Virus record (IMG/VR): IMGVR_UViG_3300042691_007013 | Span: 1-36,181 of that record | DNA from: a virus | Direction: 5' to 3' (one strand) | Length of the DNA stretch: 36,181 nt | Position numbers and translations under genes: made by a program | The notes under the pieces: model-generated | Told to the model about the DNA's origin: nothing | Database searches by the model: none | The model's input: only the letters and a program-made list of their open reading frames with translations | Shown: positions 1-36,181 of the stretch, in pieces | Layout of the letters: the number at the start of each line of letters is the position of its first letter | Numbering within the stretch: position 1 is the first letter of the stretch

Positions 1-1
1 C

Positions 2-922
2 GGTCACGTAATCCGTTCGCAGCTTTGGTCTTCACAGCTTAAGGAAGTCTTTGAAGACGACCTAATGGCGCTGAAGTACGTAGACTTCCTTACTGGGTTC
101 CCTGACGGTGACCAATTCAACATTGCTTCTCTTGGTCAGATGCAGCCTAACGACTACGTCGAAGGTCAGGCAGTAAAATACTCTGGCTTCGACACTGGTC
201 AGTTCCTCTTCACCATCACTGAGTACAAGTCAATTGCTACTCACATTACCAAGAAGATGCTTCAGGATTCGTTCCTTTCACAGCAGATTAAGGGTCAGTT
301 TGTCCCTAAGATGCGCCGTGCTCTTGATAAGGTGATGGAATCAGACATCCTTAGCCTTGGTCCAGAAGGCCAGACTACCGGAAGCCTTAACGTAATTAAC
401 GGTGCAGACCACCGCTGGGTTGGTTCAGGTCCTAACGAAACTATCGCTGTTGACGACTTTGCTCGCGCCAGCTACGCTCTACGCAAGGCAGAAGTTCCAA
501 TGAACAACCTTGTTGCCATTGTTGACCCATCTGTAGCTTATGCTCTAGAGACTGCAACTAACCTTACTAACGTTTCTAACAACCCCAAGTGGGAAGGCAT
601 TATCCGCGATGGCATTACAACTGGTATGCAGTTCCGTATGAACGTATATGGTTGGGACGTGTATATCTCTAACAACCTTAAGAGTATTGGTGTTGAAGCC
701 ATTGATGGTAAGACTACTGCAACTGGTGTTGCTAACCTCTTCTTCTCTGCTGATCAGTCTGCCCTACCCTTCGTAGGTGCTGTACGTCAGGCCCCTGTTG
801 TAGAATCAGAATACAATAAGGACTACCAGCGCGAAGAGTATGTTATGACCACTCGTTACGGTCTCAAGCTCTATCGTCCAGAAAACATGGTTGTTGTTAT
901 CACTGACACCGATCAGGTCTAA
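2..922 (+). CDS. Major capsid protein (5' end cut by window edge)
   Basis: Shell-forming major capsid protein of a T7-like podovirus. The frame is open from base 2 and the codons before the first Met (base 65) read as good protein (HVIRSQLWSSQLKEVFEDDL), so the true start lies left of the window and base 65 is an internal Met. The visible part has about 306 residues. It shows a long N-terminal helical arm, a central region rich in short beta segments, and a C-terminal stretch ending in TTRYGLKLYRPENMVVV, the kind of closing strand seen in HK97-fold capsid proteins. It is followed 23 bases later by a small virion-type gene with a good ribosome binding site (AAAGGA). The call rests on resemblance to podophage capsid proteins and on position before tail, lysis and ejection genes; it was not checked by alignment. 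Confidence 0.85.
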   Translation, partial: GHVIRSQLWSSQLKEVFEDDLMALKYVDFLTGFPDGDQFNIASLGQMQPNDYVEGQAVKYSGFDTGQFLFTITEYKSIATHITKKMLQDSFLSQQIKGQFVPKMRRALDKVMESDILSLGPEGQTTGSLNVINGADHRWVGSGPNETIAVDDFARASYALRKAEVPMNNLVAIVDPSVAYALETATNLTNVSNNPKWEGIIRDGITTGMQFRMNVYGWDVYISNNLKSIGVEAIDGKTTATGVANLFFSADQSALPFVGAVRQAPVVESEYNKDYQREEYVMTTRYGLKLYRPENMVVVITDTDQV

Positions 923-945
923 CTTTAAATAAAGGATTATAGAAA

Positions 946-1413
946 ATGGGTACTTGGACAAACGCAGACGGTCTTTACATTAAGTACGGTGACGACGAGG
1001 CAAGACATGCTCTTGGTGGTCATGTAACTCAGGATGGTGGTGTACACTCTCTTGAATTTCTAATTACCGCCCCGGACTTTAACGCTCTCACAAACACTAT
1101 TCTAGGTGATGGTGTTTTCATCCCTAGCAACGCCTTCATTATCAGTTCTAACTTCTATGTTGAAACTGCATTTGTTGGTGCTACAGCTACAGTAGACTTC
1201 GGTCTAGTTCGTAAGAACCGTACAACTGAAATTGACTTTGATGGTTTTGATGCAGCTATTGCAGTTGCGTCCCTTACTGCCAGAGCTTCAATTAACGGTG
1301 ACGGTGCTCTAATTGGTACACGACTATCCCAGCCAGCATTGGTAACTGCTCGAAATAACACGGCAGACCTTACAGCGGGACGTGGTGTTCTAACTATTAC
1401 TTACCGAATCTAA
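946..1413 (+). CDS. Small virion protein, possible capsid decoration protein
   Basis: A 155-residue protein that I cannot place in a named family. It starts at ATG 946 behind AAAGGA (about 10 bases upstream). It is rich in beta-forming residues with alternating hydrophobic and polar positions, has no signal peptide, cysteine or membrane segment, and ends in a strand-like LTITYRI. The position directly after the capsid gene and before a strong terminator suggests a protein made in high amounts with the capsid, such as a decoration or head-stabilising protein. That role is inferred from position only; a fibre or baseplate-like component is equally possible. Confidence 0.5.
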   Translation: MGTWTNADGLYIKYGDDEARHALGGHVTQDGGVHSLEFLITAPDFNALTNTILGDGVFIPSNAFIISSNFYVETAFVGATATVDFGLVRKNRTTEIDFDGFDAAIAVASLTARASINGDGALIGTRLSQPALVTARNNTADLTAGRGVLTITYRI

Positions 1414-1421
1414 CACCAATC

Positions 1422-1460
1422 ACCCCCGTTAAGCCTAACCGTTTAGCGGGGGTTTTTTTA
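1422..1460 (+). terminator. Rho-independent terminator after capsid genes
   Basis: Ten-base-pair stem (CCCCCGTTAA at 1423-1432 with TTAGCGGGGG at 1443-1452, one G-T pair), 10-base loop, then seven Ts at 1453-1459. It lies between the small virion gene and the next gene, whose ribosome binding site (AGGAG, 1460-1464) begins right after the T-run. It probably lowers transcription from the capsid genes into the downstream fibre, lysis and tail genes. Confidence 0.9.
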
Positions 1461-1472
1461 GGAGATATTAAA

Positions 1473-1943
1473 TTGGTAGCACACGCAACTCTTACTGGTG
1501 CAGAACTCCACGAATGTAAAGGGGCTGATGCCGCATCGGCTAACACTGTTAGGGTTAGTGATGGCGCTGGCAGCGGTACTTGGCAAAAAATTGCTGTAGA
1601 TCAAATTAATGCATCGTCTGTAAAAAACCTAAATAAGCAATGGGACTCTTTTGTAATTAAAAGCATAACTGATCCTAACTCTCGAATTTATGTGCCAATT
1701 GATCAGACTAAAACTTGTACTGAGGTGCGAGTAGTCCCTAATAGCACTCATTCAGGTTCTCTTACTGTGGGTGTTCGTAAAAACGCTAGTACAGTTGCTA
1801 CTGGGACAATTTCTTCGACATCTGAGGGTGTTGGCATGACAATTACAGTTAATACATCTTATACTACAAGTGATACGTTTAGCTTAGATTTTTCTGGTAC
1901 GACTACAGCCTCTTTCACAATTCTTATTAGTTATACTGTTTAA
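1473..1943 (+). CDS. Virion structural or fibre-associated beta protein (TTG start)
   Basis: A 156-residue protein starting at TTG 1473, supported by AGGAG eight bases upstream and no better start nearby. The N-terminus (ATLTGAELHECKGADAAS) is a sequence style seen in phage structural proteins next to tail fibres. From about residue 60 the protein is Ser/Thr/Val-rich and predicted all-beta, like a small beta-sandwich domain. No enzymatic motif is visible. It sits just after a terminator and eight bases before the tail fibre gene, so a role on the virion surface or at the fibre base is likely but inferred. Confidence 0.5.
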   Translation: MVAHATLTGAELHECKGADAASANTVRVSDGAGSGTWQKIAVDQINASSVKNLNKQWDSFVIKSITDPNSRIYVPIDQTKTCTEVRVVPNSTHSGSLTVGVRKNASTVATGTISSTSEGVGMTITVNTSYTTSDTFSLDFSGTTTASFTILISYTV

Positions 1944-1951
1944 GGTTTACC

Positions 1952-3106
1952 ATGTCTGATAAAGTTACAGTTCAAACAGTAGATAGTCTTCAAAACCAAA
2001 CTTCTGCTTTAAATAAAATTAATTCAAACTTTACAGTTCTGGCTGATAAAATAGACACACTGTTGTCACGGGATGGTGACACTCCAAATCAAATGGAAAG
2101 TGTTCTAGACATGAACTCTAACAGAATTATAAACCTTCCCGTACCAGAAAATACCACTGAGCCAGTTAGATTAGCAGAAATCCAAACCTTAGTTAGTGGT
2201 GGTATCCCAGAAGGCTCTATTGACGGAGATCGTATCACAGTAGGTACTTTGCCAGAAAATAGAATTGAGGGTAAAGTCTCTAATTCTAAATTAACCGACA
2301 TGGCCCAAGCGACAGTTAAGGGTCGGGCCTCCGGTTCGGGCACTGGCCCTCCGGTCGATCTGACTGGCGCACAGCTTGCCGCAATTATTGGTTCTGGCTC
2401 AGTTGATGGCGCTAACATCACCAACGGCACTGTGGTTAACGACAAGCTGGCCAACATGCCAGCGGCTACGATCAAAGGGCGAGCCTCCGGCGCGGGCACC
2501 GGCGTTCCGGTCGATCTGACCGCTGCCCAAGTACGTACCATTATTGGAAATGTCGGGTCTGCTGTCGACGGCCTCGCCCCTGCCTCTGGCGGCGGGGCGG
2601 TAAATTTTCTAAGGGCTGACGGAACGTGGGCTGCGCCCAGCAATATCACGCTTAGAACGCAGCAGACCACGACCAGTGGAACGCAATTCGACTTCACGGG
2701 GCTCCCCGCTGGCATCAACGAAATCGTCGTGCATTTTGACAGCGTGTCCTTGACTGGGACAGACCACTTAATCGTGCAGCTTGGAACCAGTAGCGGTGTT
2801 GACGCCGCCTCGTATGTCTCTACGTCGTTGTTTATTGCGGGAGGCTCCAATGGGCAGAGCGCCAATAGTACCAGTGGCTTTGCTGTCTTCATAGGAGGGG
2901 CGGCAAACATCCATTCGGGGCAAATGGTTATTCGGCGTATGAGCGGCAACAAGTGGACGCAAAGCCACGCGGGCCACACAGGTTCAATCTCTGCTTGTTC
3001 GGGCGGTGGCGTCAAAACTCTTTCGGCGGAACTAGACCGCATCCGCATTACCCGTACCGGCACGGACACATTTGATGCTGGCGCTGTCAACATCAGCTAT
3101 ACTTAG
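1952..3106 (+). CDS. Tail fibre / receptor-binding protein (mosaic)
   Basis: A 384-residue tail fibre. Residues 1-85 form a conserved fibre N-terminus with the signature MESVLDMNSNRIINLPVPEN, which is known from phage fibres as the virion-attachment part. Two copies of a 26-residue repeat (about residues 116-141 and 168-193, core KGRASG.GTG.PVDLT) form a shaft. A linker (FLRADGTWAAP) leads to a Ser/Gly/Thr-rich beta C-terminal domain (about 230-384), the likely receptor-binding tip. Base composition changes sharply inside the gene: by direct count 1981-2040 has 15 G+C of 60, while 2461-2520 has 42 of 60. This fits replacement of shaft and tip by DNA from a GC-rich source. The next gene starts 12 bases after the stop. 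Confidence 0.8.
   Translation: MSDKVTVQTVDSLQNQTSALNKINSNFTVLADKIDTLLSRDGDTPNQMESVLDMNSNRIINLPVPENTTEPVRLAEIQTLVSGGIPEGSIDGDRITVGTLPENRIEGKVSNSKLTDMAQATVKGRASGSGTGPPVDLTGAQLAAIIGSGSVDGANITNGTVVNDKLANMPAATIKGRASGAGTGVPVDLTAAQVRTIIGNVGSAVDGLAPASGGGAVNFLRADGTWAAPSNITLRTQQTTTSGTQFDFTGLPAGINEIVVHFDSVSLTGTDHLIVQLGTSSGVDAASYVSTSLFIAGGSNGQSANSTSGFAVFIGGAANIHSGQMVIRRMSGNKWTQSHAGHTGSISACSGGGVKTLSAELDRIRITRTGTDTFDAGAVNISYT
2297..2530 (+). repeat. Direct repeat pair in tail fibre shaft
   Basis: Two diverged 78-base units, 2297-2374 and 2453-2530, spaced 156 bases start to start. They encode the two 26-residue shaft repeats of the fibre (KGRASGSGTG versus KGRASGAGTG followed by .PVDLT). Such in-gene repeats are usual in trimeric fibre shafts and can serve as recombination points. 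Confidence 0.8.
2300..3106. other. GC-rich segment, likely acquired fibre tip
   Basis: From about base 2300 to the fibre stop the DNA turns GC-rich with CGG/GGC-type codons, and it returns to AT-rich sequence at the lysin gene (3118). The left edge falls inside the fibre gene, just before the first shaft repeat; the right edge falls at the gene end. This is the pattern expected of horizontal exchange of a host-range module. Confidence 0.65.
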
Positions 3107-3117
3107 TGAGGTAATGT

Positions 3118-3924
3118 ATGAATAGAAATATCTTTTTTGAATACGTAAGAAAAGCCCCATTCGGGAATCGACTTACCCAGTCTCAAGTTGAAGGTCTTAC
3201 TAAGATTCTTGACGAATGGGAAGTCAGGAAGTTAGAAGACGACAGATGGTTGGCCTATATCTTAGCTACTGCTTTTCATGAGGTTGCGGCTACTATGCAG
3301 CCAATTTTTGAAAGGGGTTCAAAGGATTATTTTAATAGGTACGATATTAACCACAATCCTAAAAAGGCTAGGGAACTAGGTAACGTAAACCCCGGAGATG
3401 GTTTTAGATACCGTGGCAGAGGGTTTGTACAACTAACAGGTAGAACTAACTATCGTAAATTTGGTATTGAAGACAAGCCTGACGAAGCTCTCAAACTAGA
3501 CAAATCAATTAAGATTTTGTTTGACGGTATGATTAAGGGTATGTACACAGGGAAAAAACTCAATGACTATTTCAATGATTCTGTGGATGACCCTGTAAAT
3601 GCTCGTAGGATTGTAAATGGCACAGACAAAGCCAAGCTTATTGCTAAGTACCACGATAACTTCCTAGACTCTATTAAAGCTGCTAGGTCTGGACTAGTAA
3701 AAGAAAACACACCAGAGAAGGTTCTTACTGAAGATGTTAAAGTCACAGAAGAGATACCAGCACTGGGTACAGTTATTTCTGCGGCGGGCGGCATTGGTGG
3801 TCTTGGGTTTCTTGTTGGTATTAACAACCTTTATGCTCTTGCTGCCTTTGGTTTGGTTCTTGTTGCTGCTGTGGCTATTGGATACGCTTACTTATCCGGT
3901 AAACTAGTTATTAAGAGGACGTAA
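3118..3924 (+). CDS. Endolysin, GH19 chitinase-like, with two C-terminal membrane segments
   Basis: Cell-wall hydrolase for host lysis. Residues 1-190 match the GH19 (chitinase/muramidase-like) phage endolysin pattern: AFHEVA with candidate catalytic Glu55, a second acidic residue Glu65 in IFERGSKDYFNRY, and the family signature FRYRGRGFVQLTGRTNY at 96-112. A charged linker (about 190-212) is followed by two hydrophobic segments (about 213-235 and 238-260) and a basic tail KLVIKRT. The enzyme is therefore probably tethered to the inner membrane, or the tail has a holin-like part. No separate holin is obvious nearby. The start ATG 3118 has GAGGTAAT upstream. The stop overlaps the i-spanin start (TAATG). 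Confidence 0.85.
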   Translation: MNRNIFFEYVRKAPFGNRLTQSQVEGLTKILDEWEVRKLEDDRWLAYILATAFHEVAATMQPIFERGSKDYFNRYDINHNPKKARELGNVNPGDGFRYRGRGFVQLTGRTNYRKFGIEDKPDEALKLDKSIKILFDGMIKGMYTGKKLNDYFNDSVDDPVNARRIVNGTDKAKLIAKYHDNFLDSIKAARSGLVKENTPEKVLTEDVKVTEEIPALGTVISAAGGIGGLGFLVGINNLYALAAFGLVLVAAVAIGYAYLSGKLVIKRT

Positions 3925-4163
3925 TGTTTCTATTATCTAAGATAAAAGAATGGTTCCTGTATGTGTCTATATTAATTTCTGTTGTAGGGGGTATTTATCT
4001 TAGAGGTTTTCTTAAAGGCCGACAATCTGAGAAACAAAAACAACAGGAATACAATAACAAGGCTATAGAGGTTCGGAAGGAATTAAACAATGAAATATCT
4101 AAATCTTCTGATTCCGAGCTTGACGCTCGCGCTGCTAGTTGGATGCGCAAGCCCCCAGAGTAA
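3924..4163 (+). CDS. i-spanin (Rz-like)
   Basis: A 79-residue protein with one N-terminal transmembrane segment (about residues 10-30, LYVSILISVVGGIYLRGFL) followed by a charged, Lys/Glu/Gln-rich coiled-coil region. This is the layout of inner-membrane spanins, which link to an outer-membrane lipoprotein and disrupt the outer membrane at lysis. It overlaps the endolysin stop at its start and contains the start of an o-spanin-like gene in another frame at its 3' end, the usual Rz/Rz1 arrangement. Assignment is by topology and context. Confidence 0.7.
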   Translation: MFLLSKIKEWFLYVSILISVVGGIYLRGFLKGRQSEKQKQQEYNNKAIEVRKELNNEISKSSDSELDARAASWMRKPPE

Positions 4164-4296
4164 CTTCTGTGCTACTGAGTCTCCGTACTACTTTACAGAA
4201 AAAGAGTACAAGGCTTGGAACAGAGAAACTAAAGAACGAATTGTTAGCCATAATGAGTTTGGCAAAAAACAATGTAACTGGAAGACAGTAAGATAA
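4090..4296 (+). CDS. o-spanin (Rz1-like lipoprotein), overlaps i-spanin
   Basis: A 68-residue lipoprotein that starts inside the i-spanin gene in a different frame. It has a lipoprotein signal peptide (MKYLNLLIPSLTLALLVGC) with lipobox LVGC, so Cys19 would be lipidated. The mature part has two further Cys and the stretch RIVSHNEFGKKQC, which recalls the ERQIVAHN-type motif of phage Rz1-like proteins. It would form the outer-membrane half of the spanin complex. A ribosome binding site (AAGGAATTAAAC) precedes the ATG. Its stop overlaps the next start (TAATG). Confidence 0.7.
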   Translation: MKYLNLLIPSLTLALLVGCASPQSNFCATESPYYFTEKEYKAWNRETKERIVSHNEFGKKQCNWKTVR

Positions 4297-5060
4297 TGGC
4301 AACCCTACTTTCAATTGTACAAGAAGTAATGCAAAGCATTGACGGTGACGAAGTTAACTCTATTGGGGATACTCTAGAGGCTGCTTCAGTTGCCGGGGTT
4401 GTAAAGGCTTGCTTTGACTCTATAGTAACAACTAAAGATATTAGAGAGTCTCAGGTTCCTTTTACTCTTACTGCCTACGGTGTAACAAAACCAGTGTTAA
4501 TGGAGCGGCCAGACGATATTATCAGTGTTGACTGGATTAAATATGATGTTCGAGAGGACGGTGATCCATACCCTCAGTGGCGTACCATTGAGTATCTAAA
4601 CCTAAAAGAGTTTCTTGAGTATAGTCAAAACTTACCGGGCCAACTAGACGAAACTATGTTTGGTTCTTTTGTACAAAATATTAACGGAAGCAACATTACT
4701 TTTTATTACAGAAAAGACGTTGCTCCTAGGTTCTTTACGACTATTGACGATAAACTTATTTTGTTTGACGGTTACGACAGTGAAGTGGAAAGTTCCTTAC
4801 AAGAATCGAAGACAACCTGCTTTGGTGTTTATAACTTGGAGTTCCAAAAAAATGATGGCTTCGTTATTCCTTTTGATCGAAAAACTACGCAACAACTAAT
4901 TGAAGACTCTAAAGTTAGAGCTTCAATTGAACTAAGACAAACACAGAATCCTGCTGCTGAAAAAGCTGCTCGCAGGCTACACGTCAGGTCACAATTTGAC
5001 AACAGGCAGGTAGGTGCGCCGGATTCATACGAAAATAGGATTGGCTATGGTAGAAAATAA
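4296..5060 (+). CDS. Tail tubular protein A-like gatekeeper (T7 gp11-like)
   Basis: A 254-residue protein placed directly before the nozzle gene, as T7 gene 11 precedes gene 12. N-terminal helices (LLSIVQEVMQSIDGDEVNSIGDT) lead to a beta-containing middle and a C-terminal helical, charged end, which fits the gp11-like tail adaptor/gatekeeper family joining portal and nozzle. The start is ATG 4296, overlapping the preceding stop. The family call comes from resemblance and synteny rather than from one diagnostic motif. Confidence 0.75.
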   Translation: MATLLSIVQEVMQSIDGDEVNSIGDTLEAASVAGVVKACFDSIVTTKDIRESQVPFTLTAYGVTKPVLMERPDDIISVDWIKYDVREDGDPYPQWRTIEYLNLKEFLEYSQNLPGQLDETMFGSFVQNINGSNITFYYRKDVAPRFFTTIDDKLILFDGYDSEVESSLQESKTTCFGVYNLEFQKNDGFVIPFDRKTTQQLIEDSKVRASIELRQTQNPAAEKAARRLHVRSQFDNRQVGAPDSYENRIGYGRK

Positions 5061-5262
5061 CGAAATTGAAAAGGTTCCTTACAAAGACAACTTTTTTCTT
5101 GTAGAACCCTTTACTGTGTATAATTTCTTTAGGGTCCGTATGGAGCGTGGCTCAACCCCTAAGATTCTAGAAGACCAAATGTTTACTAATAGGCGACAAG
5201 CCAAAATTGCAATTGATAATTATATTAGTTCTATGAACGTAAAGGTAAAAGCAAATGGCTAG
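5047..5262 (+). CDS. Small hypothetical protein between tail genes
   Basis: A 71-residue protein (MVENNEIEKVPYKDNFFLVE...) that I do not recognise. I choose ATG 5047, with AGGA six bases upstream, over a GTG at 5014 deep in the previous gene. It overlaps the gatekeeper stop and the nozzle start, so it is probably translationally coupled and made with tail proteins. It has aromatic residues, a helical C-terminus (RRQAKIAIDNYISS) and no membrane segment. It may be a tail-assembly or minor structural protein. Confidence 0.6.
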   Translation: MVENNEIEKVPYKDNFFLVEPFTVYNFFRVRMERGSTPKILEDQMFTNRRQAKIAIDNYISSMNVKVKANG

Positions 5263-7387
5263 AGCTTCCGGCACAAGTGTTGAGAATAATTTTACCAAGG
5301 GATTTCTAACTGAGTTCTCAGGTTTTAACTTTCCAGAAAACGCTTGTGCTGAAACTCTCAACTGTGTCTTTGATCAAACTGGGAGTGTTTCTCGTAGACT
5401 AGGTTTAGGTTTAGAAGAGGTCGAATCTCCACCAACTATTGCCTACAACTCTACTTCTATTTTTACCTCTTTCGTCTGGAAGTCAGCAGGATACAGAAGT
5501 GAGAATAGCTTTCTTGTTCATCAAGTAGACAACCTGCTCTATTTTTACAGAATTGTAGGAGACAAGATTGCAGACAACAAAACAAGCTTTACTTTTGACT
5601 TAAACTCTGTACGTACAGACGGTCTAACATCTGCTCAGCCCGGTTTGTATCTTTGCCAGTTTGCTAACGGTTCAGGACGGCTGTTTGTTGCTAATCCAAA
5701 TACAGAACCATTTTACTTAAAGTATGACACAGACACAGAGACTATTTCAGCCACAACGATTTCTGTAAAAATCAGAGATTTTAAAGTTTTACCGGATGGC
5801 TACGACATTATTTCTAACATGCCCTTTTCACTTGCGTCCTCTAACCAAGCTTACGTATACAATATTAAAAATCAAGGTTGGACAGACGCTATTCTAAGTG
5901 GTTGGAATAGTCAAGGAAACAGTCAATATCCAAACAAAGGACAGGTTTGGTGGTACTTTAGAGATGCTGCTCAGAGTGCAATAGTCCCTTACTTCCTAGA
6001 CTTTAGACCTGGGGCTAGATACAAGTTCCAAGATTTAGGCGCTTCCTTAGCCCCCCGTGGTACTTACATCTTAAACGCATTTAACCAAGATAGAAACGCT
6101 GTGTCTGGCCTTGTGGGGCTTCCAACACTTAGTTCTAGAACTAAGAGGCCGGGGTGTAGCGCGTTTATTAACGGTAGATTGTTCCTTTCTGGTGTAGAAG
6201 CTGATGGGTACAACGGTGTTGTGTACTTCAGTAACATTCTAAAGGACGTAGACGACGACATTAGGTTTTATCAAAACGGTGACCCAACTTCAGAAGTAAA
6301 CCCACAGCTTCTTCCCAATGACGGGGGTACGTTTATTATTCCCGAGGCTGGGCGTATTATCAGGATGATTCCTGTTAAAAGCACTCTAGTTATTTTTGCT
6401 ACCAACGGTATTTGGGTTGTACAGGGTAACGAAGGAGTTGGGTTTACCGCAACTGACTTCACAATTGAAAAGATTAGTGATGAACCTTGTATTGAAAACC
6501 AATCTTACGTAGTTGTGTCAACCTTTCCAATTTGGTGGACTAACGAAGGTATTCATACTCTACAATCTTCAAATATTGGTGCAATTAACTCACAGTCATT
6601 AACAGAAAAGACTATCCAAACTTTTTATGATGAAATTCCACTAGCCTCTAAGAAGTATGTTAAATCTGGTTACAACTCTTTAACTAAAGAAATTTTCTGG
6701 TTGTATTCAAGTAATTCTACAAGTCCTAGAATCTATAACAGGGTCTTAGTATTGAACTTAAATACAGAGGGGTTTTATCTACATTCTTTACCAGACAACT
6801 ATTCTATTGTAGACATTGTTTCACCGCCTGTAGCTGAATCCACTGTAGAAACGGTTAACGTGACTAACAACGCTGGGACGACTGTAGTTAACAGCACTTC
6901 CGCTGTAGTGACTGTAGAAAAATTTGGTGACTTTAACTCAGACTCATTAGGTAATGTCAAATTTGTAATTAAGTATCTAACTAACAAGATTGGATTTGCC
7001 AAGTTTCAGAATACTGATCTTAAAGACTGGGCTGACTTAACATCTCCGGGAGTTAACTACAACTCATACTTTATTACAGGCCCAAGAGTCCGTGGCGATG
7101 GTCAACGTAAATTCCAAGAAAACTATGTAACTGTGTTTTCTCGATACAAAGTTAACGGGTCTTGCTGGATGTATTCAATCTGGGATTATGGTAACAACAC
7201 CAACTCAAATAGGTGGGGGACTCCACAGCAAGCTATTATTCTTAATGCCAACTACAACTATTATTCCAGAAGGCTCAAGATTAGAGGCAACGGTAGGGCA
7301 GTGCAGTTCCGGTTTGAATCCGAGGGAAACAAACCATTTGACATCTTAGGTTGGTCAGCATTTGAGACTGTTAATGAACGAGTATAG
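5255..7387 (+). CDS. Tail tubular protein B-like nozzle (T7 gp12-like)
   Basis: A 710-residue tail nozzle/stabilisation protein, somewhat shorter than T7 gp12. The N-terminus (NFTKGFLTEFSGFNFPENAC, then SVSRRLGLGLEE) matches the opening of podophage tail tubular B/stabilisation proteins (N..G..TE.....FPEN.......G...RR.G). The middle contains many short beta strands of a propeller-like platform (for example IIRMIPVKSTLVIFATNGIWVVQG). The start ATG 5255 overlaps the preceding gene by 8 bases. The gene's 3' end overlaps the GNAT gene start. Confidence 0.85.
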   Translation: MARASGTSVENNFTKGFLTEFSGFNFPENACAETLNCVFDQTGSVSRRLGLGLEEVESPPTIAYNSTSIFTSFVWKSAGYRSENSFLVHQVDNLLYFYRIVGDKIADNKTSFTFDLNSVRTDGLTSAQPGLYLCQFANGSGRLFVANPNTEPFYLKYDTDTETISATTISVKIRDFKVLPDGYDIISNMPFSLASSNQAYVYNIKNQGWTDAILSGWNSQGNSQYPNKGQVWWYFRDAAQSAIVPYFLDFRPGARYKFQDLGASLAPRGTYILNAFNQDRNAVSGLVGLPTLSSRTKRPGCSAFINGRLFLSGVEADGYNGVVYFSNILKDVDDDIRFYQNGDPTSEVNPQLLPNDGGTFIIPEAGRIIRMIPVKSTLVIFATNGIWVVQGNEGVGFTATDFTIEKISDEPCIENQSYVVVSTFPIWWTNEGIHTLQSSNIGAINSQSLTEKTIQTFYDEIPLASKKYVKSGYNSLTKEIFWLYSSNSTSPRIYNRVLVLNLNTEGFYLHSLPDNYSIVDIVSPPVAESTVETVNVTNNAGTTVVNSTSAVVTVEKFGDFNSDSLGNVKFVIKYLTNKIGFAKFQNTDLKDWADLTSPGVNYNSYFITGPRVRGDGQRKFQENYVTVFSRYKVNGSCWMYSIWDYGNNTNSNRWGTPQQAIILNANYNYYSRRLKIRGNGRAVQFRFESEGNKPFDILGWSAFETVNERV

Positions 7388-7835
7388 TTTTAGACTAGCA
7401 ACTAAAGGAGACGAAGAAGCTCTCTACGATATGTGTGTAAGCTTTTTTATATTCTCTGAGTTTTCTAAACACAGACCATATGAGCCGGAAAAGATCAGAG
7501 AAACTATCGACTGGTACTTATCTAGACCTAACAATGAAGCTGTAGTTATTCTTCTTTGTTACAATGATTTTCCAGTTGGTATGTTAAGCCTTATCAGTGC
7601 TCCGGCTCCGTTCTGGAATGGGTTTCTAGCCTCAGAACAAGTATGGTGGGTAGACCCTAATCACAGAGGCCGATATTCGTTGATGATGGTTGACCTAGCC
7701 GAAGAATGGGCAAAGAAATCAGGGTGCTTGGGTATTGCGTTTAGCGCCCTGAACTCTAATGACATGGTTACAAAGATTTACGAAAAGAAACAATTCAAAC
7801 TAACAGAACTAGCTTATTACAAGGATATTAAATAA
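7374..7835 (+). CDS. GNAT-family N-acetyltransferase
   Basis: A 153-residue protein with a GNAT layout: N-terminal FRLATKGDEEALYDM, a central strand pair (VVILLCYNDFPVGMLSLIS), the WWVDPNHRGRYSLMMVDLAEEW segment that fits the acetyl-CoA-binding V.P..RG.G....L motif, and a C-terminal IYEKKQFKLTELAYYKDI as in GNAT enzymes. It would transfer an acetyl group from acetyl-CoA; the acceptor is unknown. The start is ATG 7374, inside the nozzle gene's end; an upstream TTG at 7362 is less likely. It takes the place where T7 has gene 13, between nozzle and ejection proteins, so it may act on virion proteins or be packaged. Confidence 0.75.
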   Translation: MNEYSFRLATKGDEEALYDMCVSFFIFSEFSKHRPYEPEKIRETIDWYLSRPNNEAVVILLCYNDFPVGMLSLISAPAPFWNGFLASEQVWWVDPNHRGRYSLMMVDLAEEWAKKSGCLGIAFSALNSNDMVTKIYEKKQFKLTELAYYKDIK

Positions 7836-8278
7836 TGGCAGTTGCGACATCAACTATTATTGGGGCTGCTGGTCTGGCTCTTTCTGCTGCCGGTACTGTT
7901 GCGGCATTCTCCGAACAACAGAAATCAAACAAACTACAAGCTAGAGCTATTGAAGTACAACGTAACCAAGCTGAGATTGAAGCTGGCAGAGCCCGTAGAC
8001 AAGTCTACAGAGATATGCTAAAGGCACAGGCTCAAAGTGAAGCTTCTGCTGCTGCTCAGGGTGGTCTAGCTTCGTCTGCCCTAGCTGGTGGCCTTTCACA
8101 AGCTGCTAACTCAGGGCTACAGAGTGGTAGAGACATTAACCAAAACCTAAACTCAGCCAACCAGCTATTTGATTTAAAGAAGTCTTCTATAGGTATCGGT
8201 CAAACCTCTAGCCTACTAAACAATGCTGGTAGGGGTATGTCTTCTCTAGCTGGATTTCTATCAGGACCAAGAAATTAA
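7835..8278 (+). CDS. Internal virion protein, T7 gp14-like
   Basis: A 147-residue Ala/Gln/Ser-rich helical protein. Its N-terminal hydrophobic glycine/alanine segment (TIIGAAGLALSAAGTVAAF) is followed by a long helical region (QQKSNKLQARAIEVQRNQAEIEA) and a low-complexity Ala/Gly stretch. This is the pattern of gp14-type ejection proteins, thought to form the outer-membrane part of the DNA-ejection conduit. It lies just before two very large ejection proteins, the same order as T7 genes 14-15-16. The start overlaps the GNAT stop (TAATG). Confidence 0.75.
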   Translation: MAVATSTIIGAAGLALSAAGTVAAFSEQQKSNKLQARAIEVQRNQAEIEAGRARRQVYRDMLKAQAQSEASAAAQGGLASSALAGGLSQAANSGLQSGRDINQNLNSANQLFDLKKSSIGIGQTSSLLNNAGRGMSSLAGFLSGPRN

Positions 8279-8289
8279 AGGTTTAACTC

Positions 8290-11200
8290 GTGATTGAATT
8301 ACTTGACCAAGAGATTGCTGCTCAGGAGCAGATTGATCTAAACAACATTAATCAGGGTAAAGAACAAACAGTGTTCCGTGACCCATACGCTCAGAAGAGA
8401 GCGTTGATGGCTAATGTAGCTTCTAAAGGAGAGATTACTACTGAGTCTGCCTTGGCTAAAATTCAAAACCAAGAAGAAGAATCACTACGTCTACATCTAC
8501 GCAACAAAGAAGCTGCTGAGGCTTCCCGCGTGAAGGCGTCTGTGCTTACTGAGTACATTCGTAATAGAGACCCTAGCAAGTCCGTAGACTCTGCTGAGCT
8601 TGCCGCTATCTCTAGTCTTAAAGATGAAGACATTGAATCCCCTGAGAAGTTGTCTACAGCCGTAGAGCGTAACTTTGCTAAAGAGATTACTAACCGTGGC
8701 CTAGCAACCAAGCCAGCGGTACGAGAAGCTTTTAACTCAGAAAACCCTGAAGCTGTAGACGGTGTAGCCCAAGCTTCACAGGACCTTATTGCACGTGCCC
8801 TTATTGCTGAGAGGCACCTAGAGCGTATCAAAGGCATTGCCGAAAAACAATCTTTGTCTGGTTACATTGCTGACCAAGCTAAGCAGATTTTTCCCGGTTA
8901 TAACTGGTACAAGAAACACAATATTGCTACTCAGACTGTTATCTCAGATATTTTACCCGGCAACAGCATGGTTGCCCAGATTCAGTACTTGTATTCCCTC
9001 CCGCCAGAGCAGTTTGACAAAGCTCTAGGTGAAGCTATTGACCGTCTTAACAAAGACAACACCCCACTGGCAAAGGAGTTTGCTCAGGGTGTAATTCAAT
9101 ATGGTTCACTTGATCAATCACTAGAAAACTCTTTTGCAATTCTAGACGCAATAGGTATTGGTGAGGTTGGTGTACAGGTTGGTAAAGCTGCTGTCAAAGG
9201 GTTAACCAAGAAGACTATTCTTAAGAACGCTGTTAAAGACGTAGCGGAGGCCGCCAGCAACCCTAAGTCAACTGCGGCTGATGTAGTAGCTGCCACAGGT
9301 GATCTGGACACAGCGGCCCTTCTAAACGCCGGGAAAGCAGTACAGCTTAGGGCTAGAGGTCTTAGAAAGGCAGAAGAAGTCGCAGAGTTTGCTGACATCG
9401 TAGCTCCGTCTATTACTCGTCCTAACGCTCCGTTTGCTGGTGCTTCTCGTCTTACTGCTGGTATGACAGCACAGGTTGTCGAAAAGCTAGAAGCTAGTGG
9501 TACTGGTGTTATGAACGCCCTTACAAAAGGGTTTGGTGTTCTGCGTCTTGATGAAGAGACTGCGGCATTGCGTTCGGCTATGGACAAAGCCATTAATGAC
9601 ATGGCGGACATCCACAAGTTTGACCCTAACAATGCTGTACTAGATTACCGTTGGGTTCCTAATACAGAAGACAAGATTGGTCGTTCCAACTCTGTTGTAA
9701 TTGAACTTGGTACACAGAACAAGAGCAACTTTGACACCCCTATTCAGGCAGAGAACGCTGCTCGTCAAATCTACAACCTTATTGATGGTGACTACAACAT
9801 TGTACAAAAAGGTGGTGGTTTCCACATTGAAGTACGTAGGGACCTAATTGAAACTGCTGACTCTGTACGTGACGCTCTGATTACTACTGCTAACCAGAAC
9901 CCTGAAGGTCTAGTAAACCTGATGCTTGGTAAGGTCCGTAGTGCTGAGGGTCTTTTGTCTAAGTCTCAGAACGAAAACCGTAAAGTTGCTCTAGGTTCTG
10001 CTGAGACAGTCAAGAGATGGATCGAGGATTCTTTCCAAGACCTAGGTAAGTACGCTAGAGACTCCAAGAATCGTGAAACCCTGTCTAGGCTTCTAGAACA
10101 GAACCGTAAAGACGAGCGTTGGTACAACTCTGCTGCTGATTTTGAGAAGGCTTTCTACGACACAACTGGCCGTTATCCAACACCAGATGACCACGTAGCT
10201 TACCGTCAGGCTGTACAGATTAGTGACCTAGACTACCTTGTACGTAACTCTGATTACTATTCTCGTAAAACCCGTCAAGGGTATATGAAATTTGAAATCG
10301 AGGGTCCTATTATGAACGAAGGTGCTGAGGCTGCTACAGCACCGTTTGGACGTGCTAGTGAGTCTAACATATCGACTACAACTACTAAATTTGAAGGCCG
10401 CATTGTTGAGCAACTACCAGAGTCAGGTAAGACTGGCCGAGTAGTTATGGTCAACCCTAACGGTGGTCACAAAGTTGTAGATGTAGCTGACTACTCACCA
10501 ACTGAACTTAAGGAAATGTACAAAGATTGGGGAGACAATGGTTACAAGTTTATCCAAATCCAAAACCCATTAGACCCAGCCCTAGAAAAGTTTAGACCAA
10601 CTAAAGATAATGTACCGATTAATTTTGTTGCTGTACGTAACGTTAAATCAGCTAGGCTTGATCCTGTACAAGTGCCTTACAAGCCCGGTGGACACACCTC
10701 CTACGAAGGGGGTTACTACGTAGCTTCGCCTTCTGTATCACCTATTCTTCGTAATGGTCAGTTTGCTGGTGAGTCCTACAATGGTGAAAAGATTGTAGCT
10801 CAGTTTCGTTTAGAAAAAGACGCCAAGAAGTTCTTTGACGATCTAGAAGTAGCTAGACAGAAACTAGATGCCCCTGACTTTGATGCTTATGTACAAAGCA
10901 AGTTCGGCATTACTCCCGGTGAAGTACGGGCTATGTTTGACCTAGACAAAGGTGGTGTAGACCCTAAAAGGGCTCTGTACATCAAGAACGATGGTCAGTC
11001 ATTCAAGGATATTCGTCCTAAAGAATACAACGAAATGATTGACTACACTGAGTCTAAGTTCAATCCTTCTGCTGAGATTAACTTAGAGTTCATCTCCAAG
11101 AAGAACAAGGATGTATTTTCGTTTCAGCGTGGCTCTGCCCAGAACCCAATCTGGAACAAGACAGACGCTAATATTGTAGACCCTTTGCTGGCTATGCGTA

Positions 11201-13140
11201 AGAACCTTAGCGATGTCACCAACTCACTAGCTTATAATGATTACCGTATTCGTTCTGCTGAAGAGTGGATTGAGCAATATGGTGATCTCTTTGTAGCCAA
11301 CGGTGTTTCTAAGGAAGCTTTAAGACTTTCCCCTATGCACTACATTATGCGTGGGGACGAGCTTCTTAAAGGCTCTACTGGTGACGCTGCACACCTAGCT
11401 TCTGCTAGACAGTCACTAAAAGCTATTCAGCATCTTATGTCTGTACCATCCGAAGTTACTCGTTCTGTAAACTTTATTAAGTCTAGAATGATTAACTATG
11501 TTTACGATCTTAACCCTAAGATTGCTGAGTGGATGGATGAAAAACTAATGTACACTACTGCTGATCCATTGAAGTTTCTACGTAGTGCTGCGTTCCATCA
11601 AAAGCTTGGTTTGTTTAATCCTTCACAGTTTCTTCTTCAAGGCCAAGCTATGTTTAATATTATAGCCATTTCTCCCAAGCACGGGCTTTTAGCTGGTACA
11701 GACTACTTAGGCATGCGTCTTCTGCATCTAAACCCTAACCCTAATCATATTAATTACTGGGCAAAAAGGTATAGTAAAAACGCAGACTTTGCTGAAATGT
11801 ACACGGCTGGCAGAGATGCCGGTTGGTTTAGCACCGGAGGTAACCTTAGCGTTAACCAAGCCCTAGCCGAGCCTACTATTGATTCTGGTAAACTAGGCAA
11901 AGCTTTGGACTTCTCTGCTCTATTCTTCAAAGAAGGTGAAATGGTAAACCGTATGGTTTCTTGGTCTGCTGCTTGGAGAGAGTTCAAAGCGGCTAACCCC
12001 GGTAAGGCTATTGGGGACAGAGAAGTACGGGAAATTATGCAGAGAGCAGACAACATGACCATTAACATGACTAGAGCTTCTAACGCTCAGGTACAAAATG
12101 GTTTTGGCTCTATTCCTACTCAGTTCTGGTCCTACCAGTGGAGACTTATGGAAACAATACACACTTCTCTATTTGGTAAAGGTGTACTTAAAAAGGGTGA
12201 AGCCGCGAGACTACTGGCTATGAACGGTGCGCTCTATGGTATCCCTGTAGGTGTTGTCGGACCTATGACTGGTATTTGGCCTTGGTACGAGAGTATTGAA
12301 AAATACGCTCAGGAAAATGCTATTGACTTAGACGCTAACCTAATTACCAAGACCCTAAGCCGTGGTCTCTTTGAAATTATCTCAGAGGCTACAGACGGTA
12401 GGCAGTACGCTCTAGGTGAACGGTTTGGCCCCGGTGGGCTTCCAACTCTAAAGCAAATCTTCGACGGTGACAAGCAGGCCAACATCAACGCAGCTATTGA
12501 ACTGTTCCTAGGTGTTAGTGGTGCGACGGCGATTAGCGTGATAGGAAACGCTGCCCCGTTTTCAAGACAGATCGCCAATGTGTTCAAAGGTCCAGATGAA
12601 CAAGTTCCGTTTGCTGTAGAAGATGTACTAGATGCTCTTAAGTCTGTTACAACTGTCAACAACCTTACTAAGGCTTGGTTACTCGCTAACTACAGCACCT
12701 ACTACACTCGTACTGGTGTCCCTATTAAGAACTCAGAAGATGTAAACTTCATGGACGTAATGGCCCAGACTCTAGGTGTACAGCCTAGAGAAATGGCTAA
12801 GTTCTACGCTCGTAAGGATGTAGTTAAAGATCAAAGGTCTGCTGCTCAGGAGCTTACAAAAGCAATTGAGACTGAATTTAGCAGAGCGTTTAGAGCTACT
12901 GCTAGTGGTGACACTAAAGCTGCTGAGAACCATTTCAATAGAGCTAGGGTTCTAATGGAAGGTGTCGGTAGGCTTAGTGTTACTGACAGAAACCAGTTGT
13001 TTGTAAATACCCTACGTAAATTTAAAGACGAGGACATGAACGAACTAAACCGTATCTTTATTATGAAAGCACCAACCCCTGAAATTCAGAAGGGTAGAAT
13101 TGATATGATCGAAAGAGAGAGAATGCAAAATGGCAGATAA
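8290..13140 (+). CDS. Large internal virion (ejection) protein, 1616 residues
   Basis: Very large virion-associated protein, likely a T7 gp15/gp16-type component ejected into the host with the DNA. The start is GTG 8290 behind AAAGG. The sequence is mostly helical and charged, with a mixed central part (about residues 450-1000). Around 1140-1180 (PSQFLLQGQAMFNIIA) and 1300-1345 (YGIPVGVVGPMTGIWPWY) it has hydrophobic stretches that could contact membrane. I see no transglycosylase motif here; that domain is in the next gene. The 3' end overlaps the next gene by 11 bases. The role comes from size, composition and position. Confidence 0.75.
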   Translation: MIELLDQEIAAQEQIDLNNINQGKEQTVFRDPYAQKRALMANVASKGEITTESALAKIQNQEEESLRLHLRNKEAAEASRVKASVLTEYIRNRDPSKSVDSAELAAISSLKDEDIESPEKLSTAVERNFAKEITNRGLATKPAVREAFNSENPEAVDGVAQASQDLIARALIAERHLERIKGIAEKQSLSGYIADQAKQIFPGYNWYKKHNIATQTVISDILPGNSMVAQIQYLYSLPPEQFDKALGEAIDRLNKDNTPLAKEFAQGVIQYGSLDQSLENSFAILDAIGIGEVGVQVGKAAVKGLTKKTILKNAVKDVAEAASNPKSTAADVVAATGDLDTAALLNAGKAVQLRARGLRKAEEVAEFADIVAPSITRPNAPFAGASRLTAGMTAQVVEKLEASGTGVMNALTKGFGVLRLDEETAALRSAMDKAINDMADIHKFDPNNAVLDYRWVPNTEDKIGRSNSVVIELGTQNKSNFDTPIQAENAARQIYNLIDGDYNIVQKGGGFHIEVRRDLIETADSVRDALITTANQNPEGLVNLMLGKVRSAEGLLSKSQNENRKVALGSAETVKRWIEDSFQDLGKYARDSKNRETLSRLLEQNRKDERWYNSAADFEKAFYDTTGRYPTPDDHVAYRQAVQISDLDYLVRNSDYYSRKTRQGYMKFEIEGPIMNEGAEAATAPFGRASESNISTTTTKFEGRIVEQLPESGKTGRVVMVNPNGGHKVVDVADYSPTELKEMYKDWGDNGYKFIQIQNPLDPALEKFRPTKDNVPINFVAVRNVKSARLDPVQVPYKPGGHTSYEGGYYVASPSVSPILRNGQFAGESYNGEKIVAQFRLEKDAKKFFDDLEVARQKLDAPDFDAYVQSKFGITPGEVRAMFDLDKGGVDPKRALYIKNDGQSFKDIRPKEYNEMIDYTESKFNPSAEINLEFISKKNKDVFSFQRGSAQNPIWNKTDANIVDPLLAMRKNLSDVTNSLAYNDYRIRSAEEWIEQYGDLFVANGVSKEALRLSPMHYIMRGDELLKGSTGDAAHLASARQSLKAIQHLMSVPSEVTRSVNFIKSRMINYVYDLNPKIAEWMDEKLMYTTADPLKFLRSAAFHQKLGLFNPSQFLLQGQAMFNIIAISPKHGLLAGTDYLGMRLLHLNPNPNHINYWAKRYSKNADFAEMYTAGRDAGWFSTGGNLSVNQALAEPTIDSGKLGKALDFSALFFKEGEMVNRMVSWSAAWREFKAANPGKAIGDREVREIMQRADNMTINMTRASNAQVQNGFGSIPTQFWSYQWRLMETIHTSLFGKGVLKKGEAARLLAMNGALYGIPVGVVGPMTGIWPWYESIEKYAQENAIDLDANLITKTLSRGLFEIISEATDGRQYALGERFGPGGLPTLKQIFDGDKQANINAAIELFLGVSGATAISVIGNAAPFSRQIANVFKGPDEQVPFAVEDVLDALKSVTTVNNLTKAWLLANYSTYYTRTGVPIKNSEDVNFMDVMAQTLGVQPREMAKFYARKDVVKDQRSAAQELTKAIETEFSRAFRATASGDTKAAENHFNRARVLMEGVGRLSVTDRNQLFVNTLRKFKDEDMNELNRIFIMKAPTPEIQKGRIDMIERERMQNGR

Positions 13141-16102
13141 GTACAACGTTGATCCGGGTGTAAAACCTGCTCCTAATCTGTCCCCCGGTGCTGGTGGTAT
13201 CGGGGGCAACCCCGGTAACCCCGGTGCTGGGTTTGCTTCTCTGTTCGATCAGATGGGTTCTCTGTTTGGTGACATTCAGAGGCGTCAGAACAAAGCAGCA
13301 GACACAGCTATTAACGCTGGAGTAGCCTCTCGAAATATTATGCCAGATACTCTTGATCGTACCGGAGCATCTGTTGCTTTGGAATCACAGGAGGCAAAAC
13401 AAACACCGGGTAACCGAACTGTATCTGGCCCTATGTCACCTGCTGAAATTGGTCAGCTACCACCCACAGTCCAAACTAGTATCAATCGTGGTAACACCAT
13501 GACAGAAGGGTTTAGACAAGGTAAGCTACAGTCAGTAAACTACTGGCAAGGTATTTCTACTATGATGCGAGATGACATTTCCAAGAACCCCGGTATGGCT
13601 CAGCAGATTGAGAAAGCCTACGAAAGACAGTATGGTTTTAATCCATCTAAGAAGTATTACGAAGAATGGGATAAAGCTAACGCCCAGCGTGAAGCTGATG
13701 AAAAAGACACTGAGAAGCGTTGGAGGGAAATGAAAACAACTGCTGCTGGTCTTGGTTTTAGTGCCGAGGAACTTACAGCAGGTGACTCTAACCCTAATAT
13801 TCGTTTATCTGTAGAGCGTAGAGTTCTTGGTAGACAATCAGAGCTTGCTCGTAGAGATGCTGAACTAAAGAACCTAGAGTTTGCTGAGAAGACTGGCAAG
13901 GCTAACGAAGAGACTTACTTTAAAGCTGCATCTGAAAATGTCTACGGTATGCTTCAAACTCGTTTTAGTAATGTTGTAGAGTCCGCTGAGAATGTCTCTG
14001 GCACATCTCTAAGTGCTATTACCAAACGTAGAAACGAAGCTATGTCTGATGGTGTAATTAGTCCTCAGGAAGCTCAGGAACTACAGATGATGATGGGGCA
14101 GTTTAAGGGTACTGTTGATAGAGATTTCAACACTCTTATGGAACCCTACATGGGTAAGATGTCCGTAGCCAAGCGTCAGGAGCTTCGTAAGGTTCTTGAT
14201 GATGAATACAAGAAGCTTGAAGAGGATGTTCTAACTGGTCGTACTGGTCTTCTAGACCACAATAAGAGGATCGTCGACCTAGCCAAGCAGGGTGATGCCT
14301 ATGCTGTAATGCAGCAGTCCACTGTGGCTCGTACTGCTGGTGCTCTTGATGCTATTAGCAGAGATGCGGCTAATACGTTTATTGGTCAAAAACAAGGTAA
14401 ATTAAGTAATGAAGTAAGTGAACTTCAGCTTGATCAGATTGGTATAAAGGCAGTACAAGGTAAACCTCTTGGTACTTCTATTAGTGAAGAAACCCGAACT
14501 GCCGATCCTAAGCAGAAAGCTGAGGTGGCCAACGCCTCAATCAATGGTGTTAAGAACATGATTCTTGACCCTAAGACTAGCCCAGAGTCTATTCGTCAAC
14601 TTACCTCTAGCTTGTTTGCTGAGGGTAACATGGACATGCTTAACAAGCACTTCTCACCTAACAGCAGGACTAGAGTCTTTACGGCCCTAGCTTCCCCTGC
14701 TATGACACAGAGAATGGTTGAGGTCGGTAAGACTAATCCTAAGGCTCTGGAAGACTACAAGAACTGGGTTATTACTAACTTTAGGTCAGTTATGGATGTC
14801 CATGTTGATAACCTAAAAAATCAATTTTCTGGTGATTTTAGTGTTGGTGCTCAGCAGAAGAATCCTCTAGTTATTGGGTTTGATGGTCAAAGGTTTACTG
14901 TAGCAGCTAACCCAGAGAAAGCCCGGATTGGTGCTTCTGGTAGGTTAGTGTCTTCTGCTGGTTTAGGTTCAGCTGCTGTAAGTACTAGTATGCGTTACTC
15001 AATTGAAGCAGTAAATGACATTAACAAAGCTCTAGAAGCTATTGAACCAGTCCTAGCTCTTTCTAAAGACAAAGAAAGTTTTACTAAATCTTTAGACACT
15101 ATTTTTATGTCTATTGGTGTAGGTGGTGCTCAACGTTCTGATCTACAAGAAGTTGTAAAAGCTTACCAGCAATACAAACTAAGTGAAGAACAATCTCAAG
15201 GCGTCGCTAAAAAGAAACCATCTATAGTTCCTGACAAAGATAAACCTGTAGTTGATAACCCAAGACAATTAACACCTTCTGATCCAAATGCTATGGCTTC
15301 TGATGAAGAACTACCACCTTCTGAGCCACTGGCTTTTGAGAATCAGGTAGTTGACGGAGAGACTGTAAAGACAGTACCAATAGTAGAAACACCCAGAGGT
15401 GGTGAAGACAGAGTTCTTCCTGCTGAGCGTAATGCTGCACAGGGCACAGTTATTAAGACTGCTACTCAAGCCCCTGCCCCCGGTAGGTCTTCAGCACCAG
15501 AAATGGTCCGGTCTAACCCACTAAATCTACAGGTACAAACAGAAGCAGAAGCTAACGCTAATCCTATGGTAGCCGGGTTTATTGCTCCTACAGACGGTTC
15601 GTATAGCCCTAATGCTGTTCCCGCTACACAATCTGGTTCTGTTGCTCCTGTAGCTGCTGGTGGTCCACTAGACCTTACTAGGTACTACCAAAAGACTATG
15701 AGTGCCGAAAGTTCTGGTAACCCAAATGCTAGGGCTAAAACTTCTTCAGCTACCGGGTTATTTCAGTTTGTTGATAGAACTTGGAAAGGACTGATGAAAA
15801 GGTATCCTCAGCTTGGTCTAACACCAGAAGGAAGAACTGATCCAGCACAACAGAAAAGAGCTATGGAAGTTTTTACACAAGAAAACATTAAGTCCCTTAA
15901 GTCTGCTGGTCTTCCAGTGACCAATGGTACACTGTACCTAGCCCACTTTGCCGGTGATGGAGGTGCTAAAGCAGTTCTTCGTGCAGATTCTAAAACTCCT
16001 GTAGAAAAAATTCTAAAACCTGAAGCTATTGAGGCTAACGAATTTTTAAGAGGAAAGACTGCTGGTTGGCTTATTAGATGGGCTGAAAGGAAGATGGCCT
16101 AA
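13130..16102 (+). CDS. Internal virion protein with C-terminal lytic transglycosylase domain
   Basis: A 990-residue ejection protein. It has a Pro/Gly-rich N-terminus, a long helical middle (about 100-700), a disordered Pro/Ser/Glu-rich linker (about 700-845), and a C-terminal SLT-type lytic transglycosylase domain (about 846-990). The domain carries SAESSGNPNARA with catalytic Glu860, then ATGLFQFVDRTW, matching the ES.GNP.A......GL.Q family pattern, and LAHFAGDGGA near the end. It would cut peptidoglycan locally during DNA entry. In T7 this domain is at the N-terminus of gp16, so the domain order differs. It is the last + strand gene before the shared terminator. Confidence 0.85.
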   Translation: MADKYNVDPGVKPAPNLSPGAGGIGGNPGNPGAGFASLFDQMGSLFGDIQRRQNKAADTAINAGVASRNIMPDTLDRTGASVALESQEAKQTPGNRTVSGPMSPAEIGQLPPTVQTSINRGNTMTEGFRQGKLQSVNYWQGISTMMRDDISKNPGMAQQIEKAYERQYGFNPSKKYYEEWDKANAQREADEKDTEKRWREMKTTAAGLGFSAEELTAGDSNPNIRLSVERRVLGRQSELARRDAELKNLEFAEKTGKANEETYFKAASENVYGMLQTRFSNVVESAENVSGTSLSAITKRRNEAMSDGVISPQEAQELQMMMGQFKGTVDRDFNTLMEPYMGKMSVAKRQELRKVLDDEYKKLEEDVLTGRTGLLDHNKRIVDLAKQGDAYAVMQQSTVARTAGALDAISRDAANTFIGQKQGKLSNEVSELQLDQIGIKAVQGKPLGTSISEETRTADPKQKAEVANASINGVKNMILDPKTSPESIRQLTSSLFAEGNMDMLNKHFSPNSRTRVFTALASPAMTQRMVEVGKTNPKALEDYKNWVITNFRSVMDVHVDNLKNQFSGDFSVGAQQKNPLVIGFDGQRFTVAANPEKARIGASGRLVSSAGLGSAAVSTSMRYSIEAVNDINKALEAIEPVLALSKDKESFTKSLDTIFMSIGVGGAQRSDLQEVVKAYQQYKLSEEQSQGVAKKKPSIVPDKDKPVVDNPRQLTPSDPNAMASDEELPPSEPLAFENQVVDGETVKTVPIVETPRGGEDRVLPAERNAAQGTVIKTATQAPAPGRSSAPEMVRSNPLNLQVQTEAEANANPMVAGFIAPTDGSYSPNAVPATQSGSVAPVAAGGPLDLTRYYQKTMSAESSGNPNARAKTSSATGLFQFVDRTWKGLMKRYPQLGLTPEGRTDPAQQKRAMEVFTQENIKSLKSAGLPVTNGTLYLAHFAGDGGAKAVLRADSKTPVEKILKPEAIEANEFLRGKTAGWLIRWAERKMA

Positions 16103-16113
16103 AGACTAAAGAC

Positions 16114-16152
16114 AAAAAGAAACCCCCAAGGAGAAATCCAAGGGGGTTTTTC
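16114..16152. terminator. Bidirectional terminator between converging modules
   Basis: A hairpin made of CCCCC (16123-16127) with GGGGG (16142-16146), an AA/AA internal loop, GGA with TCC, and a GAAA tetraloop (16133-16136). It is flanked by A-runs on the left and T-runs on the right, so U-tracts follow the stem in both directions. It lies between the + strand late genes and the - strand genes and probably stops both transcripts. Confidence 0.9.
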
Positions 16153-16158
16153 TTTGCT

Positions 16159-16362
16159 TTAATTTGTTGGGATAACGTGTTCTTCACAAGTGAAACCTTG
16201 TTTGTACGGTAGCCTAGAATTATTTAGGTCTTTAGATTCAGTTACCATGAACTCAATACCAGTACGAACACACTCGTCTAAACTGGGCATTCGTATTGTT
16301 TGCATCTGTGGTGAACCATTACTAACCATTAGAATCACTGTCAGGTATACTGCTTTGATCAC
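16159..16362 (-). CDS. Small hypothetical protein with hydrophobic N-terminus
   Basis: A 67-residue protein I do not recognise. It starts at GTG 16362 behind AAGGA (nine bases upstream). The N-terminus (MIKAVYLTVILMVSNGSP) could be a short signal sequence or membrane segment. Two cysteines (about 31 and 59) could form a disulfide in the periplasm. It overlaps the end of the preceding gene by 41 bases and is the last gene of the - strand array before the terminator. Confidence 0.5.
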   Translation of the reverse strand: MIKAVYLTVILMVSNGSPQMQTIRMPSLDECVRTGIEFMVTESKDLNNSRLPYKQGFTCEEHVIPTN

Positions 16363-16606
16363 TTAGTTTTTTCCTTCTAATTAGTTCTCTTTCAGCAAAA
16401 AAGACAATTTTATTTAGGTCGTATTCGGGACTAGTTCCTTCTTTATCCCCTAAACGGTAAGCAGCTTTAAAGATGTTAGCTACAGCAAAATTCATATTTT
16501 TATACTCAATTAAATCTTGTAACTCTTTAGAACCTTCTGGAAGCTCGTAATATCTGGTGGACCAACCATCACTTTTTATACCTTTGGTAGAATCTTTGCT
16601 TGTCAT
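16322..16606 (-). CDS. DUF3310-like (T7 gp1.7-like) protein
   Basis: A 94-residue protein whose core (YYELPEGSKELQDLIEYKNM, then NFAVANIFKAAYRLG and a final helix DLNKIVFFAEREL) resembles the DUF3310/SaV-like family, in which a short motif precedes NF..GN..KY..R.G and a paired helix. T7 gp1.7 of this family is known as an unusual nucleotide kinase. Typical family residues are only partly kept, so I hold the name loosely. Its place beside nucleotide-metabolism genes fits such a role. Confidence 0.45.
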   Translation of the reverse strand: MTSKDSTKGIKSDGWSTRYYELPEGSKELQDLIEYKNMNFAVANIFKAAYRLGDKEGTSPEYDLNKIVFFAERELIRRKKLSDQSSIPDSDSNG

Positions 16607-16627
16607 CTTTGGTCGTTCTCATAATCA

Positions 16628-16909
16628 TTAGACATTTTTAATCAACTCTTTGTCTAAATCAACACCAACTCTTTTTGCTACTTCTCTTAGAAATTGCATT
16701 TTGTCTTCAATTTCACAGTCAGGTTCGTTGTTTTCTTGGTCATACTTTTTTGCTCTTTTTAAAAGCTTCATCATTTCATCAACAGTTTTTTTCAAAGAAT
16801 CAAATTCTTCTCTTGTTGGGCCGGGTATGGTAATTTGTTTAACAACCCAAGGATGAATTTCTGGTACTCTTTCTCTATAGTGGTCACCAATCATAGAAAC
16901 AACACACAT
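16628..16909 (-). CDS. Conserved small phage protein (MCVVSMIGDHY type)
   Basis: A 93-residue protein starting MCVVSMIGDHYRERVP, a start I associate with short uncharacterised phage proteins (M-C-x3-M-x-G-D-x-Y/W). The second half is a long charged helix (REEFDSLKKTVDEMMKLLKRAKKYDQ) that could form a coiled coil. No catalytic motif is recognised. It follows the ribonucleotide reductase gene after a gap of 57 bases that shows no other gene. Confidence 0.6.
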   Translation of the reverse strand: MCVVSMIGDHYRERVPEIHPWVVKQITIPGPTREEFDSLKKTVDEMMKLLKRAKKYDQENNEPDCEIEDKMQFLREVAKRVGVDLDKELIKNV

Positions 16910-16966
16910 TTTATGTCCTTTAAGTTACATCCAAAATTTCACAGAAGTGAGTAAATAAATTTCTCT

Positions 16967-18637
16967 TCAAGACCCACAATAACCTCCTGAAGTAATATCA
17001 CAAACATCGTTCATTTCTACGTGCTCAGTTCCCAAAGTTTCAATAGCTTCTTTGTAAGAAATTGGGGTTAAAGGTTGACCACCACGCGCTCCATCAGGGT
17101 AACACGTAAACCCACGAAGCCTAGGTGCATACTTAGCTAATACAGAGGTAAAGTGGTCTACCTTATCTTCATTGTTAAGATCAGTTCCCCAAGCTGGTAA
17201 GTTAATTGTACTAGAGATAGACATATCAACGTAGTCTTGTACGTCTGCTTGAAACTTAATACGCCTTTCGTAGTCTGCTGCTAGATCAATAGCACTTTCT
17301 ACTTTGTCTGGGTCAACACCTGTACTCTGAATAATTTGTTGAGCAGCATGGTCTACATAGTTTTGATAGTGCCACTTAGTTCCTTTTAGGTATCGGCGCT
17401 TATAAGCCACTGCATATACTGGTTCAATACCTGTAGTAGTCCCTGCAAGAATACCAATAGTTCCAGTTGGTGCAATAGCTCTGTTAGCTACTGGTCTAGA
17501 AATACCTAGCCTATCTGATTCTGTTTTTGATACATGATCGCTAACACCTTTGTAAACAGACATCCAGTTACGAAGGTCATCGTTCATTTCGTATTTGTGA
17601 CCTCGTTGAAGAAGCCACTCGTGTACACCCATAATACCTAAACCTAGTCGGCGGTTTTTCTCTCTTGTTTGGTAGACCTTTTCATAGGGAAGGTCAGCTT
17701 TGAGTGTACCAATAAGAAGAAATTCTGTGGCTAAAGCTACAGCAGAAGCAAATTCTTCTACAGTCTCAATTCGTGAAAGATTGATACTACCAAGATTACA
17801 TACGTCTGAGTCATCACTAGAGGTTACTTCAGTACATGCGTTACGAAGAGTTTCGTTTTCTTTATCAAAGAAGTTAAAGCTAAACCCCGGCTCACCCGTC
17901 TTCATGGCCTGAGTTACATTTTTCTTAAATGTGTCACCAGAATCGTTTGTTTTCATATAGTTTAGTAACCACTTGGTATCGTAGTTTACCGAGATATTTG
18001 TCATATCTAGTGGTGCTGGGAAATCAAAATCTTGTTCTTTAATATCTTTTAAGGTTAACCCAGTGTTGCCTACTTTTAAAGCATCCCAATCCTTAACATT
18101 AAGAAAAGTTTGAATGTCCTTATGTTGCCAATTAAGTGAGGCGTAGATAGCGGACCTCCGAGAACCCCCTTGCATAACTCTTCGACCAATCTCATTGATC
18201 ATCATCATCTTTGGAATAGGCCCGGACGCAAAACCACCTGTACGGGAAATAATTGCCCCGGATGGTCTATAAACAGAGTAGTCAACACCGATACCACCAC
18301 CAGTCATAAGACAAGATTCAGATTTCCAAGACAGATTTGCCCAGTCTTCTCTTGTGTCTTCTTCTGCTTTTAGAAGATAGCAGTTGTTAAAAAATGCCTT
18401 GTCTCTTCCTGCATAGTAAAGATACCGACCACCGGGAATAAACTTCATGTCTCGGATAAGCTCAAAAAGCATCTGTCTTTTGTCTTTGGCCATATGGTCT
18501 TTACAGACATGCTCAACAAGAGTCTTGGACAATTCTTCCCAAGATTCTGCACCTTGGTGACGATACTTTGAATTGAAAATTGTTTCAGAAAGTTGATTCC
18601 GAAACATTGGGTTTACATTTGATTTAAAAAAAGTCAC
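16967..18637 (-). CDS. nrdJ: Adenosylcobalamin-dependent (class II) ribonucleotide reductase
   Basis: Reduces ribonucleotides to deoxyribonucleotides for phage DNA synthesis, using coenzyme B12 as radical source. The 556 residues carry the RNR core: substrate-site Cys86 (NNCYLL), class II stretches GGGIGVDYSVYRPSGA and MQGGSRRSA, the active-site motif NACTE (266-270, radical Cys268 and Glu270), and partner Cys280 (DVCNLGSINLSR). The C-terminal CDITSGGYCGS (Cys546 and Cys554) is the likely swinging disulfide that takes electrons from thioredoxin. No small-subunit (NrdB) gene is present in the window, as expected for class II. It is shorter than bacterial NrdJ, a common phage trait. ThyX and MazG-like genes lie just upstream. 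Confidence 0.92.
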   Translation of the reverse strand: MTFFKSNVNPMFRNQLSETIFNSKYRHQGAESWEELSKTLVEHVCKDHMAKDKRQMLFELIRDMKFIPGGRYLYYAGRDKAFFNNCYLLKAEEDTREDWANLSWKSESCLMTGGGIGVDYSVYRPSGAIISRTGGFASGPIPKMMMINEIGRRVMQGGSRRSAIYASLNWQHKDIQTFLNVKDWDALKVGNTGLTLKDIKEQDFDFPAPLDMTNISVNYDTKWLLNYMKTNDSGDTFKKNVTQAMKTGEPGFSFNFFDKENETLRNACTEVTSSDDSDVCNLGSINLSRIETVEEFASAVALATEFLLIGTLKADLPYEKVYQTREKNRRLGLGIMGVHEWLLQRGHKYEMNDDLRNWMSVYKGVSDHVSKTESDRLGISRPVANRAIAPTGTIGILAGTTTGIEPVYAVAYKRRYLKGTKWHYQNYVDHAAQQIIQSTGVDPDKVESAIDLAADYERRIKFQADVQDYVDMSISSTINLPAWGTDLNNEDKVDHFTSVLAKYAPRLRGFTCYPDGARGGQPLTPISYKEAIETLGTEHVEMNDVCDITSGGYCGS

Positions 18638-18646
18638 ACTAAGTCC

Positions 18647-18868
18647 TTAATTATTACTGTAAATAGGAAGGGATACTTTACTAAAATTTTCTAAAGCTTC
18701 TTTTGCCTCTTCAATAGTTTCGTATCTACGCATTTCCTCCCAAGTAAAATAGTCTATAAATAACCCTCTAGTTTTTCTTTTTGAAAAAACTGCATAAGGA
18801 AAAATAGTGGAACGAGAAAAATCAATTTTATAACTTGGGTCAGTTTCTTTTGCTAAATTATTAGACAT
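18647..18868 (-). CDS. Small hypothetical protein
   Basis: A 73-residue protein of unknown function. A probable beta start (YKIDFSRSTIFPYAVFSKRKTRGLFID) is followed by a helix (TWEEMRRYETIEEAKEALENFSK). The ATG overlaps the stop of a 29-codon gene just upstream, and the stop lies 10 bases before the RNR start, so it belongs to the same transcript. Confidence 0.55.
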   Translation of the reverse strand: MSNNLAKETDPSYKIDFSRSTIFPYAVFSKRKTRGLFIDYFTWEEMRRYETIEEAKEALENFSKVSLPIYSNN

Positions 18869-18950
18869 TAAACTTTTTAACCTTTTTCTTTAATCTTGAT
18901 TCTTGTTTAAAATATTCAATCCAGCTAATAATAACTGAAAACCAACTCAT
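18861..18950 (-). CDS. Very small hydrophobic-basic peptide, 29 residues
   Basis: Short frame that fills the apparent gap between the MazG-like gene and the 73-residue gene. Its ATG overlaps the MazG-like stop (TAATG) and its stop overlaps the next ATG. The peptide is hydrophobic and aromatic at the N-terminus (MSWFSVIISWIEYF) and strongly basic at the C-terminus (RLKKKVKKF), which would suit a membrane-surface peptide. Both-end coupling supports it being a gene; there is no homology evidence. Confidence 0.45.
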   Translation of the reverse strand: MSWFSVIISWIEYFKQESRLKKKVKKFNV

Positions 18951-19438
18951 TATACTAGGCCCTTAAGGTTAGGTTCTTTGTAGTTTGGTCCCTTGGACAC
19001 CTTACCGTCTTCCCGGTAGATAGGTTTACCATCAGCGCCAAGCTTAGACATATTGGAGCGGTGTACTCTCATAAACGCTTCTTCAATAGGTAGGTTATAG
19101 GTTACACAGAAGCCAAAGACAACATATAGAAGGTCTGCTGTTTCCTTTAGAATGTTCCGTCTAATGGTATCTGGAATTAAGACACCATTCATAATGTACT
19201 CATCAGCCTTGGTAAACTCTTGGCCAAGCTCCCTAAACTCTTCAGCGATAAGCCTCCATCGTAGCCAAAACTCATTAGCATCTGGTTGAGCAAGGTCACG
19301 TTCAGTAGGGTGTTTGAAAGCCTTGTGAAACTCGTAGACTTTATCGTAAAAATTAGGATTGGTGTCTTCCATAAACATCTCTAGTTGTTCCGGTTGTTTA
19401 AACCGTTCAAAAGCTTCAATATCGTGTTCGTTAATCAT
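18950..19438 (-). CDS. MazG-like nucleotide pyrophosphohydrolase
   Basis: A 162-residue all-alpha NTP pyrophosphohydrolase of the MazG/phosphoribosyl-ATP pyrophosphatase superfamily. Visible are the metal-binding helix pair RLIAEEFRELGQEF (EE..E) and LKETADLLYVVFGF (E..D), and the C-terminal VHRSNMSKLGADGKPIYRED-type segment common in phage MazG-like proteins. It likely removes unwanted NTPs or alters nucleotide alarmones. It sits in the same transcript as ThyX and class II RNR. The stop overlaps the next small ORF. Confidence 0.85.
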   Translation of the reverse strand: MINEHDIEAFERFKQPEQLEMFMEDTNPNFYDKVYEFHKAFKHPTERDLAQPDANEFWLRWRLIAEEFRELGQEFTKADEYIMNGVLIPDTIRRNILKETADLLYVVFGFCVTYNLPIEEAFMRVHRSNMSKLGADGKPIYREDGKVSKGPNYKEPNLKGLV

Positions 19439-19697
19439 TTGTTAACCTTTCATTTAATTGAAAAATTACAACTGGTGTTCCATTATTTGAAAAAGCTGAA
19501 TAAAGAATAAATTCTCCAACTTTTACATTACTTAAAGTTGCAATGTTAAAAGTATCATCGTTATTATTTTTTGCACGAAAACTAAATTGTAAAATATCTT
19601 TTTTCCTATGTTTAATTGTTAGGTTTAGGTTATCTTCTTTGATTAGATTGTTCAATAGTGATTCTAGTTCTTTTGCTGGAAAGGAATTAATCTTCAC
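19431..19697 (-). CDS. Hypothetical protein
   Basis: About 88 residues starting MKINSFPAKELESLLNNLI if the GTG at 19697 is used; it has a GAGA element and overlaps the previous stop. A longer form from GTG 19733 (100 residues) is possible. The N-terminal helix is followed by strand-like segments (NLTIKHRKKDILQFSFRAK, EFILYSAFS, TPVVIFQL). I cannot assign a family. Its 3' end overlaps the MazG-like gene start by 8 bases. Confidence 0.5.
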   Translation of the reverse strand: MKINSFPAKELESLLNNLIKEDNLNLTIKHRKKDILQFSFRAKNNNDDTFNIATLSNVKVGEFILYSAFSNNGTPVVIFQLNERLTND

Positions 19698-19938
19698 TGC
19701 CGTCTCTTTTAGGTTGCTTTCTACGGTTAACACCTTTAGGAACTACTCTGACCTTGTTATTGTTAAGTTTACCTTTTCGATTAGCCCCAATGTGGTCAAC
19801 TTCCTTGTTGTCACCCTTACGAACCTTACCGGCCTTCATAGCCTCTCGTCTGGCTGCGTTACGCTGTGCCCTACGTTTCTTTTGTTCTTCACTTTTATGA
19901 TATTTATCATACTCGTCACGATAATTGCGTTCAGCCAT
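19687..19938 (-). CDS. Small basic HNH-like protein
   Basis: An 83-residue, very basic protein. The first half is a Lys/Arg-rich helix (EEQKKRRAQRNAARREAMK). The second has KEVDHIGANRKGKLNNNKVRVV followed by VNRRK, which recalls the minimal HNH nuclease pattern (DH, N in a turn, LRVV, N). The zinc-binding residues of full HNH nucleases are not seen, so it may be a degenerate nuclease or a DNA-binding protein. It overlaps the preceding HNH-type gene. Confidence 0.45.
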   Translation of the reverse strand: MAERNYRDEYDKYHKSEEQKKRRAQRNAARREAMKAGKVRKGDNKEVDHIGANRKGKLNNNKVRVVPKGVNRRKQPKRDGSED

Positions 19939-20350
19939 TTTTTAAGTACCTCACTATTTTCTGAAACTCTTCTAAAGTTCCGTTTTTTAGTAAATCATTT
20001 GCTCTCCAAGACACAACAACTACATTTTCTTTAGTGTACCCTTTTGAGGGATTAATTCTGTGTAAGGAAGGTGAATTAGGTGACTTACCTTTGCCTGCTT
20101 GAAGAAAAATTGGAATACTCAAAATTGGGCAAATTTCAGGGACAACTAAATCTTCCGAATTTAAATTAAACTCTAAGTTTTTTCTTTTTGATCGGGATTT
20201 AGCACTACTAAGTAGGTATGGTATTGGGTTTTTTGTTCTAAATCTTAAATTATAGGCTGTGTAGTAATCACCCAATTCTTGTTTTTTCTTTTGTCTGTAT
20301 TGTTTATTATATTCGGATCGCCCTAACCTATAGGCGTAGTCACGTGCCAT
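19931..20350 (-). CDS. HNH-type endonuclease-like protein
   Basis: A 139-residue protein (MARDYAYRLGRSEYNKQYRQ). A longer frame to 20458 is discarded because it runs into the previous gene and its extra residues look like out-of-frame translation. A basic helix is followed by YLLSSAKSRSKRKNLEFNL, then CPILSIPIF, SLHRINPSKGYTKENVVVVS and WRANDLLKNGT. This matches a recurring phage HNH-like family with the pattern CP.L...L, PS..RI.P..GY...NV.V.S..AN..K. It may be a nicking or homing-type endonuclease. Confidence 0.6.
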   Translation of the reverse strand: MARDYAYRLGRSEYNKQYRQKKKQELGDYYTAYNLRFRTKNPIPYLLSSAKSRSKRKNLEFNLNSEDLVVPEICPILSIPIFLQAGKGKSPNSPSLHRINPSKGYTKENVVVVSWRANDLLKNGTLEEFQKIVRYLKNG

Positions 20351-20552
20351 TAGACCAAGTTTCCTTAGCTGAGATAATTGGATAAACACCATCGTCTGAA
20401 TAAGTAATCTCAATATTAGGTGAAAAACCTTTATACTCTTTATTTTTAAAAACGTCAATCATAATTTCTGGTTCACCAACTTGTTTTAACCATCCGTCGT
20501 CGTATGAATCATACAAATCCTGAAGTTGTTTAATTAGGTCTTTGAGTAGCAT
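20340..20552 (-). CDS. Small acidic conserved phage protein
   Basis: A 70-residue protein. The helix MLLKDLIKQLQDLYDSYDDG leads to GEPEIMIDVF and a beta region (SPNIEITYSDDGVYPII). The opening LKDLIK.L......GE.E..I is a common start among short phage hypothetical proteins, but no function is known to me. The ATG has a strong GGGAGG site nine bases upstream inside the end of thyX, which it overlaps by 23 bases. Confidence 0.6.
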   Translation of the reverse strand: MLLKDLIKQLQDLYDSYDDGWLKQVGEPEIMIDVFKNKEYKGFSPNIEITYSDDGVYPIISAKETWSNGT

Positions 20553-21276
20553 TAGTTAATGCCTCCCAAGAATGGGGAAATAAAGGTTTAATAATGTCAG
20601 ACCACATTTCAGCTAACTCACTGATTTCAGCTTGTGAGTTTTTATCTGAACGTAACTTATAAGCCCTAGCCCAAGCTGCAAGTGAACCAGTAACGTAGTA
20701 GGAGGTATACATAGATTGTGGAAGAACCATACGAGCCTGTTCGGGTGCCACACCAGATTTTAACATTGATACGTAAGCATCGTAACAAGTATTTAAAGCA
20801 TTTTGATAAACATCTGTTGAATAAGCCTCGCTATTATGTGGAATTACTCTAACAAAACCTAATTTAACTTCTTCATCACTAGAGCCTTGCTTTTTGTTCT
20901 CAGCCCGCTTACGCCACTTAGTTGGAATAAAAAACTCAGGTTCATCATCTACATACCTACGAGATACTTCGTTGTAGGTAAATCCAACAGTGTGTTTGAA
21001 CCTCTGGCGGGCTACAAAGATCGGTACTGTCTCACGCATAGTAATCATAGCGTGACTGAATGGCGTCCAATGGTTGTGCTTGGCTAGGTAGTTAACAAGT
21101 TTCTTGTCTTTATCAGGAAGAACTAAAGAAACTGGTGGAATACGTTTTGGTTCTTCGTTATTAGAAAAAGACCATCCTGAAACTTCTTCCCAGTCAGACT
21201 CTTTATCAAAGGAGACCCTAGCTGCATTAACAACTGTTAAATCATCCCCCATATGGTCAATAAGCTCAGCTTTCAT
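20530..21276 (-). CDS. thyX: Flavin-dependent thymidylate synthase ThyX
   Basis: Makes dTMP from dUMP with FAD, methylene-tetrahydrofolate and NADPH. The 248-residue protein holds the ThyX signature RQRFKHTVGFTYNEVSRRY (residues 90-108; family RHR.....NE.S.RY), the NHWTPFSHAMITMRETVP region before it, and QARMVLPQSMYTSYYVTG with the conserved Arg and Pro near the active site. His in the first position pair of the motif (RHR) is Gln here, a variation seen in some phage enzymes. The gene overlaps small genes on both sides, and RNR and MazG-like genes follow on the same strand. Confidence 0.93.
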   Translation of the reverse strand: MKAELIDHMGDDLTVVNAARVSFDKESDWEEVSGWSFSNNEEPKRIPPVSLVLPDKDKKLVNYLAKHNHWTPFSHAMITMRETVPIFVARQRFKHTVGFTYNEVSRRYVDDEPEFFIPTKWRKRAENKKQGSSDEEVKLGFVRVIPHNSEAYSTDVYQNALNTCYDAYVSMLKSGVAPEQARMVLPQSMYTSYYVTGSLAAWARAYKLRSDKNSQAEISELAEMWSDIIKPLFPHSWEALTNATQRPN

Positions 21277-21449
21277 TAGTCGCTACCTAATAGGAGTTCA
21301 AGCTTTAGACCATGTACTTCATCGTCTTCTACAAAAGAAATAATTAACTTATCAAATTCTAGCTTGTATGGGGCATCACGAAGATACTTGGTAAGAGCCT
21401 CAACAATGTGGTCTTCTGATAGAATCTGAAATACATTAGCCTTCGTCAT
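21276..21449 (-). CDS. Small hypothetical protein, 57 residues
   Basis: Frame of 57 codons (MTKANVFQILSEDHIVEALT...) that fills the space before thyX. The ATG at 21449 has a strong GAGGA site upstream and lies inside the end of the previous gene; the TAA overlaps the thyX ATG (TAATG). A helical start precedes a strand-like YKLEFDKLIISFVEDDEV. Function is unknown. Coupling at both ends and a good ribosome binding site support it. Confidence 0.6.
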   Translation of the reverse strand: MTKANVFQILSEDHIVEALTKYLRDAPYKLEFDKLIISFVEDDEVHGLKLELLLGSD

Positions 21450-21630
21450 CAGTAAATTCCTCTAGGTTTGTAGGACGGATTTTCTTCTCACGATGTTTCT
21501 TTTCGTCGATAACTCTCATACGAAACTCACCAACTCGGTTTTCCATAAAGTACTTCTTATGCTTATCCTGTAGGTTTTTAATTCTACGTTCAAGTGCTTT
21601 TTGTTTACTCGTCTTCATCGTCCGAGTCAT
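21436..21630 (-). CDS. Small basic coiled-coil protein
   Basis: A 64-residue, highly charged protein (KQKALERRIKNLQDKHKKYF), probably a single long helix with an acidic end (EEFTDDEG). The start at 21630 has GAGGA nine bases upstream; a second Met four codons later lacks one. Function is unknown. It overlaps the genes on both sides by a few codons. Confidence 0.5.
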   Translation of the reverse strand: MTRTMKTSKQKALERRIKNLQDKHKKYFMENRVGEFRMRVIDEKKHREKKIRPTNLEEFTDDEG

Positions 21631-21775
21631 CCGCGTATTCCTCTAATCTTTCTAGATCAACCTCACCAATCTCGTATAGTTTAATTAGTGCGTCATACGG
21701 ATCAATCTCCAACATCAGAAAGACTTCTTCAAGATCATAATTACTTAGCAGTTTCTTAAGGAGGTTACTTGTCAT
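21605..21775 (-). CDS. Small acidic helical protein, 56 residues
   Basis: A 56-residue frame (MTSNLLKKLLSNYDLEEVFL...) that fills the space after the metallophosphoesterase. The pattern YDLEEVFLMLEIDPYDALIKLYE followed by G.VDLE.LE recurs in short phage proteins of unknown role. The C-terminus is strongly acidic (ADDSDDEDE), which could mimic DNA or bind a basic partner. Its ATG lies inside the end of the previous gene and its stop inside the next one. Confidence 0.55.
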   Translation of the reverse strand: MTSNLLKKLLSNYDLEEVFLMLEIDPYDALIKLYEIGEVDLERLEEYADDSDDEDE

Positions 21776-22529
21776 ATTCTTTTCTTAGTTGGTCGATAGA
21801 AACAAACTGAGGATCAAACACACCGTCCTCTACGTTTCTAGCAATTACAACCCCTCTCCACCAAAGCTTGTTGATGTTACCAGCCCAAGGTGAGTCATAG
21901 TCTTGGTAAACACCAGCCACTACACAAACTGTCTTATTACCATCAATGTTAGTATGGATGTTAACGTCAGCAGTATGGATGTGGCCACAAACCGACGATT
22001 TACCGTTAGCCGCCCGGATAGCATAAGCTGGCTTAACACCGCCGATAGGACGCCCCATAATACCAGAAATAAAATAATGAGCATAATAAATTCCATCTAC
22101 TTCAATTATTCCGGGGGTTCCCCCTTCATATCTAACGACTTCGTCGTAGTACTTTTCGAGTTGGTAATCAGAGAAGCCGATTGTGCCCTGAAGTTCGGGT
22201 GATAAATCCAGTGCCCTTTCGATCCTATGTTCATGGTTTCCTTCCAAGTAAATTGATCTAGGTAGTTTTTTCTTGGCTCGTTTAATTGGATACCATGTTC
22301 TGTCTTGGAAGTCGTTCCCGGATTGAATGTCAAGAGCATATGACCGTCCTGCAAAGGCTCTTTTACCTTTGTCGTACGTCGATAGAGAAGCCATGTCGTA
22401 ACCGTCGCCCAAGTTAACGACAACATCAGGCCGAAGGTCAAGAATAAGTTTACCAAGGTAATCTGCTCGATCATTGTTAAAGTCCGGGTGAGCGTGAGCG
22501 TCGGGAATAATCAGATGGGTCTTACTCAT
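21765..22529 (-). CDS. Calcineurin-like metallophosphoesterase
   Basis: A 254-residue dinuclear-metal phosphoesterase. The five family motifs are present: PDAHAH (Asp10, His12), NLGDGYD (Asp42), EGNHEHR (Asn98, His99), YAHY, and GHIHTAD near residue 188. The active site thus looks complete. The substrate is unknown: nucleic acid, a cyclic nucleotide or a nucleotide are all possible. It follows the endonuclease I gene with overlapping ends, so it is made with recombination and replication proteins. A second, unrelated-looking member of the superfamily lies at 24515-25021. Confidence 0.88.
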   Translation of the reverse strand: MSKTHLIIPDAHAHPDFNNDRADYLGKLILDLRPDVVVNLGDGYDMASLSTYDKGKRAFAGRSYALDIQSGNDFQDRTWYPIKRAKKKLPRSIYLEGNHEHRIERALDLSPELQGTIGFSDYQLEKYYDEVVRYEGGTPGIIEVDGIYYAHYFISGIMGRPIGGVKPAYAIRAANGKSSVCGHIHTADVNIHTNIDGNKTVCVVAGVYQDYDSPWAGNINKLWWRGVVIARNVEDGVFDPQFVSIDQLRKEYDK

Positions 22530-22918
22530 TCAAACAATTCCTTTGGTAGGGATTTAACAGAGTAAGAGATACCGTGCTTGGTACACCAATCTGAGTACTT
22601 GTATTTAGAACCTTTGTAGATAGCGTTGTCTCGTTCAAACACAATGTGGTACTTGTAATCAGGGTACTGTTGAGTAAAAGCTAAAACCTTCTTACGGTCT
22701 TCGTCTCTGAAGTAACCCTTACCTTCTACAATAACCTTACCGACTTTAGTTTCAGCAATAAAGTCTGGTTTGTAAGTTACGTCAACCTTAACATTGAAAG
22801 TCTCTGGTTCGTACCTGTAGTCAAACTTCATCTCGTTACTGAGTGAGTGAAAGGCTTTGTCTAGTACTCGTTCAAATGAATTACGTGGTGTTGGTTCTTT
22901 TTTCTTTTTCTTACTCAT
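22526..22918 (-). CDS. Endonuclease I, Holliday junction resolvase (T7 gp3-like)
   Basis: A 130-residue nuclease close to T7 endonuclease I in length and pattern. It has the PD-(D/E)XK active site: Glu16, Asp52 in YKPDF, and Glu65-Gly-Lys67 in VEGKGYF, followed by EDRKKVLAF. The end KYHIVFERDNAIYKGSKYKY.DWC.KHGI matches the T7 protein well. It resolves branched DNA and helps break down host DNA. The N-terminus is Lys-rich. The gene overlaps the exonuclease gene (upstream) and the metallophosphoesterase gene (downstream). Confidence 0.92.
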   Translation of the reverse strand: MSKKKKKEPTPRNSFERVLDKAFHSLSNEMKFDYRYEPETFNVKVDVTYKPDFIAETKVGKVIVEGKGYFRDEDRKKVLAFTQQYPDYKYHIVFERDNAIYKGSKYKYSDWCTKHGISYSVKSLPKELFE

Positions 22919-23739
22919 TTAACTTCAGGAACCTTTGGTGTGTTAACAACTTTAGTTAAAAATACAGGACCACTGTAATAAATAAAGGTTCTAAGACCCG
23001 GCCAGCACTTAGCTTTAAATGAACAATACGAACAATTAACACCAAGTTTTTCGTTACCGGATTTACCTTCTGGCTCTGTTTTAAACGCTCTAGGTGGGGG
23101 TGTCGGAGATTTTAGTTTCTCTTGCTTATCTGAGATAAATTTTTGCCAGTCGCGTTTGATGATAGGAGCTTCTGACAGACACATATTACCTAGAGTTTTA
23201 TCAATAGCTAGGAAGTAGGCTTTGTCTTTAACCTTTAGTCTAGGATCATTTTGAGATGCTTCTAGGTACGAATTTATCTGTGTAATGTACCCGAACGGAT
23301 CGTTGTCAATGCTCAATCCTTCCTTGAACTTATTAAAAGAATAAGTACTGGCAGACTTAACATCAACAAGACAACCGTCAATAATAGCATCCCTGTGGCC
23401 TTTAACTCCGTGTAGTTCTAATTGTTCTTGTTCTCCTTCTACGGTGTGGCCAGCCATCACAGCTAGTTGTAGTAGAAATGATTCTAGGATGTCCCCGAAC
23501 ATAAACTTGATGAGTACAGGAGCCTCCATCTTCTCAGATTCATCTGCGTAGTGTGTCTTGTAGTAAAGTTGACGATCACAAGGATTACCCATTGAAGACA
23601 TACGAAGAGAGTTATCTTTCGACTGTCTCTCTTCGTTATTTTCCGGGGTGTATAGGAACTTACCAAATGAGTTCTTGTCAACCTTACCACTAGTAAACAA
23701 CTCGTAGATGTCAGGTACTAGGGTATGGATAGATTTCAT
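22915..23739 (-). CDS. Cas4/RecB-like PD-(D/E)XK exonuclease with Fe-S cluster
   Basis: A 274-residue nuclease. The core motifs are FGDILE (Glu86), GHRDAIID (Asp117) and VDVKSAS (Asp126, Lys128), the RecB-family PD-(D/E)XK site. One cysteine before the core (Cys54, NPCDR) and three after it (CSYCSFKAKC, Cys236, 239, 245) fit the four-cysteine iron-sulfur clasp of Cas4, AddB and Dna2. It stands where T7 has its gene 6 exonuclease, next to endonuclease I, so it likely processes DNA ends for recombination or degrades host DNA. There are no cas genes or CRISPR repeats nearby, so a role in spacer acquisition is not suggested. Confidence 0.85.
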   Translation of the reverse strand: MKSIHTLVPDIYELFTSGKVDKNSFGKFLYTPENNEERQSKDNSLRMSSMGNPCDRQLYYKTHYADESEKMEAPVLIKFMFGDILESFLLQLAVMAGHTVEGEQEQLELHGVKGHRDAIIDGCLVDVKSASTYSFNKFKEGLSIDNDPFGYITQINSYLEASQNDPRLKVKDKAYFLAIDKTLGNMCLSEAPIIKRDWQKFISDKQEKLKSPTPPPRAFKTEPEGKSGNEKLGVNCSYCSFKAKCWPGLRTFIYYSGPVFLTKVVNTPKVPEVK

Positions 23740-23999
23740 TAGTTGATAACTCTCGGGGTATCTGGTTCGTCCATTAGTCCCTCAACAAACTGTTGCATTT
23801 CTTTTTCAGTGACTTCTTTAACATCAACAATAGACAAAGCTAAGTTAGGTGTGCTCTCAGCAATGCTGTCCAGTAGATTAGTTACTGCCTTTTCTTTTGT
23901 AATATCATCGTTAGAGGAAATACCAATAATCTGGTTTACTTCTTCTGTAATTGTTCCAGTCAGGTGTACTAGGTAATAATTCTTCTTATTGTCTGACAA
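23739..23999 (-). CDS. Small acidic hypothetical protein
   Basis: An 86-residue acidic protein with an initial beta pair (NYYLVHLTGTITEEVNQIIGI) and then helices (KEKAVTNLLDSIAESTPN, EKEMQQFVEGLMDE). No family is recognised. It lies between the ssDNA-binding protein and the exonuclease genes, with its last base shared with the exonuclease start, so it may assist recombination; this is context only. Confidence 0.6.
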   Translation of the reverse strand: MSDNKKNYYLVHLTGTITEEVNQIIGISSNDDITKEKAVTNLLDSIAESTPNLALSIVDVKEVTEKEMQQFVEGLMDEPDTPRVIN

Positions 24000-24011
24000 C
24001 TGTTGTTTACC

Positions 24012-24515
24012 TTAGAATGGAATTGCGTCGTTAAAGATTTTGGTTTCAGTCTTTGGTTCTTCGTCTGTTCTACCTTCCTTTTCATACGGAACAAGCTGGG
24101 TAATAAGTACACCATCTAGGCGGCAAGCAGTGCCATAAGCGTGATCGTACACGGAAAGCTTGATAGTTCCCTTTGTACGATTGCCAATCAGGTCAGTGAA
24201 CGGGGTGTTAGTGCCGTCTTCATTTCTAATCTTGACTTCTGGTACACCGCCAAACTGAGGGTAGGTCTTGTGGTTTAGATAGCGGCGGAACTGTACAAAC
24301 TGTTCACCAGTCTCATCATCAATCTTGATAGTGTTACGGGTCTTGAAAGCCTTGAAAGCCTTTAGGTCATCCTTGTTGTCGAAGGTAAAATCTACAGAAC
24401 AGAAAGGACCCTTGTCCTCACCGCCCGTGTTCTTGTCTACGAAAGTCTGGGCGTTCTTCTCGTTAAGCTTAGCCCACTTGAAAGTACCACTGAAATAAAC
24501 TGTTTGTGTTGCCAT
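24012..24515 (-). CDS. Single-stranded DNA-binding protein (T7 gp2.5-like)
   Basis: A 167-residue OB-fold type protein. The start (VYFSGTFKWAKLNEKN) and the middle (CSVDFTFDNKDDLKAFKAF, EVKIRNEDGT, IGNRTKGTIKLSVYDHAYG...LDGVLITQLVPYE) follow the phage gp2.5/DUF2815-like SSB pattern. The end is acidic and finishes with an aromatic residue (ETKIFNDAIPF), the known tail type by which gp2.5 contacts polymerase and helicase. It stands among polymerase, nuclease and helicase genes. Confidence 0.85.
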   Translation of the reverse strand: MATQTVYFSGTFKWAKLNEKNAQTFVDKNTGGEDKGPFCSVDFTFDNKDDLKAFKAFKTRNTIKIDDETGEQFVQFRRYLNHKTYPQFGGVPEVKIRNEDGTNTPFTDLIGNRTKGTIKLSVYDHAYGTACRLDGVLITQLVPYEKEGRTDEEPKTETKIFNDAIPF

Positions 24516-25021
24516 TATCTAATCCTTAGTTCTTCAATGTTAATAGGAGTGTAGTCAACCATTTCTACAGAAACATTTACATGAAAAGGTGACGGAGGTT
24601 CTTTGTTATGAATGTGCCCGTGAACGTTAGTCAATTTTCTAAGATTTTCAGTAAGCCCCCGATCTAGAGTGGACTCGTGAACAGGTACATGCGTCAACAG
24701 AAGACCAAACTCAGGAAACATTTTCCAAACCATAATCTTTTGGAATACATTTAATAGGTTTTGGTCTTTACCATTATCATGGTTTCCTAGTACTAGTCTT
24801 TTTCTTCCTTTTAGTTTGTTAAGGAACGAAGACGGTTTTTCCAGATTAAAGTAAACGTCCCCTAGATGGTAAACAATATCACCATCCTTAACCACAGAGT
24901 TCCAATTATCCAGAATTGATTCGTCCATTTCTTTAGAGTCTTTGTATGGTCTATTACAGTATTTAATGATATTCTCATGACCAAAATGAGTATCACTTAT
25001 AACCCAAATTTCCCTGCTCAT
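24515..25021 (-). CDS. Second calcineurin-like metallophosphoesterase
   Basis: A 168-residue phosphoesterase starting MSREIWVISDTHFGHENIIKY. The motifs are DTHFGH, HLGDVYF, LGNHDNG, LTHVPVH and VHGHIHNK, so all metal ligands are present. ISDTHFGH.NII.Y..RP is typical of a phage and bacterial subgroup of unknown substrate. The start at 25021 overlaps the polymerase stop (TAATG); a longer frame reaching 25075 is rejected because it adds an out-of-frame translation of the polymerase end. Its last base is shared with the SSB start. Confidence 0.87.
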   Translation of the reverse strand: MSREIWVISDTHFGHENIIKYCNRPYKDSKEMDESILDNWNSVVKDGDIVYHLGDVYFNLEKPSSFLNKLKGRKRLVLGNHDNGKDQNLLNVFQKIMVWKMFPEFGLLLTHVPVHESTLDRGLTENLRKLTNVHGHIHNKEPPSPFHVNVSVEMVDYTPINIEELRIR

Positions 25022-26937
25022 TAATGTGTCTCGTACCATGAGTAACCTTGTTGACCTTGTCCTAGTAATGGACACTTGACACCAAGTAATTTACCTGCTT
25101 GTGTAATAGATTCTTCCTGAATCTTCTGTAGTTCATTAGCCATTACATCGTCATCTTTAGTTACCGTCTGAAATTCGTCATGCACTAAATTAACTTGTCT
25201 AAAGTAGATATTGTTCTTTCTGGCTTCTTGTCTCCATAGTACGTTGGCTGTCTTCATAACTACTGATTCACCATTCTGTAGATACCCGGCTAGAACGTAG
25301 TGTTCACTAGGAACCTTGACTAATCTTCCGTCTAACCCAATGAAGTAACCTCTTTCTGCATCTTTAGGGATAGCTTTTTGCTTAAGAAGCTTAAGTCCGG
25401 GGTAACCCTCAATGAAGTTATCCATAGCCTCTCTTGCACCCTTATTATTAGTATAGAGGATTTCTGCTACTTTGTCAACCCCTGCACCTAACAAAAATGC
25501 GTAAATGAAGGTTTTGGCCATAGATCGTCTTTCAGGTCCAATACCAAGCTTGACAGCATTAAGAGTATGAGGGTCAGTGCCATCTTCTTTCTTTCCACTA
25601 ACTAGTGCGTTTGTAAAGTCTTCGTCTTCGATGTAGTGAGCAAAGATACGAAGTTGGATACCGTCTGCGTCTACACCTAACAGTCTTTCACCTTTTTCCA
25701 CACGCCATACCTTACGAAGATTCATACCGTACTTAAGCTGGACCTGTTCGTATGGTGTTGGGTTCTTAGTGTCTTTAACTTCAGGGTCAGATGGAATGTT
25801 ACCCTGATTAGGAGCTTGGTGAGACATACGATGTGTCCAAGTACCGATACCATTAAACCTACCTTGTAAGGACCTAGAGACGGGGTTGTAGGCGTTTATC
25901 CACTCAGTGAGTACTGACCTACGTGAAGCTAGTAGAATCCTCTCAGCGAGCTTCCTAGCGCCTTCTGGGGCATCTCTAGGTAACGTGGCTAGGTTAGTCT
26001 CGTTAACTTTATAGCCTCTGAGTCGAAAGCGATCCAGACGTTCTTTGAGTTCTCGATTTCTAGGGTTACGTTTACACTCCCGTTCTGCCTCGATATGGCC
26101 GTCTGTTTTATCTTTGGGTTTCCAACCAGCTTCATTAAGTCTTTCGATGATCTGGACTGTTGAGGCTGGATTGAACTCTTCAAAGTCAATAACACTGAAT
26201 GGTGCCCCGGCGGTAAATGGAGTAAGGTCAGGTGTTGGGTCTCTGATCCACTTGAAGTCATTTAAGGCCAATGTCCCTTTTTGTGTTAGACGTGGTGTAA
26301 CCTCTTTAACTAGGTAGCACTTAGATTTAAAATCTTGTCGAATCTGAACATCAATATCGTTGATACGTTCTTCAATCTCGTTACGGATACAAACAGTTTC
26401 ATCGTAATCAAACGGGAAACCGTTGTTTTCCATATCCAGAGTAATGAACTCCATCTTGTGTTCAAGCTCTAAGGACTTGTCCCAGACACCAGTGTTAATG
26501 GCTGGTTCCATCTTCTTCCACAACCTATAGTTGATCTCTACGTCTTGTTGGCATCGGTTGATAATCTCATCTTTGTCAACAGTGTTGAAGTCAGTGATCT
26601 TAGGTTTTGAAATACCTAGTCTCTCACCCCAATCTTCTAGGCCGTGTCCCCCAATATTGAAGTTAAACAGTTTAGAGGTAACGTGAGTGTCACGGATAGC
26701 CAGAGGGTCAATTTTTAGTTCTGGAAAGAATACACGCAGAACCTTCCAATAGTCAAACTTGATAAAAAAGTGACCAATCCATAGTTGAGTGTCTTTGGCA
26801 TACGATAGAAACTCATCTTTGTTTAGGTCTGGTCTCCAAAAGGTTCTGGCTTCTTGTGTGTCTACGTCTTTAGTCACAATACACCAAATCTTAGTTGGCT
26901 TTAGAGAGTCTGTTTCAATATCACATATGATTCTCAT
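25021..26937 (-). CDS. DNA polymerase, family A (T7 gp5-like)
   Basis: Replicative polymerase of 638 residues, somewhat shorter than T7 gp5. The 3'-5' exonuclease domain keeps DIETD (Asp6, Glu8), GHFFIKFD and CQQDVEINYRLW, so proofreading looks intact. The polymerase domain has motif A (LLGVDADGIQLRIFAHY), motif B (RRSMAKTFIYAFLLGAG) and motif C (LVHDEF). In motif B the residue matching E. coli Pol I position 762 is Tyr, as in T7, while T7's following YGFLYG reads YAFLLG here. The gene overlaps the primase-helicase stop and the phosphoesterase start by single bases. Confidence 0.95.
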   Translation of the reverse strand: MRIICDIETDSLKPTKIWCIVTKDVDTQEARTFWRPDLNKDEFLSYAKDTQLWIGHFFIKFDYWKVLRVFFPELKIDPLAIRDTHVTSKLFNFNIGGHGLEDWGERLGISKPKITDFNTVDKDEIINRCQQDVEINYRLWKKMEPAINTGVWDKSLELEHKMEFITLDMENNGFPFDYDETVCIRNEIEERINDIDVQIRQDFKSKCYLVKEVTPRLTQKGTLALNDFKWIRDPTPDLTPFTAGAPFSVIDFEEFNPASTVQIIERLNEAGWKPKDKTDGHIEAERECKRNPRNRELKERLDRFRLRGYKVNETNLATLPRDAPEGARKLAERILLASRRSVLTEWINAYNPVSRSLQGRFNGIGTWTHRMSHQAPNQGNIPSDPEVKDTKNPTPYEQVQLKYGMNLRKVWRVEKGERLLGVDADGIQLRIFAHYIEDEDFTNALVSGKKEDGTDPHTLNAVKLGIGPERRSMAKTFIYAFLLGAGVDKVAEILYTNNKGAREAMDNFIEGYPGLKLLKQKAIPKDAERGYFIGLDGRLVKVPSEHYVLAGYLQNGESVVMKTANVLWRQEARKNNIYFRQVNLVHDEFQTVTKDDDVMANELQKIQEESITQAGKLLGVKCPLLGQGQQGYSWYETH

Positions 26938-28481
26938 TAAAAAGCTATTGCTGCGTTGATTACACTTGAAGAATTAGGGTCAGTAAGATGCCCAAGATCA
27001 GGATCGTAGTAGGCATAACCGGCTGGGCCTGAATCAGAAGTTGGGCGATTTTTGGCCACCGATAGATAAAGCTTGTTTCGTTCTTCTGCATTTTCTGCCT
27101 CTAGGTTACGGGATAGTCTGATATGTACATGGGCAGTCTGTGAGATGTTTCTAGAGCCTCTGGGTCTTCCGTCATCGTTCTCGTGGCATACGAAGACTAG
27201 ACAGAAGTTTAGTTCGTTAGCCATTGTGGCTAGTCTAGTGCAAAGATAGTCAAGAGTGCGGCGCTCATCACCGTCAGCGCCGAGGCCAGACACAACAATG
27301 TTAACGTGATCCAAGAAGATGAATTTACAATCGCAGACAGTAACAAGAAAACGGATAATACCAAGGATATGATTAGGATCATCACTACCAAAGTGATTAA
27401 AAATGTGTACACGGTTATCTCTCTTTACCATTTCTTTGTATCGGTCCATCTTTTCTTGAACCGAGAGTACGTTGTTCTTGTCTTTCCTAAGCGCCATGTG
27501 TACGTGATAGGAAAGAAGGTTGTTTACTACATCTTCCTTTGGTTCTTCAAGGTGAACGATACCAATGTTAAAATCAGTTTCCTGTAGGACTTTGTACTCA
27601 ACAGCCCGTACAATCTCAGTTTTACCAATACCTTCAAGACCGGATACAAGATAAGTTTTTCCAAGGCGTAGGCCCTCTAGTTTATTTTCCAAGGATAAGA
27701 TAGGCCAAGCGCATACTGGTTTGTCTTTACGCTGGCCAAGAGCTTCTTCAACCTCAGAGAAGGATGAGATAACACCGTCTGGTACGAACTTCTTGGCACC
27801 ACGGTAAGCGCGTAGGAAGTCACTATCTAACCCTTCCTCAAGGTATTTGTTGGCATCCTTAAGTTTCTCATCCAGAGAAATCTTGAATACCTTTTCGTGA
27901 GGGAATAGCTGAGCTACCTGAGAAGCAGCTTTCTGTCCGGGTTCGTCTGCATCAAAACACAGGTAGATACGATCAGCAGAGTTAAGATACTCGAAGTCAG
28001 CCCGGCAATCGTTTAGTGCTGATGCAGAAGATTGAACAGACACCGCAGGAACACCAGTCATCTGGAACACAGACATAGCGTCCAGTTCGCCCTCGGTAAT
28101 GATCAGGTTCTTAAGACCATCCTTGTTACCGTGGGCTTCTGTTCCGAAGAGACCGGGCTGGTGCTTACCGACTGCCCAGAAGTGTTTCTTCTCTAGGAGA
28201 CGATGCTTCTGGTAGTTTTTATAGGGGAACACAACAGATTTTGGTGTGTCATCTACCACTTCTGTATAAACATTATACCGTGAAAGTGTACCTTTGTCAA
28301 GACCCCTAAAGGGAATAATTTGTAGAGATTTGTTTGTTTCTGTCTCTGGTTCCACAGAACCTCCAAATGGGAATGATTTGTTACAGGAGTAACACTTACC
28401 AAAGGTTTCGTACTCGCAATAAGCGTCACTAGATTCACCGCAAGGGCATCTAATGTGCCGTTTAGTTAGTTTTTGTCTCAT
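26937..28481 (-). CDS. DNA primase-helicase (T7 gp4-like)
   Basis: Bifunctional primase-helicase of 514 residues. The N-terminal zinc-binding part has Cys12, Cys14, Cys30 and Cys33. The Toprim primase domain shows ITEGELDAMS (Glu130) and CFDADEPGQ (Asp177, Asp179). The helicase domain has Walker A GLEGIGKT (281-288), a Walker B-like FIFLDHVN, an H-motif CLVFVCHEND, and an arginine-rich DGRPRGSRNIS loop. The C-terminus ends in a Phe (VINAAIAF), as in T7 gp4. It unwinds the fork and makes primers for the polymerase encoded next. Its ATG overlaps the stop of a 42-codon gene (ATGA). Confidence 0.94.
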   Translation of the reverse strand: MRQKLTKRHIRCPCGESSDAYCEYETFGKCYSCNKSFPFGGSVEPETETNKSLQIIPFRGLDKGTLSRYNVYTEVVDDTPKSVVFPYKNYQKHRLLEKKHFWAVGKHQPGLFGTEAHGNKDGLKNLIITEGELDAMSVFQMTGVPAVSVQSSASALNDCRADFEYLNSADRIYLCFDADEPGQKAASQVAQLFPHEKVFKISLDEKLKDANKYLEEGLDSDFLRAYRGAKKFVPDGVISSFSEVEEALGQRKDKPVCAWPILSLENKLEGLRLGKTYLVSGLEGIGKTEIVRAVEYKVLQETDFNIGIVHLEEPKEDVVNNLLSYHVHMALRKDKNNVLSVQEKMDRYKEMVKRDNRVHIFNHFGSDDPNHILGIIRFLVTVCDCKFIFLDHVNIVVSGLGADGDERRTLDYLCTRLATMANELNFCLVFVCHENDDGRPRGSRNISQTAHVHIRLSRNLEAENAEERNKLYLSVAKNRPTSDSGPAGYAYYDPDLGHLTDPNSSSVINAAIAF

Positions 28482-28606
28482 TTAAGAGGTCCATAAATAA
28501 TAGCCTCTAAAAGAATAGAATCAAACACGCTTCCAAAAAAAGCAGCAATAATCCACCCACCGTCTTTTTCTTTAATTGCTAAATAACAACACGTGATTGT
28601 AATCAT
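28478..28606 (-). CDS. Small hydrophobic protein, 42 residues
   Basis: Short frame filling the gap before the primase-helicase. It begins MITITCCYLAIKEKDGGWII and has a hydrophobic stretch (WIIAAFFGSVFDSILLEAIIY). Its ATG overlaps the previous stop and its TGA overlaps the primase ATG (ATGA at both ends), and GGGA lies upstream. It could be a small membrane protein. Function is unknown. Confidence 0.5.
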   Translation of the reverse strand: MITITCCYLAIKEKDGGWIIAAFFGSVFDSILLEAIIYGPLK

Positions 28607-29010
28607 GTTTTATTCCCTATTTCTTTCTCTTTGTAAGGGCAGCCTGCACACCGTACAAGAACAGTTTTATTACAGCAACTGGAACGTTTACCAGCATCAT
28701 TGCGTGTGTCGGCAAAGAAAGAAACAATTCTGGGGATCGTTGCAGGCTCGGAAGGCACATATGGGACGGGGGAGTAAAAGCTGGTAGATTGCGACATGCG
28801 TGGGTCGTTCTGTAATTTATATATGGGTTCGTACGGCTTCAGCAGCTCTCTCAGGGCTTCATTTTCTTTTCGGAGGCGCTCGATTTCGTCGAACTCCTTC
28901 GTCTTTGCTTCGATGTGGGCTCGGACAGCCACGAGATAACGATAAGGCATGTTCATTCGCATCCATGCCATCGCATCCGCCATCTTCTCTTCAAGCTTTT
29001 GCTCAGTCAT
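28603..29010 (-). CDS. Hypothetical protein, apparent chimera of two genes
   Basis: A 135-residue frame with two halves of different character. Residues 1-65 are GC-rich coding and helical (HIEAKTKEFDEIERLRKENE, a probable coiled coil). From Met72 (base 28797) the codons turn AT-rich and the sequence becomes Ser/Pro-rich with a Cys cluster (SSCCN...VRCAGC). The second half could be the remaining original gene of 64 residues, joined in frame to an acquired N-terminal part. Function is unknown for both halves. Confidence 0.5.
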   Translation of the reverse strand: MTEQKLEEKMADAMAWMRMNMPYRYLVAVRAHIEAKTKEFDEIERLRKENEALRELLKPYEPIYKLQNDPRMSQSTSFYSPVPYVPSEPATIPRIVSFFADTRNDAGKRSSCCNKTVLVRCAGCPYKEKEIGNKT

Positions 29011-29285
29011 GGGTTGTCTCCTACAAGGATGGCGGTTTCAATCCAGAACGAAACGTCTTGTGCCGCTGTGTCGTAGACCTCTGACGGAGATTGTTCGTCT
29101 CGCCAAACATCGGGAACACTGAAGCGATTTGGCATCTTGTGTTCAGCGGCAATCCTCGCACACCTCTCCCGCTCTTCCATGATGGCGCGGGCGATCAGTT
29201 TCGCCCGGTCGTTGTCAGAGTAGCCGCACACGCTGTAAACTAGGCTCCGCGCCTTCACCAAAATATCCTCGGGTATCTCACTCAT
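29007..29285 (-). CDS. Hypothetical accessory protein, GC-rich
   Basis: A 92-residue protein with an N-terminal helical part (MSEIPEDILVKARSLVYSV) and RAKLIARAIMEERERCARIA, a pattern (LI.RAI..ERERCA.IA) frequent in short genes of alphaproteobacterial phages and prophages, to my recollection especially those of rhizobia. No function is known. Codon use is GC-rich, unlike the phage backbone. Its ends overlap both neighbours by four bases (ATGA). Confidence 0.6.
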   Translation of the reverse strand: MSEIPEDILVKARSLVYSVCGYSDNDRAKLIARAIMEERERCARIAAEHKMPNRFSVPDVWRDEQSPSEVYDTAAQDVSFWIETAILVGDNP

Positions 29286-29458
29286 TTTTCACCTATCGAG
29301 CAGGAGGGTGTAATGGTGCGCTGGGTCTCGATCTTGGAAATGTCGAAGCCCGGTTCATTCACCGCCAGCGACATCGGGCCGGGCAGACTTTCACAGCCGG
29401 TCAAGAACATCAGCAGCGCCGCCGCACTCAACATCATTGTTTTCCGCTTATCACTCAT
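29282..29458 (-). CDS. Putative small lipoprotein
   Basis: A 58-residue protein starting MSDKRKTMMLSAAALLMFLTGC. Basic residues, a hydrophobic core and the lipobox FLTGC make Cys22 the probable lipidation site. The mature part is about 37 residues (ESLPGPMSLAVNEPGFDISK...). A longer frame to 29521 is rejected because it overlaps the upstream gene and hides the signal peptide. It is outside the lysis cassette and in the early strand, so a surface role such as blocking superinfection is possible but unproven. Confidence 0.6.
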   Translation of the reverse strand: MSDKRKTMMLSAAALLMFLTGCESLPGPMSLAVNEPGFDISKIETQRTITPSCSIGEK

Positions 29459-29669
29459 TCCCGTAAATCCTGTTCTGGTTGTCCCGCATCCACTTACGAG
29501 CAGCACGGAAACATTGATCAAAAGTTAAAAAACTTCTAGGATCAAGGTGTATACACTTTACGCCGATTATGTTGAAGTAAAAATTTTTAGACCTCTTACT
29601 TTTAAAAATTTGAAAGTTAGGAAAGTTCCGAACGTCTACAAAATACCTTAAGGTTTTAACACCCGTCAT
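29451..29669 (-). CDS. Hypothetical protein with mixed base composition
   Basis: A 72-residue basic protein. The first 50 residues are AT-rich coding (FQIFKSKRSKNFYFNIIGVK), the last 22 (QCFRAARKWMRDNQNRIYGNE) more GC-rich, so the right edge of the GC-rich segment lies inside it. Function is unknown. Overlaps with neighbours at both ends support translation. Confidence 0.5.
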   Translation of the reverse strand: MTGVKTLRYFVDVRNFPNFQIFKSKRSKNFYFNIIGVKCIHLDPRSFLTFDQCFRAARKWMRDNQNRIYGNE

Positions 29670-29853
29670 CTAAGTCATCCTCATCTAGATAACCTACATC
29701 ATCTTCATCAAATTCACTAAAGCAGTTACACTCTACAGAACCATCAGGGCCAAAGTAGGGCATAGGTTTAAGATCAAAACTAAGACCAGTAAAATATGAA
29801 CTCTGTTGATCTGGACCTAGTTCTGGGTCGTAGTCACATACAGGACATCTCAT
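29656..29853 (-). CDS. Small zinc-ribbon-like acidic protein
   Basis: A 65-residue protein starting MRCPVCDYDPELG. The CPVC pair at the start and CNC in the middle may bind zinc. The C-terminus is very acidic (SEFDEDDVGYLDEDDLDDGC). The start at 29853 is chosen because of GGAGG seven bases upstream and the TAATG overlap with the previous gene. Function is unknown. Confidence 0.6.
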   Translation of the reverse strand: MRCPVCDYDPELGPDQQSSYFTGLSFDLKPMPYFGPDGSVECNCFSEFDEDDVGYLDEDDLDDGC

Positions 29854-30143
29854 TAAAATTCCTCCCAAATGTAGGTGTAGCCTTTGTCATCTTTGAATTT
29901 AATTACAAGCCAGTCGTTTTCTTGGTCGTATGCTTCACCAAAAATTTCTGTTACTAAGCCAGTTTCTAGGTTATCATCAAATCTGTAAGTAGCTGAGTAG
30001 AAGCTACCAACCCTAACTATATGGTTAACTCTAGGGTTTCTTGCATATTGATTTTCGTGGATACTTTTTTCTGGTTTGTAAACAAGAGACATCTGACCAG
30101 ACACCTTTTGCTGAGTGTTAACACAGAGAAGAGAAAAGGGCAT
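29853..30143 (-). CDS. Hypothetical protein, first gene after the repeat region
   Basis: A 96-residue protein of unknown family. The second half looks beta-rich (IVRVGSFYSATYRF, GLVTEIFGEAYD, DWLVIKFKDDKGYTYIWEEF), possibly a small barrel. The ATG at 30143 has GAGGT five bases upstream. It is the first gene downstream of the AT-rich repeat region on the - strand and could lead a transcript that includes the replication genes. Confidence 0.55.
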   Translation of the reverse strand: MPFSLLCVNTQQKVSGQMSLVYKPEKSIHENQYARNPRVNHIVRVGSFYSATYRFDDNLETGLVTEIFGEAYDQENDWLVIKFKDDKGYTYIWEEF

Positions 30144-30162
30144 ATTGACCTCATTTTTTAGC

Positions 30163-30191
30163 TTGACAAAATACGAAAAATATGATAAAAT
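30163..30191 (+). promoter_or_regulatory. Near-consensus sigma70 promoter, facing + strand
   Basis: TTGACA at 30163-30168, 17-base spacer, TAAAAT at 30186-30191, with an A/T tract just upstream (CATTTTTTAG). It points right, against all neighbouring genes, so a transcript would cross the repeats and run antisense to the end of the ATP-grasp gene. No ORF follows it on the + strand. AT-rich sequence can produce such matches by chance, but the TTGACA and spacing are exact. Confidence 0.55.
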
Positions 30192-30209
30192 ATCTACTTA
30201 AGTATATAA

Positions 30210-30300
30210 CTAAGTTAATATACAAGTAGAATATTATACTAAGTTACTAAGTTAATTATATACTCAGTAACTTAGTTATTAACTATGCTGAGCTAAGTTA
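30210..30300. repeat. CTAAGTTA iteron-like repeats
   Basis: The 8-mer CTAAGTTA occurs at 30210-30217, 30239-30246, 30247-30254 and 30293-30300, with one inverted copy (TAACTTAG) at 30268-30275; the last direct copy includes the ATP-grasp stop codon. A further inverted pair, AGTATATAA (30201-30209) and TTATATACT (30256-30264), surrounds them. Copies are irregularly spaced. Confidence 0.65.
30238..30276. repeat. 11-base inverted repeat
   Basis: ACTAAGTTACT (30238-30248) and AGTAACTTAGT (30266-30276) are perfect reverse complements with a 17-base loop. There is no T-run directly after it on either strand, so it does not look like an ordinary terminator. It may be a protein-binding site or an origin hairpin. 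Confidence 0.65.
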
Positions 30301-31071
30301 TACCGCCCGAATCGCTTCGACATAGGCATTTAGCGTAGAGCCCTGTAGACCCGGAGCAGAGTTGACTTCCAAGATCAGAGCCTTGTCCGCCTTCTGATTG
30401 TAAATAACATCAATAGCACCAAAATCAAGACCAAGAGCATTGTGATCATCCAGAAAATTAGTTACAGCTTGTTGAACAGGTACGGGTAGTTCGATATTTT
30501 GGTTGGCGTAGATAAACCCATTCTGTAGATTACGAATCTGGAAGTTAGGGTTCTGGAAATCCTTGACCATAGCCTTACGCTGTACAAAGATAACCTTGTC
30601 CTTGAAGAAGTGTACTCGGTATTCTTCCTTCTTGGGCATGTACATCGTGTAGAGAGGACATGGCTGCCATTGGTCTTGGTTGTCACTGTTCATTACAATG
30701 ATACCATTTCCTGAGTGGCCTGTCAAGACTTTTCTGCCAAAAACAGTCTTACCATCTGATACCCATTCTACGGCCCTAGCGTGGTCCGTAGTCCACTTTG
30801 GCACAATCGGGCTATCTCCCATCGCAGAGAAGAAAGAAAGCTTGTCAGCGGCCTTCCTAACGGCTTCTGGGGAATTTAAAATACGACACTTGAGAATCTC
30901 CTGATGCTGGATGTCAGAGTTACCCCAGTTCAGGACTGTTTTTGTATTTTTACCTACAAGTCGGTTTCGCTCCTTGTCTACACGTTTGACACCTAGGGCT
31001 TGTCCAAGAGCCGTAGCACTCTTGGAGCCCATCTTGTAAGGTACGATATAGAAATTCTTAGAAATGGCCAT
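30298..31071 (-). CDS. ATP-grasp ligase of the amidoligase cluster
   Basis: A 257-residue ATP-grasp enzyme, expected to activate a carboxylate as acyl phosphate and join it to an amine. The start is MAISKNFYIVPYKMGSKSA at ATG 31071 with GAGGA upstream; an extension to 31095 is less likely. Motifs are the glycine loop RKVLTGHSGNGI (113-124), EEYRVHFF (149-156), DFGAIDVIY (216-224) and the metal site ILEVNSAPGLQG (233-244; Glu235, Asn237), as in RimK/D-Ala ligase-type proteins. It overlaps the amidoligase gene by 14 bases. The substrate is unknown. A Gln/peptide ligase role is inferred from its partners. Confidence 0.88.
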   Translation of the reverse strand: MAISKNFYIVPYKMGSKSATALGQALGVKRVDKERNRLVGKNTKTVLNWGNSDIQHQEILKCRILNSPEAVRKAADKLSFFSAMGDSPIVPKWTTDHARAVEWVSDGKTVFGRKVLTGHSGNGIIVMNSDNQDQWQPCPLYTMYMPKKEEYRVHFFKDKVIFVQRKAMVKDFQNPNFQIRNLQNGFIYANQNIELPVPVQQAVTNFLDDHNALGLDFGAIDVIYNQKADKALILEVNSAPGLQGSTLNAYVEAIRAV

Positions 31072-32260
31072 CTGGATTTTCCTCATCCTCATCAAAGTCG
31101 TCTAGTTCTACATTTGGTTCTGGAACCTCTGGCTGTTCGTCCATAATTTCGTCAATTGGGATAATTCGAGCCCACTCTGGCAATCCTTGCCTTAGGACCA
31201 ATAAGTTTTCTTCATTGTTGGCAAGTCTAGCTCGTGGTGGGGCCTCTTCAACAATTACAGCATTGTTATTCAGCCGGGGCAGAGGTTGGTTAGGTCGAAA
31301 AGGCTCTGGCTTTTGTTGTGTTTCTCTTAGGAACTTTTTATAGTAGTCGTATGATAGGATTGTGTTTACATCCTTGTGTCCCCAAAATTGAGCGTTGTAG
31401 TCCTGTAGACCATCTACGTTACGCCAATCGCACTTAGGATTGGTAAAGTCCCAGCCAGTAGGATGAGAAGACATAAGATCGTAGAACAGAGATAGCTGGC
31501 TGTTAATCTTCTCACGATAATCAATGTTACGTTCTTCACAGAAGTCAATAAGAGCTTTTGGTAATAGTGACTGAAAGTCAATCTGTGCAGGAGTCTTGTG
31601 TGTACACATCTTCTTAATGTCTAGAAGAATCTGAACCCACTCGAAGATGTCCTCGATGTCAGTAAGACCACGCATAGTACGAACTTCTACAGTCCCAAGA
31701 CGCATTAGAGATTCTAAGTTTACAGAAGTGTACTTGTTGTCATTGTTGACAAACCGATAGTCTTGCTTGGACACAAGGTCACGAACAGCATTGTAGGTAC
31801 TAAGAGACTTACCGGCTTCTAATGCAAACAAATTACCTTTACGGGACTTGCCAGAATACTCTGCAATAATGTCCTCAATAAGAAGCATATGGCAGTAGAA
31901 GGTAATCACCTCGTACAGAAGATTCTGAGAGAAGTTAAGATGTACGTGGATTGAAGTACGCGGGCTAGTGGTACAAAATAACTCCCAAGGGAAACTTTCG
32001 TTGTAAGTAGCCTTGGCAAAGTCAATCTCGTACTCGTTCATAACCTTGGAGATAATCTCGTAACCACCGTTACGAAGGGAACCATCAGCCTTGGTGTGCC
32101 AGTTAGCTTCGTAAGCTACGTTACGTGGCATGATGTCAAGAGCACGAACATTAGGCTTTGGCTCTACCTCAATCTCTACACCGAAAGCGTCTTTGTAAGC
32201 TTTGCTATGCTTCTTGACACCGAAGATGTAGGACACCTGTTTTGTAAGCAGGCCACTCAT
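31058..32260 (-). CDS. Amidoligase (COOH-NH2 ligase, glutamine synthetase-like fold)
   Basis: A 400-residue protein of the putative amidoligase family (Amidoligase_2-like). Conserved features are FGVEIEVE (26-33), WHTKADGSLRNGGYEIIS (54-71), SIHVHLN (103-109) and GTVEVRTMRG (189-198), the acid/His/Arg positions that bind metal-ATP and substrate in this fold. The family is predicted to form amide bonds between carboxyl and amino groups. After about residue 330 follows a Pro-rich and then strongly acidic tail (for example DDFDEDEENPDG). The gene overlaps its neighbours by 4 and 14 bases, so expression is coupled to the ATP-grasp partner. Confidence 0.85.
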   Translation of the reverse strand: MSGLLTKQVSYIFGVKKHSKAYKDAFGVEIEVEPKPNVRALDIMPRNVAYEANWHTKADGSLRNGGYEIISKVMNEYEIDFAKATYNESFPWELFCTTSPRTSIHVHLNFSQNLLYEVITFYCHMLLIEDIIAEYSGKSRKGNLFALEAGKSLSTYNAVRDLVSKQDYRFVNNDNKYTSVNLESLMRLGTVEVRTMRGLTDIEDIFEWVQILLDIKKMCTHKTPAQIDFQSLLPKALIDFCEERNIDYREKINSQLSLFYDLMSSHPTGWDFTNPKCDWRNVDGLQDYNAQFWGHKDVNTILSYDYYKKFLRETQQKPEPFRPNQPLPRLNNNAVIVEEAPPRARLANNEENLLVLRQGLPEWARIIPIDEIMDEQPEVPEPNVELDDFDEDEENPDGHF

Positions 32261-32907
32261 TGTAGTACACTCCTGATAAGATCAATGTCTTTAACTAGGT
32301 ACTGACGGTTAAACTCTGCTGTAGTAGAGTTAATGTTACTAGGTGTAATATCCTTACCTTTGTTGGTAAAAGAAATTACCTTGTCACGCATAAAGAACAG
32401 TGTAACAATCTTGAAATCGTTGACACTGATCCAATTGAATCGACGAACTGCGCACCTGTTAGTGCCATCCTTACGAAGATACTCTGGAATTACATTACTC
32501 AGTGAAGGGTATGTATTGTCTAGCATTGAGTAAAAACCAGAACAATGGAAGAAACCGATAGAACCATCTTCACCGTACATACACCTGAAACGAACAGATT
32601 GAGGGTTGATACCCCCTTTGTACTGTCGGACAGGTACACGCTCAGCTAGAAACACATCGTTATGATCAGTAAACATACCAACCTTGGGACACGAGTAATC
32701 TAACTCCTTGATAGAACCAGAGATTATATCACCAAAGTAATTTGTACCTACGAAGGTAAACTCTCTGCTGTCTGGTAGTTTGGATACCTGTTCGATATTA
32801 ACCCACTTACCTGTTGGTGTGTGTTTACAGATAGACTTACGAAGTCTCTGGTCTACGTCCTGAAGTGAAGTAAACGCGTAGAGATCAACATCATCTGATG
32901 ACTTCAT
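32257..32907 (-). CDS. Unknown protein within the amidoligase cluster
   Basis: A 216-residue protein that I cannot assign. It is mixed alpha/beta with clear strand-like parts (SREFTFVGTNYFGDIIS, SVRFRCMYGEDGSIGFFH, FKIVTLFFMRDKVISFTN) and five cysteines. No ATP-grasp, ligase or amidotransferase motif is visible, and there is no signal peptide or membrane segment. It lies between the two ligases, one base from the type 2 ligase stop and overlapping the amidoligase start by four bases, so it is probably part of the same pathway: a further enzyme, an adaptor or the acceptor protein. Confidence 0.65.
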   Translation of the reverse strand: MKSSDDVDLYAFTSLQDVDQRLRKSICKHTPTGKWVNIEQVSKLPDSREFTFVGTNYFGDIISGSIKELDYSCPKVGMFTDHNDVFLAERVPVRQYKGGINPQSVRFRCMYGEDGSIGFFHCSGFYSMLDNTYPSLSNVIPEYLRKDGTNRCAVRRFNWISVNDFKIVTLFFMRDKVISFTNKGKDITPSNINSTTAEFNRQYLVKDIDLIRSVLQ

Positions 32908-32908
32908 G

Positions 32909-33811
32909 TTACTTTGCCTCCATTTTGTAGTTTCTAAAGAAATTCTTCAGTTTAGACTTAGAAGCATTGTTTGGAACATCGTAACTCTCCCAGTAAGTAG
33001 AATAGGAGTAGCATTCGTGCCTGCCAATAATTCTTTCAGTACCGTACAACCTTACTCCCCCATTACCATATTCTACAATATCAATGTCACTTTTCTTAAC
33101 CTGTTCTACAAGTTCAATAATAGTTTCAAATAGAACACGGGCAATATCAGGTTGGTCAACCCAAGCGTTACTAAGAACACGATACTCTAGACCATAGGGC
33201 TTTGGCCTAAAAGCACCGGGTTTACCGTAGAGTTTACGACGCTCAACGTCCTTGTCCCACTTGTATTCAAAGGGAAGGATAACATTGTCAATAAGCATCG
33301 TAAGTACACGACAATTTACAAAGTGATCGTACTTCTCTACATCGTCCTTGAAAGGTTTCTTAGGGTTACGCCAACCAATATGAATATGCCCTGAACCAGT
33401 ACGCATGGTCTCAAAGCCCTTACGCTTTTCTTCAGGAATTATAACATTCTCCTTACCAGTGTAAGCGTCGAAGTCAGGGTCACATCCAAGTTCTTTGTTA
33501 GCACTTGGAATAGTTGCCCAATAGTCACTGTCAAACTTAACAGCAGGTACAGAACGAAGAACTACATCCTTGTCTGATTGCTGGATAATTGACTCAATGT
33601 TCTTACGCACTTTGATAATACGATTAACGAAAACATCTACTGAGTCAGTTGGGATAATGTTAAACTCAGCAGCAGTACCGTCAACCTGTACAGCACCTTC
33701 GTCTACTGGCAGAGGATTACGCTTGTCACCAGAGAGAAGGTTGTGTACCGATATAGGCTTATCGCCCTTGAATGCGAATAGTTCCGGGTCAGCACCAATT
33801 AGTACAGACAT
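32909..33811 (-). CDS. phiEco32-type COOH-NH2 ligase (type 2)
   Basis: A 300-residue protein fitting the phage phiEco32-like COOH-NH2 ligase type 2 family. It opens with GADPELFAF (6-14) and has DGTAAEFNI (44-52), LGCDPDFDAY (108-117), TGSGHIHIGW (138-147) and YGLEYRVLSNAW (206-217), giving the acidic, His and Arg residues expected for an ATP-dependent amide-forming active site. A second ligase beside the amidoligase suggests two successive couplings or two acceptor sites. It lies between the class II amidotransferase and the unknown 216-residue gene in one tight array. Confidence 0.87.
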   Translation of the reverse strand: MSVLIGADPELFAFKGDKPISVHNLLSGDKRNPLPVDEGAVQVDGTAAEFNIIPTDSVDVFVNRIIKVRKNIESIIQQSDKDVVLRSVPAVKFDSDYWATIPSANKELGCDPDFDAYTGKENVIIPEEKRKGFETMRTGSGHIHIGWRNPKKPFKDDVEKYDHFVNCRVLTMLIDNVILPFEYKWDKDVERRKLYGKPGAFRPKPYGLEYRVLSNAWVDQPDIARVLFETIIELVEQVKKSDIDIVEYGNGGVRLYGTERIIGRHECYSYSTYWESYDVPNNASKSKLKNFFRNYKMEAK

Positions 33812-33823
33812 GATAGGAGTCCC

Positions 33824-35254
33824 TTAGTTAATGTTGATAGACTTGACTGGTGTGCAGTTACCGAAGCAGGAAAAGTGTGAGCCCGGTTGGTCTGACCAGT
33901 TACGCATTTCATCGTAAGAAAAGTCACGGCCACATACACCACAACCACAGGCTACTAGGTTCTTATAATGATGAAGACTGACAGCACGGTTCATACTCAA
34001 GAAGAAAGTAACAAACGTGTTGAGTTCCTGTGATGTTGGAAGGTAATCAGTACCAAAGTTCATGATACCGTTTTCAATTAGATCGTTAATTGAATCAGTA
34101 TCAATGTCCAATTCTTCTGAGGCTTCCATAATTACACGAATATCTTCTGGGCTAAAACCTACTTGCAGAAGATAGAACTCTGTAATTACTTCATTAGAAT
34201 TAGTAATACGACGAGTACGAATAATGTCACGGCTACGAAACGGGACTACGTTAGTAGTCTTACTCCTTTCTGACGAAGGACTCTTTCCATCTTTTTCATC
34301 TGTTTGGAGCTCAAAGAGGGATGGGTCCAGATTTCCCACAGGTTGAGTTCCGCTTGATTTTTCCACTGGTACAAGAGATCCATGAACTTTTTGTTCTTTT
34401 GGTTGTTTTGTTTGTTTTCTAGGTAGGGTAAGGTTTTCCCTTTTTTCTCCAAGTTCTTCCACCAACCTGTCTGAGTAGAAACCACCCTCGAACCAGTCTT
34501 TGTCGTAATCGTACGATCCGTACGCCCCGTAGTTCTGGTGTCGAAAGGGTTTAGTAGCTTTTACTTCTACCTCCTCTTCCTCAAAGTCCATACGCTCATC
34601 ATACTTGAGAGTAATTCGCTTGTGTACTGGAAGCTCCACAATGTCCGCCTTGGGAATGTTGAAAGCTGCCATAAGCATCCACTCTTCTGATGCGTAAAAG
34701 AACTTCCACTTACCTCGCTTGGCATAGAACAGAGGTCGTTGAGAGTTACGAATAATAGTAATTGTCTTTTCCTGATTGTCCCAGATAACTAGACAATACG
34801 CACCAAGTACATCAGGAAGAACTTTTTCTAGATCACCACCGGATTCACTAAGCTTGTTAGTCAACCACTCTGAGTCAGTCTCATACCCAGTGTGTACATT
34901 GTTAAGTGTTCCGTTGTGGAACACAACAAACCGCCCACACTTGGACAGAAATGGGTGCGCATTTTGAGTATTGACAGAACCCTTGGTTGCAGACCGTGTG
35001 TGACCTAGTAGAGCATAGAGGTTTACTGGCTTGATAAACTCCCTAACCTCTGGTAGTTTGGAGAAAGAAATAGGGTCCCGTGCTGACTTAAGGAAGTTAA
35101 CATATGCGGGTCGCTTGTTAGGAGAACCAGCTACACGAAGATAACCAGTAGAGTCAATACCACGCACTGATGATAGGAAACTGATTTTCTTGAACTGTTC
35201 CTTGTCAAAATCGTGTAGCGCACTTGCGCTGACCATACCAAATAGACCACACAT
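33824..35254 (-). CDS. Class II glutamine amidotransferase with Cys-rich C-terminus
   Basis: A 476-residue Ntn-type glutaminase that frees ammonia from glutamine. The nucleophile is Cys2 (MCGLFGM; the initiator Met must be removed), with VRGIDSTG (30-37), GHTRSAT (84-90), HNGTLNN (113-119) and DSEWL (127-131) as in GlmS/PurF/AsnB-type domains. After about residue 240 comes a region unlike the usual synthase partner: a basic, disordered linker, a helical part and a C-terminal CGCGVC...CFGNC cluster (Cys436, 438, 441, 463, 467) that may bind zinc. Ammonia or a glutamyl group would be passed to the neighbouring ligases. The stop overlaps nothing; the start shares one base with the class I gene stop. 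Confidence 0.88.
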   Translation of the reverse strand: MCGLFGMVSASALHDFDKEQFKKISFLSSVRGIDSTGYLRVAGSPNKRPAYVNFLKSARDPISFSKLPEVREFIKPVNLYALLGHTRSATKGSVNTQNAHPFLSKCGRFVVFHNGTLNNVHTGYETDSEWLTNKLSESGGDLEKVLPDVLGAYCLVIWDNQEKTITIIRNSQRPLFYAKRGKWKFFYASEEWMLMAAFNIPKADIVELPVHKRITLKYDERMDFEEEEVEVKATKPFRHQNYGAYGSYDYDKDWFEGGFYSDRLVEELGEKRENLTLPRKQTKQPKEQKVHGSLVPVEKSSGTQPVGNLDPSLFELQTDEKDGKSPSSERSKTTNVVPFRSRDIIRTRRITNSNEVITEFYLLQVGFSPEDIRVIMEASEELDIDTDSINDLIENGIMNFGTDYLPTSQELNTFVTFFLSMNRAVSLHHYKNLVACGCGVCGRDFSYDEMRNWSDQPGSHFSCFGNCTPVKSININ

Positions 35255-35919
35255 TACGCTGCCTCGCTAGGTTCACTAGTGGATTCAGGTTCCAGATAGA
35301 TGTTCGGCATCTTGTGTTTGATTACTGCCCAGAAGAGTTCTTCTGTGTTTTCGTGACCGTATTCAGGGTGCGGTTGAAAACATAGACACTTTTCCTTGGA
35401 GTAGTACACAACCTCCATGTCATCTGTGAAGTGTCCACCAATAAGAGTCGCACCGTCACGTACACGACGAGAAGACTCCTTGGCTACAGCGATAATCTCA
35501 GCATCGAAAGCCGGAATCATCTGCTGGTGATGGGTGGACGTTACCTCACCAAACTCTTCTTCAAAGTTAGCTGAGTAAACTAGATGAGTCTTACCGTGGT
35601 TGTTAACGTCTTGGTACATAGAACCACCACACTGAGTGTTTAGAAACTGAGCACCACGGCAGATACCAATCTTAGGTTTATCCTTGTGTGTCTCGTATAG
35701 AGTCTCACAATATTCATCTCTCTTGTAGTTAACACTTTTGGTTACAGCTAAACGTTTCTGACCATATAGTTCTGGGTTGATGTCTTCACCACCGGAGAAT
35801 ACAATAATGTCTGCAACCTTGTGGTTCTTGACAATAGTGTAACCACGTTTGTTGAACATCTTCTGAATTAGCGTATCTCCGTCTTCTACAAATACCTTAA
35901 GCTGCTTCTTTGTGCTCAT
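35254..35919 (-). CDS. Class I glutamine amidotransferase-like (C26-type) hydrolase
   Basis: A 221-residue protein of the class I GATase fold, closest in pattern to gamma-glutamyl hydrolase/PuuD-type enzymes. The triad is visible: Cys87 in GICRGAQFLN, His184 and Glu186 in FQPHPEYG. FSGGEDINPELYG (41-53) and STHHQQM (128-134) are further PuuD-like features. It may cleave gamma-glutamyl bonds or supply ammonia. ATG 35919 is preferred; other starts upstream (ATG 35943, TTG 35952) have no clear ribosome binding site. Its start overlaps the preceding gene by 23 bases. Confidence 0.85.
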   Translation of the reverse strand: MSTKKQLKVFVEDGDTLIQKMFNKRGYTIVKNHKVADIIVFSGGEDINPELYGQKRLAVTKSVNYKRDEYCETLYETHKDKPKIGICRGAQFLNTQCGGSMYQDVNNHGKTHLVYSANFEEEFGEVTSTHHQQMIPAFDAEIIAVAKESSRRVRDGATLIGGHFTDDMEVVYYSKEKCLCFQPHPEYGHENTEELFWAVIKHKMPNIYLEPESTSEPSEAA

Positions 35920-36181
35920 CTGGGAGTTTTCCGTTCTTGACATAATAGACAATGTTTTCTGTAGTCCACAGAAGATTGTCGGAAATTGGTTTCAGTGTAC
36001 CGAACAAAATCTTTCTCTTGGCACTAATTGGGCTTGGTTTACCATCTGCAAATGGGTGTTCTTGGTCCCAAAGGGCTAGGTCGTTACCATTAGGAGAAAA
36101 TCCGTTTGGTTTGTTAGGTTTACCCTCTAGGAACTTGGAGCTAAACACATTATTAAGGAAATGATGGTTAAGGAAGTGACC
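35897..36181 (-). CDS. Hypothetical protein, start outside the window
   Basis: The frame is open to the window edge. Codons beyond a possible GTG start (36148) read as plausible protein (GHFLNHHFLNNVFSSKFLEG), and that GTG has no clear ribosome binding site, so the start is probably beyond 36181. The visible 94 residues include NKPNGFSPNGNDLALWDQEH, a Lys-rich middle and TTENIVYYVKNGKLPDEH. I recognise no family. Overlap with the class I amidotransferase gene makes it part of the amide-forming cluster by position. Confidence 0.55.
   Translation of the reverse strand, partial: GHFLNHHFLNNVFSSKFLEGKPNKPNGFSPNGNDLALWDQEHPFADGKPSPISAKRKILFGTLKPISDNLLWTTENIVYYVKNGKLPDEHKEAA

Follow-up and report, generated by a model that had tools for sequence, protein, structure and literature searches.

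A phage cassette of amide-bond ligases and a glutaminase with predicted gamma-glutamyl-cleaving partners

Positions 1 to 36,181 of the IMG/VR virus record IMGVR_UViG_3300042691_007013 (36,181 nucleotides, the window) carry a minus-strand run of six genes (35919-30298) that, on balance, appears to encode a cytosolic multi-enzyme phage pathway making, and then trimming, gamma-glutamyl-type amides. The cassette is of a known type, found in phiEco32-, LUZ24- and Zobellviridae-type phages, and is not a new system. The original prediction was right on its kinship to the families grouped by Aravind and colleagues and to phiEco32, and also in stating that no product was proven: in the literature we found no established product and no published assay for any enzyme of the phage cassette.

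Gene content of the cassette

The genes lie in the order G1, G2, C, U, AL and AG, separated by at most 12 bp or overlapping slightly. Their predicted place and near-contiguity are confirmed, and the Pfam and PHROGs assignments bear out five recognisable amide-chemistry enzymes and one unknown protein. A single gene string contains an ATP-grasp ligase and a class II glutaminase, together with a second amidoligase of the PF12224 kind and a PF14395 COOH-NH2 ligase whose GS-like motifs are intact. The active-site motifs had been called intact, and alignments of 8-16 relatives keep the key residues, with no loss seen at the level of sequence.

C (32909..33811, minus strand, as are all genes described here) is assigned as a phiEco32-like COOH-NH2 ligase type 2 (PF14395, 1.9e-6; phrog_3815, 1.6e-60), and its D8-x-E10, H142-x-H144 and R/K/E/R set are conserved among aligned relatives. 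AL (31058..32260) matches phrog_7469 at 1.6e-35 and PF12224 at 21.8 bits, 0.2 bit short of the 22-bit cut-off; E29/E31/E33, H105-x-H107 and E192-x-R194 are invariant in its alignment. The profiles of C and AL do not recognise each other, and the label ‘GS-like’ therefore rests on the family literature. For AG (30298..31071) the listed start is TTG 31095; ATG 31071 is most likely the true one, because homologues and an upstream GAGGA suggest so. It matches phrog_2599 at 2.6e-75, with N56, K85, R121, E158-x-R160, D229 and E243-x-N245 conserved among aligned relatives. The nearest solved relatives are alpha-L-glutamate ligases of the RimK/MptN type, including ribosomal protein S6 modification enzymes, and peptide maturases match weakly (NCBIfam). 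Against TIGR00768, the RimK alpha-L-glutamate ligase subfamily, AG reaches 28.2 bits versus a cut-off of 143.4, and by family it is classed as a predicted ATP-grasp ligase and not filed as RimK.

G2 (33824..35254) has a class II (Ntn) glutamine amidotransferase domain (PF13522, 5e-15; phrog_4736 over the full length), and its glutaminase motif of Cys2 with R, N-G and D is conserved across aligned relatives. The C-terminal tail, CxxC...C..C, is zinc-ribbon-like, and no SIS/synthase domain was found in the protein. G1 (35254..35919, starting at ATG 35919 and not at TTG 35952) has the class I GATase fold (PF07722, 2.4e-18; PF00117, 2e-6; phrog_7218), and its PF07722 score of 67.1 bits against a gathering score of 20.5 places it in the Peptidase C26 family. 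A GxCxG nucleophile elbow and His-x-Glu are present, and the triad C87/H184/E186 is invariant in aligned relatives. Its closest relatives of known structure include PuuD and lin1909; the best NCBIfam match is NF045546, gamma-glutamyl-CDP-amidate hydrolase, at a score far below the curated cut-off, and the family it matches best is not one of GATases that donate ammonia to a partner synthase. G1 has more in common with the gamma-glutamyl hydrolases PuuD, lin1909 and gamma-glutamyl-CDP-amidate hydrolase than with amidotransferases that channel ammonia, and we read this C26/PuuD-like protein as a probable gamma-glutamyl hydrolase. The earlier description of two glutamine amidotransferases consequently stands for the folds, one class I and one class II, but is probably wrong for the function of G1.

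U (32257..32907, 216 residues) belongs to phrog_11055 (3e-10), a family of unknown function. Searching phage records with the single U sequence gave no match, the family being detectable by profiles only. Its AF2 model (mean pLDDT 88.3) is predicted to be mostly beta, with an N-terminal half that weakly resembles SH3/Tudor/KOW domains (best Z 6.2 over 56 residues, rmsd 2.1), and a Foldseek search with the model returned no match at E < 0.001.

The window is cut at the contig end and the cassette extends past it. Immediately upstream of G1, an ORF piece (36181-35897) forms the C-terminus of X, whose gene runs off the contig; X is an unnamed family of ~300 aa with conserved Cys, Arg, Glu and His. 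The piece matches the C-terminus of the ORF at 3146-4018 of L006, a near-identical relative (97% identical in AG), and iterated searching brings that ORF into the X profile at 4.5e-18. A gamma-glutamyl cyclotransferase (GGCT) is missing from the window, whose end falls within X; in L006 GGCT and X fall just outside the corresponding limit. The cassette GGCT falls in PF06094, named GGACT, a family that includes gamma-glutamylamine cyclotransferase (PMC2954230). The six predicted members hold, but the set appears to be larger: GGCT and X would also belong to it, and X is newly linked here. A degenerate GS fold was considered for X and rejected, as profile comparison with C and AL gave no match; comparison of X with the PDB found no fold match, its glutamine synthetase rows (Z 2.6) being at noise level.

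Almost no hydrophobic segments, and no obvious membrane or export segments, occur in any cassette family, and no member looks exported. A scan against a defence-system library gave no meaningful match, and a search for fusions between cassette families (Rosetta-stone evidence) found none.

Co-occurrence across phages

The six-gene order recurs in PA11, CW02, CVT22, KZY1, Phriendly and phiM6, in some with small inserted genes, and C-U-AL-G2-AG-GGCT is kept in LUZ24, phiEco32, APT65 and the phage ZRK32. Among 44 AG-anchored loci with room for the set, G2 and AL are each present in 43, U and C in 42, G1 in 39 and GGCT in 20, and the set stays together even where AG, C and G2 have changed places. 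AG and C each match at least 312 public phage records, with nearly the same hosts; the records include the common LUZ24-like phages of Pseudomonas and phiEco32-like phages of E. coli. The spread covers Zobellviridae, LUZ24-like, phiEco32-like and rhizobial phages, with a reduced form in crAss-like phages. Failure of the genes to co-occur in related phages, which would have counted against the original prediction, was not seen in these gene contents. A search of phage records for close relatives of the 7-kb region at the DNA level gave only scraps. Scanning a genome collection for C gave eight matches, all on metagenome-assembled contigs and six with a phage-type primase beside the cassette; therefore no clearly cellular version was seen in that scan.

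U is an obligate part of the cassette, flanked by C and AL in each of the 133 loci, a result that is new here. G1 or GGCT occurs in all 90 non-redundant loci (48 with G1 only, 27 with both, 15 with GGCT only, 0 with neither). GGCT is present in 15/15 loci without G1 compared with 27/75 with it (Fisher p 2e-6), although the rule is weaker when phylogeny is counted: the best tree has 12 G1 changes, and its supported branches hold only 4 pairs, for which a sign test is not significant. From this pattern, also new here, we read G1 and GGCT as probably interchangeable, one predicted gamma-glutamyl-cutting enzyme always being present across the 90 loci.

A proposed pathway and its alternatives

In the proposed pathway, the two GS-like ligases C and AL and the RimK-like AG would use ATP to activate carboxylates and join them to amines, yielding up to three amide bonds, with glutamate as the likeliest building block. 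The intact Ntn domain of G2 suggests that it hydrolyses glutamine, from which one of the ligases would receive ammonia or a glutamyl group. G1 and/or GGCT may then cut the gamma-glutamyl-amine bond, as deprotection or as trimming of the product. Position and fold would suit U as a non-catalytic adaptor coupling C with AL, and X could be a further component, perhaps an enzyme. Substrates are assigned by distant homology, the scores of G1 and AG lying far below curated NCBIfam cut-offs. It is unusual for one pathway to make a type of bond and also cut it, except where the purpose is protection or trimming.

Drawing on prior papers, we tentatively name a cytosolic peptidoglycan precursor peptide as the likeliest single target, a choice that is itself doubtful; an altered precursor could change the new wall to the benefit of the infected cell, which might for instance resist superinfection. 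A more specific and rather unlikely version has eight parts (GGCT and/or G1, X, G2, C, U, AL and AG) that, in the cytosol of the infected cell, would make a gamma-glutamyl-linked conjugate not described so far, with X as an enzyme lacking a PDB fold match and U as a dedicated docking subunit that passes an intermediate from C to AL. With the obligate U, the linked X and the G1-or-GGCT rule, the vague label ‘peptidoglycan modification’ moves towards testable chemistry and, if the pathway is true, it would be a common phage route for remodelling host amines or the cell wall.

The product could instead be a free metabolite for phage growth, a small gamma-glutamyl peptide or polyamine, or the genes could serve amine detoxification or recycling. 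The pairing of a ligase with a C26 hydrolase follows PuuA/PuuD-like logic (PMC9397018), a yeast two-hybrid assay showed LUZ24 gp9 binding to SpuB/PauA2, the gamma-glutamylpolyamine synthetase of the host (PMC4635203), and a planctomycete phage, in which we see the cassette (L182), has been proposed to aid nitrogen metabolism (PMC10945688). That proposal is based on growth effects of adding phage and not on these genes, however, and no Puu-route oxidoreductase or dehydrogenase was recognised among the conserved neighbours, and we regard this explanation as unlikely.

Tagging is also quite improbable: in this reading a phage or host protein, recognised or carried by U or X, would receive amino acids or a short peptide from AG and the two ligases. 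The S6 modification enzymes and weakly scoring maturases among the relatives of AG agree with such tagging, as do the SH3/Tudor/KOW-like half of U, a weak match to a fold typical of binding domains, and the fast divergence of X and U (mostly 10-25% identity), which is often true of recognition parts. However, a simple tag would make the gamma-glutamyl-cleaving enzyme of every cassette superfluous, three ligases and a glutaminase are a large outlay for one tag, and AG misses the RimK subfamily cut-off.

DNA hypermodification, with ligases placing amino acids on a modified base to shield phage DNA, is very improbable, although in most of the phages seen replication genes adjoin the cassette, and genes for ThyX and ribonucleotide reductase lie in the window. 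Within the window we recognised no hypermodification gene of a known kind, tf DNA is cut by RsaI, HpaI, EcoRV, SmaI and HaeIII (PMC3517423), and DNA of the LUZ24-like phage U17 is sensitive to 11 of 16 enzymes (PMC11945000). The modified nucleotide named earlier as a possible target is weakened because many restriction enzymes cut this cassette-carrying LUZ24-type DNA. Strings of small unrelated genes are frequent in the compact early regions of phages, but moron genes sharing a transcript by chance are scarcely credible here and are refuted by the co-occurrence of the same set, even reordered, from Zobellviridae to crAss-like phages.

Comparison with known systems

A podovirus ‘peptidoglycan modification cassette’ has been described for the Pseudoalteromonas phages HP1/RIO-1 and for PA11, CW02, LUZ24, tf and phiEco32 (PMC5498523, citing Iyer et al. 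and Hardies et al. 2013), and since the passage concerned names the cassette, we do not regard ours as a new kind of system. The two share C, AL, AG, G2 and (in L006) GGCT, in a similar order and in the same place before the primase. That passage does not name U or X, and the account of G1 as a gamma-glutamyl hydrolase is our reading. LUZ24 gp16-gp22 and phiEco32 gp77-gp86 have the C-U-AL-G2-AG-GGCT core in common with the cassette here, but are without G1 and place G2 after AL, whereas in the window G1 and G2 stand ahead of C. The reduced cassettes of the crAss-like phages phi14:2 and cr108_1 likewise hold AG, C, G2 and AL with GGCT or G1, although U and X were not detected in them and AL is very divergent.

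Among cellular enzymes, AG shares the ATP-grasp fold with the RimK/MptN alpha-L-glutamate ligases, its nearest solved and curated relatives, but scores far below their family cut-offs. PuuA is GS-like. As a cellular parallel, this gamma-glutamylputrescine synthetase is paired with the hydrolase PuuD (PMC9397018). The cassette differs from the Puu polyamine pathway in having three ligases and no oxidase or dehydrogenase steps; like it, and here as read from the genes, a ligase would form a gamma-glutamyl amine and a C26-type hydrolase would take the gamma-glutamyl group off again.

Gene layout and active sites

We recovered the six genes at the coordinates originally predicted, from 35919 to 30298 on the minus strand: a class I GATase-fold enzyme (G1, 35919-35254), a class II glutamine amidotransferase (G2, 35254-33824), a PF14395 COOH-NH2 ligase (C, 33811-32909), a 216-residue protein with no function assigned (U, 32907-32257), a PF12224-type amidoligase (AL, 32260-31058) and an ATP-grasp ligase (AG, 31071-30298). 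The ATG starts of G1 (35919) and AG (31071), chosen from homologues and upstream sequence, both differ from the longest ORFs. Neighbouring genes are at most 12 bp apart or overlap slightly, and overlaps of this kind are usual for a translationally coupled transcript; the tight packing in the original prediction stands, and its single transcript would fit this layout. The cassette comes last in a minus-strand right part that holds ribonucleotide reductase, ThyX, nucleases, DNA polymerase and primase-helicase, and head, tail and lysis functions are encoded in the left part, on the plus strand. The record is linear, 36,181 bases long and has no completeness estimate, so the window may be a fragment. 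Elsewhere in the window are a GNAT acetyltransferase gene amid tail and internal virion protein genes (7362-7835) and, downstream of DNA polymerase, a 167-residue protein of unassigned function (24012-24515) whose family occurs in 51 of the compared loci. A sigma-70-like promoter is matched perfectly (12/12) on the minus strand, within the start of the primase-helicase gene (28300-28272), and a short ORF at 29282-29521 carries a lipobox-like LTGC motif and may encode a lipoprotein, for example an outer spanin.

Pfam and PHROGs assign names to five of these proteins, all except U. Catalytic residues were judged by alignment with phage relatives, which bears out the intact motifs claimed earlier: conserved are the G1 triad (Cys87-His184-Glu186), Cys2 and the Ntn glutaminase set of G2, the acid, histidine and arginine sets of C and AL, and the ATP-grasp Lys, Arg, Asp, Glu and Asn set of AG. 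This conservation makes decay of the cassette genes unlikely. A single G2 relative (L003:2494-3630, in a compared viral locus) lacks Cys2, and its annotated start may be wrong. G2 has no synthase domain and ends in a CxxC...C..C tail at its C-terminus. In rhizobial phages a divergent second class II GATase lies downstream of AG, beside a gamma-glutamyl cyclotransferase (GGCT) gene (L003:9071-10207 and L012:10824-11930).

A conserved gene set that extends beyond the window

Viral contigs were anchored on AG or C and searched with profiles for the other families. Of 44 AG loci that extend 7 kb or more upstream and 3 kb or more downstream, G2 and AL were each found in 43, U and C in 42, G1 in 39 and GGCT in 20; the loci are not independent of each other, and the profiles behind the E-values were built on partly related phages. 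The co-occurrence on which the original prediction depended is found in related phages. Annotated phage records gave 312 matches each for AG and C, with nearly equal host counts (Pseudomonas 120/121, Escherichia 93/93, Vibrio 22/22). Many loci share the gene order of the window; in others AG, C or G2 has moved and the set is still complete, which is better evidence for a common function than order by itself.

In every one of the 133 loci that have C and then AL, U sits between the two, a count that includes some contigs more than once as well as related phages. The AlphaFold model of the window's U is confident (mean pLDDT 88.3), is mostly beta and weakly resembles SH3/Tudor/KOW-like barrels (best Z 6.2 over 56 residues), which could reflect a common arrangement only. 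The conserved Arg90, Arg94, Gly77 and Gly99 do not resemble a set of catalytic residues and, together with the fixed position, suggest an adaptor for C and AL.

The contig end cuts the cassette. A near-identical relative (L006, AG 97% identical) runs beyond the right end of the window and carries, ahead of G1, a GGCT gene just outside that end (L006:2679-3137; PF06094, 2e-14) and a 291-residue ORF (L006:3146-4018) of an unnamed family, X, of which the window retains the last part only (36181-35897). Family X, recovered by clustering neighbour genes, is found no more than 1.2 kb upstream of G1 in 77/106 loci; its Cys, Arg and His are near-invariant and its Glu mostly conserved. It has no Pfam match, and its model (mean pLDDT 78.7) no PDB fold match. 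In a blind fold search against viral proteins, the named better matches included proteins from cassette phages, CVT22 and CW02 among them, and two from Cronobacter phage GAP52, whose lengths (290 and 314 aa) fit two adjacent genes directly upstream of the GAP52 C gene. phiEco32 gp87/gp88 and LUZ24 gp14/gp15 occupy the same position, and are by position likely members of X. The phiEco32-like phages APT65 and GAP52 have X in two or three copies, in tandem or close together (L013:585-1379, 2297-3304 and 3583-4428; L185:8152-9024 and 9036-9980), which suggests diversification of X.

Proposed pathway and target

A cytosolic amide-bond pathway is the best-supported account from these sequences. C, AL and AG would act as three ATP-using ligases making amide bonds, G2 would split glutamine to release either ammonia or a glutamyl group, and G1 or GGCT would remove a gamma-glutamyl group. 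The nearest solved relatives of AG are alpha-L-glutamate ligases, which points to glutamate as a probable building block. G1 best matches peptidase C26, its nearest solved structures include the gamma-glutamyl-GABA hydrolase PuuD, and its best NCBIfam model, gamma-glutamyl-CDP-amidate hydrolase, falls far below cut-off; gamma-glutamylamine cyclotransferase is a member of the GGCT family (PMC2954230). In 90 non-redundant loci with sufficient room, G1 stands alone in 48 and GGCT in 15, and the two occur together in 27; no locus lacks both (Fisher p 2e-6). On the best AG tree G1 switches between present and absent 12 times, and a phylogeny-aware sign test of the association, with four independent pairs on supported branches, was not significant. 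The pattern is suggestive of one shared need, cleavage of a gamma-glutamyl amide, that either enzyme may fill.

A simple hydropathy scan, as distinct from a signal-peptide predictor, found strongly hydrophobic segments in almost no cassette proteins (0-2.4% per family); the substrate should accordingly be cytosolic. Peptidoglycan as the target would have to be met as a cytosolic precursor or recycled peptide; the cassette may instead tag a protein or make a free metabolite. DNA modification, the modified nucleotide of the original prediction, is unlikely because the DNA of related cassette phages is cleaved by many enzymes (PMC3517423, PMC11945000). The antibacterial gp9 of LUZ24, a cassette phage, interacted in a yeast two-hybrid assay with SpuB/PauA2, the gamma-glutamylpolyamine synthetase of the host (PMC4635203), a possible link to gamma-glutamyl metabolism.

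Relation to known cassettes

In the literature this gene set already goes by the name of "peptidoglycan modification cassette", with the presumed role of blocking superinfection (PMC5498523); the same reading appears in PMC10580990 and PMC11945000, which cite Iyer et al. 2009 and others. Our literature search, with the primary cassette papers outside it, found no biochemical proof of function, in line with the earlier remark that no product is proven. Reduced cassettes of AG, C, G2 and a divergent AL, with GGCT or G1, occur in the crAss-like phages phi14:2 and cr108_1 (L183:7632-13276 and L184:5682-12738), where neither U nor X was detected. U is therefore not universal, since these phages keep AL without a detectable U. 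All six genes recur in unchanged order in PA11, CW02, CVT22, KZY1, Phriendly and phiM6, in some of these with small extra genes inserted. LUZ24, phiEco32, APT65 and phage ZRK32 share C, U, AL, G2 and AG with the window, within a core of C-U-AL-G2-AG-GGCT. Given the same genes in named phages and a published name for the cassette, that of the window is a further example of an already described system.
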